Shown: positions 1-64,000 of the stretch, piece after piece | How the letters are laid out: every line of letters starts with the position of its first letter | How positions within the stretch are numbered: the stretch's first letter is position 1 | Assembly (NCBI GenBank): GCA_030765065.1 | Contig: CM060990.1 | Coordinates: 420,741,198-420,805,197 of the forward strand | Length of the DNA: 64,000 nucleotides | Source: Deroplatys truncata | Lineage: Eukaryota > Arthropoda > Insecta > Mantodea > Mantidae | Reading direction: 5' to 3' | Position numbers and translations under genes: made by a program | The notes under the pieces: generated by a model | What the model saw: only the letters and a program-made list of their open reading frames with translations | What the model was told of the DNA's origin: nothing | Database searches by the model: none

Positions 1-290
1 TAAAACTTGCACCGCAAATATTACGTAAATGGAAAGTGCTATTGATGTGCAGTTTTCACAGCATTGATTGGGAGTCAGGAGCTCGTACATTTAGCCTATA
101 AACAGATTTCAATAATACTGAAAAAGTGTATTTTTGAGCAAACACACAATTTTCAAATGGAACAATGCCTAGTTACATCAATAGAATAAAGGTAAGTTAA
201 ATTAGAATGTCAGTGGCGTTTGTTGCAAGATTCTAGTGCAAGTGGTTTACGAGAAATCTTATTTTGAAACTTTTACGTACCGACACTTGT
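1..290. repeat. Left long terminal inverted repeat of the DUF4817-type transposon
   Basis: This stretch is the reverse complement of about 16322-16613 with scattered mismatches, seen by direct comparison. Shared blocks include GTGCTATTGATGTGCAG and AGTGGTTTACGAGAA. The outermost bases are cut off by the window edge. Confidence 0.85.
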
Positions 291-375
291 ACAACCTGTG
301 GTAGCACAAACTAAAGAAAAACAAAAGGGAATTACAATACTTCTGTGGATTCTTACAAGAAAAGAGAAACTAGCC

Positions 376-998
376 CTTCAAAGGTTGTGTTCAAAATGAC
401 CACCGGCACCTTCAATACACGCTTCCAGTCTGCTATGGAAACACGTTCTAGCGTTTCAGCGGAAATTTCAGAGCAGGCAGCAGTAATACTTCATTTCATA
501 TCGTCTGGTGTAGTTGGTACATCCTTGTAGACAGTCTCTTTCAGTCTTCCCCACAGAAAAAAGTCTAAAGGGGTCAGATCCAGTGAACGGGCCGGCCAAG
601 GTACAGGTCCTCTTTGTCCAATCCAAGGATTTTGAAACAATCCGTTAAGACAAGCTGTAGTACTTCGTGTACTATGGGCTGGACAGCCGTCATGTTTGTA
701 CCACAGGTTCCTCCTAGTCTGCAAAGGAACGTCTTCTAGCATCTGTGGGAGATGGTCTGTCAGGAGGCTGCGATACTTGTGCGAGTTCATTGTTCCTTCT
801 ATGAACAAAGGGCCTATGAGCTGATTGTTCACTATCCCACACCAAACGTTTAAACTCCATGGACGCTGACGTTGCACGAAGCCAAAGGGGATTGTCAACA
901 GACCAATAGTGCATGTTTCTGCGGTTTACCTGGCCAAGATTAGTAAATGTTGCCTCATCACTAAACAAGATACATGGTGAATCTGGAGTATCATGCCT
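376..998 (-). pseudogene. Transposase C-terminal (catalytic) half, DUF4817/DDE_3 type, frameshifted
   Basis: The minus strand encodes the catalytic part of an insect IS630/Tc1/mariner-like transposase. Visible landmarks in order are LFSDEATFTN (first catalytic Asp), NMHYWSVDNP, RPWSLNVWCGI, YKHDGCPAHS (second Asp, usually QDGAPPH) and SLDLTPLDFFLWG (third acidic residue). The first part (968 down to about 885) and the second (about 898 down to 491) are in different frames, so there is a frameshift around 870-890 just after the DNP motif. The second frame stops at 491, but family-like C-terminal residues (RLEACIEGAGGHFEHNL) continue to about 376 in another frame. The N-terminal half lies 14.8 kb away at 15764-16215. 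Confidence 0.85.
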
Positions 999-1002
999 TG
1001 AT
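997..1002. repeat. Left 6-bp target-site duplication of the giant palindrome
   Basis: CTTGAT lies immediately before the first base of the inverted repeat at 1003. The same six bases follow its last base at 15764-15769. The next base on either side differs, so the duplication is exactly six. Confidence 0.88.
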
Positions 1003-1014
1003 AGTAGGGGGTAA

Positions 1015-1265
1015 TGGTACCTTCTGGATCAATTAATGGCTTTTTAATTGGCTTAATTGATTTTAATTGGGTTTAATTGGTATTTCGTGTAAAGCCGACC
1101 CAAGTAGCGGGTACGTTCTGGATCAATTATTGGCTATTTAATTGGTTCAATTGGTTCAATTGGTCTTTCAGGCAAAGCCGACCCAAGTAGCATGTACGTT
1201 CTGGATCAATTAATGGTTATTTAATTGGTTCAATTGGTTTTAATTGGTATTTCGTGCAAGACCCG
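1015..1265. repeat. Subterminal tandem repeats of the palindrome, left end
   Basis: Three units of about 95 bases each carry the core TTCTGGATCAATTA followed by AATTGGTTCAATTGG-like runs and a GACCCAAGTAG or GACCTAAAG tail. They start near 1020, 1110 and 1195. The same set occurs inverted at the right end. Iterated subterminal motifs are common transposase-binding sites in DNA transposons; that role here is inferred. Confidence 0.75.
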
Positions 1266-1642
1266 ACCTAAAGTGCATGAGAGTTCACCATCAAATTTAT
1301 GGTTACTGGCGAGTTGACAGTTTGTCATTCCAGGCCACGTGGAGGGCTTTAGAGCAAGACCCGACCTAAACACCATGAGATTTGAACATCAAAATTTATG
1401 GTTATTGCTGGAGTTGGTAATTGCGAGGGTCGCTTACCTGTTCACGTGGTGACATTTACTTGAAGAAACATTTAAAGGCTCGTCCCTCCTCCTCGGCTTT
1501 GGGTGGGAGGAGGTAATCAAAATAATGTCTGCATTTCCAGTCAGCTATGAGACATGATTCACCCACTATAAAGTACACAGCGTTAATTCTAATCATATAC
1601 ATCACATAAAAATACAAGTTTCAATTTTTGTGGCGAACGCTC

Positions 1643-1849
1643 CTAACAACTGTAAATGTTTAAAAAATCGAAAGGTTTAATTTTCACCATCCTACCGGGA
1701 CTTGTTGCTTGTACGGGTCGATAACATGCTTTATTACGGCGAGAAATCACAAGCATTGAAAAAATAAAACACACTAGAGTCTTTTCTCCGTTACAGACCA
1801 CATCACAAGGGAATAATGATCTGGCACCTATGTCTGGAGATTCAATCAA
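1643..1849 (-). other. 68-codon open frame in the left arm, coding status doubtful
   Basis: An open frame of 68 codons begins with TTG rather than ATG and ends near 1643. Its twin at 14926-15132 differs by one residue (NGEK against NGDK). No domain, signal peptide or membrane segment is recognisable. Preservation in both arms is expected anyway from the low arm divergence, so it is weak evidence for a protein. It could be an exon or chance. Confidence 0.2.
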
Positions 1850-2394
1850 CGAGGGTGGCTTCCCCTCTCATATAACTCATGCTAGCCATTGTCAGACTCG
1901 TCCCCTACTGCTAAAGGTTCGCTTTTATCCACGCGAGATGTCAGAAGGCTACAGAACTATAGATACCAACAGTATCCAATCCGCTATTGATTTTTCATTA
2001 AAACTGCATGAGAGTCAAACACACATTAAATTATAATGAAAAAAGTTTCTTTATAGAGATAGCTAATTACTGTGTTACAAGCTGTATGTACAGTGAAATA
2101 AAAACGAATCGCATTTAAAAAATTCTCATATGTTACACTCGCATGATTTTCTCTACTCTTGTACAAACGTTTTTTTACAAATGCTTATTCTGCTTTGCTT
2201 CTACTAGCTGCAAGAGGAATACGGTAGGCTTTAAGCATTAGTAAAATCGTTTAAGAGCGGGTTGCCATGTGACGCATTCCATTCTCTTTACATGTCTAGG
2301 ACATAAACAAATGAATAACGAATTCGAGAAAAAATATAATTATTGGGGAATTTAAGGGAATAACAAGCAATATCTAGAAAATAGTTCTCAATAA

Positions 2395-2515
2395 AACAGG
2401 GGGCCTCAAAACATAAATATCCGGTGAAATCTCGTTATCGAATTTTTGGGTGGAATACAATACTTCCCTTACTTACTCTACATAGTAGAGAAATTTAAAA
2501 TACTTAGTCATAACA
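2395..2515 (+). repeat. Hairpin-end fragment of the dispersed repeat family, left arm
   Basis: The segment has the family signature: CTCAAAAC, TCCGGTGAAAT, AATTTTTGGGTGGAATACAA and a terminal hairpin ending in GTAGAGAAA. It matches the units of the 24777-26100 array. It is part of the palindrome, so a mirror copy exists at about 14265-14385. Confidence 0.75.
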
Positions 2516-2559
2516 ACGGGAAAGATGTCTTGTATCTTTTTTCCCACGAGGTGTAGGAT

Positions 2560-3700
2560 TCATACAATAAAGAGTAATTGAACAATGCCTTCATTATTTA
2601 ATTAACAGTACACCAAAAGGCAGACCATCTTTTACACAATAACTTAAGACATTTCCGGAACACGTGTTTGCTTTTGTAGAAAGAAATATCTAAATGATAC
2701 CTTCCTTCTAATGTAGATTCAAACGCAATTGTGGATTGATCATTTCCTGCACTATTTAAACAAGAGTACATAAAAATATATTACGTAAAGATGATCCAGC
2801 GTTCGATTTCATACTGAACTAAAGCTTGAAACAAATATTCAGTACTTAGGATGTTAAAGCAAGATTTAAAATGAATATAGGCGTTAAAATCATATTACAT
2901 CTCCACAGAAATTAAAATAATACAGAATACCAATATCAGAAGAAAATACAAAAGTAGGATAAAAATGAGAATGCAAGCACATTTAATAGCAGGTAATTGG
3001 GGGACTTTAGTTACTTTCAACTGCAACTTATTTTAACTCTAGCAACCTTAAGACAGGTCTTCTATTAGCAAAATTTATAGTTTTAAAGCAATTATTTTTT
3101 GAAAATGCTTCATTAACACGCTAATTAATGCAAATTAACTAAACTCTATTTTTTGTTGAAACTCTGTAATCTGCTAGAAAACAGCTTGCACATTATATAA
3201 AAAATACCCTTACACCGCACAAAAAGCTTATCATACTTAAAACTTAACCTAAAATGTAAAAATACTGAAAAAAATTGAAAATCAGTAATATGCTAGAAAA
3301 TGAAGTATAGAATATAGGAAAATTATTCTTTTCTTCATTCATCAAGTTTATATACCTAAAATGATTATTTCCAGACAAGACGCCAGTGAAGAAGAAATAC
3401 CAGTTCAGCGCCTGCGCTGGTATTATTATCTACTTACTGGGAGGTATATCAACGGTCTCCACTTCAACTCCAGACATGGTCAAACTTTGATGTTTAAAAC
3501 ACTTCTGTGCTATGGCACTTAGACATGCTTGACAAGTGCATTAAATTTTACAGCACTAATTGGAATGTTCCGAATAACTAGGCAAGTGTCCCTATGGTTT
3601 GTATCTCGGAATGGTAAAACATAAATGTTTAACTGCTAAACAACTGTGATACTCGCGTGGGATAATAATAATCCTACAGCATTATGTGGATATATTGGAG
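2560..3700. other. AT-rich noncoding part of the left arm
   Basis: No reading frame or recognisable repeat stands out here apart from its mirror image in the right arm (about 13060-14210). It is AT-rich with short A and T runs. Confidence 0.5.
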
Positions 3701-3762
3701 GGGGTTCTCAGGTATACGAGATCCAGATCGAGTTTTATCTTCGTTCTTTTTCTCTTTCTTGA

Positions 3763-3985
3763 TGTACATACATACATACATACATACATACCCACACACA
3801 TACAGACATACACACAGCCGAACACCTCCCCAAACACACGGACAGGTACGAAGACTTACGAATATATCCGAACATGCACATGCATACCGACTCATTCACG
3901 CAGATAAATACTCACAAACAAGCAGACTCAGAGATACTCACACACACAAATCACAAACAAGTAGACTCAGAGATATACATACACA
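3763..3985. repeat. CATA/CA microsatellite tract, left arm
   Basis: CATA tandem units (3763-3792) pass into degenerate CACA/ACAT sequence and a duplicated block containing AGACTCAGAGATA (near 3924 and 3963). Open frames across this tract are products of the repeat and are not annotated as genes. The mirror tract is at about 12780-13010. Confidence 0.8.
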
Positions 3986-5229
3986 TATATACTTCCAAAC
4001 ATCAGGAATGAGCGAAGACCTACGAGCACACTCGAACACATGTACAGGCAATATACACACACAGGAACATACCAAACACCAACAGAGAGAGACGCTCTTA
4101 CCTATATGCATGGGGGGCTCTGTTATAATATAGCTTCATATATGAGAGGCTCTGTCTTTTAGATGATTGTATTGATTAATGTAGCGGTGAAGATGACGGG
4201 AATTGCGGGATTAGGGAGCTAAGGTATTAATGGAGTTATGTGGTGGCGGTGGCGATTGTGTAGAGTTACGGCGCTGATGGAGGCAGGCGATGGTCATGGT
4301 CGTATAAGTTAATGTACTTGTAAGTGTGAAGGAGTATTTGTGATGGTGGTGATAGGAGGCGATGAGGATGGTTATATTGTCGGGAAGGCTTTTGGAAATG
4401 ATGGTGGTGATGAGAGGGGGTGTTCATTGTTTCGCTGATGCTGGTTCTTTTTTTGTGTGTAGAAGGGCACGCATTCATTACGAAGAAATACACTAACACC
4501 GTAAAACATACCGAAATGTTGCGAGTAGCACAAAATCTTTTATCAGTGTATAAAATGGTTTCAATGTCCTTACAACATCCTAGAATACTTATAAAGCGGG
4601 AAAAATGACTGCGAGCATGACGAATATACTTGCAAACGGTATCGAATTCCTTTTAAAGTGTTCAAAGTTCTCGATTTACGAGAACATTTAAGTGATGCAT
4701 GGATCCGATGAAGCTAGGACAGGCTCTCCATTCAGCATATAAGAGACCTCACCTAGATTAGGCTAGGAGCGGTAAAGGCAAGATAGCGTACATTGTGTAA
4801 AGCCACTTTAGGTTAGACTGGTTGAGGTTATGATAGGGGTCACAGATAATTAGAGGACGGGCTAGTTTATAGCTTTAAGTTATGATCGCTTGAATAGATG
4901 ATGGGGGCTGCTGACTAAGATTGATACACGTTAACATGCACGTCATCGAGCTAGGCTAGCTAATAGCAGACTGGACGTGAATCCTGCTTATACTATCTTA
5001 GGATAGGTTAGGATATTCAGTGCTAGCTAAGGACTGGATTGTTGGACAGATTATAAGAAATGGTATCATATTAGGCTAGATAATTACTGGGCAGAATACA
5101 TAACGCTAGGATAGTCTGGGAACAGGTAGAGTTAGGCTCGCACGATTGTCCGAGTTTGAAGAACAGGCTAGCATAGAATGTCTTAGGAATGGATTCGTCA
5201 TGATTGTCATGGTTGGCTGCGTTTCACGG

Positions 5230-5465
5230 TTAAGTTATTTACGTTAGTGGTTACATTGGTTACGTTTAGTGGTTACGTTGGTTACGTTTAGTGGTTACAT
5301 TGGTTACGTTTAGTGGTTACGTTGGTTACGTTTAGTGGTTACGTTGGTTACGTTTAGTGGTTACGTTGGTTACGTTTACTGGTTACGTTGGTTACGTTTA
5401 GTGGTTACATTGCTTACGTTTAGTGGTTACATTGGTTACGTTTAGTGGTTACGTTGGTTACGTTT
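5230..5465. repeat. 22-bp tandem array, left arm
   Basis: About ten to eleven head-to-tail units of GTTTAGTGGTTACGTTGGTTAC with a few C/T and A/G changes. The right-arm counterpart at 11285-11541 has a different unit arrangement, including half-units, so the array has changed since the arms formed. Confidence 0.9.
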
Positions 5466-5639
5466 TGGCTAGGTTGGACGATGACAAGATAGATAATGAA
5501 AGGATCTTTCAGAGTAGGTAAGGCAGGGATAGATTGGCTTAGGATGGTCGCTTGTAGCTGGGTTAGACTACTCCAAAGTACCTAAAACTAACCAATTCAG
5601 GGATTGTGCCTATCGGTCTCACATGTTAACTACTTAACA

Positions 5640-6960
5640 TACAGAAGCTTACAAAATTTAGAAAAAAAGGACTGAAAGTATATATATTTATTCTAATAAT
5701 GGATAAGAAATGCTTATAAAGTATCAAAAATCAGTGAAAAATACATTAACTCCTGAAATTAGAATAAATACTTGCTTTAATGCACTGACTTACAAATGAA
5801 ATTCCACTCTCCATATTACAATAGCATCCTAAAAGCATGTCACAATACCTCATTCACATCTTAAAATACACTGAAAGAGGCTCAAATTCTCTTACCAGAA
5901 ACTTTGAAAATAGCTGCAGCGCGCCTAAAGAACCATCAGAATACTGTAAAGATCTGAGGCAATATCATGAACATAACAGCTCCTACTTATAAAGCCGATC
6001 ATAATTTTCCAAAAACCTGTGTCTAATAGCTCATAAACGCCAGCTAAATGCTCTACAGTTCCTATTCCAGTGGCTAAAATGCAAGCAACATTTCTAAAAA
6101 TACACTACAATGCTTGTTACAGGATGAAAAATATATTCGAAATACCTACATCAATCCCTCCGTCTGTATTTTGAAAGATACTTTAAAAAAACATCATAAA
6201 GCATATTCAAAATGTTCTGAAAATCTTAAAAAAAGATGTATCAATATCCTGAAAATGAATGCTACTATTTTAAGAAACATCTAAAATTCCCATTCAAGTA
6301 TATCGGGATGTCCTTAAAGCCTGTACTCATATCTAATTCCATAGGCTGGAATACCTTTAAAGAGTCATAAATATGCATATGAAAAACTTCGAAAAAATAT
6401 AATTGGAAGTGTCACAATACCTTAAAAGAGCATAAAATGGCTCCACATAATCTTAAAACCCAGTAATTCTAAAAGCCCCTCAGGACACTCTAATGACATA
6501 AAAATACACGCTACACTTCTAAAAAGCCATTCAGAATCAGAACCATAAACAATACACATAAAAGTGTCAAGAGCATGTAAATACACTGTAAAATACGTCA
6601 AAATGCTAAAAAAGACCCTTAACGATATAATGAAATACATGGTGTAATTTCTAAAACCCTCGCACATAAATAGTTCACTGACAATACCATGAAGATAACT
6701 GCACCTCACTGTAAAAGAGTATCCTACTGACCTATACAATACAGCTAAAATACCTGTCACTATTTATAAAACCCATCAGCATACTCCAAAGACTTGGACT
6801 GCCCTAATTAAAATACATTCTCTTGTCTATAGAACCATCAGATTAGTCTAAAATGCTCAAAATATATGTATTAAACCTAAAATACACAAAGGATAAAATC
6901 TAAACATCAGGCTTTATTATGAATAGGGACAGAGGCTAGAAAGGCAAATCAAAAGAAACA
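5640..6960. other. Low-complexity quasi-periodic A-rich stretch, left arm
   Basis: Recurrent motifs such as TAAAATACAC, CATCAGAATA and CTTAAAA recur irregularly, suggesting an old degenerate tandem repeat. Long open frames (112 codons at 6422-6760 minus; 102 codons at 9996-10304 plus in the mirror) lie in this low-complexity sequence, have no recognisable domain, and their lengths differ between arms. I do not call them genes. Confidence 0.4.
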
Positions 6961-7116
6961 CTTAAGTCAATGGTGAAAATATCTTTATTGAGAATTATTA
7001 TTATTTGATTTTACATTAAGCAAACACTAGAGTATTGAACAGAAGCAAACAAAATTTTAACACACTCATTTCATTCAAATGCTAAAGCTCTTTTATTATA
7101 CAGAGTTCAGTCTCAA

Positions 7117-7665
7117 TCATGCTATAATCCCAGTCCTCTTCAATACTTGGATGATCTTATTAATCTCAATAGAAAAGTCGTTTTTACCAGCTTCATGCGA
7201 CATCATTAACAGCACTAGCTGGTGTACTAGGTCATTAGGATCTGTACAGGGATATAAAATCTCAATATTCGCCTTGGATACATCACCCACACTGGACGAG
7301 TTAACACTAAAATGTTTATTTTCACTCAGGTGATTATTCAGAGTTTCATCATCCAAAGACACTGCTCTTCTTACATCTAACATCCCTGGTCTTGAAGAGA
7401 TTTCAGTAGCACTCAGGGGTGATCCAAGCGCTTCACAGCTTAACTCTAACATCCCTGGCCTTGAATAGATTTCAGCATCACTTACGGGAGTTCTAAGTAC
7501 TGCACACTTCAATGATTCATTACTACATCTTTGCCGGTGTTGTTTAAGTCTTGAAATAGATCTGTTTTTTAAAATCCTACTGCACATACGACACTTGACA
7601 GAACGACTCTTCTCATGGGTAATATAGGAAAATGAAGCTTTTCGTAAGCTGGCTGTATTTGAATG
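7117..7665 (-). CDS. BED-type zinc-finger protein, left-arm copy
   Basis: The frame is open from about 7665 down to the stop at 7117; the first ATG is at 7587, giving 156 residues. That ATG sits inside the zinc finger, so the real protein probably starts in an upstream exon: a TACAG acceptor-like site lies near 7653, just before residues SLRKASFSYI. The finger reads VKCRMC, then His and Cys 15 and 19 residues after the second Cys (C-x2-C ... H-x3-C), the BED-finger pattern of hAT transposases and insulator-type DNA-binding proteins. Downstream, SDAEIYSRPGMLEL and SATEISSRPGMLDV form an internal repeat 23 residues apart, followed by an unassigned C-terminus. It differs from the right-arm twin at three residues. 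A role in binding the element's own DNA is inference. Confidence 0.5.
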   Translation of the reverse strand, partial: HSNTASLRKASFSYITHEKSRSVKCRMCSRILKNRSISRLKQHRQRCSNESLKCAVLRTPVSDAEIYSRPGMLELSCEALGSPLSATEISSRPGMLDVRRAVSLDDETLNNHLSENKHFSVNSSSVGDVSKANIEILYPCTDPNDLVHQLVLLMMSHEAGKNDFSIEINKIIQVLKRTGIIA

Positions 7666-8191
7666 TCAATAAGGGAATCCATGCTTGTTCTAGAATATCA
7701 TATACTGTATATGATTTCGAAGCTGCAGCCGCATATGTCATCAGGAGACTGTAGAATTATTTGCTTATTTCCTAATTTTATCGGTAATCTCACATCATTG
7801 ATAACCATAAACCTTACAGTCAAGTTATATAAGAAACGGGACTATGACAGAATTCCGCATTAATTGCAGCTACTCGATTAATTACATAAGCTCACCATGT
7901 ATGAAATGAAGTCTACCCTTACTTGTAATATTGGAGGATATATGACGCAACCTCTTTGAATATGTTAGCACTCGAATATGCAATGTTTCAAGGCTAGAAG
8001 GTCACACATACAGATCTTCATATGAAGAACCATACTACAGGGAAAGTGAGCAGTACACAAATTGAAGATTTCGAGACATGCTGAGGTCCCTAACGTTTCC
8101 AGGTTATAACATCTCACTTTACAAGTCCCCAATGTAACGACTCATTCCACATAGCAAGAGGAGAGGAGAGTCAACGAGGATCAACCGAGCA

Positions 8192-8566
8192 TTTTGTGAA
8201 GTCCTTAAATGTAATAAGATAATACCATATACCTACCAAAGTAACCAAAATATTCCCATACCTTGTAAATGTAACCAATATATTTCCATACCTTTTAATG
8301 TAATTAAAATATTTTCATACCTTCTAATGTAGTCAAAGTATTTCCATACCTTCTAAATGTAACCAATATATTTCCATACCTTCTAAATGTAACCAATATA
8401 TTTCCATACCTTGTAAATGTAACCAATATATTTCCATACCTTCTAATGTAATTAAAATATTTTCATACCTTCTAATGTAATTAAAATATTTTCACACCTT
8501 CTAATGTAGTCAAAGTATTTCCATACCTTCTAAATGTAACCAATATATTTCCATACCTTCTAAATG
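8192..8566. repeat. Central spacer of the palindrome: tandem repeats of about 30 bp
   Basis: This is the only substantial part of the element without an inverted partner. From about 8210 it consists of around eleven direct units ending in CCATACCTTCTAA, of two kinds: ATGTAACCAATATATTTC and ATGTAATTAAAATATTTTC. Higher-order duplication is visible because blocks of both kinds recur in the same order. Confidence 0.85.
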
Positions 8567-9090
8567 CTTGGTTGATCCTCGCTGACTCTCCTCTCCTCTT
8601 GCTATGTGGAATGAGTCGTTACATTGGGGACTTCAAAAGTGAGATGTTATCACCTGGAAACCTTAGGGACCTCAGCATGTCTCGAAATCTTCAACTTGTG
8701 TACTGCTCACTTTCCCTGTAGTATGGTTCTTCATATGAAGATCTGTATGGGTGACCTTCTAGCCTTGAAACATTGCATATTCGAGTGCTAACATATTCAA
8801 AGAGGTTGCGTCATATATCCTCCAATATTACAAGTAAGGGTAGACTTCATTTCATACATGGTGACCTTACGTAATTAATGGAGTAGCTGCAATTAATGTG
8901 GAATTCTGTCATAGTCCCGTTTCTTATATAACTTGACTGTAAGGTTTATGGTTATCAATGATGTGAGATTACCGATAAAATTAGAAAATAAGCAAATAAT
9001 TCTACAGTCTCCTGATGACATATGCGGCTGCAGCTTCGAAATCATATACAGTATATGATATTCTAGAACAAGCATGGATTCCCTTATTGA

Positions 9091-9639
9091 CATTCAAATA
9101 CAGCCAGCTTACGAAAAGCTTCATTTTCCTATATTACCCATGAGAAGAGTCGTTCTGTCAAGTGTCGTATGTGCAGTAGGATTTTAAAAAACAGATCTAT
9201 TTCAAGACTTAAACAACACCGGCAAAGATGTAGTAATGAATCATTGAAGTGTGCAGTACTTAGAACTCCCATAAGTGATGCTGAAATCTATTCAAGGCCA
9301 GGGATGTTAGAGTTAAGCTGTGAAGCGCTTGGATCACCCCTGAGTGCTACTGAAATCTCTTCAAGACCAGGGATGTTAGATGTAAGAAGAGCAGTGTCTT
9401 TGGATGATGAAACTCTGAATAATCACCCGAGTGAAAATAAACATTTTAGTGTTAACTCGTCCAGTGTGGGTGATGTATCCAAGGCGAATATTGAGATTTT
9501 ATATCCCTGTACAGATCCTAATGACTTAGTACACCAGCTAAGACTGTTAATGATGTCGCATGAAGCTGGTAAAAACGACTTTTCTATTGAGATTAATAAG
9601 ATCATCCAAGTATTGAAGAGGACTGGGATTATAGCATGA
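9091..9639 (+). CDS. BED-type zinc-finger protein, right-arm copy
   Basis: This is the inverted twin of the left-arm frame. It is open from 9091 to the stop before 9640; the first ATG is at 9169, but the first zinc-binding Cys (TGT at 9163-9165) lies upstream of it. An in-frame stop (TGA, 9088-9090) blocks further extension and no ATG precedes the finger, so an upstream exon joined at the TACAG site near 9103 is likely. Compared with the left copy it has Ile for Val, Pro for Leu and Arg for Val. It has the same C-x2-C ... H-x3-C finger and the same internal repeat. A polyadenylation-like AATAAA at 9767-9772 lies about 130 bases past the stop. Confidence 0.5.
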   Translation, partial: HSNTASLRKASFSYITHEKSRSVKCRMCSRILKNRSISRLKQHRQRCSNESLKCAVLRTPISDAEIYSRPGMLELSCEALGSPLSATEISSRPGMLDVRRAVSLDDETLNNHPSENKHFSVNSSSVGDVSKANIEILYPCTDPNDLVHQLRLLMMSHEAGKNDFSIEINKIIQVLKRTGIIA

Positions 9640-11284
9640 TTGAGACTGAACTCTGTATAATAAAAGAGCTTTAGCATTTGAATGAAATGAGTGTGTTAAA
9701 ATTTTGTTTGCTTCTGTTCAATGCTCTAATGTTTGCTTAATGTAAAATCAAATAATAATAATTCTCAATAAAGATATTTTCACCATTGACTTAAGTGTTT
9801 CTTTTGATTTGCCTTTCTAGCCTCTGTCCCTATTCATAATAAAGCCTGATGTTTAGAGTTTATCCTTTGTGTATTTTAGGTTTAATACATATATTTTGAG
9901 CATTTTAGACTAATCTGATGGTTCTATAGACAAGAGAATGTATTTTAATTAGGGCAGTCCAAGTCTTTGGAGTATGCTGATGGGTTTTATAAATAGTGAC
10001 AGGTATTTTAGCTGTATTGTATAGGTCAGTAGGATACTCTTTTACAGTGAGGTGCAGTTATCTTCATGGTATTGTCAGTGAACTATTTATGTGCGAGGGT
10101 TTTAGAAATTACACCATGTATTTCATGCTATCGTTAAGGGTCTTTTTTAGCATTTTGACGTATTTTACAGTGTATTTAGATGCTCTTGTCACTTTTATGT
10201 GTATTGTTTATGGTTCTGATTCTGAATGGCTTTTTAGAAGTGTAGCGTGTATTTTTATGTCATTAGAGTGTCCTGAAGGGCTTTTAGAATTACTGGGTTT
10301 TTAGATTATGTGGAGCCATTTTATGCTCTTTTAAGGTATTGTGACACTTCCAATTATATTTTTTCGAAGTTTTTCATATGCATATTTATGACTCTTTAAA
10401 GGTATTCCAGCCTATGGAATTAGATATGAGTACAGGCGTTAAGGACATCCCGATATACTTGAATGGGAATTTTAGATGTTGCTTAAAGTAGTAGCATTCA
10501 TTTTCAGGATATTGATACATCTTTTTTTAAGATTTTCAGAACATTTTGAATATGCTTTATGATGTTTTTTTTAAAGTATCTTTCAAAATACAGACGGAGG
10601 GATTGATGTAGGTATTTCGAATATATTTTTCATCCTGTAACAGGCATTGTAGTGTATTTTTAGAAATGTTTGCTTGCATTTTAGCCACTGGAATAGGAAC
10701 TGTGGAGCATTTAGCTGGCGTTTATGAGCTATTAGAGACAGGTTTTTGGAAAATTATGATCGGTTTTATAAGTAGGAGCTGTTATGTTCATGATATTGCC
10801 TCAGATCTTTACAGTATTCTGATGATTCTTTAGGCGCGCTGCAGCTATTTTCAAAGTTTCTGGTAAGAGAATTTGAGCCTCTTTCAGTGTATCTTAAGAT
10901 GTGAATGAGGTATTGTGACGTGCTTTTAGGATGCTATTGTAATATGGAGAGTGGAATTTCATTTGTAAGTCAGTGCATTAAAGCAAGTACTTATTCTAAT
11001 TTCAAGAGTTAATGTATTTTTCACTGATTTTTGATACTTTATGAGCATTTCTTATCCATTATTAGAATAAATATATATACTTTGTCCTTTTTTTCTAAAT
11101 TTTGTAAGCTTCTATATGTTAAGTAGTTAACATGCGAGACCGATAGGCACAATCCCTGAATTGGTTAGTTTTAGGTATTTTGGAGTAGTCTAACCTAGCC
11201 ACAAGCGACCATCCTAAGCCAATCTATCCCTGCTTACCTGCTCTGAAAGATCCTTTCATTATCTATCTTGGCATCGTCCAACCT

Positions 11285-11541
11285 AGCCAAAACGTAACCA
11301 ACGTAACCACTAAACGTAACCAATGTAACCACTAAACGTAACCAGTAAACGTAACCAACGTAACCACTAAACGTAACCAACGTAACCAGTAAACGTAACC
11401 AACGTAACCAGTAAACGTAACCACTAAACGTAACCAACGTAACCACTAAACGTAACCAACGTAACCACTAAACGTAACCAATGTAACCACTAAACGTAAC
11501 CAACGTAACCACTAAACGTAACCAATGTAACCACTAACGTA
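11285..11541. repeat. 22-bp tandem array, right arm
   Basis: Inverted counterpart of 5230-5465 with units of GTAACCACTAAACGTAACCAAC plus half-units and GTAACCAGTAAAC variants. It is slightly longer than its partner. Confidence 0.9.
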
Positions 11542-12779
11542 AATAACTTAACCGTGAAACGCAGCCAACCATGACAATCATGACGAATCCATTCCTAAGA
11601 CATTCTATGCTAGCCTGTTCTTCAAACTCGGACAATCGTGCGAGCCTAACTCTACCTGTTCCCAGACTATCCTAGCGTTATGTATTCTGCCCAGTAATTA
11701 TCTAGCCTAATATGATACCATTTCTTATAATCTGTCCAACAATCCAGTCCTTAGCTAGCACTGAATATCCTAACCTATCCTAAGATAGTATAAGCAGGAT
11801 TCACGTCCAGTCTGCTATTAGCTAGCCTAGCTCGATGACGTGCATGTTAACGTGTATCAATCTTAGTCAGCAGCCCCCATCATCTATTCAAGCGATCATA
11901 ACTTAAAGCTATAAACTAGCCCGTCCTCTAATTATCTGTGACCCCTATCATAACCTCAACCAGTCTAACCTAAAGTGGCTTTACACAATGTACGCTATCT
12001 TGCCTTTACCGCTCCTAGCCTAATCTAGGTGAGGTCTCTTATATGCTGAATGAAGAGCCTGTCCTAGCTTCATCGGATCCATGCATCACTTAAATGTTCT
12101 CGTAAATCGAGAACTTTGAACACTTTAAAAGGAATTCGATACCGTTTGCAAGCATATTCGTCATGCTCGCAGTCATTTTTCCCGCTTTATAAGTATTCTA
12201 AGATGTTGTAAGGACATTGAAACCATTTATACACTGATAAAAGATTTTGTGCTACTCGCAACATTTCGGTATGTTTTACAGTGTTAGTGTATTTCTTCGT
12301 AATGAATGCGTGCCCTTCTACACACAAAAAAGAACCAGCATCAGCGAAACAATGAACACCCCCTCTCATCACCACCATCATTTCCAAAAGCCTTCCCGAC
12401 AATATAACCATCCTCATCGCCTCCTATCACCACCATCACAAATACTCCTTCACACTTACAAATACATTAACTTATACGACCATGACCATCGCCTGCCTCC
12501 ATCAGCACCGTAACTCTACACATTCGCCACCGCCACCACATAACTCCATTAATACCTTAGCTCCCTAATCCCGCAATTCCCGTCATCTTCACCGCTACAT
12601 TAATCAATACAATCATCTAAAAGACAGAGTCTCTCATATATGAAGCTATATTATAACAGAGCCCCCCATGCATATAGGTAAGAGCGTCTCTCTCTGTTGG
12701 TGTTTGGTATGTTCCTGTGTGTGTATATTGCCTGTACATGTATTCGAGTGTGCTCGAAGGTCTTTGCTCATTCCTGATG

Positions 12780-13015
12780 TTTGGAAGTATATGTGTGTGT
12801 ATGTATATCTCTGAGTCTGCTTGTTTGTGATTTGTGTGTGTGAGTATCTCTGAGTCTGCTTGTTTGTGAGTATTTATCTGCGTGAATGAGTCGGTATGCA
12901 TGTGCATGTTCGGATATATTCGTAAGTCTTCGTACCTGTCCGTGTGTTTGGGGAGGTGTTCGGCTGTGTGTATGTCTGTATGTGTGTGGATATGTCTGTA
13001 TGTATGTATGTACAT
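12780..13015. repeat. GTGT/TATG microsatellite tract, right arm
   Basis: Mirror of the left-arm CATA/CA tract, but with fewer pure TATG units than the left arm has CATA units. Open frames here are repeat products. Confidence 0.8.
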
Positions 13016-14264
13016 CAAGAAAGAGAGAAAGAACGAAGATAAAACTCGATCTGGATCTCGTATACCTGAGAACCCCCTCCAATATATCCACATAATGCTG
13101 TAGGATTATTATTATCCCACGCGAGTATAACAGTTGTTTAGCAGTTAAACATTTATGTTTTACCATTCCGAGATACAAACCATAGGGACACTTGCCTAGT
13201 TATTCGGAACATTCCAATTAGTGCTGTAAAATTTAATGCACTTGTCAAGCATGTCTAAGTGCCATAGCACAGAAGTGTTTTAAACATCAAAGTTTGACCA
13301 TGTCTGGAGTTGAAGTCGAGACCGTTGATATACCTCCCAGTAAGTAGATAATAATACCAGCGCAGGCGCTGAACTGGTATTTCTTCTTCACTGGCGTCTT
13401 GTCTGGAAATAATCATTTTAGGTATGTAAACTTGATGAATGAAGAAAAGGATAATTTTCATATATTCTATACTTCATTTTCTAGCATATTACCGATTTTC
13501 AATTTTTTCAGTATTTTTACATTTTAGGTTAAGTTTTAAGTATGCTAAGCTTTTTGTGCGGTGTAAGGGTATTTTTTATATAATGTGCAAGCTGTTTTCT
13601 AGCAGGTTACAGAGTTTCAACAAAAAAAATAGTGTTTAGTTAATTTGCATTAATTAGCGTGTTAATGAAGCATTTTCAAAAAATAATTGCTTTAAAACTA
13701 TAAATTTTGCTAATAGAAGACCTGTCTTAAGGTTGCTAGAGTTAAAATAAGTTGCAGTTGAAAGTAAATAAAGTCCCCCAATTACCTGCTATTAATTGTG
13801 CTTGCATTCTCATTTTATCCTACTTTTGTATTTTCTTCTGATATTGGTATTCTGTATTATTTTAATTTCTGTGGAGATGTAATATGATTTTAACGCCTAT
13901 ATTCATTTTAAATCTTGCTTTAACATCCTAAGTACTGAATATTTGTTTCAAGCTTTAGTTCAGTATGAAATCGAACGCTGGATCATCCTTACGTAATATA
14001 TTTTTTATGTACTCTTGTTGAAATAGTGCAGGAAATGATCAATCCACAATTGCGTTTGAATCTACATTAGAAGGAAGGTATCATTTAGATATTTCTTTCT
14101 ACAAAAGCAAACACGTGTTCCGGAAATGTCTTAAGTTATTCTGTAAAAGATGGTCTGCCTTTTGGTGTACTGTTAATTAAATAATGAAGGCATTGTTCAA
14201 TTACTCTTTATTGTATGAATCCTACACCTCGTGGGAAAAAAGATACAAGACATCTTTCCCGTTG

Positions 14265-14385
14265 TTATGACTAAGTATTTTAAATTTCTCTACTATGTAG
14301 AGTAAGTAAGGGAAGTATTGTATTCCACCCAAAAATTCGATAACGAGATTTCACCGGATATTTATGTTTTGAGGCCCCCTGTTTT
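14265..14385 (-). repeat. Hairpin-end fragment of the dispersed repeat family, right arm
   Basis: Mirror of 2395-2515. The opposite end of the family, GTAGAGAAAATCATGTGAG, is found at about 14623-14641. This suggests a shortened copy of about 380 bases was trapped in the arm before or when the palindrome formed. Confidence 0.7.
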
Positions 14386-14925
14386 ATTGAGAACTATTTT
14401 CTAGATATTGCTTGTTATTCCTTTAACTTCCCCAATAATTATATTCTTTCTCGAATTCGTTATTCATTTTTATGTCCTAGACATGTAAAGAGAATGGAAT
14501 GCGTCACATGGCAACCCGCTCTTAAACGATTTGACTAATGCTTAAAGCCTACCGTATTCCTCTTGCAGCTAGTAGAAGCAAAGCAGAATAAGCATTTGTA
14601 AAAAAAAGTTTGTACAAGAGTAGAGAAAATCATGTGAGTGTAACATATGAGAATTTTTTAAATGCGATTCGTTTTTATTTCACTGTACATACAGCTTGTA
14701 ACACTGTAATTAGCTATCTCTATAAAGAAACTTTTTTCATTATAATTTAATGTGTGTTTGTCTCTCATGCAGTTTTAATGAAAAATCAATAGCGGATTGG
14801 ATACTGTTGGTATCTATAGTTCTGTAGCCTTCTGACATCTCGCGTGGATAAAAGCGAACCTTTAGCAGTAGGGGACGAGTCTGACAATGGCTAGCATCGT
14901 TGTATGAGAGGGGAAGCCACCCTCG

Positions 14926-15132
14926 TTGATTGAATCTCCAGACATAGGTGCCAGATCATTATTCCCTTGTGATGTGGTCTGTAACGGAGATAAGACTCTA
15001 GTGTGTTTTATTTTTTCAATGCTTGTGATTTCTCGCCGTAATAAAGCATGTTATCGACCCGTACAAGCAACAAGTCCCGGTAGGATGGTGAAAATTAAAC
15101 CTTTCGATTTTTTAAACATTTACAGTTGTTAG
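14926..15132 (+). other. 68-codon open frame in the right arm, coding status doubtful
   Basis: Mirror of 1643-1849 with one residue changed. It opens with a non-ATG codon and has no recognisable domain. Confidence 0.2.
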
Positions 15133-15499
15133 GAGCGTTCGCCACAAAAATTGAAACTTGTATTTTTATGTGATGTATATGATTAGAATTAACGCTGTGT
15201 ACTTTATAGTGGGTGAATCATGTCTCATAGCTGACTGGAAATGCAGACATTATTTTGATTACCTCCTCCCACCCAAAGCCGAGGAGGAGGGACGAGCCTT
15301 TAAATGTTTCTTCAAGTAAATGTCACCACGTGGACATGTAAGCGACCCTCGCAATTACCAACTCCAGCAATAACCATAAATTTTGATGTTCAAATCTCAT
15401 GGTGTTTAGGTCGGGTCTTGCTCTAAAGCCCTCCACGTGGCCTGGAGTGACAAACTGTCAACTCGCCAGTATCCATAAATTTGATGGTGAACTCTCATG

Positions 15500-15750
15500 C
15501 ACTTTAGGTCGGGTCTTGCACGAAATACCAATTAAAACCAATTGAACCAATTAAATAACCATTAATTGATCCAGAACGTACATGCTACTTGGGTCGGCTT
15601 TGCCTGAAAGACCAATTGAACCAATTAAATAGCCATTAATTGATCCAGAACGTACCCGCTACTTGGGTCGGCTTTACACGAAAGACCAATTAAACCCAAT
15701 TAAAATCAATTAAGCCAATTAAAAAGCCATTAATTGATCCAGAAGGTACC
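15500..15750. repeat. Subterminal tandem repeats of the palindrome, right end
   Basis: Inverted counterpart of 1015-1265: units with TAATTGATCCAGAA cores near 15570, 15640 and 15730, separated by ACTTGGGTCGGCTTT. Confidence 0.75.
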
Positions 15751-15763
15751 ATTACCCCCTACT

Positions 15764-15769
15764 CTTGAT
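15764..15769. repeat. Right 6-bp target-site duplication of the giant palindrome
   Basis: CTTGAT directly follows the terminal ACT of the element and matches 997-1002. Confidence 0.88.
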
Positions 15770-16215
15770 GTCCATGTACAAAGGTTAACACGATTCTCAA
15801 AATCGTTAACATGCAACTCTTGATGGAGAGACATGTGATACAGATGGAACCTATGTCGATGGAGAATGCGCAGTACACATGCCTGTCTTATGCCACTTCC
15901 ACGTGCGATTGTGCGGGAACTAATTTGCGGATCTACTGCAACGGCAGCCAAAACATAAATTTCTGCCTCTTCTCCAGTCACTTGTTTGTTTCTGTTACGT
16001 TTTCTAAGTGTTACAGCACCACTTTCACGTAATTGGTTTAAGAGGTTGAAAAATAATTGCCGAGGTGGTTGACGTCTATTGGGATACGTTTCCGCATACA
16101 CCGTACAGGAACGAACTGCATTCTTCCTACACTCTCCATACACCATGAGCATGTCGGCTTTTTCTGCATTAGTAAACCCAATCTTCCACTTACGACTTAC
16201 TGCTTGAACTGTCAC
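15764..16215 (-). pseudogene. Transposase N-terminal half (DUF4817 helix-turn-helix part)
   Basis: The minus strand encodes the DNA-binding front of the transposase. FTNAEKADMLMVYGECR and YPNRRQPPRQLFFNLL are hallmarks of the DUF4817 helix-turn-helix domain common in insect transposons. They are followed by SSRTIARGSGI (second HTH), VLRILHRHRFHLYHMSLHQEL and the linker to the catalytic domain. The frame begins with GTG at 16215 after an in-frame stop; the first ATG is at 16152, inside the family-conserved region, so the original start may be lost. At 15769-15764 the sequence enters the target duplication, and beyond that it reads into the palindrome. The codon phase on this side matches that of the catalytic half at 998, so the two were one gene. 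Confidence 0.87.
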
Positions 16216-16321
16216 AAACTAACTGACCAGAAAGTCGCAATGCAATCAATGAACAGAGAACACAATTGAAATAAAACATAACAACATCGTACCTAGCAAC
16301 TAAGCAGGTTGAATGGGACAA

Positions 16322-16613
16322 ACAATTGTCGGGGTGGAACTTTTCAAAATACGACTTCTCGTAAACCACTTGCACCAGAATCCTGCAACAAAGACCATTG
16401 ACATTCTAATTTACTCTACCTTTATTCTGTTGATGTAACTAGGCGTTGTTCCATTTAAAAAATTGTATGTTTGCTCAAAAAATACACTTTCTCAGTATTA
16501 TTAAAATCTGTTTATAGACTAAATGTACGAGCCTCTGACTACCAATCAATGCTGTGAAAACTGCACATCAATAGCACTTTCCATTTCCGAAATATTTGCG
16601 GTGAAAGTTTTTG
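16322..16613. repeat. Right long terminal inverted repeat of the DUF4817-type transposon
   Basis: Inverted match to 1-290. It extends about 20 bases beyond what is visible at the left because the window cuts the left end. The likely terminal motif is GGTGATTCACCC at 16613-16624. Confidence 0.83.
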
Positions 16614-16639
16614 GTGATTCACCCGGTATATATATGAAT

Positions 16640-17114
16640 GAACGCCATCCTGCAAAAAGTTACTGAAAGGAAGTTCAGAATTTGGAACCAATATTAGCCG
16701 TTCCTGAGCAGATTTCTTCCATCTTCACTTCAGGTGAACTGAAATGCTTCTCTAACACCGGTGTTCCATTGAAAGAAATATCAACATATGCAGCAATGAT
16801 ACATACATGGAGAAAATTTGTCATCTATTACTGCCTAATCCTTCTGGCAGAAACATTCTGCTAAGGTGCCTACACTAAGTATTCTGGCAATGAAGGCAAT
16901 TATGGTTCCTCCACCATCTGCTTCAGTTGAGAGCAGCTTTTCTAAGCTCAACTGGATTTTAAATTCAAAACGGTCGTGTCTGACAGAAGAAAATATTGAA
17001 TCTGACCTAAAATATGCAATTAATCAGCATGAAGAGATTGGTACAGAGACAGAGTTACACAGACGACTAGATTTTCATTCTTTAGCTATAATTTCTTATT
17101 GTAGTGTGTTCTAG
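16640..17114 (+). pseudogene. hAT transposase C-terminal dimerisation region, remnant
   Basis: The frame 16866-17114 encodes PTLSILAMKAIMVPPPSASV followed by ESSFSKLNWI and LTEENIESDLKYAIN. This is the hAT C-terminal dimerisation motif (small residues, then ESxFSK, then LTxENI). Upstream, 16640-16864 has related-looking sequence in other frames broken by stops, for example SFWQKHSAKV running directly into the motif. Only the last 80 or so residues are readable. The catalytic core and N-terminal BED finger are missing. It lies just outside the right end of the DUF4817-type transposon, so that transposon may have inserted in or beside a hAT relic. Confidence 0.75.
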
Positions 17115-18400
17115 TATTACTTAATATTTTTTTAAGACAATCTTGTTTTACTGTGACAAAAAATTCATTTAAGATACCCAACTTTATTTGTATGAAAGAA
17201 ATACGTTATAACAAAGTAAAGCATAATGATCAGAAAGACAAAGTGTAATTATAAAAATAAAGCATAATGTGGGTTGCTCTACTGATGTGAAACGTTTGTG
17301 TGTTGTGTTACTGATAAGGGTACTTGGGAGTTAATTTACTTTGTGAAATCAGCAGTTTTATTCAGATGTCTTATAAATTGGTTCCCTATAGAATACTGAG
17401 GATATAGGGATTACTATATTGTTGTTCCTGGCTTTCCTGTAGTAGAATGCGCGTGTTTTCAATCAGTGGCACTGATTCCATTTTCTACTTGCCACAATTA
17501 CAATTACAATAATTTATTAAAAACTTTTGTTTTCATGTACAAACACAATCGTTGTTGCTTACTGATAAATATCTATTAACAGCAACGTTACAGTTATACT
17601 ACTAGTTCGGCAAATATATGATGAATGCTATGGTCTGTTTTGGTAAACCCTCTGAGTATCATAGTTGTGTGTGATCTTGGTTATCTACCTTCATCATGTT
17701 GAACTGTGTGCTATGTTAGTCAAGTTGAATGTTTGTGTCCTAGCTCAGTTCTGTGGTGTATTTTGATACTGTAATGCAGAATACAGAATGCTGTGACTCC
17801 TAAATGCTGAATTCCAATTACTCTTGCGGAGTGAGCTGTCTTTATATCCTAAGATTGTTTTCAGGAGCTTTCCTCCATAGTAGTGCCGAAGTAAACAAAA
17901 CTTTTCATGAAAAGCTTTTTATTGGATTTCTGCTGCATAAGTGTGATTTATTCGTATTGTGATGTAGAATCACAAAGATTTTAGACTACCTAAGTAGTAG
18001 ACTTGTAAAGGATTTCTAACTGAGAATTAATATGCTCGAGGCACTCCTTAAGGAAACATTAGCGGCATACAAGCAAAGTAGTAGCAGCAGTAGTAGTAAT
18101 AGTAGTAGAATAAGATGAAGTCTGCACTTAAAATAATCAGCGTTACCTTAATCTGTCCTGTGTCTGGGTCGGCAGTAGTGCTGGGGCAGTGTATCTGCTG
18201 ACTGCTCTCCATCTGCTGCCTCCTGGAAACATTAAACACGTTTCACAATGCATGCAGAACACATGTAGACAGAGCCTCTTCTCATATTTCCGCTCCCACG
18301 CTTTTGGGCATTACGTCACGGCCGCCATTTACTTACATAGTTCTCTTTTATCTTAATAATTTGAAGAATGAACAAACACGTGGCATTAGAAGTGAGATTT
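17115..18400. other. Intergenic, no feature recognised
   Basis: AT-rich sequence with a short AGT trinucleotide run at 18078-18108. No coding frame or repeat recognised. Confidence 0.5.
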
Positions 18401-18407
18401 GAAAAAA

Positions 18408-19335
18408 ACTTGTGTGATACACTCATGACTTTCTCTACCTACTATCGTTTATTTTTACATAGCTTTTACAAACTATTGTTGTAAAAGCTTAATTTTCTAT
18501 CTGCTTAATGTTGATCGAAATAATGTTTGCATAAATAGTTTAATTACACATTTCGTTGTAGGCACATACACGAGGGATACAGGAAATCAAAAGACAGTCA
18601 AATGTTAAAAAGCGGTTCGCTATATGCTGGCGTGAAATTACATACTCATTCCATGACATCGCGAGAAACAACTGAAGCGCAACAGCACTCAAAAGTAAAT
18701 AATTAGTTTGAAAATGTAAAACATTAGTTTGAAAAATTCAGAGTAATAACAAATGGTATCTCAGAAATGGCTAATGCCACAAAAAGGTTATTTGAAATGA
18801 ATTGTGTACTTTAAAGATATCTTCATTTTTAGTATACATTTGTCTACCTTTTGTGGTTTATCACTTACCTACACAGCATTATATGAAATTCCTTCCGAAT
18901 GACGGAATGAAGGAATTTCACAGGCTCTTCCCAGGAAATTCAACACATACTTACACTTTATTTCATATATAAATATCTTAAATACCTGTATGACAATCTA
19001 ATCAAAATGGTTACAGCCATTTTTGAAAAAGTAAAAAAATAGGCACTTTTTTCCCATGTAAAGAATAGTATGGGGTGAGGGGACTGCCTTGAAAGTTTGT
19101 GTCTCTCATCTTTGAAGGATACGGAACTTAATACTAAGTTTGGTAAGTATCCGACTTTTCGTTTTTTAGTTATACTGTTCACATACACGGACCATTTTCT
19201 AAAAATCCTTTGTTTGAATTCAGGGGGTTCAAAACATACATTACCGGTGAAATTTCGACATCGAATTTTTCGATGAAATACAATACTTCCTCTACCTACT
19301 GGATATGTGGTAGAGAAAGTAAAAATATGTCCTTC
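18408..19335 (+). repeat. Near full-length copy of the hairpin-ended dispersed repeat
   Basis: The copy begins near GATACACTCATGACTTTCTC and ends with a hairpin, CTTCCTCTACC ... GGTAGAGAAAG (about 19287-19322). In between are family blocks such as AATCAAAATGGTTACAGCC, CATGTAAAGAATAGTATGGG and the 19220-19320 segment that matches one unit of the 121-bp array. There is no coding capacity. The class is unknown; a hairpin end is reminiscent of Helitron-like elements but no diagnostic end was confirmed. Confidence 0.65.
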
Positions 19336-20295
19336 TATTTATCACCACAAACTTGCAGTTCTTTAACAACAGAGAATGAGTAGCCGCGTCCAAAGAATAT
19401 ATAAAAATAACTTGAAGATCATCTCTATAACTTGCAGATATTGAAATGTTTACATTATATTAAAGCGACTTTGTTAATGCATAAAACTTGTTTACATTTA
19501 TAGAACTGCATACAGTTACCATTTTAGTGGTATACACAGAGGGAGCAATGTTTTCTTTGCTTCTACTGATTCCCTGTTGATTCAGGCAGAAGCAGTAGAG
19601 ACATATCTACTGAAAACAGTAATGCCATGACACTTATGAACGTTTGTGAAAATATTTTTTCTTCAAACAGCACGTTGAAAAGAAAACGAAAAGGCTCTTC
19701 TACTATAGATGATTAAGACAGTACTCAAAATAAAAATATATTACTCTTTCAAGCAATCTAACGTGATATTGAACATTTTTCGCAAATGCAATCAGGTGTC
19801 GAACGCACTCATGCTGATTGCTTGGATAGGGCTTGTTTTCGAGTTTCTCCTTACGTTGAAATGAATCACACAAACACGCGTCCCACGCTAGTCTATGCAT
19901 GGACTTCACGAAAATTAACAGGGCTTACAGAAAAACTATCATACCAAAGATACATAAATATGAGATGTATTTTCATAACCTAAAATGGTGAACGCTGGTG
20001 CACTAGTCTATTTGATTTTTAATTAAGTGATGGTGAAATTATGGACATCTTTTCTTTTTCCTTTCTGACAAGAACTATTGCAATTCAATCAAAATGCTTC
20101 ATTATATCACCTAAAACCAATATAGCAACCTTACCAAGCAAATAAATATAGAAATACGGCAAGACAGCAATAGTTATCTAAATACAAATTTAGGAAACTT
20201 AACGTAGAATTTGTAAAAATCTTCAAAAACGGTATGGGTAGAAATTCTTCTAAGCTCTCCAATCCATTATCTCAAGAAATACAGCAGATCCGGTG
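19336..20295. other. Intergenic, no feature recognised
   Basis: AT-rich. Short open frames at 19703-19983 lack any recognisable domain. Confidence 0.5.
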
Positions 20296-20299
20296 GAAA

Positions 20300-20640
20300 T
20301 ATCAAGACTGTCATTCTCAACCACGGGCATGGGTTTAAGTCCCGTTATGGACTAATCACCTGGATTTTCTCTCACCCTGAAGATAACTTTCAACGCCAGG
20401 GACTTAGGGATCATCTCCGCAATTAAATAGTATTCCATGCATTGTACAGTGGGCTTCAAATGTTTTCCGATGGGCCAAGGGGTGTAGAGGAAGAGGGGGA
20501 AGAAATTTCTTCTCGACTAGTCATGCCTGGCTATAGCCAACAGCAAGTGCCGGATCGTCTCAAAGGCAACATTTACTTCCTTGTATGCTGGTATAATTCA
20601 ACGACCTGACTCTAAGAGGAAACAAGGCGAAACCAAATAC
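20300..20640 (+). repeat. Probable SINE-like element
   Basis: GGGTTTAAGTCCC near 20329 resembles a tRNA-type B box, and the next 300 bases are more GC-rich than the flanks. I did not find a clear A box or a target duplication, so the call is tentative. Confidence 0.4.
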
Positions 20641-21565
20641 TTTTCTCTTTACTAGAACTATTCAAGCAAATAAATTAACATTTTCTTTGCATAATATGTT
20701 GTTTAAAAATCAAATATTGCACTCTTATGCGGGTGCTACACAAGCTTAGGATTCAGTAATTTTCTTGAGAAACAAGGTTCGCATAATGTAAATCTTGTTT
20801 TTAACGTTTGTTGCTAGAAACAAATAATAATAGTAATAATAAGAAGAAGAATAGTTTCATAATTATCACCTATAGAACGTTCTACGCGTACTCGAAGTAG
20901 ATGGTATTTATTACCTTGAATATAAGCAAGTTTTGCTTTTTAATTGTCACAGATATTGATCACAACGTTTAGCGCTAAGTGTGTAGTTCCGTACAGTTTG
21001 CAAATTCAGTTCTGATGATATTCAAGTAATGTTTTAAAAATATGGAAGCAAAAGTAATATTAATGTCAAACTGTTGAAGCAGTTTGGGAATAATTAAGTA
21101 CATTAAATTTTTTTCAAAATGGGATATATTTTGTGTTTGTTACAGAAAAACGAATAAAGATTGTTTTCTTTGAAACATAATTCCCCTTACACACACAATC
21201 ACAAGAGAAAGAAAGAAAATCCGTGCCAGTCGTATAGTGGACGTAGAGTAAAAACACTATGTAGATATTGTATGCAAAAGGAGAAAATTTTAATAGACAC
21301 GAGGAAACAACATTTAGCGCAAAATATGCAGTTTCTATATAGCTGTTTTATTCGGTTAGGATAACATATAAGCTAACTTTTCAAAATAGTGACCCCAAGT
21401 GTTAATGCAGATACATTGATGTGCTTTTGTTGCAATTGTTTCACTTGAAAGCACTCTAAATTGCTTTCAAGTTACAAATCTGAAGATGGCCCTCCCAAAA
21501 AAAGACTTTCTATTACGATTCAAGTTCTGAATTCTTAAAATGCTTCTCTTGTCTGGTCTAGAATG
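20641..21565. other. Intergenic, no feature recognised
   Basis: AT-rich with a short AAT/AAG run near 20822-20850. A 67-codon frame at 21161-21364 has no recognisable domain. Confidence 0.5.
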
Positions 21566-21569
21566 GAAT

Positions 21570-22131
21570 GGAATGTGTAACGGAGGGGACTCGATCCCGA
21601 TTCAGTGAATGAAGATATTGTGTTTGTGCCCCTCGAGGGGGCGCTCCCGGAAGGGAGGGGCGAGGTGAGAGACACCGAGCAGTCGGAACCAGGAGTGACG
21701 GCACAGCAATGACAGGGTTCCTAAAATTTCCAGATTGAGACGCCCTGACAGTAGGGCAGGCAAACCAGGAACTCCACCTCAAACAGAGGGTCCAACGCCC
21801 CCCCCCCCAAGAAGCGGTCCTTATAATCTGGCAAACAGCCGAAGACCGAGAGACGGATAAGGTTCCACAGAGCGCGTCCGTTTTCTCTGCCACGCCGCAC
21901 CGGAATACCATCGCCGACACTTCCAACCCTGAAACAGACCTAACGGGTTAAGGATGAATGAAATGAGGAATGGAACGATATTCGGAGGCTGAGAGAAATC
22001 ATATCAGCATTCGCCTGACGACCCGGGAAAACTCTCGAAAAAAAACCCGTGGGTCATATTGGGCGGTAGCCGGGAAACAAACTAAGGATCTCTCGAATGC
22101 GAGTCGCACGATTTACCGCGGCACCACCTGG
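21570..22131 (-). mobile_element. Long tRNA-derived SINE, copy 1
   Basis: Read on the minus strand, the element starts with a tRNA-like head at 22131: GGTGCCGCGGTAAATCGTGC, then CTCGCATTCGAGAG, then a weak B box (TTTGTTTCCCGG). Next come GGTTTTTTTTCGAGAG and TTTTCCCGGGTCGTCAGG and about 400 bases of GC-rich body. The body matches copy 2 at 23577-24126. The head suggests RNA polymerase III transcription. The GC-rich composition contrasts with the AT-rich surroundings. A run of ten C sits at 21800-21809. Confidence 0.65.
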
Positions 22132-22265
22132 ACGTAAACTGGAAGATCCGTAGTTCAAATCTTGGCTATGACATTGAATTTTTCAATCTGATTCTCTTTC
22201 CAACCTTGTCCAACACACGGCTTAAGTGAAAGAGTCTGCTTGTTAATTGAGATGAAACTGCAATT
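22132..22265 (+). repeat. tRNA-derived SINE fragment (family of 40150 and 41765)
   Basis: The segment GACATTGAATTTTTCAATCT followed by CCAACCTTGTCCAACACACG matches the body of the SINE copies at 40150-40262 (minus), 40420-40480 and 41765-41880. Its tRNA head is interrupted by the long SINE to its left. Confidence 0.6.
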
Positions 22266-22545
22266 ACAAACTTCGTTGTAAGTATAAGAAGAATGCAGTA
22301 GCTCAAACGATAGTCAGGTTTTTATGTGGTGTCTTTGAAACTCCACGCTCTTTGCATTGCCACGAGAATTATGGTTAGGAAGAATTATATTTAAATATAG
22401 ATTAAATTATTATTTTAAATTGAAGAAACTAACGCGTTGCATTCACTTAACTTTCTCTTTTCTCACCATTCTACAAATTCGTTTTTCTAAATCTCATTTC
22501 TTTGTCTACTTCTTATAATTCAGATAAACTTGCAAATCACATTTA

Positions 22546-22788
22546 GCCCATCTCTGTGATGTGGGTCTGCCTAACATTCAAGAGGTATCGAGTTCGAATC
22601 TCGGTTAAAGTGAAATACCTGGGTAAAGTTTTTTCCAGGGTGTCTCTTATTCTGAGAAGATGAATGTTAGATTCTAATTTCTAGGGACCTCGGGCCCATT
22701 TGAGCATCATTTTAACCATTTCGTTCATTCGCCGTCCGTAATGGCCTACCCATTTAAAGGACTTTAATTAAATACCAAAACAAAAATT
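22546..22788 (+). mobile_element. tRNA-derived SINE with 9-bp target duplication
   Basis: The element is flanked by TCACATTTA at 22537-22545 and 22789-22797. A tRNA-like head has an A-box-like stretch (CTGTGATGTGGGTCTGCC) and a good B box (GAGTTCGAATCTC at 22589-22601). The body contains TTTTTTCCAGGGTGTCTC and ends in an AT-rich tail. There is no anticodon-stem structure that would support a functional tRNA. Confidence 0.75.
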
Positions 22789-23576
22789 TCACATTTACAC
22801 GTTTCGTTGTAGTATACGTAGATAAAGCGATAGTCACATTTTCAAAAAGCATGTCACTATATAATGCTTTGAAATTCCATGCTGTTTGTATGACCGCCAC
22901 AAAAACAAAACGAATAGCGACTTCTCAGTCACAAAAGGTATTGAAACCAATAACAAAAAATATCTAGGAATTAGTTAATCTCATAAAATATATGTATAAC
23001 AAACCGCGTGCTTTAACGGGGTCTGCTTTTCTTGTGTAGCTAAACTTTGTCCAATCTTTTAGAGTTTACCAATTATACAAAAGTCATTCAGAATGAAGAA
23101 GACTTTAGAGGCTCTTCTCAGTCAGTTCAAAATATATATTTCGTTTGTCATGAAAATATTTTAAACAGTGAGTATTTTAATCAAAACCATTAGAGCCATT
23201 TTTAAGAAAATAAATTGCAAAACATTTTTCATGTAAAGGGTTGTTCAGGATGGGGAGATTTTCTTAAAAATCCTTGTCACATCTTTGGAAGATGCAGAAC
23301 TTAAATATCACGTTTGGTATTTCACCAACTTTTCGCTTTGGATTTATGTTGTTCACAGAGACGCAGACATATGGAGCTTTTGCCCTAAAATACGACGTGT
23401 TTCATTCACACAACTTTCTCTACTCACTCGTCTTACAAAGTTTATTTTGCATCTATATTACGTTAATACCGATGAACCTTCATCACTTATTTTCACAATT
23501 CGTTGTAGGTATAACCAGAACATATTAAGTTAAAACGATACCCAAATCCCTCAAAGCTGATCGCTACGTGATAGCT

Positions 23577-24126
23577 ATGGATTGGTTGGCTACGGAAGGA
23601 ACTCGGCATTGAACCACATAGTGGATATTGTGCCTACGCCCCATAAGGGGGCGTCTCCGGGAGGAAGAATGAGGCGAGACAAGACACCGGGCGTCCGGAA
23701 CCAGGAAAAGTGGCACAGGAATGGCAGGGTCCCTAGGTTTTCAGGTAGAGACTCCCCGTCAGACGGACAGGCAGACCGGGGACCCCACCCAGCTCAGAGG
23801 GGGTCCAACGCCCCTCAAGGAAGTTAGGATACTCCCGACAGCCAGCCGAAAGCTGAGGGACGGAGAAAGTCACAAAAAACATTCTTTTCCACTGCCACAC
23901 TGCACCGAAACACCCACGCCGACACTTCCAACCCTGAAAGAGACCAACGGATGAAAGATGAAGGGAAATTAGAATGGAGATGAAATGGGGGTTCAGGAAA
24001 TTCCGGGATGTGAGAATCCTTCCCAGCACTCACCTGGCGACCCGGGAAAACCCCCCGGAAAAACCTATGGGTCAGGAAGGTCGGCCAGAGGAATCCAACC
24101 CACGACCTCCCGAATGTGAGCCACAG
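23577..24126 (-). mobile_element. Long tRNA-derived SINE, copy 2, with 11-bp target duplication
   Basis: ACGTGATAGCT flanks the element at 23566-23576 and 24127-24137. On the minus strand it starts within the tRNA-like head (GGCTCACATTCGGGAGGTCG, then GTGGGTTGGATTCC as B box), so it is slightly 5'-truncated relative to copy 1. The body includes GGTTTTCCCGGGTCGCCAGG. Open frames within it reflect GC-rich noncoding sequence and are not genes. Confidence 0.8.
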
Positions 24127-24139
24127 ACGTGATAGCTTT

Positions 24140-24240
24140 GAAATTCTGTTCACTTTGTATGAACATGAAAAAGAAAGAAGGAAAGAAAGAAAGAGGGAAA
24201 GAGAGAAATAAATAAATAAATAAAGAAAGAAAAACAATAG
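24140..24240. repeat. GAAA/AAAT microsatellite
   Basis: Purine-rich GAAA and AAAT units at about 24168-24235. Confidence 0.7.
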
Positions 24241-24776
24241 CTATTTGCAGTTGAGAGAAGCATAAAGTATTTGAAAATTCAAACTAATAACAAAGAACAT
24301 TTCAGAATAGGTAAAACATAAAAGTTATTTGAAATAAAATAGAAATGTTAGCTGATACAAATTTTGTGTCTAACAAGATCTTCAGTTGTTGTTCCGTAAG
24401 ATTTTGTCTCTCTCTTACGACTTACTAATTATCAAAAGTCATTGACAATAAAGACTAATTTACAGACTATTCCTAGAACATAAAACATATACATTCTATT
24501 TATCATGAAAATAGCTTAAACTTATGTATTTTAATCAAAATCCTTAGAGTCATTTTTGAAAGAATGAAAAATTTCGAAAAATGTGCAATGTAAAGAGTAG
24601 TTTGGAGTGGAGGATTTTCTTTAAAATCTCAGTGTCGCATTCTTGGAAGAAGTTGAACCTAAACACCAAGTTCGGTTTTTAACCAACCTTTTGCTTTTCA
24701 GTATGCTATTCGTGGATACACACAATCACTCAAACACACATACACACTTGAAACGTTTTCTAAAAATAAATTCATT

Positions 24777-26100
24777 GGATTCAGGGGTCACAAAAGTGAT
24801 TTCTGGTGAAATTACAACATTGAATTTTCAGATGGAACACAATACTTTCTCTACTTACTGTAGCTGCGTAGTAGAGAAAGTAAAAAGGCTTACTTTGGAT
24901 TCAGGGGTCTCAAAACGTGTATTTCCGTTGAATCTCGTTATTCAATTTTTGGGTGGAATACAATGCTTCCTCTACTTACTGTAACTACGTAATAGAGACA
25001 GTAAAAATGTTTTCTTTGGATCCAGAAAGTCTCAAAACGTGTGTATCCGGTGAATCTCGTTATTCAGTTTTTGGGTGGAAAACAATAATTTCCCTACCTC
25101 CTGTAGCTACGTAGTAGAGAAATTAAGAATGCCTTGTTTGGATTCAGGGGTTCTCAAAACGTGTATATCCGATGAATATCATTCAATTTTTGGGTGGAAC
25201 ACAATACTTGCTCTACTTGACGACACTACGTAGCAGAGAAAGTAAAAACGGTTTGTTTGATTTCAGGGAGTTTGAAATCGAATACTTCCGTTCCGAGTAT
25301 TAATCCCTTTATTCAATTTTGGGTGGAATGCAATACTTGCTCTTCTTGCTGTAATTACCTAATAGAGAATGTAAAAATGCTTTCTTTGGATTCATGGTGT
25401 CTCAAAATGTGTATTTGCGGTGAATATCGTTGAATTTTTGCGTGGATTACAATACTTTCCCTACCTCGTGTAATTACGTAGTAGAGAAATTAAAAATACT
25501 TTCTTAGGATTCAGGGGGTCTCAAAACGTGTATTTCCGGTGAATCTCTTTATTGAATTTTTGGGTGAAATACAATACTTTCTCTACCTCCTGTAGCTATG
25601 TATTAGAGAAGGTAGTAATGCTTTCTTTGGATTCAGGGTGTCTCAAAGAGTGTATTTCCGGTGAATCTCTTTATTGAATTTTTGGATGAAATACAATACT
25701 TTCTCTACTTCTGTAACTACGTAGTAGAGAAAGTGAAAATGGTTTCTTTGGATTCAGGGGTCTCAAAACGTGTATTTCCGTTGAATCTCGTTATTCAATT
25801 TTTGGGTGCAACGCAATGCTCTCTCTACTTACTGTAACTACGTAGTAGAGAAACTAAAATGCTTACTTTGGATTCAGGGGTCTCAAAACGTGTATTTCGG
25901 TTGAATATCGTTATTCAATTTTTTGGTGGAACACAATACTTCCTCTGCTTACTGTAAGTGCGTAGTAGGGAAAGTAAAAATGTTTTATTTGGATTCAGTA
26001 GGTCTCAAAAGGTGTATTTCCGGTGAATCTCGTTTTTTAATTTTTGGGTTGAATACAACACTTTCCCTACGTATTATAGGTAAATAGTAGACATTAAAAA
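24777..26100 (+). repeat. Tandem array of about 121-bp units, 11 copies
   Basis: GGATTCAGGGG-like unit starts fall at 24777, 24896, 25018, 25140, 25260, 25388, 25507, 25629, 25750, 25870 and 25991, a spacing of 119-128. Each unit has TCTCAAAACGTGTATTTCCG, AATTTTTGGGTGGAATACAA and an imperfect hairpin, TTTCTCTACTTACTG ... GTAGTAGAGAAAG. The unit equals the terminal segment of the dispersed hairpin family, and the array directly continues a family copy. Confidence 0.9.
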
Positions 26101-26811
26101 GATGAGTTGTGGAATAGATGAGCGGCTGTTTGTCGTTACGGCATCTTGTATGCAACCAAATAGGGAAAAGTGTAACTTAGACTGTGACCTTAAATAGTTT
26201 CTAGCCTAAATTGTTGTCAGGATGCACGGAAAAACCATACTTAATAAGGACATTATGAAAATAAAGAACATATGTTAGTTGATAATGGGTAGAGAAAGCA
26301 GCAAATATTGAAAGCTCAACCATTTGATTTAACACTTCCTTGTTATACAATGATATGATGCCTCTAATTCCTAAAAATTAGTTTGTATACTGCTTATGTC
26401 GCTGTGTTGTAATGTTACTGCTGTTTTCTTTTTACAGTTATTCATTCCTACAGCCAAGTCTAAGGGAAATATGTTGGAATGATATTTTCTTTAGCCTGTT
26501 ACATCCCTTAACCTTCCTTGTAGAGCAGGTATGAGCTAAGACACTGGCATAACCTCTCGATAAGACACCCCGCTTACCCCGGTGCCGGTGGAAAGGAAAA
26601 CATTTGGAGCCGTCTGTACGTGGTATCCTGAAAATAAAAGAGAGAAATACAAGAAATTCCAGGAAGCTTAGTATTTACAAAGGAACAAATTGACTTAAAA
26701 AAGGAATGATTTGCATTTTTTTACTATTAATTACTATAAACTTGAGACTATCGCCAAATGATATTATGTTTCAAGACCACAAGCAGACAGTAAATTACAT
26801 AGGGAAAGTTA
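26101..26811. other. Intergenic, no feature recognised
   Basis: Unique-looking AT-rich sequence with no coding frame or repeat recognised. Confidence 0.5.
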
Positions 26812-26823
26812 AGTCAATGTCGA

Positions 26824-27120
26824 TGATGATATGCGGTTTAAGGGCGCTAAGCTGCCATGGTCATCAGCGCCCTCACAAAGTATAAAATTGAAGGTCCAAA
26901 AATAAAATACGAGTAAAAAACCGCATAGTCAAAAATACTCTAAAATCAGTCATCAATAGCTAAAACCACTATAAAAGCCAAGTGAAACAATTCAATAAAA
27001 TAGTAAAACGAGTCAAGAACTGTAGAACGCATAGGACATGAGCGTCATATGTCCACAGGGGAGTAGAGCCCCCATTAAAACGGCAATATAAAATCATAAT
27101 GTTAAAGGACGCTCAACGCA
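26824..27120 (-). promoter_or_regulatory. LINE copy 1 3' UTR with terminal stem-loop
   Basis: Near the 3' end, AGGGCGCT and AGCGCCCT form an 8-9 bp perfect stem around a loop of about 18 bases (26847-26873). The stem is kept in copy 2 (48126-48162) and copy 4 (63895-63930). A conserved 3' stem-loop is a plausible reverse-transcriptase recognition structure. That role is inferred. Confidence 0.65.
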
Positions 27121-30100
27121 TCAAATGTGCCGATTAAAATCACTGTCATTGATAAAACATAAAAGACATTCTACAGCATGCGCGTCGTCGGCCAAAACGT
27201 TGGCTATGCCAACAGGCAGGCCCACACGACTGCACAATGGAGCTAAAACTTGACACTCTGTTAAAATGTGACGCACCGTTAAGGGCGCAGCACACTGCTC
27301 GCATACTGCGGGGTCACCACTGAGCAGGTATCTAAGGCTAAAAAGGCAATGTGCGATTCGTAGAAGGGCTAAAAGCACCTCTTCCCGACGAGAAGAACGA
27401 GAAGAGGTACCCCAGACTAACGGAAGAGGTTTAGCCTCCCGCAACGTGTTCCCCCTAAGAGCCACCCACTCATCTCGCCAGCGCGAGAGGATACGGTAAC
27501 GAAAAATAACATAAAAATCTGAGGAAGGAACAACACAGGTAAAACATCTGGGTGATAAAATGGCCGATTTAGCAGCGGCGTCAGCAGACTCGTTGCCTGA
27601 GATGCCCACATGACCTGGAATCCACACAAAAGGAGACGCTGATGCCAGAAGCACCAAGCGAGTGGAGAAGGTCATGAATGCGCTATACGAGCGGGTGGTA
27701 ACTATACAGCGCGTGAATACTCTGAAGGGCACCCAGAGAGTCCGTACAAACAACACAGCGCCATAAGACGTGCTGCTGAATGTATAAAACACCTTGATAT
27801 ATACTAAAAAGTTCGGCGGTATAAATCGAACATTGTCCAGGTAAACGAAAAGTAAAACTATGTGCACCAAAAACAAAGGCACATCCTACTCCAACATCAG
27901 TCTTAGACCCATCGGTATATATAAAATGACAGTCCCCGTACTGCGCCTGTAGTTCCAAAACAGCGGATCTAAGGACGGAAGCAGGGGTCTCATTTTTCGG
28001 CATCGACGTTAACCCAAGGTGACAGTGGACCTCAGCGCGCGACCATGGAGGAAAACGCGTTTCCCCCCGAGGAAGGGCCGGCGCTGGCGTAATGTCCAAA
28101 TGCCGAAGTAGCAGTCGAAATCGAACCCCTGGAGGGAGCAATGCAGAGGAGCTAACTACATATTGGCGATCAAGCGAATCCTCAAAAAATATCTCGAAGG
28201 ACGGGTAGTCAGGCAAATTGAGAGTCGACAGGCATATCTGCACAAAAGTATCTCACGCCTGAAGGACAGCGGAGGCTCTGCAGCTTCAGCATACAGACTG
28301 GGTAAAGGAACGGTTGGAAAGGCCCCCGTAGCGACTCTTATGCCATGATGGTGAATGGCATTCAATCGACCTAACACAGATGGACGTGCCGACGAATATA
28401 CAATGCACTCGTAATCATGCTTTGATCGGACCAAAGAGCGATAAAGGCGAAGAAGGACGGTCCGATCAGCTCCCCAGGATGTGCCACTTAAAACACGCAA
28501 AAGATAAAGAGAACGGTCACACTTTGCTTTTAAAAAGGAAATGTGCGAAGTCCAACACAACTTCCTATCAAAAATCAACCCCAAAAATTTCACCTCGTCT
28601 GCAAACGGAAGCATCTCCGGCCCAAGATGGAGAGAGGGCGGAGGGAAGTATATCCGGCGCCAGAAGTTGATGCAGATGGATTTTTCGGCGGAGAAATTAA
28701 AGCCGTTAGCGTTACTCCAGGGGTAGAGACGCTCGATACAACTCTGGAGACGGCGTTCGAGTGGACAGGTCCGCCGCGAACTGCAATAAATGGCAAAATC
28801 GTCAACAAAAAGGGACGATGAAATGCAAGGTGGAATACAATCTACAATGGGGTTGATAGCAATTGCAAAAAGTGTGGCACTGAGCACAGAGCCCTGCGGT
28901 ACTCCGTTCTCTTGAATAAAACGAATAGATAAAACCGAGCTCACACGTACACGAAAAACGCGGTCCGTCATAAACTCCCGAAGAAAATTGGGAAGACGAC
29001 CGCGTAAATTCCATGCATAGAGTGTACGTAAAATGCCGCCCCTCCAACAAGTGTCATAAGCTTTCTCCAGGTCAAAAAATACAGCCACTCTTTGACACTT
29101 TCTCAGATATCCGTGCATAATATGCGTCGACAGACACACCAGGTGGTCGACGGTAGAGCGTTGGCGACACTGAGCGTTCGACAGAAGTTTCTGAGTCTCA
29201 AGCCACCATGTCAACCGCCCGTTGATCATGCGCTCCATCACCTTGCAAACGCAACTGGTGAGGGAGATAGGGCGGTAGCTGGAAGGTAGTTGGCGATCCT
29301 TATCAGGCTTAAGTATAGGGACAATAGTGGCTTCGCGCCAAACGGAAGGAAAAAGGCCGTTCTGCCAAATACGATTATAACCCCGTAAGAGAAAGCGCTT
29401 ACTGTCGGCTGAAAGGTTCTTTAACAGCAGAACATGAATGCCATCCGGCCCAGGAGCGGAGTGCCTAGAGCAATGAAGACCGTGCTCCAGCTCTCTCATT
29501 GTAAAAAGGGCATTATAACATTCCGCATTATCAGACCGCAAATTATAGGTTGCGGAATCCGGCCGGTCATTGATAGAGCGAAAGCCGGCGGAATAGTGGT
29601 CTGAACTGGAAACCGCCTCAAAGGCAACACCCAGAGTGTTAGCGATGGCAGCCGGATCCACTATGGTGGCATTGGAAACCTGAAGACCGGAAACAGTACA
29701 ATGCGACACATTACCTGAAAAGCGACGAAGATTATCCCAAAAAACAGATGAAGGCGTAAAGCGATTAATAGCCTCGACAAAACGAGTCCACGACGCCTTC
29801 TTGCTATCCTGAATAATGCGACGAGTCCTGGCGCGCGATTGTTTAAAAGTCACCAAGTCATCAAGTGTAGGGTGTCGCCGAAACACTCTAAGTGCAGTTC
29901 CGCGGGCACGAACGGCGTCTCGACAATCCTCGTTCCACCACGGAACAGGCAGTCGCCGAGATTGAGAGGATGAACGGGGAATTGCGCGTTCGGCGGCAGA
30001 GAAAATCGTAGACGTAAGGTGGTGCACTAGTTGGTTAATGTCGGTGAAAAGCTGGTCGTCAAAATGCACGAGGCTGGAATACAAGCTCCAGTCGGCTTTT

Positions 30101-30794
30101 GTGAATATCCAGGTAGGTACTCTCGAATGCTGTACGTGGTGTGACAGAAGAGAAACGATGCAGGGGTAATGGTCGCTGGAGTAGGTGTCAGCGACGACGT
30201 TCCACTGCAGACGACTAGCAAGCTGGAGTGAGCAAACGGCAAGGTCCAGGTGAAAAAAGGTACCGGAAGAATCAGAAAGAAACGTAGGCTCACCTGTATT
30301 GAGAATAGAGTGATTGAACTGATCAAATATGACAGAAAGAAGAGTTCCCCTCGCACAAGACCTTGGCGAACCCCACAGGGGGTGATGAGCATTAGAATCT
30401 CCCAACAGAAGAAATGGTGTTGCGAGAGCGGACAGAAGAGCTCAAATGTCCGCGGGAGCAAGGGGAGACGATGGAGGTGAATTCACAGAGGAAACAGAAA
30501 AGGAAAAACCGGGTAACTGCAGTCTAAAGGCAACAGCTTGCAAGTCGGACGTAAGAGTGAGACGTTTAAAGTGAACGTCACGCACTAACAACATGACACC
30601 TCTATGAGCATGAGTACCCTCCTGCGGTTCAAGGTCGTAGCGAACCGGAGTATATCCTCGGAGATCAAAAGGATCGTGAGGGCGAAGCTTAGTCTCCTGC
30701 AAACACACGACCATAGGCGAATGGAACGCAATAAAATTTGCAGTTCCGCCCTATGCGACCGTACACCACGTACATTCCAGATCAGGATAGCCAT
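27121..30794 (-). pseudogene. LINE ORF2 polyprotein (endonuclease, reverse transcriptase, RNase H), frameshifted
   Basis: The product would nick target DNA and copy the LINE RNA into the genome. Pieces in three frames cover the family order. Endonuclease: ILIWNVRG, VVCLQETKLR, GDSNAHHPLWGS and SSDHYP. The largest piece (28156-30405, 749 codons) carries RT motifs: FFDLEKAYD (residues 443-451), GVPQGSVLSATLF (501-513) and FVDDF (533-537, in place of YADD). RNase H follows at 27683-28243 (FIYTDGSKTDVGVG, YTAELFSIYQG, CTDSLGALQS) and continues in another frame with WIPGHVGISGNESADAA. A cysteine/histidine C-terminus ends it (CEQC ... HILTEC). Frameshifts near 30450, 28200 and 27700 disable it. It follows ORF1 by about 20 bases. 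Confidence 0.9.
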
Positions 30795-30815
30795 TAAGAA
30801 AAAGGGTTAAACTGT

Positions 30816-32132
30816 CTACTTAGAAGGGCGGCTTAAAATTACCTTTTGTTTAACCTTTGGGCTCGGGCTTTTGGTATGGAGTTGGTCAGACTCCATAGCC
30901 TCCTCCAAGGGAGGGCCCACGCGCTCAGAGCCAGAAATCGATTCAAGCGCCGAGAATCGGTTCTGGGTGGCGATGGGTGAGGGGTGCCGCTGAGCGCGGC
31001 TGGTCCCAGGAGCTTCCTGGAACTGCGACTTCCGAGGAAGAGAAGGTGAACTCTGCTTACTGTGAACACGCGGAGGGTCTTTTAGAAAGTCTTCTCTTCG
31101 AAATTTCTGCTTTGGTTTTTTCTCTGTGGCTTGTGACTTCATAGACTTTGGACCAGGTTTAGAGGGCTTGGTAACAGTAGCTGAAATGGACGGCCGGATG
31201 GTAGTGGCGGTCAAGGCAGTCATGGTCCAATTTTGAGTCCCAGCATTTTTCCGGGGTACTGGCGAGGCAACAACAGAACTGAATGTTCCCGATCGCAGGA
31301 GCGAAGGTTGGCGCGCATGGTAACGCCTCCGGGCTTCGGCGAAGGAGAGTTTCTGCTTTACCCGGATCTCCTGGATCGCCTTCTCGTCCAAATACCGCGG
31401 ACAGTCGCCAAATGAAGCTGAATGTGACACTTTGCTTTTGACGCAAACGGGGGCTGTTGAACAGGCACCTTCGTGTGAGGGCTGGCTACATGTTGCACAG
31501 ATGTTAACGGCACTCTTACATGAGACTTGCGTATGCCCAAAACGTTGGCATTTAAAACAACGCAGAGGTCTAGGAATATAAGACCTCACAGAAATCTGTT
31601 CGTACCCTGCGGAAATGCTCATGGGCAGATCGACGCCATCAAATGTTAGAAACAGGGTACGAGTGGGTACCAATACGCCGTCGCGTTTGGCCTGCACTCG
31701 ATGCACTTCGGTCACCTTTTGATCGGAGAGATATTCGACTAGGTCCTCGTCCGATATACCATCGAGGCTATGCGTGGTAACGACGCCTCGATAGGAATTC
31801 ATTGGGCGGTGCTTCTCAACACGGATGGGATAACCGTGGAGAAGCGTAGCGCGCAACAAGGTCTTAGTTTGCTGATCGGACTTCGATTGTGCTAATAACG
31901 AGCCATTTCGTAGCCGAGTGCAGGATTGAACCCCACCAGCAATAGCATCTATGCCCTTCTGAATTATATAAGGGTTCACCTTCTCAAAGTTTTGTCCTTC
32001 TTCTGTTCTTGAAATGACCAAGTAACAACCAGATGTCGGCGGTGCTACTTCTGTTACAATAACTTTTCGGCGCGTGTTTGAATTAATGGAGAAAGGGTGC
32101 TCCATAGCGAAATACATCCTCCACCATTGCAA
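30816..32132 (-). CDS. LINE ORF1 protein (gag-like, zinc-knuckle RNA-binding), copy 1
   Basis: The 438-residue frame is intact. ORF1 proteins of this group bind the element RNA in a ribonucleoprotein particle. An N-terminal region (about residues 25-190) contains GCYLVISRTEEGQNFEKV and the conserved GVVTTHSLDGISDEDLVEYL segment. Zinc knuckles follow: CFKCQRFGHTQVSC at 192-205 and CATCSQPSHEGAC at 212-224. A third begins at Cys230 but lacks its second Cys (CVKSKVSH), whereas copy 2 keeps CVNCKGSH. The C-terminal third is basic and rich in Ser, Pro and Lys, consistent with nucleic-acid binding. The frame opens at an ATG at 32132; a second ATG nine codons later is an alternative start. Confidence 0.85.
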   Translation of the reverse strand: MQWWRMYFAMEHPFSINSNTRRKVIVTEVAPPTSGCYLVISRTEEGQNFEKVNPYIIQKGIDAIAGGVQSCTRLRNGSLLAQSKSDQQTKTLLRATLLHGYPIRVEKHRPMNSYRGVVTTHSLDGISDEDLVEYLSDQKVTEVHRVQAKRDGVLVPTRTLFLTFDGVDLPMSISAGYEQISVRSYIPRPLRCFKCQRFGHTQVSCKSAVNICATCSQPSHEGACSTAPVCVKSKVSHSASFGDCPRYLDEKAIQEIRVKQKLSFAEARRRYHARQPSLLRSGTFSSVVASPVPRKNAGTQNWTMTALTATTIRPSISATVTKPSKPGPKSMKSQATEKKPKQKFRREDFLKDPPRVHSKQSSPSLPRKSQFQEAPGTSRAQRHPSPIATQNRFSALESISGSERVGPPLEEAMESDQLHTKSPSPKVKQKVILSRPSK

Positions 32133-32744
32133 CCGTCTCCGACCTCGGGCTCTGACTTCCCGGGCGTTACCCCGGCTTGGGTGAGTGGCCTATCTATACC
32201 TATCTCACCCCAAGGTCACACCTCCCAGAACATACACAGAGGGACCCAATGGCCGTCAGAAGTCAGCAGCTCATGCAATGGCCCTCCGCGGGATTGCAGT
32301 TGAACAGCGGATACGAACACAAACCCTACATGACGACCCCGGGTGGTGGGGATGACGTCATTACCCACTCACAAAGCTGCGCACGTCGTGCGCGGGTATC
32401 CGTCAGGCTGTGTCCACGGAGGATTAAAATAAAAGGTTAAAAGGAACTAAAAGTGTGTGGGCGTTTCGCACTCAAAGTAGGCCGGCGGAGAAGGAAAAGA
32501 GATGTGTAAATGCATGGAAGTGGTGCGAAATTTGCATAAATAGAAGAGAGAATACAGAAACGATGGCAAGGGCGTCATGGAATGAAATGCACAGAACGCA
32601 CGAGAGCCCACCTTGAGTCCCCCGGTCACGAGAACGAACCCAACTCGACCGGACGGGGATGAAGCGATGAAGATGGCAATGAGTGTCTCGGGAACCCCCG
32701 GGTACGCCAACACCCGTACTCACATAAGGTGAGCCTCTGGGGGG
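32133..32744 (-). promoter_or_regulatory. LINE copy 1 5' UTR
   Basis: The segment between ORF1 and the 5' target duplication is closely matched upstream of ORF1 in copies 2 and 3 (ending at 57115 and about 55172). An internal promoter is expected for this element class; no specific motif was identified. Confidence 0.7.
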
Positions 32745-32756
32745 AGTCAATGTCGA

Positions 32757-33640
32757 ATAAATTTACTGGACTTTAACATAGAGAGAATCTCAGTGAGATC
32801 TCAGCTTTCAGCAGTGATGCCGTAATTATTGACGGGCAGATATAGATAATTAAATAAAGAATTAACAGTAAGATAGATAAATAATGGCAATAAATAGTTT
32901 CTGTATGTTAAATCAATGTATAATGTAATAAGCTTGAGCCAAAATGTTGGTGCGGAAAGACGAAGGTAATTGGGAAGTTAGGTTAGTGAAAGTCATTAGT
33001 ATTAGCCGAGAATACAGAACGCATGAGCTTAAAGATTCTGAGAGTTCAGTTGGGTTATAAGCTCAGTACATTTGCAGTCATGTAGGCCAGAATTCTAGAA
33101 AAGAAAAGTGAAAGGTATTTGTGAGCTTTTATCCAAGCCCCCTGGTAACAAAATTAAGAGACGTACATGAAGAGGATTTAAGTATTGGCCCGGGAGTATA
33201 ATAATGTTGGTAGGAGTAAATCTAATGTAGGCGGAGTTTAAGTAATAAAGGCGTGCAATTTTAGAACAGATAGTTACTCTTTGTGGTACCGTCACCGGTA
33301 GGTGCAGTTCGATGATATTTTAAGTGTTCTGTGATGTATTGTGTGAGTAAGTTTTCGCGGCTATTGCGAGAGGTCTCGCCGATAAGTATTTTAGCGACTC
33401 ACGGCAAGTTACGCTACTAGTTCCTTTTATTGTGGAAACAGTTATTTCAAACCGCAAAATTGATACTGCATAAGTTAGCAGGTATAATAGATCAATTGTT
33501 ACAATTTCGAAAGCTACGATTTATAATCAGTTTCATTCTTTTTCTTTAAACGGCCGGCAACTCGCTTCAATAGCTCAAGTATCAGATCACATTAAAATTT
33601 GTCAGTCAATTTAAACTGGTCTTTTCACAGTACAGCCACG
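32757..33640. other. Possible LTR region, boundaries not found
   Basis: No gene recognised. Its position just before a primer-binding site makes the later part a candidate 5' LTR, but no second LTR copy was found in the window. Confidence 0.3.
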
Positions 33641-33684
33641 CAAACCCTGACAGAAAGATCCCATGTCCATACAACTAGAGCAGC

Positions 33685-33702
33685 TGGCGCCCGAGACAAT
33701 AG
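33685..33702 (+). promoter_or_regulatory. Primer-binding site of an LTR retrotransposon (tRNA-Lys type)
   Basis: TGGCGCCCGAGACAATAG begins with the eight bases complementary to the 3' end of tRNA-Lys that many LTR elements use to prime reverse transcription. It lies about 440 bases before a gag-like frame, the usual order. Confidence 0.6.
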
Positions 33703-34144
33703 AAAGAGCTACAAGATCACGGCAGCAGAATCAACAACGAAACAAGTAAAGTAAACGACACCAAAAGAGCCGACCATCGTAGCTGCTTCAACTTGGCACA
33801 TCATCGCGGCATCATCTTCCGTATGAAATTGGCGCCTCATCGTGGTGCGATAATCCTGTATCAAACTGGGGATCATCACGGAGCTGTGACGACGAGAGTT
33901 CTGTATTAAACTAGCGTACAGGACTTCGAAGTAAGGACCACCACAGGCTGAGGAAGCTACACTGGGAATCAAATCCAGCGACCGACAGCACGAGAAGTAA
34001 GGAAGACAATCCAGAACGGCGGTAGCTCAGGACACAGATACTCGGCGAGAAGAAAGAAGACATCAGCACCGGTAGACAACAGTGAGTGCATCAGCAAACA
34101 AGGTACTGAGTGTAAATTTATTTATTGCAATGGTACTAATGTAA

Positions 34145-34850
34145 ATGTGGCTGAGAAGTAGAAGAATGTTAGGTCAAAATAATTCAGTAGAAATAACGAA
34201 TGTTCAGGAAGAAGAAAGTAATAGTAGGCATGAAATTGTACAAAATAGAGAAACAGAAATGGGAGACAATAGTCGAAATGTGCAAAATAGCTTAGAAAGA
34301 GAACAGGAAGCAGGAAACAAAATAAGCCAGGGAGAAAAAGTAAATAATTTAGGAATGGGAGGAAACGATTCAATGTCAGCGATGTGGAAATGTGAGAAAA
34401 GTATGATGGAGCAAAGTTAGAAAAGTCAACAAGAGTTAGGAAACAAATTAGGGGAAGAGCTAGGAAAGAAATTAGAGGACAAGAGGTCAGGAGCTAGGAA
34501 AGCAATTAGAAAATATTCGACAGGAATAAGGAAGGAAACTAGAAAATCAATACGCATTATAAGCATTCAAGGATGAAATTCGAGGGGAAATAAGCGATGT
34601 TAAAGGTGAAATCAAAGAAAACAGAGAACATGTTAGGGGAGAAATAGAAAAGGTTACGAAAGAAATTAGACAAGAGAGAAAACTCTGAGAAAAAAAATTG
34701 CAAACGGGTAGGTGAAAATTCAGAAATAAGAAACAGAAAATTAAGGGAGGAAGTAGCAAAGAAATTAGGGACAGAAAGGGAAGTAACCAGAACACTGGAC
34801 ACATGGAGGTAATATTAGTAGTTACGGACGTCACTGCATACAAACTTATG
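34145..34850 (+). pseudogene. LTR-retrotransposon gag-like remnant with coiled-coil composition
   Basis: From the ATG at 34145 the frame encodes 91 residues rich in Glu, Asn, Gln and Arg (SRHEIVQNRETEMGDNSRNV). After a stop at 34418, sequence of the same character continues to about 34850 with further breaks, showing repeated Lys/Glu heptad-like segments (for example EEVAKKLGTEREV-like runs and repeated GEI and KEI). Charged coiled-coil N-termini are seen in some insect Gypsy gag proteins. No capsid, zinc knuckle or pol follows, so it is truncated. The call rests mainly on composition and on the primer-binding site upstream. Confidence 0.45.
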
Positions 34851-36235
34851 TGAGAAGAATAAGTTTTACAGTTATGTTTCAAGTTTAGTTTACCTTCATT
34901 TTGCTATAATAACCTGTGCAGATTTCTCGCCATATAATACTGTCAATTTATGTTGCATGGATGCAACAAACCATTCATTACTCAGGAACAAAGGAATCCA
35001 GAATGTTTTATCAAGTTTAACAACCCTCACTTCCCAAAGCTTAGCATGTAAGTCGAAGATGGGTGAATAAGTCGCTGTATTCATATTACACCGATGGCCA
35101 CTTACCATTAACGATCCGGTTAATGAGGGTAATTAAGAAGGAGCTGTCAATCAATGCGGTTTAAGGAAAAATTACCCGTTAAGCAACTAAAGCCAGAGGC
35201 GCAAGGGAGGAAGGAAAGGATTAAACAAATCTTCACAAAACATTAGTATACCTAATTATACATATGTGTAAAGTAATAATTTTATGCGTTATATACGTAC
35301 ATGCATACCAACGTATAAAGGTACATGCAAGGAGAAATTAGGGAAAATATTAAAAGATTCAATTTGTTTTAGTTAATATTAATGCTTATTCTTTAGGCAC
35401 AGCTTTGTGTAAAACAATTTATCTCAATGAATTTGAAATAACAATCTCAAACATCTCTGATGATGTTACTGAGAGACGTTCTAGGGAGTTCGCACTTTTC
35501 TCGAAATCTCTACTCATCTATCCCGCATTTACTAAAAGATAGTTGCAATGTTTCCTGTTTGCATGTTGTATTGTCTATGTAAATACATAAGTTAAAAAAC
35601 AGTGTTCTAAAAAATTGCATTTTAGAATTCTTCGGCACTTAAAATGCTCCTTGCGATGCAGCATATCAGTGCGATATTTTTACTTTCTCTGCACCCTACC
35701 TATTGCTTTTCATAAAAACGGCTCATCAAATGTTTCAGGTATTAGAATGGGAAATAAAACGTATGTCTTGAATTTTCTAGGAATAGCCTACAAAACCATT
35801 TTTACAGTATGCGAATTGCATGTAACTTACGAGAAAACCATAAGGAATAGGTAAAACCTATTATATAAAAATGTAATCAAGAAAATCTTCAAAATAATTT
35901 CCTTCCTAATGTTATAGAAATACTTCGCGTCGTATGCTTACAGCTCCCACATGTAAGTATATCGGAACAGGGATCCTTTAAAAGTATGTGATTCTTCTTT
36001 CTTTCCACATGCATAATCTCATCAAAACAAGAAATATGATGTGGTACTCACATAACTTACCCTATTCCTTACACTTTCACAGGTATTTACTATTCATACA
36101 AAATGCAATTCTTCCATTTCCTTACGTTCAGTACGATAAAATATTTGGGTGGAAATGATTTTAAGTTTGGCGAATTAATAATTTCTACATGCTCATACTC
36201 AAGGAAGTGAGCTGTTACAACTCTCTCTTTCTCTC
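34851..36235. other. Intergenic with a weak hairpin-family fragment
   Basis: No gene recognised. TGAATTTTCTAGGAATAGCC near 35768 matches an internal block of the hairpin family, so an old copy may be present around 35600-35860. Confidence 0.4.
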
Positions 36236-36261
36236 TCTCCCTCCCTCTCTCGCTATCTCTC

Positions 36262-36304
<43 letters not shown>
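36220..36304. repeat. CT-rich and GT dinucleotide microsatellite
   Basis: A CTCT/CCCT tract passes into a nearly pure GT run at 36264-36303. Confidence 0.95.
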
Positions 36305-36307
<3 letters not shown>

Positions 36308-36974
36308 TCTTGAGATCAAGGAGGTAAAACAAAACCACTCGCGAATTTTCAATCTATTTCTGTCAAATGCACTTAACGTAACAAAATATTAATATATTAT
36401 AGCATGAAATATTTCCAAAACGGTTGATACTAGCAAAAAAGTTATTTTGGGAAAGGTATGCATTTTAATGGACTATATGTTTTTACCTGAAATATGTTTT
36501 TGCTTATCTCTAACGAATTCTCAGTTGAATGCAGTTTTGTAATATTCACAAATATATGGTACCTCGTATTTTAATCAAAATCGTTAAGATCCGTTTTTAA
36601 CAAAATGAAAAATAACCAAAATTTTTGGGATATTATTCCGTATCCGGACAGGAGGTATGAAATGGTATTTTTGATATGTAGAATCGATGTGTAGTGTGCT
36701 GGCTGACTTCTTAAAGTACGCAGGAGTTGTTAATTTAATCATAATATTAGGCCTTCTTGGCCACCGCTTAGCGATGGCGGACATCTTATAAGGAGTTAGT
36801 GCCAACGTGTTAAAAAAATTGTGGCTACCGGAATGTTGCGAAGCAGTGAATAAGTAGTTAAAATGAGGTGAAAAGACGAAGGGCATATTGTGTAAGGTTT
36901 GCGGGAATAATAGATTACGTAGGCAGTGAGAAATGGCATGGCGTGCAAGGAATGTCACCACCAACTCTCGACTT

Positions 36975-37900
36975 CTTACTTTCTCTATCACGTATACAGT
37001 AGGTAGAGAAGGTATTGCATTGCACCCAAAAATTCGATACCGAGATTTCAACGGAAATACATGTTTTAAGGCCCCCTGAATCAAAAGAAAGCATTTTTAG
37101 AAAAAGGTCCGGCAGCGTATCTGTGAATAGCATAGCTCAAATACGAAAAGTCGGAAAAATACCAAACTTGGTATTTAGGTTAGTATCTTTTAAAGATGCT
37201 ACTCGAAGATTTTCAAGAAAATCCCCCATCCCAACTACCCTTTACTTGGAATATTTTTCCCGAGGTCTCGGGTTCAAACCCGGCGGAAGGCGATGGATTT
37301 TTTCGGGCGTAAAAATCCTTAGCATGGCTTCCTTCGGAAGGGAAGTAAAGCTGGTGGTCCCGTGTCGTAGATTTACGCCATGTAAAAGAACCTCAAGCCT
37401 GATAAAGAGGCCTTATAGAAAAATTTCTGGTCTTTCACGCTCAATATAGAATGGGACGCTAAGGACCATAGCAGTTAAAGAGGGTCCGTAATTTAAACTC
37501 AGTTTTAAATTTTTGGAATATTTTTCGAAATTTTTGATTTTCTAAAAATGATTCTAACCATTTTGATTAAAATACCATATATTAAACCTTTTTACATGAA
37601 AAATAAAATGTATATCTGGAATTTTCTGGGAATACCCAGTGAAGTCCTCTTTATTCGGAACGAATTTTGTATAATCTTGTATAACTGGTAAACGTTAAGC
37701 GATAGACGAAAACGCACTACACAAAAAATGTAGATCTCTTAAAAACACAATGTATTTTAAATAGGTTTTTGTGGAATTGGCTATTTGCGAAATATCCGTT
37801 ATTAATGGCTGGATTTGTTCAATACTTTATTCTTTTTTATTTTAAGTCCCGCCAATTTTTAGACCTTAAAGACGTGCATTAAAATTCATTCTCTGTATTA
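36975..37900 (-). repeat. Hairpin-family copy (minus), split by a SINE
   Basis: The copy starts with the terminal hairpin (TTTCTCTATCACG ... GTAGGTAGAGAAGG) and continues through CCCAAAAATTCGATACCGAG, CCAAACTTGGTATTTAGG, TGGAATTTTCTGGGAATACC and GGCTATTTGCGAAATATCCG. The SINE at 37260-37512 interrupts it. This is one of the most complete copies. Confidence 0.7.
37260..37512 (+). mobile_element. tRNA-derived SINE with 14-bp target duplication
   Basis: TTGGAATATTTTTC flanks the element at 37246-37259 and 37513-37526. It begins inside a tRNA-like head with a good B box (CGGGTTCAAACCCGG at 37268-37282), so the A-box part is missing by 5' truncation. The remainder is a SINE body of unknown family. 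Confidence 0.8.
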
Positions 37901-38325
37901 GTATCTACCATTAAAGAAATAAAGATTACTTTGTAAGTACGTGTTTTCGATCTTCATTGCGAAGGTGCTCCTGTCCTCTCACCTAAAAAAAAAGACATCC
38001 CTTGCTACGCTTTGCCGCTTAGGGCCCTAAATAAGTAGCAACGATCAGGTTCGTTGTTTGTAATACATTTTACCTTCCGCTAATTTTTCACTGCAATGTT
38101 GGCAGCATAATATCAACGACAGCAACGCCACCATGATTGTCTCGTTTGAGATGCGTGTTCTGTTAAAGGTATGTAGCTTGTAAAAACTGAACAAAACGGG
38201 TAATATGTTTCATAAATGCTCTTAAAACGTTAAGCAATTAGCGTATTATGATTATTATGTGTATCTGTGACATTCAAAAAGGATGCCACTTCGTAAAGAC
38301 GTGTATTACGGTTCTATAAGTTTCG
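37901..38325. other. Intergenic, no feature recognised
   Basis: No coding frame or repeat recognised. Confidence 0.5.
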
Positions 38326-38329
38326 TAAC

Positions 38330-38735
38330 GTTTCATACCTTCTACCTGGATACGGAATAATGTCCAATTATTCCATGTATAAAGTAGTTTGGGGTTGATG
38401 GAATTTCGTGAAAATATTCCTGTCATATTCTTAGAAGATTTAGAACTTAATTGACTCAAGGGACCTCAAAACGCATATTTACCAGTGAAAATTCGCCTTT
38501 GGTAGGCTGTAGAGAAAGAAAGCTGACTTTCTTGCATAAGCAAGAGCATGGAGAAATAAATATAGCAAAGTCATATAGTTTCATTTGAAATCCTTTCTAG
38601 CCAAATATTTTGAGCATTAGCAAGACAGGATTTGAAATATCACTTTTTGAGACGAATGCTATAATATGCAAAGGCAATACAACGTTTGGTTGGAACACAA
38701 TACTTTCTTACCTACCGTGTAGAGGAAGTAAAAAC
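38330..38735 (+). repeat. Hairpin-family copy, partly rearranged
   Basis: Blocks GTATAAAGTAGTTTGGGG, CTCAAAACGCATATTTACC and a terminal ACAATACTTTCTTACCTACC ... GTAGAGGAAGTAAAAACGG match other copies. About 170 bases of other sequence separate the last two blocks. Confidence 0.6.
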
Positions 38736-40135
38736 GGAAATATTAACTGTTAACAGTTCCTAAGTTTTGCTGAAAGTTGAATTTAAGTGGTCAAAAAATG
38801 TGTAAGCTGCTGGAAGTATATTCCCTAGCAATTATTTGTCTCGGATCGTGATTATGTTCCCCAACAAGCCTGTAATTCACGTCCTTATCCACCTCAGAGA
38901 AGAAATGCGCGTTGCAGTTTTTACGCATACACCGGCACATCTGACCGGGCAGAATAAGCTGCACTTTGCGATATTTGAAATTTTTAATAACTCGTGGTTC
39001 GTTTGCTGTACATGTAATAAATATTCACTAGGAAACAGGGTATAAAAAGTAAGATGAAGTCTGAGAACGCCTTGATCGTCGGCGCAATACCAGTACCTTT
39101 TAAGAAGGTAATTAGCAACCCATCGCGCATCTCAAGATTCTAATTACTTTCTTGGAATAAGGGCCAGGGGACAAATTAACCATCGGCACAATACAATATT
39201 ACCCCAATTGTAGATTCTCAATCTTTCTCAGATACCAGGGTGCTAATTAGAATGTATTCTTTATAAACATACCGTAAGATATTTCGGTGAAAATACCCTG
39301 GTAGTTTATTGCTGGACATTTTCCCATAAGGTTGTCTCAGAATATCTAAAAGTATGTCCTTTGATGGAATTCACATACACACATGTATCTTTCTCCTTTT
39401 TTATCAGGAAAGGGAAGTATCTTATACAGCTGACAGGTTGTTGAAGAAAAGAGGCGATTTTCTAGCACGTACACAAATATAGGTTGTAAACTATTGTTGG
39501 GCGTTAGATACAACAATTCTTTAAGTTCAGAGGAAGGAAGCTTAGGACAATCCAGTCCACTTGTCAGTTTTCTGAGATTGCATTATTGATCTGATTTTTT
39601 TCGATAGTAATTAATTGTGGCTGTAATGTACCCTACTCTACAAGTACAAAGGAACCCACTTTTTTAAAAGAGTGCTGAGAATCGTCCATACCCCTTTGAA
39701 TTACCTTTATATGTTTATTTTTACTACTAAAATTTGCATTTCTTCATTTCACGTTTTAAAGCTACCATCTGTGAAATTCTCTAGTTGACTTAAATTATCT
39801 TTTAAGATGCCTTCATTTATATTGATCTAACATAAGGTCAAATTCACAGAACTGATAGTGGATTTGACCACCGTTATATCAACTTTTCAAATATACGGAA
39901 ATTCTGCTTGCTCCATTCCCAAATCAGAAACACGATGTCTCCAATGAACTTTAGAGCACCTATTGTTGTCCTCTTTGCTTTATTAGAGGGTGTATTACTT
40001 TGTGAATCTGTTAACTATTCACCAACCAATTTCCTCAAATTATCAATATAGCTAGTTTTGGACTTCATGTATTGCTGGAATGCTCCATAATCTGTTAAAC
40101 GGTATCATTGCCTGGCAGTAATTGTTCTTTCACAC
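38736..40135. other. Intergenic, no feature recognised
   Basis: AT-rich, no gene or repeat recognised. A 69-codon frame at 38836-39045 has no recognisable domain. Confidence 0.5.
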
Positions 40136-40149
40136 AAGCCGTGTGTAGA

Positions 40150-40262
40150 ACAAGGTTAGAAAGGTTCAATCAGACTAAAAAATGAATTGCCAAAGCCGGG
40201 ATCTAAACCACAGATATTCCTGTTTCCGGTTGCTCTAACCAAGTGAGCTACCAATGTAACAT
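40150..40262 (-). mobile_element. tRNA-derived SINE (minus)
   Basis: On the minus strand the head reads GGTAGCTCACTTGGTTAGAG (A box) with B-box-like GGTTTAGATCCCGGC, then TTGGCAATTCATTTTTTAGT and CTAACCTTGTTCTACACACG. The same family is at 41765 and 22132. Confidence 0.7.
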
Positions 40263-40484
40263 GCCGGTACGACATTAATTTCCCCAACTGATTGGTATCT
40301 TTTCCAATAAACCATAAGGAGATCTCAAATTCATTTTGAGATGACATACCCTATTGGTGACCTACAATGCTATAAGTACTTTAAGTCCCGGTCTTCATAG
40401 TCCCACAAATCGCCTTGAATTTTCCAGTGTGATTCTACCTTTCCAACCTTGTCCTACACACGCTTTGTGTGAACGAACAATTAA

Positions 40485-41587
40485 GGTGGATTTTCACATA
40501 GCCTACCGTGTTCCGACTGTGCACCGAACATGCCCCAGTCATGTGCTCTATTCGGGAGCAGCTAAGGATTACCTTCCACATAATTTGCGAAGAAAAATTT
40601 TTTTTCTTCTTCTTTCTTGATTTCCACATGACCTACCGTGCCCTTGTCATGTGCCTACTGTGCATCGACCGCGCTGCCGGTGATCAGTCATGAGATTGAT
40701 TTTATGGCCGAGACACAATCGCGACACGGTAGGGACACGGTGGGTTATGCTTGCACTTAGGCTATTTCCGACATTTTCATTAATGATACGAATACATTTC
40801 ACACACATTGTTCAAGGAAGCCATTCGCTGGTTCTGCGTACTCAACACCTGGAAGTTTATAGCCGAAAGAATATCTGATTTCTTCAGTAAAGCCAAATAA
40901 GTACCAAAGAGTATAACGATGTCTTCTTTGTGATCCATTGCTTATTGAAACAGAGATAACAAAACGATCAGATTGAATCAGAGGCGGATCCAGGATTCCT
41001 TTAGGGAGGGACTAACATGTTTTGAGAGATAGCTTGCCAATGAGTAAAATGCAGTCAGTAATAGAGATTCTTATTTTCTAAACGTTCAAACATAATATAA
41101 GTGATCCACGAATTATTCTTTAAATGCCAGGTTTAATTTAAATTTTGAGAATATTCATGATAATATTTATAAAATAAATATTCCTTTTAAATATAATTAA
41201 GTAGTATAATTACTCAGTTTTACTGCAAATGGGAAGCGTACTTGATTCGGCATATCTTTCTTTTTTCCTTCTCCAGTTAATGGAATATCTTTTGAGATAT
41301 AATCCACAACTGTGTGAACGAATAGATGTCACCTGGTTTAAGTAAATTTAATATAAATAAACATGTTGATTTTGACTCTATCAAAGGAATGCAATTTGTA
41401 TGTTTTTTCTGTAATTGATAGGGGGCTATACATCCTGTTAGCCCTTCCCTACGCCCGTCTATAGATCAAACCAAGCATGAAAATATGTCGGCGCACAATC
41501 GGGACACGGTAGGTTATGCGGAAATCAAAAATACACGACACAATCGGTGCACAGTCGGAATACGGTAAGGTATATGGAAATCCACCC
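40485..41587. mobile_element. Non-autonomous DNA transposon with TTAA duplication
   Basis: The element is 1,103 bp, flanked by TTAA at 40481-40484 and 41588-41591. Terminal inverted repeats of about 45 bases start GGTGGATTTTCACATA on the left and GGGTGGATTTCCATATA on the right and share TTCCGACTGTGCACCGA. Extra copies of the terminal motif occur inside (near 40620 and 41460). There is no transposase. TTAA targets are typical of piggyBac and Kolobok; the superfamily cannot be decided here. Confidence 0.75.
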
Positions 41588-41764
41588 TTAATTACCATGG
41601 ATTGACCTGATAGTTGGTTAAACAATGAAGTCCAGGACTTAAAATACTTACGACATTGTAAGTCGCCCTTGGAATACGTCATTTCAAAATTAATTGCAGA
41701 TCTCCTTGTGGTTTAGCGGACAAAATGGGAGTCAGTTGGGAAATTTAATGCCGTGTCGGCCTGT

Positions 41765-41880
41765 TGTTATAGTAGTTCACTTGGTTGGAACAACCGTACG
41801 GAAACTGGAAGACCCGTGATCCAAATTCGGGGTATGACATTTAATTTTTCAGTCTGATTCTTTCTACGATACCATTTTTC
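41765..41880 (+). mobile_element. tRNA-derived SINE (plus)
   Basis: TAGTTCACTTGGTTGGAAC is the A-box part, followed by ACTGGAAGACCCGTGATCC (weak B box) and GACATTTAATTTTTCAGTC. It is a diverged partner of the 40150-40262 copy. Confidence 0.6.
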
Positions 41881-41889
41881 TTCGTTATT

Positions 41890-42335
41890 GCACTACAGTA
41901 TTCAGCTACGATTTTCTGATGGTCCTTGGTTTGGTACCAATGTTCCCGTGTTGGTTCTAGATTCATATAAGTTAGAATCTCCCATTCCATTGAACAGAAG
42001 ATTATGACCCTATCTCATCGAAATAAATGCCTGTCAGAGTGAAGCGCATGTACTGCTTGTACCCTCCAATCGGTAGATTCCACCACCAGACTAATAGCCA
42101 TAACCACAATTACTCCATTGCCAAATTCCCGGTTTGTTTTCCTCTGCCTCTAAAGGAAGAGAAGCAATATTTGTATGCACTTCTTGGCACTTTCATTTTC
42201 CTACCTCTTGATTAACTGCATTATTCTCTCTCATTGCCTTAATCTCATATGGACCTATTCATATGAGCTCTAACTTGTACCTATACTTTCAATAGAACCA
42301 TGTATTTTACATTAAAATCGGCAGGATTGACTTTG
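41890..42335. other. Intergenic, no feature recognised
   Basis: May include decayed 3' sequence of the LTR element that follows, but nothing is recognisable. Confidence 0.4.
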
Positions 42336-42339
42336 TTTT

Positions 42340-42895
42340 ATCTTTTTTCCCTTTGAATTTAGACAAACTTTGTTTCCCTAACCTGTGACAGTATTGTATT
42401 TTAAATTTTACAGTGTGGACATCACCATAATTATCTAATGGTTGAGGAGTGGATTATGAAGTGCTGGGTATGTTGCACCTTTCTCCATATAATAACTCCT
42501 AAGAACGGAACTTAGTAATCGAGTGAGGTGTAGTGTTGTACGTGAAACTCGCAAAAGCTAACCATTTATCTCAATCAGGATTCTTGAGATAGCAAAAACA
42601 ACGCAAATGTGTTACTAGCATTTTCTGCGTTATTGCCAAAAGTGCCGTTACTTTCTTGATGTTACGCTGTAGCATTATCTTTCTCTATTCTGAACAATTT
42701 GCAAATTCTCTTAAACATGGGAGACATAAAATTTGATCCTTGATCTGTTATAATAAAATTTGGAATCCCATGTATTAAAATTACTTTTTTTACAAAAGTT
42801 TCATTTACTTCTTCTACCGGATGATTTCTAATTGGAACTGCTATTACATATTTAATTACGATATATTTTCATGCCAGTATATGCATATTATTTTC
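42340..42895 (-). pseudogene. Gypsy-type LTR retrotransposon integrase, remnant
   Basis: The minus strand reads through an integrase core with a few stops. A start-of-core segment HVVGPLSLAENNMHIL is followed by KYVIAVPI, FVKKVILIHGIP and NFIITDQGSNFMS, which carries the second catalytic Asp. Downstream, WLAFASFTYNTTPHSITKF and ELLYGEKGATYPAL match the usual integrase C-terminal segment of Gypsy elements. Integrase inserts the cDNA copy into the genome. The segment directly follows the gag zinc knuckle, so protease, reverse transcriptase and RNase H are absent, most simply by an internal deletion. Confidence 0.75.
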
Positions 42896-42899
42896 TGCC

Positions 42900-43901
42900 A
42901 GGGATAAGGGTCCTACGACATGAAGATAAATCTTTGCCCTGTCTGCAAAACCGGATCTCGTGTCCGTGTTTATTACATTTTCTACACACAGGAACATTAC
43001 TACGTATCTTAGTAGTAGGATTTTCCTCGACACCTAATAAACTTTGTGCTGTCACTTTATTAATCTGTCTTCAATTCTGGAATCTCTTTTCATATTCCGC
43101 GTTTGTTGTGGTCATTGAACAGTTTGAGTTCCTTTAAACTTTTGATATTTTACTTCACTCTCCTCCTATAATGCAGCTTATACTAACTGCACTACTCATT
43201 ATTACTTCCCATTAGCTTTCACAATTTGCTTTATGTGCTCATCTTCCAACCCTGCAATAAATTCCCACATTAATTGCAAACCGCTTTCTACGTATCTCTT
43301 TGTTTTAATTTTTTTATCTGCTTGTTACTTCTTTGCTCAAATCACTGAAAAAACACTATAGCATCATGCCTGGATCTCATTGAGCTACAATTTCAGTCAT
43401 ACGTTTTTCTGATGTAGATAATACGCCGGCATAATATTCTAAAGAACGAAGAACGCCTACAGAGAAATTCTCTAAAATAGATTTAACTTGACTCCAATTT
43501 TCTGTTCAGTGCCAGGTAAAAGCCTATCTTTAACTCATCTACGAGTTTAGATTCTATGACTTTCAAAAGCAATTGCTGCTTGTTAGGGCATATCTCTACT
43601 CCCTCAATAAATTCACGCAAATGTTTAGCGTTCCCATAAAAAGTACGCGGTACTAATTTAATAGCCTAAATCACAGAAATTAATTGTCATCTAATCTAAC
43701 CATATCAAATTCTGCCATAGTGGAATTAGATATCCGGAGATGTGCGTCTTGGGCCTCAGCTCCCCTCAGGTTAAAAAACTCTCGCGGTGCAGGCTGAACA
43801 AAATGCCCCTCCGGCTTGTCTTTAGCTGCTGATGTTGGCCTCCAAACAGCAATTGGCGAAGAAGATTTAGCATAGCCTGAAGTTTTCTTCCTATACCCCA
43901 C
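42900..43901 (-). pseudogene. Gypsy-type gag remnant with zinc knuckle
   Basis: At about 42945-43000 on the minus strand CRKCNKHGHEIRFC fits the CCHC knuckle (C-x2-C-x4-H-x4-C) of gag nucleocapsid. Upstream, to 43901, an open piece of 73 codons (43680-43901) and further frames broken by stops have gag-like spacing, including VLFMGTLNI and REYRYALTSS, but the capsid is poorly preserved. Together with the adjacent integrase it forms one internally deleted element on the minus strand. Confidence 0.6.
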
Positions 43902-44940
43902 CGCTCTACCATGTAATGAATAGATTGGACGACGTCGGTCGTGTCTGTCTTACAATTTTATTTCACTTCCTTCGCTGCCACCAAGTAGCGATACATGTAA
44001 CCGTTATTCTAATTAGAATTGCTGTTATAGATTGAGATAGCAGACTGATAAAGAGAGGAGGTAAGTCGCATCTTAGAAAGACGGGGTGAATTAGAGGTGC
44101 TTGCGTAAATCGACAAAATCCAGTGAGAAAAAAAATGTTTATCAAGAGTAGCGGTGGCTTGCAAGTATTCTTCAAGACTACTTCTGTCTCCTTAACATTG
44201 ATTTATATATGATATACATGATAAATGAGGTGGCTGGTAGCTGAGGGTGCAGTCTCCCCTAAATAGTCGTGACCTTTAGCTGACCTCTTTGAATTGGGAA
44301 CACAATTAGTTTCTTCAGACACTTATTCTTGACTTTAGAGGGGACCATGTAATATCCTCTGGAGGAACGAGTACCAGAACATAAATATCTACCAAAATAC
44401 ACAAAACGAATAATTCAGCTTAACAAGGGTGTTTAGTTACACATCACAAAATCACTATAATCGAGTTGCAGTCACTTTCGACTTCTGATAGCTCGCTAGC
44501 CACATGGGCCAATAGTCTGTTGCCACGTGATGCTGGACCGTACTTGTAGAGCGCAGTGTGCTCAACGCCTCACACTTTGAGTGTCTGAGTGGAATGCTGG
44601 GTATGGCGACACGGAGATCTTGGGAGATGCGAAGTGGAGCTCTGGGTTTTGTTCGGGGTGTGTCTGGTGTCCAATGACGCCGATGTTGACGTTAGGCATA
44701 AGACTCTCTGGTAGTTTAGAATGTGGGTGCGTCCTAGAACTGTTGTTAGGTATTAAAGACAACACTCACTGACAATTCAACAGGCGTTTTTTTTCTTCCT
44801 TTATCTACATTCGTCACCGTATAAGTCCTGAAAACCCGGTCTATCGAAGCCGCGATACTATTTCTCGTCACGCTTACTTATGAGAACGGCTATTGAGAAT
44901 ATCCCGACAACCTATCATGGTTGATCACCTTGTTAAGCTC
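43902..44940. other. Intergenic, possible LTR sequence
   Basis: No gene recognised. The 44470-44770 part is more GC-rich and lies upstream of the minus-strand gag remnant, where a 5' LTR would be expected, but no paired LTR or TG...CA ends could be confirmed. Confidence 0.35.
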
Positions 44941-44946
44941 GTTTAG

Positions 44947-45399
44947 GTGAGTAGAATCTTAGCATATGGTACAGAAAGAAGCGATGCTACCAGGTCTTTT
45001 TATAAAATGGAATTTAAATTGTTATTATTCTGTAAAATTAACAAGGAATTCGAGAATGTAATGTTAGATCCACCAATTAGTGATAAAGATCTCATAAATG
45101 TTGTAACGACACATTTTCCAGAAACTATTCAGTACTATCTAATAATAGCAAAGCCCAGTAACGTGTCAGAAATTATTGATTCGCTGATAGCGCTAGAGAG
45201 CAACAAGCAGAAGTCGGGGACAGAAATTGACAGAAATCAAGCACGAAACGCAATGGAAAGTTCACGTTCTTCGGTCAAGGGGCATAGCTTCATAGAAATG
45301 CTAACCAAAATGAAGTTAGGAATATACCTACGTCACTCCAGAAACTCACCTAAACAGTCAAGACGCCGTTGTTTTAGTCCATTCGAGTTTCGGACTTAG
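44947..45399 (+). pseudogene. gag-like fragment of a second LTR retrotransposon (plus strand)
   Basis: The frame of about 150 codons contains PPISDKDLINVVTTHFPETI followed by QYYLI and SEIIDSLIALES. This resembles the region after the capsid in Gypsy-like gag proteins, where LxxHFPxxIQ and a Leu-rich helix are common. There is no zinc knuckle afterwards; the frame ends in a basic stretch (SPKQSRRRCF). It is opposite in strand to the neighbouring gag/integrase relic, so it comes from another insertion. Whether it belongs with the gag front at 34145 cannot be told. Confidence 0.5.
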
Positions 45400-45439
45400 G
45401 AATATTTCCCTCCCAGTAAAGAAAATATACGGTAAGCCA

Positions 45440-45990
45440 CACTTAGTTACTCCACTTCATTCGGAAGGAATGTTGTATAACCTTGTACAACTGGTAAGCG
45501 TTAGCGATAGACGAAAATGTACTACACAAAAAATACAGATATCTTTAAAAGTGAGGGCTTATTTCAGATAACTTTTTTGTGGCATCAGCCATTTCCGAGA
45601 TGTCCGTTATTAATGGTTCGTATTGTACATCAATTGGTCATTCTTTTAAAGTCCTGGCAACATTCAGTTGTTTCTGGCGATTCCATTGAAACAGTATGGA
45701 ATTTTAACCTGCATAGAGCGTCTAGTTCTTAAATATTTAACTATCACTGTTCTCTTTGTATCCACAAACAAAATTGTAATGTACCTATTTCTGCAAAGAT
45801 TTATTGGTTTAACATGTTGTAGATATAAAAATAAGCTTTAGTAAGACTAGTTTGTGTAACCCACTAATAAACGTTAGAGGGTAGGGACAGTCATGTGAAT
45901 GTATCACATGGGGTTTTTTAAATTCATTTATTTAGTAGAAATTTCACAGAAGTATCTACTGTGGGAACTTGTTGAAAAGCTGTGGAAGAG
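45440..45990 (-). repeat. Hairpin-family copy, partial
   Basis: TTGTACAACTGGTAAGCG, GATAGACGAAAATG, TTTCCGAGATGTCCGTTATT and, at the far end, ACAGTCATGTGAATGTATCA match internal and terminal blocks of the family at 36975 and 62560. The hairpin end is not preserved. Confidence 0.6.
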
Positions 45991-48069
45991 TACTTTCTAA
46001 ATCTGTAAAAAGATATACGATGTTCCATTTAAAATAAGAAAGTTGGAAGTAGCAAAAACTCATGTTATTTTTGAGCTCCCTGTACATGACTATCTCCGTA
46101 CACCAAATTTCATGTTAATCAGCCACATGCTTAAAAAATTATTTAGGTAATGCGGGACTTTTAAATAGCACTCTATACCAGTAATGCCAGTAATACGCCT
46201 TTCTGAAGCTGAAAAGGTGGAGAATCTTCAAATTGTCAAGTTCGACAGATCGCTACGTATCGTCTTTAGAATCATGGATTTGCATTATCTGCTGTGCCGC
46301 AAACCAAATCGTTCACCTGGAGCGCCATAACGGCATCGAAGTCTGCGAAACCAAGATCTGTTGTTACAGCGCAAACTTCAAGAATGGACAATTACAATAA
46401 AAACACTCTCGAGTTTAATCATCTTAACATAACCAACCTGAGACTATATCTCAATAGCGTATTCTGTCCCTGTCATGATATGATCTGGACTTTCGAAACT
46501 GTTGATAATCATCGCTGTATAAAATATATTGAAGGTTCCAGAACTGATATAATGGGAAAAATAATTAACCATTCCTGAATAGGTAGGATGTTCTTCACCA
46601 TTCGCCGCTGTTCAGCAGAGACTGCCCTGCATTAGCCTAAGGGGACTGTAAATTGAGCCGTCAACATCACACTCGCAAATATATTATCATAGACATCATG
46701 GTATTATTTAATCACACATTAGGTCTTCACCCACAAGTACCTAACTCATGGCATGCAGGTTTTGATTTCCTGAACCTACATATGTAATATAAGGACGATA
46801 TCAGATGTAAGGAATATACGGAGCGTAAGGTGCTTTAAGTCAAGAGAAGTTATATTTTGTAAATCACGAGTCTATTATTTTCATCGTGCAATTCCAGTAC
46901 TTCCCTTCACCTTTCCTTGTTCCTTCACATTCCAATTTATGTAAAATTTATAAGTTACTTAAATGTCTGTCAAAAAATTACACAGTTTGTTTCAGTCCAA
47001 TTACTTCCTGCTTATTTTAAAATAATTCAAAAAGTTTAAGCTAGTGTTCAAAACTCTTAAATTTTACTTTTTCATAAAATCAGTAATATAGTATGAGAAT
47101 GGATTTTTTCGCCGTATTTGTGACACAAGCCCTTTTCCCTTGCAGGAAAATTTCGAATGCTAGGAGACTTTCACGCAGTATCTCCGGATCTTAACGTCAT
47201 GTACCCAAAGCTCTCATTCTGTGTTTTAAATACACCATTGGATTATCACAGAAAACTCATATGTTAACTTGATGGCTTTTGGGGATGTAAACATCTTGGA
47301 ACATGACTGCTTGCAGATTCCTCTAGGATACCTCCTAGTGGATGACTGGCTATATAGTGCATTCATCCTTCCAGCAGTCTCACCTTCCTAAGATGTTCTT
47401 CAAATATATTCTTCTTCCTTTGGGTTTCTTACAGGATTTGGAACTTTGCATCTTTAAGTTGTTAGAATCCTGATCAGTAATGGAGGTTGCTCGAAGCCTA
47501 AAAGGCTAAAAATAACATTTTTTACATTACAGTATGCAGACATGAAAGCACTTTTACATTTGGGAAACATAATTTTCAAGCACAAGTTTTCTTGCTGTAT
47601 TCAGGAAAGAACTCCCATGAATATTTCACAGAGTTATCTTTCTTTTCTTGATGAATACTCGGAGTATTCTGATTGCTCATTGCCCTAATTAACGTTCTTC
47701 GCAATCATGAATTAGTCTGCTTGTGGAGCGATACCATCGTATATAGACTGAGTGTCCTACTATACGATGGGAACATCCACTTCATCCAAATCATTTCAGG
47801 ATCTAAGTCTTTTATACATACAGGAATGCTGAGGGCTGTCCTTCGAATTTTGGAATGGAGAATTTTTACGCCACATATACAGTAATTACAACAGAATGAA
47901 TATCGTATATGTAATTATTTTGGCTTTAATATTTACTTTAACTTTCTCTTCCTACGCTGGTACACACAGTAATTCCCGTTGCGCAAGAAGGAGATCATTT
48001 GATAGTGCTATGATTGAACACAGTTATGTCTAAGTTATAACTGCGCTCATCAACTTTAATAGCGAAAAC
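45991..48069. other. Intergenic, no feature recognised
   Basis: No coding frame with a recognisable domain. The 94-codon frame at 46294-46578 and the 70-codon frame at 47673-47885 resemble nothing I know. Confidence 0.5.
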
Positions 48070-48082
48070 GTTAGTGTTACGA

Positions 48083-48165
48083 TGATGATGATGACGATGA
48101 TGATGATGATGATGGGATGCGGTTTAAGGGCGCTAAACAGCTATGGTCATCAGCGCCCTTACAAT
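48083..48165 (-). promoter_or_regulatory. LINE copy 2 3' tail and stem-loop
   Basis: A GAT (minus strand ATC) trinucleotide run at 48083-48113 forms the tail. AAGGGCGCT and AGCGCCCTT (48127-48162) form the 3' stem seen in copies 1 and 4. Confidence 0.7.
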
Positions 48166-48408
48166 GCATAAAATTTAAAGTCCAAAAATAAAATATGGGT
48201 AAAAACCGCATAGACAGAAACACCATAAAACTAACAATCGATTTTAAAACCACCACAAAAACATGGTAAATAAAACAACACAAGAGAAAAACGACGTGTC
48301 AGAAACTGTAGAACGCACGGTACAAGAGCGCCATATCTCTGCCGGGGAGAAGAGTCCCCATTAAAAATACACAGTATAAAGTCACAAAACTAAAAGACGC
48401 TCAGCGCA

Positions 48409-51400
48409 TCAAATGCGTCGGCTAAAATCAATTTCAGTGATAAAACGTAAAAGACATTCTACAGTATGCGCGTCGTCTGCCAAAACGTTGGCTAAACCAA
48501 CAGGCAAAAATACACGAACGAGCAATTGAGCTAAAACCTGACACTCTGTTAAAATGTGACGCACCGTTAAGACCGCATCACACCGCTCACAGAGTGGTGC
48601 GGGGTCACAACTAGGCAAGTGTCTATAACTAAAAAGGCAATGTCCGATTCGAAGTCGAGAGATGTACGAGAAGAGGTGGCCCAGAAAACCGGCAGAAGTT
48701 TAACCTCCCGCAACTTGTTCCCCCGGAGGGTCGTCCATTCATCGCGCCAAAGCGAGAGGATACGGTGCCGTAAAATAACATAGAAATCAGAAGAGGGAAC
48801 AACAGAGGTAAAAATTCTGGGCGATAAAATTGCCGATTTGGCAGCGGAGTAGGCAGAGTCGTTGCCTAAATACCCACATGCCCCGGAATCCACAGGAAAG
48901 AGACGCGGATGCCAAAGGCACCAAGCGAGTGCAGCAGGTCATGGTATGCGCTTACGAGGGGGTGGTAATTGTACAGCACGGTAGTACTCAGTAGGGCACA
49001 CAGAGAGTCCGTACAAACAACACAGTGCCGTAAGTCGTGCCGCTGAATGTATAAAATAGATTGATAAATACTAAAAACTTCGGCGGTAACAATCGAACAC
49101 TGCCCAGGTAAACGAAAGCTAAAACTATGTTCACCAAAACAAAGGCAGACCCTACTCCAACATCAGTCTTAGACCCATCAGTATATACAAAATTACATTC
49201 CCCGAATTGCGCTTGTAGTTCTAAAAACGCTGATCTAAAGACTGCAGAAGGGGTCGCGTACTTCGGCATCGACGTTAACCCAAGGTGAATGTGGGCCTCA
49301 GTGCGCAACCATAGAGGAAAACGCGTTTCCCCCTTGCGAAGAGCCGACGCTGGCATAACGTCCAAATTCCGACGAAGCTAACGAAATCGAACCCCTGGAG
49401 GGAGCAATGCAGAAGGGCTAATGAAATATTGCCGATCAAGCGAATCCTCGAAAAATAACTCGAAGGAGGGGTAGTCAGGCAAGCATGAGAGTCGACATAC
49501 ATAGCTGCATAAAAGCAGCCCACGCCTTAAGGACAGCGGAGGTTCTTCAGCTTCAGCGTACAGACAGGGTACAGAGCTGGTTGGAAAGGCCCCTGTAGCG
49601 ACCCTTATGCCACGATGGTGAATGGCATTCAGTCGATGTAATACAGATGGACGCGCCGACGAATAGACAATGCACCCGTAATCAAGCTTGGATCGGACCA
49701 AAGAGCGATAAAGATGTAGAAGGACGGTCCGATCTGCTCCCCAGGATGTGCCACATAAAATGGTAAAATATTAAGAGAACGGTCACACTTGGCTTTCAAA
49801 AACGCAATGTGCGAAATCCAGCTCAGCTTCCTATCAAGGATCAACCCCAAAAATTTCGCCTCGTCTGCAAACGGAAGTATCGCTGATCCAAGATGGAGAG
49901 AGGGCGGAGGGAAAGCCTTCCGGCGCCAGAAATTGGTACAGACGGATTTTTCGGCGGAGAAATTAAAGCCGTTGGCGTTACTCCAGGCTTAGAGACAGTG
50001 GATACAGCTCTGGAGAGGCGTTCGAGCAGACAGGTCCGCCGTGAACTGCAATAAATGGCAAAATCGTCAACGAAAAGGGGCGATGAAATGCCAGGTGGAA
50101 TAAATCAACAATGGGGTTGATAGCATGCAAACGTGTGACACTGAGTACAGAGCCCTGCGGTACTCCGTTCTCTTGAATAAAACGACTAGATAAAACCGAG
50201 CCCACACGTACACGAAAGACGCGGTCCGTCATAAACTCCCGATAAATATGGGAAGACCACCGCGTAAATTCCATGCGTGAAGTGTACGTAAATTGTCGCC
50301 CGTCCAACAAGTGTCATAAGCTTTCTCCAGGACAAAAAACACAGCCACTGTTTGACACTTTCTCAGAAATCCTTTCATAATATGCATCGACAGAAAGACC
50401 AGATGGTCGACGGTAGAGCGATGGCGACGAAATCCTTACTGAGCGTTCGCTAGAACTTTCTGAGACTCAAGCCACTATGTCAACCGCCTGTTGGTCATGC
50501 GCTCCATCACCTTGCAAATGCAACTGGTGAGAGTGACAGGGCGGTAGCTGGAAGGTAGTTGGCGATCCTTCCCAGGCTTAAGTATAGGGACAATGGTGAC
50601 TTCGCGCCAAACGGAAGGAAAAATCTGTCATGCCAAATGCGGTTATAGACCTGTAAGTGAAAAAGTTTCCTGTCGGTTGAAAGGCTCTTTAAACATCAGG
50701 ACATTAATGCCGTCCGTCCCAGGAGCGGAGTGCCTAGAGCAATGGAGAGCATGCTCCAGCTGCCTCATTGTGAAAAGTTCATTATAATACTCCTTATTAG
50801 CGGACCGAAAATTATAGGTCTCGGAATCCAGCCGGTGTTTGAGTGTGCGAAAGCCGGCGGAATAGTGGTCAAAAATTGAAGCCGCCTCAAAGGCAGCACC
50901 CAGAGTGTCAGCAATGACAGCCGGATCCAATATGGTGCTATTGGAAACCTGACGACCAGACGCAGTACAATGCGACACTTTACACGAGAAGCAACGAAGT
51001 TTATCCCAAACAACAGAGGAAGGCGTGAAGCGAGTAAAAGACTCGACAAAACGAGTCCAGGTGCCGTTCCTGCTATCCTGATCAATGCGATGATCCCTGG
51101 CGCGCGATTGTTTAAGAGTAACCAAATTATTAAGTGTAGCGTGTCGCCGAAACACCCTAAGTGCAGTTTTAAAGGCACGAACAACGTCCCCACAGTCCTC
51201 ATTCCACCATGGAACAGGAATACGCCGAGGGTAAGAGGACGAACGGGGAGTAGTGCGTTCGGCAGCAGATAGCAACGTAGAGGTAAGGTGCTGCACATTT
51301 GGTTAACGTCAGTGAAGGGCTTGTCCTCAAAACAAACGAGGCTGGAATACACTCTCCAGTCGGCTTTTGTGAATATCCTGGCAGGTACTCTGGAATGCTG

Positions 51401-52014
51401 GACGTGGTGAGGCAGAAGAGAAACGATGCAGGGGTAATGACTGCTAGAGTAGGTGTCAGCAACGACGTTCCACTGAAGATAACAAGAAAGCTGGATGGAG
51501 CAAACGGCAAGGTCCAAGTTAGAGAATGTACCAGAAGAATCAGACAGAAAAGTAGGTTCACCTGTATTGAGGATGGAGAGGTTGAACTGAGAAAAAATGT
51601 TGAAGGAAGAGTTCCCCTCGCAAAAGCCCTTGGCGAGCCCCACAGGGGGTGATGAGCATTTAAATCTCGCAACAGAAGAAACGGTGTTAGGAGAGCGGAC
51701 AGGAAATCTTGAATGTGCGCGTGAGCTAGGGGAGACGATGGAGATGAATACACAGAGCAAACACAAAAGAAAAAGCCGGGTAATTGAAGCCTAACGGCAA
51801 CAGCTTGCAAGTCGGACGTAAGAGTGAGAGTTTGAAAATGAACGTCGTTACGCACTAATAACATGACACCTCCATGAGCAGGTGTACCCTCATCTGGTTC
51901 AAGAACGTAGCTAACAGGAGTATACCTCCGGAGATCAAAAGGATCGTGAGAGCGAAGCTTAGTCTCCTGCAAACACACGACCATAGGTGAATGGGAACGC
52001 GATAAAAGTTGCAC
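48409..52014 (-). pseudogene. LINE copy 2 ORF2, multiply broken
   Basis: At least seven frame pieces cover the ORF2 order. Endonuclease at 51199-52014 has VVCLQETKLRSHDPFDLRRY and GVMLLVRNDVHF. The region between endonuclease and RT lies at 50643-51296 (PVPWWNEDCGD). RT motif B is at 49978-50310 (NGVPQGSVLSVT), but the conserved segment after it is damaged and the FVDD motif is disrupted. RNase H is at 48988-49365 (FVYTDGSKTDVGVGSAFV), continuing at 48567-48893 (GYLGNDSAYSAAKS) and ending with CERCDAVLTVRHILTECQVL at 48409-48618. Stops and indels throughout show it is older or less constrained than copy 1. Confidence 0.85.
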
Positions 52015-54566
52015 TCACCCCTCCAAAGCGAGATGATGCGGCTATGTAAAATAACAAACAAATCTGTGGAGGGGACAACAGAGGTAAAATATCTGGGTAA
52101 TAAAATCGCCGATCTGTCAGCGGCGTCGGCAGACTCATTACCTGGGATGCCCACATGACCTGGAAGCCACAAGAACGAGACGCTGATGCCAGAGACACCA
52201 AGCGAGTGGAGCAGGTCATGTATGTGCTGTACGAGGGGATGGTATTTTTACAGCGCGGTAATACTCTGAAGGGCACTCAGAGAGTCCGCACAAACAACAC
52301 AATGCCGCAAGTCATTCCGCTGAATGTATAAAATGGATTGATAAATACTAAAATGTTCGGCGGTAAAAATCGAACATTGCCCGGGTAAACGAAATGTAAA
52401 ACTACGATGACCATAAACAAAGGCATACCCTACTCCAACATCAGTCTTAGACCCATCAGTATATATAAAATGCACGTCACCGAATTCTGCTTGAAGTTCT
52501 AAAAACGCGGATCTAAGGACTGAAGAAGGGGTCTCATTCTTCGGCATCGATGTTAGCCCAAGGTTGACAGTGGGCTTCAGCGCGCAACCATGGAGGAAAA
52601 AGCGTTTCCCACCTGGGAAGGGCCGGCGCTGGCGTAACGTCCAAATGCCGAAGGAGCTGTCGAAATCGTACCCCTGGAGGGAGCAATGCAGAAAAGCTAA
52701 CTAAATATTGTCGATCAAGCAAATCCTCGTAAAATAACTCGAAGAACGGGAGGTTAGGCAAGCTTGAGAGTCGACAGGCATAGCTGCACAAAAGCATCTC
52801 ACGCCGGAAGAACAGCGGAGGCTCTGCAGCTTCAGCGTACAGACTGGGTACAGGGCTAGTTGGAAAGGTCCCTGTAGCGACTCTTATACCACGATGATGA
52901 ATGCCATTCAAGCGACGTAATACAGATGGACGTGCCGATAAATAGACAATGCACTCGTAAACAAGCTTAGATCGGACCAAGGAGCGATAAAGAACGGTCC
53001 GATCAGCTCCCCAGGATGTGCCACTTAAAACACGTAAAAGATTAATAGAACAGTCACACTTTGCTTTTAAAAAGAAAATGTGAGAAGTCCAGCTCAGCTT
53101 TCGATCAAAGATCAACCCCAAAAGTTTCACCTCGTCTGCAAATGGAAAGACCTCCGACCCAAGATAGAGAGAGGGCGGAGAAAATACCTTCCGGTGCCAG
53201 AAATTGACGCAGACGGATTTCTCGCCGGAGAAATTAAAGCCGTTGTCGATACTTCAGGCGTAGAGACGGTAGATACGCTCTGGAGAAGGCTTTTGAGCAG
53301 ACAGGTCTGCCGTGAACTGCAATAAATGGCAAAATCGTCAACGAAAAGGGACGACGAAATTCCAGGTGATATACAATCAACAATGGGTTGATAGCTATCG
53401 CAAAAAGTGTGACACTGAGTACAGAGCCCTGCGGTACTCCGTTCGCTTGATTAAAAAGACTAGAAAAACCGAGCACTCACGTACACGAAAGTCGCGGTCC
53501 GTCATAAATTCCGGAAGAAATATGGGAAGACGACCGCGGAAATTCCATGCGTGAAGTGTACGTAAACTGCCGCCCCTCCAACTAGTGTCATAAGCTTTCT
53601 CCATGTCAAAAACACAGCCACTGTTTGACACTTTCTCAGAAACCTGTTCATAATATGCGTCGACACCAGAGGGTCGACGGTAGAGCAAAGGCGACGAAAT
53701 TCGCACTGAGCGTTCGCTAGAAGTTTCTTAGACTCAAGCCACCATGTCAACCGCCCGTTGACCATGCGCTCCATCACCTTGCAAATGCAACTGGTGGCGA
53801 TCCTTCCCAGGATTAAGGATAGGGACAATGGTGGCTTCGACCTAAACGGAAGGAAAAACACCGTCTTGCCAAATACGCAGACGGGGGCGGGTAAACAGGT
53901 ACCATCGGGTGAGGGCTCACTACAAGAGGCACAGATGGAAACGGCACTCTTGCAAGAGACTTGCGTATGCCCAAAACGTTGGCATTTAAAACAACGCAGA
54001 GGTCTAGGAATATAGGGCCTCACCGCAATTCGTTCGTACCCTGCTGAAATGCTCGTGGGCAGATCAACGCCATCAAATGTTATAAACAGGTTACGAGTGG
54101 GTACCAATTCTCCGTCGCGTCTGGCCTGCACTCGATTAACCGCTGTCACCTTCTGGTCTGCAAGATATTCTACCAGGTCCTCGTCCAATATACCATCGAG
54201 GTTATGCGTGGTTACAACGCCTCGACAGGAATTCAAAGTGCGGTGCTTCTCAACACGGATAGGATAGCCGTGGAGAAGCGTGGCGCGCAACAAGGACTTA
54301 CTCTGATGTTAGGATTTGGTTTGAACCAACAATGAACCAATCCGAAGCCGGGTGCAGGACTGAACCGCACCTGAAATAGCGTCAATGCCCTTCTGTACAA
54401 TAAAAGGGCTCACCTTCTCAAAAGTTTGACCTTCCTCAGTTCGCGAAATCACTAAGTAACAGCCAGTTGTTGGTGGTGCTACTTCTGTTGCAATTACTTT
54501 ACGGCGCTTGTTATTTATAATGGAGAAAGGGTGCTCCATAGCGAAATAAATCCTGCACCATTGCAA
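52015..54566 (-). pseudogene. LINE copy 3 ORF1 joined by deletion to ORF2 remnants
   Basis: Frames at 54309-54566 and 53502-54293 hold ORF1 with CFKCQRFGHTQVSC and CASCSEPSPDGTC (the expected His replaced by Pro in the second knuckle). The same open frame then crosses a deletion into RT sequence, giving a short ORF1-RT fusion. Later pieces at 53395-53706, 52534-53130 (LGLIFDRKLSWTSH), 52248-52547 (FIYTDGSKTDVGVGYAFV) and 52015-52172 complete the readable part. The product cannot be functional because the endonuclease and RT motifs are lost or broken. Confidence 0.75.
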
Positions 54567-55172
54567 CCGTTTCCGACCCTTCCCGGGCTTCCCGGGCGTT
54601 ACCCCGGCTTGGGTGAGTGGCCTATCTATACCTATCTCATCCCAGTGTCACACCTCCCAGAACATAGCCAGAGGGACTCAATCGCCGTCAGAAGTCAGCA
54701 GCTCATGCAATGGCACCCGCGGGACTGCAGTTGAACAGCGGATACGAACACAAACCCTACATGACGATTCCAGGTAGTGGGGATGACGCCATTACCCACT
54801 CACCCAGCTGCGCACCCAGTGCGTGGTTATCCGTCAGGCTGTGTCCACGGAGGATTAAAATAAAACCATACAGGAACTAAAAGGTAGTGGGCGTTTCGCA
54901 CGCAAGGTAGGCCGGCGAAGAAGTAAAAGAGATGTGTAAATGAATGGACGTGGGGCGAAATGTGAGTAAATAGAAGAGAAGTAAGACACGAAGGTGAGGG
55001 GCGTCATGTAATGAAATGCACAGAACGCACGAGAGCCTACCTTGAGTCCCCGATCACGAGGACAAACCCACCTCGACTGGACGAGGGTGGAAGAATGATG
55101 ACGGCGATGAAAGGCTCGGGAACACTCGGGTACGCCAAACCCGTACTCACAAAAGGTGAGCCCCTGATGGGG
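52015..55172 (-). mobile_element. LINE copy 3, internally deleted and 3'-truncated, nested in copy 2
   Basis: The 5' end (CCGTACTCAC and GTGAGCCCC, about 55140-55172) is intact and matches the 5' ends of copies 1 and 2. ORF1 begins at 54566, and after its second zinc knuckle jumps directly into RT sequence (SCICKVMERMVNGRLTWWLE) near 53850. The rest of ORF1, the endonuclease and the first part of RT are therefore deleted. RT and RNase H continue to WLPGHVGIPGNESADAADRS, then stop abruptly at 52015 where copy 2 resumes, so the C-terminus and 3' UTR are missing. No target duplication was found at the junctions. Confidence 0.8.
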
Positions 55173-55199
55173 AATAAAAGGGATAAAATTCTTATTTAG

Positions 55200-56480
55200 A
55201 AGGAAGGCTCAAAGTTACCTTCTGCTTAACCTTTAGGTTCGCGCATTTGGTATGGGGTTGGTCAGACTCCATAGCCTCCTCGAAGGCAGGGCCCACGCGC
55301 TCAGAGCCAGAAACCGATTCAAGCGCCAAGAATCTGTTCTGGGTGGCAATGGGCGAAGGATGCCGCTGTTTTCGGCTTGACCCAGGAGCATCCTGGGACT
55401 ACGAGCTACGAGGAGGAGAGGATGAAGTCTTCTTACCGCGTGCACGCGGAGGGTCTTTCAGATCATCTTCCCTACGAGGTTTCTGCTTTGATTTATTTTC
55501 AGTGCCTTGCGACTTCAGTACCTTAGGACCAGCTTTGTTTGGCTTGATAACCATGCCAGAAATGGACGGCCGGATGGTAGTGGCGGTCAATGTAGTCATG
55601 GTCGGGATCTGTGTTTCGGCATCCTTCCGGGGTACAGGCGAGGCAACAACAGAACTAAAAGTACCCGATCGCAGGAGCGAAGGTTGGCGCTCATGGTAAC
55701 GCCTCCGGGCCTCAGCGAAGGAGAGTTTCTCCTTTACCCGGATCTCCTGGATCGCCTTCTCGTCCAAGTACCGCGGACATTCGCCAAATGACGTGGAATG
55801 AGACCCTTTGCAATTAACGCAGACGGGGCTGTTGAACAGGAACCTTCCTGTGAGGCCTGGCTGCATGAAGCACAGATGGTAATGGCACTCTTACATGAGA
55901 ATTGCGTATGCCCAAAACGTTGGCATTTAAAACAACGCAGGGGTCTAGGTATATAAGGCCTAACCGCAATACGCTCGTACCTTGCTGAATTGCTCGTGTG
56001 CAGATCGACGCCATAAAATGTTATAAACAGGGTACGAGTGGGTACCAACACTCTGTCGCGTTTAGCTTGCACTCGATGCACCGCTGTCACCTTTTGGTCT
56101 GCAAGATATTTGACAAGGTCCTCGTCCGATATACCATCGAGGCTATGCGTGGCGATGACGCCTCGACAGGAATTCAAGGTACGGTGCCTCTCAACACGGA
56201 TGGCATAACCGTGGAGAAGCGTAGCGCGCAACAAGGTCTTAGTTTGCTGATCGGACTTGCTTTGTACTAATAATGATCCATTTCGAAGTCGAGTGCAGGA
56301 TTGAACCGAACCAGCTATAGAGTAAATGCCCTACTGTACTATAAAAGGGTTCACCCTCTCAAACGATTGTCCTTCCTCTGCTCGCGTAATGACTAAGTAA
56401 CTACCAGACGTCGGTGATGTTACTTGTGTTACCAAAACTTTTTGGCGCTTGTTATAAATAATGGAGAAACAGGGCTCCAT
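55200..56480 (-). pseudogene. LINE copy 2 ORF1 (gag-like), broken
   Basis: Pieces at 55734-56234 and 55399-55866 cover ORF1 from RATLLHGYAIRVERHR through knuckles CFKCQRFGHTQFSC and CASCSQASQEGSC to CVNCKGSHSTSFGECP, the third knuckle that is damaged in copy 1. The C-terminal basic region runs to about 55233 in other frames. The start equivalent to copy 1 lies near 56480 (MEPCFSIIYN in place of MEHPFSINSN). At least two frameshifts separate the parts. Confidence 0.8.
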
Positions 56481-57128
56481 AGCGAAAGAAATCCTCCACC
56501 ATTGCAACCGTCTCCGACCTCGGGCTCTGACTTCCCGGGCGTTACCCCGGCTTGGGTGAGTGGCCTATCTATACTAAACTCACCCCAGGGTTACACCTCC
56601 CAGAACATAGACAGAGGGACCCAATCGCCGTCAGAAGCCAGTAGCTCATGCAATGACACCCCCGCGGGATGCAGTTGAACAGTGGATACGATCACATACC
56701 CTAAATGACGACTTTGAGTGGTGGGAATGACGCCATTAGCCACTCACCCAGCTGCGCACCCAGTGCGCGGGTATCCATCAGGCTGTGTCCACGGAGGATT
56801 AAACGAAAAGGGTAAATTAAAACAAAACTGTGTGTGCGTTTCGCAAGCGAGGTAGGCTGGCGAGGAAGGAAAAGAGATGTGTGACTGGATGGACGTGGGG
56901 TGAAATGTGCATAAATAGAAGAGAGAATAAAGAAACGATGGCGAAGGCGTCATGGAATGAAATGCACAGAACGCACGAGAGCCTACCTTGAGTCCCCCGA
57001 TCACGAGAACGAACCCACCTTGACCGGACGGGGATGAAGGGATGAATATGGCGATGAGAGGCTCGGGTACCCCGGGTACGCCAAACCCTTACTCACATAA
57101 GGTGAGCCCCTAGGGGTTAGTGTTACGA

Positions 57129-57215
57129 ATTACATTTTTATATGACCTTTTATGTACTTAGATATGCAGTTTACAACTTCATTTGGAATTGTGTTGAAGT
57201 CTCATCGAACTCATT
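57129..57215. other. Flank of LINE copy 2
   Basis: Nothing recognised. Confidence 0.4.
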
Positions 57216-57378
57216 ATTAATCTAAAAACTAGTGACTTTGAATTTCCTATGGAATCGACGATATCAAAGCAGTTCCTTGAAATGAAGTCGCACAAACGCA
57301 CTATTAATCTAAAAAGTAGTGACTTTGAATTTCCTATGGAATCGGCGATATCAATAAAGCAGTTCCTTGAAATTTCCA
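57216..57378. repeat. Two-copy tandem duplication of 87 bp
   Basis: ATTAATCTAAAAACTAGTGA at 57216 recurs at 57303 with few changes. Both units contain CTTTGAATTTCCTATGGAAT and AGCAGTTCCTTGAAAT. Confidence 0.9.
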
Positions 57379-57379
57379 C

Positions 57380-59800
57380 GTTTTATTGAAGTTATACTTT
57401 CATCGTGCCCCTTAAAACCAAGTTCTGCTTACATAAATATAGCAAAGTACCCATAGGTATAATCAGCTGAAAGAACACACTACTCAAACCAACTTATTCG
57501 TTGAATTGAACAATAAACAGCCTTGAATTCTCTTGTAGAGCATCAGCAATGCTATTTGTATTCTTTAAAAAAGTATTCAATTGCAGTTTGCATTTCAGAT
57601 ATTGTGCGAAACGTTTGTGCTTATTTAGAGCCCTCCTTGTGTTCTTATTTCCGAAAAGCCTACCTTAGTCCAAACATTATGAGGTTTATAAATAATTTGA
57701 GTGAAAAAATTGTTTTCTAAATGAGAGCTACCACACAACCACGGGAATTCGGAAAACCAATATTAACATTATAGCATTTACAATACTTTTAAAAGTTACC
57801 TTTTTTTACAGAAATACTTAATAGTGTGGTAAGTCCTCCAAGTGATAAAACGTCTTTATCTCCGCCTTTCCACTTGGAGAACGGTGTCTCAAGTATATTG
57901 CAAAAATCATTAATTGGATTCATTGGCAAACATAACGATAATATTAACTAGCCACCTGTAACGAACACCTCTGGAAGGAAAGCAAAAACTGACGTGATCC
58001 CTGTGTTAGCGGAGCGTAGAAAAGCTTGTTGAGTAAGGAAATGAAAGCATTCTTGCATATTCTGACTGCCCTAGTGCCTCAGGTTTAAAATCGCAGGCAG
58101 AAAAATGCTGGACGTCACGTCATGTCTACCAGATCAACAGAAGGGAAAGACAGAACTTGGCGGACACTGTATCTTCACGTCCACTCCACATATAGTGGTT
58201 AGAGATATAGCATGTGAATACTCCAGAACCTCTTTTTCGTTTTCCATTAATTTGGCGACACTGAAATTTTTTGTGAAGTGTTGCAAAGTAAAGGCACTGC
58301 AGCAGCCTTTAGAAATAACTAGAATAAGAAGTTTCAAATGAGTTTAAGTGCATGATTATTTAATTTTGGCGTAAATAACGTGAAGGGTCCCTTCACTCTC
58401 TTCACCCCAAAAAGTGCCATTGATTTTACTTATAAGTTCCCGTTTTGGTAGACTTCGCATTGCTTTATACAAACATCACACAAACACATCTGATCGTGAT
58501 ACGAGGTTTATTGCACATTATTATATCCATGAGCCCATTACAGCTCTCGTTATGATAATATGTATAATGGTGAGCTTCCTCGCCGCATTCACTTCAGATA
58601 TCCTGCACATCATATAACGCGTTGTCGTTGCTCATTGCAATCTCCCCGAAGGAAGTTATCTGGAATAATAAACGATATAGGATGCTAGCTAGTTATATGC
58701 CTAACATACAGTTTGCATGTTTAGAACAGGTATTGACGTCACGTTTGGATGAGGAGGGATCTTGAGGACAGGTGGAATCTTTTACGATCTCGAAAGTGTT
58801 AATGACGTCACAGACACCCTTGAGGCATGTGGGCTGTATGCAAAGGAAGGAATGAAGGGCGAGTTGAGACCCTTCGCCAGGCAAGAGGGGGCGTTCCGAA
58901 TACAAAATAAGAGTAACAGGATGAGATTAAACCTGTTCGGGGACCCTTCGCCACTGTGACATTCATATAGTCACAAATTCCAAGAACGGGTTGCCACCAA
59001 GTAAGAAAAGGTGCACTGAAAACAGAGAGGGTTGTCATGCATGCTACAACCTGCATATGGTAATTAGTCATTGTCATGCAACTGACCCGAATTGTATGCA
59101 ATGTGCGCCCTCTAGTTAGCAGTGGCAAGAGAGGAAAGAGAGGGGTGCCTTTGAGCGATCACGGACACATCTCCATCTTATTCCGAGAGGAAGGTTCACC
59201 TGGGAAATGCGCTCTATCCCTGTTCGGTCGTTTCTGATGGGGTCCATATCGCGTTCGTAAAAACAGGCTTGCATTTAATGCATCATACATACACCTTAAT
59301 AGAATGTGTGTTTTTTTTTTTGCTTGCTTTGTAATATAATATTCTGTTTCAGATCATATACCATTTTACAGTTTATTTCCTTTTTTAAATTGCTATCCTT
59401 TACTCTGTTTTTGTTTCACGCATTTGAATTAATTCAATTAAAATGCAGAACACTGTCTGGCTGAGCTAGCGGACGGCCTTTCGTCAGAGAAGTGCTATAT
59501 GCAAATAGGTATCCTTTTTCGTTTTGGTAATGGCTAGAACAAATGCTGTTTGTAAAAAAGGTTCATACCAACGTATTTTTATACAGGTTCTCAGGATTTC
59601 GTATGACTTAGCACGAGCATTTATTATCACTATCATACCCCTTTATTTATGTTTTTCATTTATACTTAATTATAGAGGAAATTTGAAGCCGCCAATGAAT
59701 TAAGCAGAAAAGAGTTACCTCATATGTTGTGTCACATAATAGGATTCATTGCAATTATTACAATTTTACACGCAAATTAATTAAGACATTCGAATTGAAT
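57380..59800. other. Intergenic, no feature recognised
   Basis: No gene recognised. Open frames at 57523, 58105, 58414 and 58762-59128 lack recognisable domains. A T run lies at about 59309-59321. Confidence 0.5.
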
Positions 59801-59804
59801 CAAG

Positions 59805-60265
59805 CGGACCAATATCGTTTGTAAGTTTGAAATATTCAAATTAGGTACATTGTGGAAATCAGTATCTAGACTTTCTTTTGTACGTTAAAAAGAGGCAGTG
59901 TCCCGTTGCGGCTTTTCCTTTGTAAGCTTCAAATATGCAAATTAGGGAGAGGGTGATATATGTATTATTCAAATCAGGATACTGGCTTTATTTCCTAAGT
60001 ATAAAAAGAGAGGGGTAAGTTTAAAATATGCAGATTAGTTAAGCGCTGACCGACATAATATGATAATTATGTTGCGTAAACCTGTTGGCTTCCTTTATAA
60101 GTTTAAAAATGGAAAATTAGGGAAAGCGTTGACCTATATAATATGCAAACCAGGTACACATAGCTCTGTCGGCTTCCTTTGTAAGATTAAAAACTATAAA
60201 TTAAGGAAAGGGGTGACCGACATATACAAATTAAGTAGACGTAACCCGTCTGCTCCAGGTCATTA
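59805..60265 (+). repeat. Degenerate tandem repeat, about five units of 85-100 bp
   Basis: TTTGTAAG followed by an A-rich stretch, then CAAATTAGG, recurs near 59818, 59920, 59990, 60095 and 60178. GGCTTCCTTT, AGGGAAAG and GACCGACATA are also shared between units. Confidence 0.7.
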
Positions 60266-60539
60266 ATGGACAACCCCTGAACGGACGGATAGCATCGGAT
60301 CGAAAGTTTTCAGTCCAAAATTCAACACGCATACATATAGTTCTAAAATATTAAATGCCACTTAACGTGGTTATGTTAGGAGTACGCGTGTGATTCTGCC
60401 TTTCGTTTATCTAGGTTATACAAAGCTCCTAGAACAACATCAGGTTTAAGTTCCTGAAGAGTAAACTTGGGACCGGTATAGTAATTGATGTGCTCCCTTG
60501 CGTTTGCATCCTGCCTTTTCTCGGTTTCTCTAGCACTTA

Positions 60540-60860
60540 TCTGTGGTATATAGAGGAAGTATTGCGCCCCATTTAAAAATATGATATCGACATGATACCG
60601 CAATTATGAATTTTGAAATCCCCACTATAAAACTTAGCTTTTTGTTTTAAATTAAAAGGTCAGCGCAAGGTGCGTTTATGTGCTGTGTGTGAACAGCATA
60701 ACTCAAAACAACGAAAAGGTGGATAAATATCACACTTCATAGATTTTAGGACACCAAGAGAAGGTTTTCAAGAAAATTACCATCGTAAACACTCGTTTCT
60801 GTGAACAAATGTGAAGTATTTGGCATTTTCTTAAATGTGTATTAACTGTTGAATAAAATA
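60540..60860 (-). repeat. Hairpin-family copy, partial
   Basis: GGAAGTATTGCGCCCCATTT, GTGAACAGCATAACTCAAAA, CGAAAAGGTGGATAAATA and GGTTTTCAAGAAAATTACCA match the family in the minus orientation. The array-like segment near the hairpin is disrupted. Confidence 0.55.
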
Positions 60861-61379
60861 TCCTATGTTTGAGACATTGTTATTATAAAAACTATATCTT
60901 TTGAATGTTGTATGAATGCGAATGTGTTATACATGGTGGAAAAATGAGCCAACAAGTTACACAAAGAAAAAGGGCTCATCAAAACTACCATGTGTGTCAG
61001 AGGACAAGTTTTCGTAGCATTAGCAGTTATCCCTTGTTTCATGCTTACATTTTCCCGTGGTGAAGTCCATCATCTGATAAAACCTGTTCGAAAACGTGAG
61101 TTATTTTATATTTCTTCTCCTCCTTCGCACTCGTTATTTATAACGAAAATCGACTAGTTATGAAAACGTTTCAACGTTTTCTTCGGTATGTTGCACAAAG
61201 TCCCAATTCTTGAATTTGATATCTCTCCTGGTTGAAGATATCGCTCCTGGGTAAACAAGTTAATGTGGAAAATAAAATAAATAAAACTAACTATACATAA
61301 CAGTTGATACAAATGGCATGTATATATGGGAATTTGCAAGGAGTGGAGAAATGCGGAATTCAAACTATTTATAGTGCTT

Positions 61380-61412
61380 TAAAATAAATAAATAAATAAA
61401 GAAATAAAGAAA
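61380..61412. repeat. AAAT/AAAG microsatellite
   Basis: Tandem AAAT units followed by AAAG variants. Confidence 0.8.
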
Positions 61413-61584
61413 TTCATTAACCAAGGAAAATGGTCCATGATAACAAATAGGTGCAACTAACTCAAAATAAATTCTCAGAAGCATGAAAATGTGCCTAACA
61501 CACACAACAATAAATATGTATTCGTTTTTCCAGTACTTGCTTTAATGCATGTAACTGCAATTAAACCCTATTACTTTCCACTAC

Positions 61585-61698
61585 TTATCCACAGTGAACG
61601 GAATATTGCATTCTACCAGGAAATTCGATACCAAGATTTCACCAGAAGTACACTTTTGTACACTCCCTGAATTAAGAAAACAGCATTTTCAGAAAACG

Positions 61699-61736
<38 letters not shown>

Positions 61737-62160
61737 TATAAACAACAGAACTCAAAAACGAAAAGCAAGTTGAGTATCAAACTTGGTATTTAAGTTGAAC
61801 ATCTTCCAAGGATGCATGATGAAGATGTCTAAGAATATCCCCCACCAAAATCTACTCTCTACATGGAAGAATTGTCATTTCTTCTATCTCAAACATGGCT
61901 GCAACGATACTGCATAAAATACCATAGATTTAAGATATTTACATGAGGATTGAAATGTGTATCTTGAATTTTCTGGAAATAGCCTGTGAAGTCCTCTTCA
62001 TTCTGAACACTTTTGTATAATTGATAAACCGTAGGGGATAGACAAAGACTTACTACCTAAAAGCACACAATTTGTGTCAGTTTTTTCCCGAGTTAACCAT
62101 TTTCGAGATATTCCTTGTTATTGATTTCCATCTCCAAACACATACTTTTCTCAACTGGGT
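61585..62160 (-). repeat. Hairpin-family copy
   Basis: Blocks AATTCGATACCAAGATTTCA, CTCAAAAACGAAAAGCAAG, CAAACTTGGTATTTAAG, TGAATTTTCTGGAAATAGCC and TTTCGAGATATTCC follow the family order of the 36975 copy. A TG microsatellite has expanded inside it at 61704-61734. Confidence 0.65.
61704..61734. repeat. TG dinucleotide microsatellite
   Basis: Uninterrupted TG run of about 15 units inside a hairpin-family copy. Confidence 0.95.
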
Positions 62161-62326
62161 CGCTATGCGATTTTTTTTGCGCGACCTTGTAAAGAGCACA
62201 GAATTTTACTGACGTCATAACAGCGACACGCTCTTTAAAAATCTGACTATTGCTTTACGTACTATTTCCCACAACAAAACGCTAAATGTGAATTGAAAGT
62301 TGATCTGCGATAACAAGAACTAGGCG

Positions 62327-62330
<4 letters not shown>

Positions 62331-62394
<64 letters not shown>

Positions 62395-62402
62395 AGTAGT
62401 AG
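62331..62402. repeat. Compound trinucleotide microsatellite
   Basis: CAG units (62331-62350) pass into TAG units, then about ten TCG units (62362-62391), then TAG units again. Confidence 0.95.
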
Positions 62403-62554
62403 TAAATTTGTAGATCAATGATAAATCAGTGGCTTTCGCACTTCGACGTAAAGATCTTTTGTGCAGAACTAAATAGAACAACAAGCTTTTTAGAAGAGTG
62501 GGTAGCGAAATGAATGGGAATACAAGACATCAGATTCTTTTTTACTTTAACTAT

Positions 62555-63450
62555 TACTTGTCTAAAGTAAATAAAGGAAGTATGGTATATTCTATCAAAA
62601 AATTCGATATCGAGATTTCATCCGAAATACACGTTTTGAGACTGCCTGAATACTAAACAGAAAAGGATGTTTAGAAGAGGTCCATCTGTAGGAGGTGGTA
62701 TTCTGTGTGTGAATACCATAACTCAAAAACCAAAAATCTGTTAAATACCAACTTTGGTGTAAGCTCAGCGTCTTCTAAGGATGCGACATGAAGGCTTTCA
62801 AGAATGTCCCCCACCTAAAACTATCCGTTACATGAACAAATGTTCGTTATTTGTAATTCTCTAAAAAATGGCTATAATGAATTTGATTAAAATGCTCTAT
62901 GCTAAGCTTTAAATCACAGTATCCATGTATTGAATTTTCTGCGAATAGGCTGTGAATTTCTCTTCATAGGATTTTGTATAATTTTGTATAACTGATAAAT
63001 GGTAAGAGATAGGAAACTACTTGCTACACAGAAAATATAGTACTACTTAAAAGTCACAATTTATATCAAATAACTAGTTCTGTGGCGTTAGCCTATTGCG
63101 AGATACCTATACGTTATCACTGGTTTGAATTTGTAAATACTTCTTGTCATTCTTATAAATTACTATTAGCTGTTCAGTTGTTTCTCGCACTCTTATGGAA
63201 AGAGTGTGGAATTTCAAGGCCACTATATAGTGACACTCTTTTAAACATTAGAATATCGATTGAGCTTACTCTCTCCACCTTGTATCACAACGAAATGTAC
63301 AACAAAGGCATTTCTGCAAATGTGTTGTTTCGATTAACATTAAGTGGATAGAAAAATCTGTTTTCCTAAAAATAGGTTGCAGGAGGTATATGTATTAAAA
63401 ACCGGTAGTGAATAGAGAAAGTCATGTGAAGGTAATACAAGATTTTCACA
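62555..63450 (-). repeat. Near full-length hairpin-family copy
   Basis: The copy runs from the hairpin-side block AAAATTCGATATCGAGATTT through CTCAAAAACCAAAAATCTG, ATTGAATTTTCTGCGAATAG and TTGCGAGATACC to the far end, ATAGAGAAAGTCATGTGAAG (63413-63432). Its length of about 0.9 kb agrees with the 18408-19335 copy. Confidence 0.65.
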
Positions 63451-63779
63451 AGTGGTAAGTTGTTATTCGGTTTTTCTCCTGGTTATGCAAGGAACACTGC
63501 ATTTGAAAGCCATCACAAAGCGATCCAGTTTTTAAACCTATATCGCTTTAACCCATGAGTATTCTTATTCTTAAAACGAAACATGCAAGTGTAGAATGAA
63601 AGCTTATCTCGAGTAACAAAAAGTAGAGAAAAGAATAAGCTTTCTTAGGAAAAGTTCGTAGAAGTTATAAAAAAATAAACTATAATGAATAAAGAAAGTC
63701 AAGTGAGTATATCACATCAGCGGTTATATATACGGATTAAACAATGGAATGACGATAATCCTGCCACCAGGGGGATTAA

Positions 63780-63856
63780 GCGCTAGTGTCGCGTTAAACC
63801 GCAAACAAGGCGGGAAAAAGTTACGAAAGAAAATGGCAGATGGCGCTAGTGTCGCG
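63780..63856. repeat. 14-bp direct repeat flanking a short GC-richer segment
   Basis: GCGCTAGTGTCGCG occurs at 63780-63793 and 63843-63856, just before the LINE copy 4 tail. Confidence 0.8.
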
Positions 63857-63869
63857 AGTATTAGTGTGG

Positions 63870-64000
63870 TGTGATGATGATGAGATGGGGCTTAAGGGCG
63901 CTCAACTGCTATGCTTATTAGCGCCCTTACAATGTATAAAAAATAAAATTGAAAAGTCAAAAAACTAAAAAACCACACACAAACCCGCTTGGTCAAAAAC
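63870..64000 (-). mobile_element. LINE copy 4, 3' end only (runs off the window)
   Basis: A GATGATGATGA tail, then AAGGGCGCT ... AGCGCCCTT and an A-rich 3' UTR with AACCACACACAAACCCG matching the 3' UTR of copies 1 and 2. The rest lies beyond the window. Confidence 0.8.

Follow-up and report, generated by a model that had tools for sequence, protein, structure and literature searches.

The locus described here, in the mantis Deroplatys truncata, raises the question of how a transposable element can come to consist almost entirely of one palindrome, long near-perfect palindromes being a class of DNA thought unstable. The window, that is, the whole stretch of 64,000 nucleotides that was analysed, holds an element of 14,761 bp at 1003-15763. 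We consider it probable, at roughly 0.77, that this is a palindromic Maverick derivative born by snap-back copying, and that the resulting hairpins are replicated in palindromic form and inserted by the enzymes of Mavericks.

Architecture and insertion of the element

When the window was compared with itself by blastn, 8562-15763 matched 8194-1003 at 97.91% over 7225 columns, with 95 mismatches and 19 gap openings; the arms measure 7.19 and 7.20 kb around a central spacer of 367 bp, and their mismatches (1.3%) are distributed along the arms. A perfect 6-bp target site duplication (TSD), CTTGAT, encloses the element at 997-1002 and 15764-15769. Arms and TSD positions together confirm the exact coordinates given in the first-pass annotation, which had also described near-identical inverted arms of about 7.2 kb with hardly any unique interior and a perfect duplication outside them, all as found here. 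The termini read AGTAGGGGG...CCCCCTACT. The features are the following:

2-996, minus strand: host sequence, part of a mariner-like element with one terminal repeat at 2-269 (window self-comparison, ORFs, site copies)
997-1002, unstranded: left TSD CTTGAT, identical to 15764-15769 and given once in uninterrupted mariner copies
1003-8194, plus strand: left arm, 97.9% inverted match to 8562-15763
1003-1272, plus strand: Maverick terminal inverted repeat (TIR) of ~270 bp with internal sub-repeats, 97.4% to the right end of Maverick I; inside a 90.8% match to the left end of I
1956-2623 (element 954-1621), plus strand: left-end module of a coding Maverick, 97.5% to the L025 left end and 97% in the genome search
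2832-3370 (element 1830-2368), plus strand: diverged Maverick left-end sequence, 83.9% to I 2636-3168
7117-7587, minus strand: left-arm copy of a 156-aa ORF (ORF list and arm comparison)
8195-8561, unstranded: central spacer, built of tandem units of about 31 bp (a length estimated by eye), with the same centre in three other copies
8562-15763, minus strand: right arm, inverted copy (blastn of the window against itself)
9169-9639, plus strand: right-arm copy of the 156-aa ORF (ORF list and arm comparison)
15503-15763, minus strand: Maverick TIR at the right end, 94.8% to the L027 right end
15764-15769, unstranded: right TSD CTTGAT, equal to the left copy
15770-16611, minus strand: host sequence, the rest of the mariner-like element, with a DUF4817 helix-turn-helix ORF and a terminal repeat at 16342-16611 (self-comparison, Pfam, site copies)

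The joined flanks are uninterrupted at all 40 scored copies of the mariner-like repeat, at 91-92% (1012 first-look candidates); its two ORFs gave no NCBIfam match. The palindrome is not a matter of chance, and an assembly artefact is unlikely, because the arm mismatches are spread out, the joined flanks match uninterrupted mariner copies, and both the architecture and the 6-bp TSDs recur elsewhere. Palindromes are a known class of assembly artefact, and chimeric or hairpin reads might be invoked here too; arms 1-2% apart, TSDs that enclose the whole and an architecture common to many separate loci nonetheless make this explanation barely credible.

Among 24 elements scored for TSDs, 7 complete copies included, the 6-bp duplication is perfect in 21 (one of which, C1:189.82, has one extra AGT at its left end), agrees at 5 of 6 bases in two and is undecidable in one. 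In the nine first palindromes the TSD is perfect throughout (9/9). Since the duplication lies outside the whole palindrome, the palindrome was integrated as one finished unit. It might be argued that the palindromes form in the chromosome, either by head-to-head insertion of two Mavericks plus deletion or by fold-back repair of a broken copy, and fold-back repair of breaks is indeed a known route to inverted duplications; chromosomal folding would not, however, yield a perfect TSD around the whole element, and we regard this origin as very unlikely.

Kinship with coding Mavericks

Maverick I (L025-L027), the one complete copy examined for genes, has ends as in the window element, where they read AGTAG...CTACT; it shares the 270-bp repeat of the window element at both of its own ends and has the TSD CAGCAG. 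Pfam matches in this copy include DNA_pol_B_2 (1.2e-17) and rve integrase (5.5e-12), and there are further matches to a Pox_A32 packaging ATPase (7.8e-06), a phospholipase-A2-like protein (4.7e-13) and double-jelly-roll (DJR) capsid proteins (1.3e-39 and 7e-51), with an adenovirus-type protease match below the cut-off. In PHROGs, the ATPase has a weak match (0.0004) to a Zot-like family, which we read as a shared P-loop, and another ORF has weak tail-fibre-like matches (best 0.00035); the capsid protein had no match in the viral-contig scan, and a PDB search gave no match. The genome-wide search for polB had 18,573 first-look candidates, of which 106 were scored, giving 107 matches. The first-pass annotation had envisaged further insertions and an intact relative; many relatives with shared ends occur in the same genome, and Maverick I, with its PolB and integrase and the same ends, is such an intact copy.

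That the window element could be a palindromic, non-autonomous Polinton/Maverick derivative had been proposed alongside membership of an undescribed group. The former is supported by sequence comparison, as this genome has coding Mavericks that share its ends and have 6-bp TSDs, and the arm starts like their left end, and this kinship speaks against the latter. In the comparison with the ends of Maverick I, the module at 1956-2623 has no match in the right end; the left-end module is found at both ends of the window element, while the right-end module was not seen in it by this comparison. An undescribed superfamily with naturally very long TIRs, Foldback- or Galileo-like and merely using Maverick-like ends, would fit the long inverted arms and the lack of a recognised transposase in the ten ORFs of at least 80 aa. 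We nevertheless find it highly improbable: at their outset the arms carry the left end of a Maverick that codes for PolB, rve and capsid, the 6-bp TSD and AGT-type ends are as in Mavericks (in the description given in PMC8097293, vertebrate Mavericks have (AGT)2//(ACT)2 ends and a 6-bp TSD), and for the sister palindrome D the proposal is refuted by the partial polB in each arm. The window element thus resembles Polintons/Mavericks in its ends, TIRs and 6-bp TSD, and this genome also has relatives coding for PolB, rve, ATPase and DJR capsid; it differs from them in having no recognised gene of this kind, a left-end module at both ends and a nearly complete palindrome.

None of the ten window-element ORFs of at least 80 aa has a Pfam family above the cut-off (transposase, PolB and integrase were looked for), which agrees with the earlier remark that no standard transposition gene is visible; Proteasome (0.079) and Ripply (0.075) were matched below threshold. 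With its own PolB and integrase not recognised, the element is probably not autonomous. The 156-aa ORF is open in 22 of 24 arms, and its variants (39 nonsynonymous, 17 synonymous and 1 nonsense; rate ratio 0.63) are suggestive of selection. In copy C, a longer form of this ORF has a C-terminus that matches an ORF of Maverick I at 56% across 43 aa, as well as a sub-threshold BED zinc-finger match, and the window lineage may have retained, in each of its arms, its own gene for a zinc-finger-like protein.

Palindromic relatives and their birth junctions

The end-motif census covers 100 of 1027 motif matches, and among the matches listed there are at least 18 paired ends, comprising at least 10 left-left palindromes, at least one right-right palindrome and at least 7 complete Mavericks/Polintons of ~16-25 kb, together with at least 14 unpaired end clusters. 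Such palindromic elements are not rare in this genome, so that the rarity initially attributed to long-armed elements of this kind is not borne out here. The lineage to which the window element belongs is palindromic and has amplified: of 416 inner-arm candidates in a first look, 40 were scored, and all of these match at 98-100% and are close palindrome-type copies or unpaired. Besides D there are two palindrome lineages, one of them the window's; both are amplified, each with one shared centre among the copies compared. Relative to B, the copies A, E, F and G have one-sided central deletions.

D, the one left-left palindrome for which the unfolded parent was read, consists of the leftmost 6.36 kb of a Maverick and a copy of it running the other way, with the turn exactly at a 9-bp inverted repeat in Maverick polB. 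It follows I to 6362 and continues in reverse at 6306; the main blocks agree at about 96%, the two courses overlap by 9 bp, and the loop at this inverted repeat of the parent is 47 nt long. Each arm has part of the polB gene. Of 231 first-look candidates for the junction, 40 were scored: one has it at full length, and at the remaining 39 loci the halves are neighbouring opposite-strand matches in the unfolded order. The snap-back junction of D thus lies at a short inverted repeat of its parent, which strengthens the earlier suggestion of birth by fold-back or replication at one end, and its exact position there also argues against formation in the chromosome.

At the centre of B there is a 9-bp inverted repeat with a loop of 56 nt. 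No unfolded parent of this B-type lineage 1 was found in the four diverged places fetched (matches of 75-82%). L063 and L066 run into or through the B-type centre and then match the opposite arm, and so look like old palindromes, while L064 and L065 match the B-type centre region and scattered end pieces. The birth junction of the window lineage is not readable, because its centre is a tandem array. Two right-right elements have unpaired stretches of 1.5 kb and about 9.7 kb, with a 2-bp overlap and a 16-bp filler; this looks like template switching rather than a tight snap-back. A short palindrome in a C15 cluster (L057) resembles a new junction, but a C-type copy with an internal deletion would explain it just as well, and it was not counted as a birth.

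Evolution of the arms

Within a copy, the two arms are in most cases closer to each other than to the arms of other copies. In a tree of the terminal 1.7 kb, 8 of 9 elements have their two arms as sisters, those of A not being resolved as such; 181 of 217 arm differences have at least one state private to the element, and in 36 both states are found elsewhere. Eight arm pairs of the window lineage are 0-1.27% apart, with other pairs at a mean of 1.64%; between-copy distances in this lineage (0-4.91%) overlap with those within copies.

Arm similarity could also be kept by ongoing chromosomal gene conversion, as it is in Y-chromosome palindromes, with the same Maverick origin but without regeneration at every round of replication. 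The differences between arms show overdispersion in B, C and F (P 0.000-0.007), and weakly so in H (0.047); 5 of 6 arm pairs have longest identical runs beyond the uniform expectation (P 0.011-0.034). Some gene conversion between arms in the chromosome is therefore possible. The differences in W and D, on the other hand, fit a uniform spread (P 0.33 and 0.22), and arms seem to diverge with age. In X, the one old copy in this comparison, the centre is as in B, and its own arms are 93.6% alike, each being only about 81% alike to B; the 6.4% that separates them stands against 0.8-2.3% in the terminal 1.7 kb of younger copies (3.9% in A, a value that includes misaligned inserted sequence). X would thus show that arms diverge after insertion; for a second old copy, Y, no opposite arm that matched was present in the piece compared. 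Gene conversion as the main keeper of arm similarity therefore seems unlikely to us, and we favour regeneration by replication.

A proposed origin and cycle

To our knowledge, Maverick/Polinton replication is itself largely inferred from relatives. Terminal-protein priming of the polymerase is taken from the literature, as outlined in PMC6431247. Starting from the D junction and from integration as a unit, both of which are observed, we infer a cycle through hairpins. During end-primed replication, a nascent or displaced strand would stop, and its 3' end would snap back on a short inverted repeat and copy back to the same terminus. The product would be a hairpin with one terminus, and replication from that terminus would open it out to a complete palindrome whose two ends are identical, the Maverick polymerase and integrase presumably acting in trans. 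In later cycles a palindrome strand could again fold into a hairpin, so that both arms would be rewritten from one; after integration, the centre would tend to undergo one-sided deletions, giving off-centre spacers. We are evenly divided on whether palindromic Mavericks are a self-sustaining replicon form, passing through a half-length hairpin with arms rewritten every round, and not just dead by-products. If true, this would explain the concerted arms and the end modules exchanged symmetrically in both arms, and also why palindromes out-amplify their coding parents, as defective genomes do.

Relation to known systems and implications

Adenovirus symmetric recombinants and the deletion forms of killer plasmids are defective or symmetric derivatives of protein-primed linear replicons. 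For these, and for invertron plasmids, whose panhandle intermediates are treated in PMC1864894, inverted sequence is explained by snap-back or panhandle intermediates, as we suggest here; unlike the derivatives of protein-primed linear replicons, however, the present products are integrated and TSD-flanked, and some lineages are amplified. The DNA transposons Foldback and Galileo likewise have long inverted arms and little unique interior. They and the palindromic hAT-derived MITE of cod (as presented in PMC12368964) share long or palindromic inverted arms around little unique interior with the window element, but as described they belong to other enzyme families with no PolB/rve tie. Like MITEs and other non-autonomous TIR elements, the palindromes are presumably mobilised in trans by coding relatives; unlike MITEs, they are no plain internal deletion: the first end seems to have served as the template from which a new second end was copied. 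No palindromic Polintons were found in those portions of the open-licence literature that were searched.

The genome of this mantis keeps apparent fossils of replication products, in the form of a 9-bp fold-back junction, whole-unit integration and lineages with concerted arms, and hairpin replication of a chromosomal virus-like element thereby becomes testable by sequence. A route is shown from giant transposons to long near-perfect palindromes. Linear elements can turn into self-complementary parasites that continue multiplying, and this can be seen from genome sequence alone.

Structure and insertion site of the window element

The palindrome in the window lies on contig C16 (707 Mb) of a 4.29-Gb genome; it and its insertion site have the following features.

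1003-8194 and 8562-15763: arms, inverted to each other, 97.9% identical over 7225 columns in a self-comparison of the window
Between the arms, 367 bp: central spacer, made of tandem units as judged by eye
Either side of the element: target-site duplication CTTGAT
2-16611: mariner-like repeat split by the insertion (DUF4817 match, 1.2e-12)

Both the near-identical inverted arms and the 6-bp duplication that the first-pass annotation had read from the sequence are borne out. When the flanks are joined, they give an uninterrupted match at 91-92% in all 40 places scored (1012 first-look candidates). Mariner elements of this sort point to a probable insect host, in line with the annotation's view.

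Adjoining the mariner-like host element is an ORF with a hAT dimerisation domain (16866-17114; 9.4e-06). The rest of the window holds large direct repeats at 84-86% identity (26822-30742 / 48108-52013; 30800-32743 / 55176-57116; 27467-29260 / 52012-53796), which are apparently duplicated blocks. There is also a degenerate tandem array (24761-26100) whose units repeat roughly every 120 bp, related pieces of which occur at 19054-19327 and 36973-37258, and in the element arms at 2397-2502 and 14276-14381.

Kinship with coding Mavericks

A genome search with the first 398 bases of the element returned 43 matches (40 of 864 candidates scored), including nine inverted pairs besides the window; further insertions, which the annotation had proposed looking for, thus exist. 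Eight of these pairs are palindromes (A-H), whose arm main blocks are about 96-99.7% alike, while the ninth, I, is non-palindromic, with an inverted end of 271 bp only. I shares its 270-bp ends with the window element, has a perfect target duplication, and matches DNA_pol_B_2 and rve in separate ORFs, and so is the kind of polymerase- and integrase-coding relative that had been envisaged. Its other matches are to the Pox_A32 ATPase, to a domain resembling phospholipase A2 and, in two parts, to a double-jelly-roll capsid; one to the adenovirus protease stays below cut-off. A Gypsy-like element with reverse transcriptase and integrase ORFs sits within I (L026 5201-8721).

In vertebrates, Mavericks show duplications of 6 bp and end in (AGT)2//(ACT)2, according to the available part of PMC8097293. 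The expectation that every insertion would show a 6-bp duplication held for 21 of the 24 elements with both flanks seen, where it is perfect (C1:189.82 being counted with one extra AGT at the left end); two others match at 5 of 6 bases, judged by eye, and one lies inside a simple repeat that makes the duplication undecidable. The palindromes are derived from Mavericks.

A search with a PolB fragment gave 107 matches (106 scored of 18,573 candidates), 28 of them with a stop in the searched stretch by our count. The loci C16:290611328, C5:165688746, C4:175113438 and C8:117196683 form a second group of polB sequences, 71% identical to I and perhaps from another Maverick lineage.

The genome contains 1027 copies of a 35-base motif from the terminal repeat, against 0 for the reversed control; elements are fewer than this, since one end can hold several copies. 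Among the first 100 of these matches, a hand count gave 18 pairs of ends, with 14 clusters left unpaired; compared with the ends of I, ten pairs are left-left, one is right-right and seven are complete left-right elements, read at the ends only apart from I, all seven with polB matches inside. The listed motifs are exact and from contigs C1-C11 only, and 11 of 18 is therefore a sample figure rather than a genome fraction.

Fold junctions

The sister palindrome D and two right-right elements, which show related events with unpaired stretches longer than in D, are as follows.

C6:74.6 Mb: D, palindrome with target duplication GTCACT around the whole
C6:121.78: right-right, with arms of about 3.4 kb and 2 bp of overlap; target duplication AATGAG
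C16:630.0: right-right, 2.05-kb inverted right end attached to a Maverick part that is otherwise unique, with 16 bp of filler; target duplication AAGGTG

D tracks I up to base 6362 and then returns from 6306, at about 96% in two main blocks and about 94% in separate terminal blocks. The junction is one exact fold-back with a 9-bp overlap, AATATGTCT and AGACATATT, 47 nt apart within the polB gene of I, which agrees with the annotation's guess of a Maverick-derived palindrome born by fold-back at one end. A 100-base query over this junction matched at full length in D alone (40 of 231 candidates scored); in the other 39 places its halves are adjacent on opposite strands, in the order of unfolded polB, so D looks like a single recent birth. 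As GTCACT encloses the entire palindrome, folding preceded integration; the palindromes integrated as a unit.

Lineages and amplification

By interior sequence the elements form three groups: A, B, E, F and G; the window element, C and H; and D. The first has one common centre, which in B is a 9-bp inverted repeat with a 56-nt loop; compared with B, the others have each lost inner sequence from one arm, as far as the centre or beyond it. The tandem-array centre of the window type is common to C6:130.63, C7:78.76 and C5:199.79, and its inner arm matched at 98-100% in all 40 places scored (416 first-look candidates). Eight of these matches lie in close inverted pairs, the rest being unpaired because only 40 were scored. 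The window type has been amplified.

Over 1.8 Mb of C15 (105.68-107.44 Mb; L056, L057), window-lineage palindrome ends recur at spacings of about 170-260 kb, with one gap of about 480 kb, as if a large palindrome-bearing segment had been duplicated several times. Both arms of the window element carry the same 156-aa ORF (7117-7587, minus strand; 9169-9639, plus strand). Of 24 arms examined, 22 keep this frame open, and its longer form in copy C matches a BED zinc finger below threshold.

Concerted evolution of the arms

A tree built from the terminal 1.7 kb groups the left arm with the right arm of the same copy in eight of nine elements; the exception is A, in which the left arm seems to contain an insertion. 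At 181 of 217 arm differences at least one state is private to the element; at 36 it is not. Arms are thus mostly paired within copies. The terminal groupings (F, G, H; window element, B; A, C, D, E) cut across the interior groups, and end modules therefore seem to have been exchanged, equally in both arms. In the ORF region of the window lineage, eight arm pairs are 0-1.27% apart and other pairs 1.64% on average (24 arms; range 0-4.91%, the ranges overlapping).

An old copy of the B type, X, the one such copy measured, passes through the B centre at about 81% identity to B, with its own arms 93.6% alike. We infer that this lineage already consisted of palindromes when X and B split, that arms were re-homogenised later, and that they diverge after integration. 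Local conversion between arms may also contribute to their likeness: differences cluster in B, C and F, and weakly in H, though they are spread uniformly in the window element and D, and five of six arm pairs have longer runs of identity than expected.

Proposed mechanism

Symmetric recombinants of adenovirus and hairpin derivatives of killer plasmids offer analogues, for which we found no paper in the open-licence literature. Panhandle and snap-back intermediates were proposed for invertron plasmids and adenovirus (PMC1864894, in part), and a palindromic hAT-derived element is mentioned in PMC12368964 (in part). No description of palindromic Polintons was found in the open-licence literature, including the available parts of PMC6431247, PMC2836005, PMC1864894, PMC12368964, PMC5182062, PMC4028283 and PMC8097293.

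As a whole, we consider it probable, at roughly three chances in four, that the window element is a palindromic Maverick derivative made by snap-back copying. Priming at one terminus would lead to a hairpin stage, and the hairpin would then open into a palindrome; the enzymes may be provided in trans, and the arms would be rewritten in each cycle.
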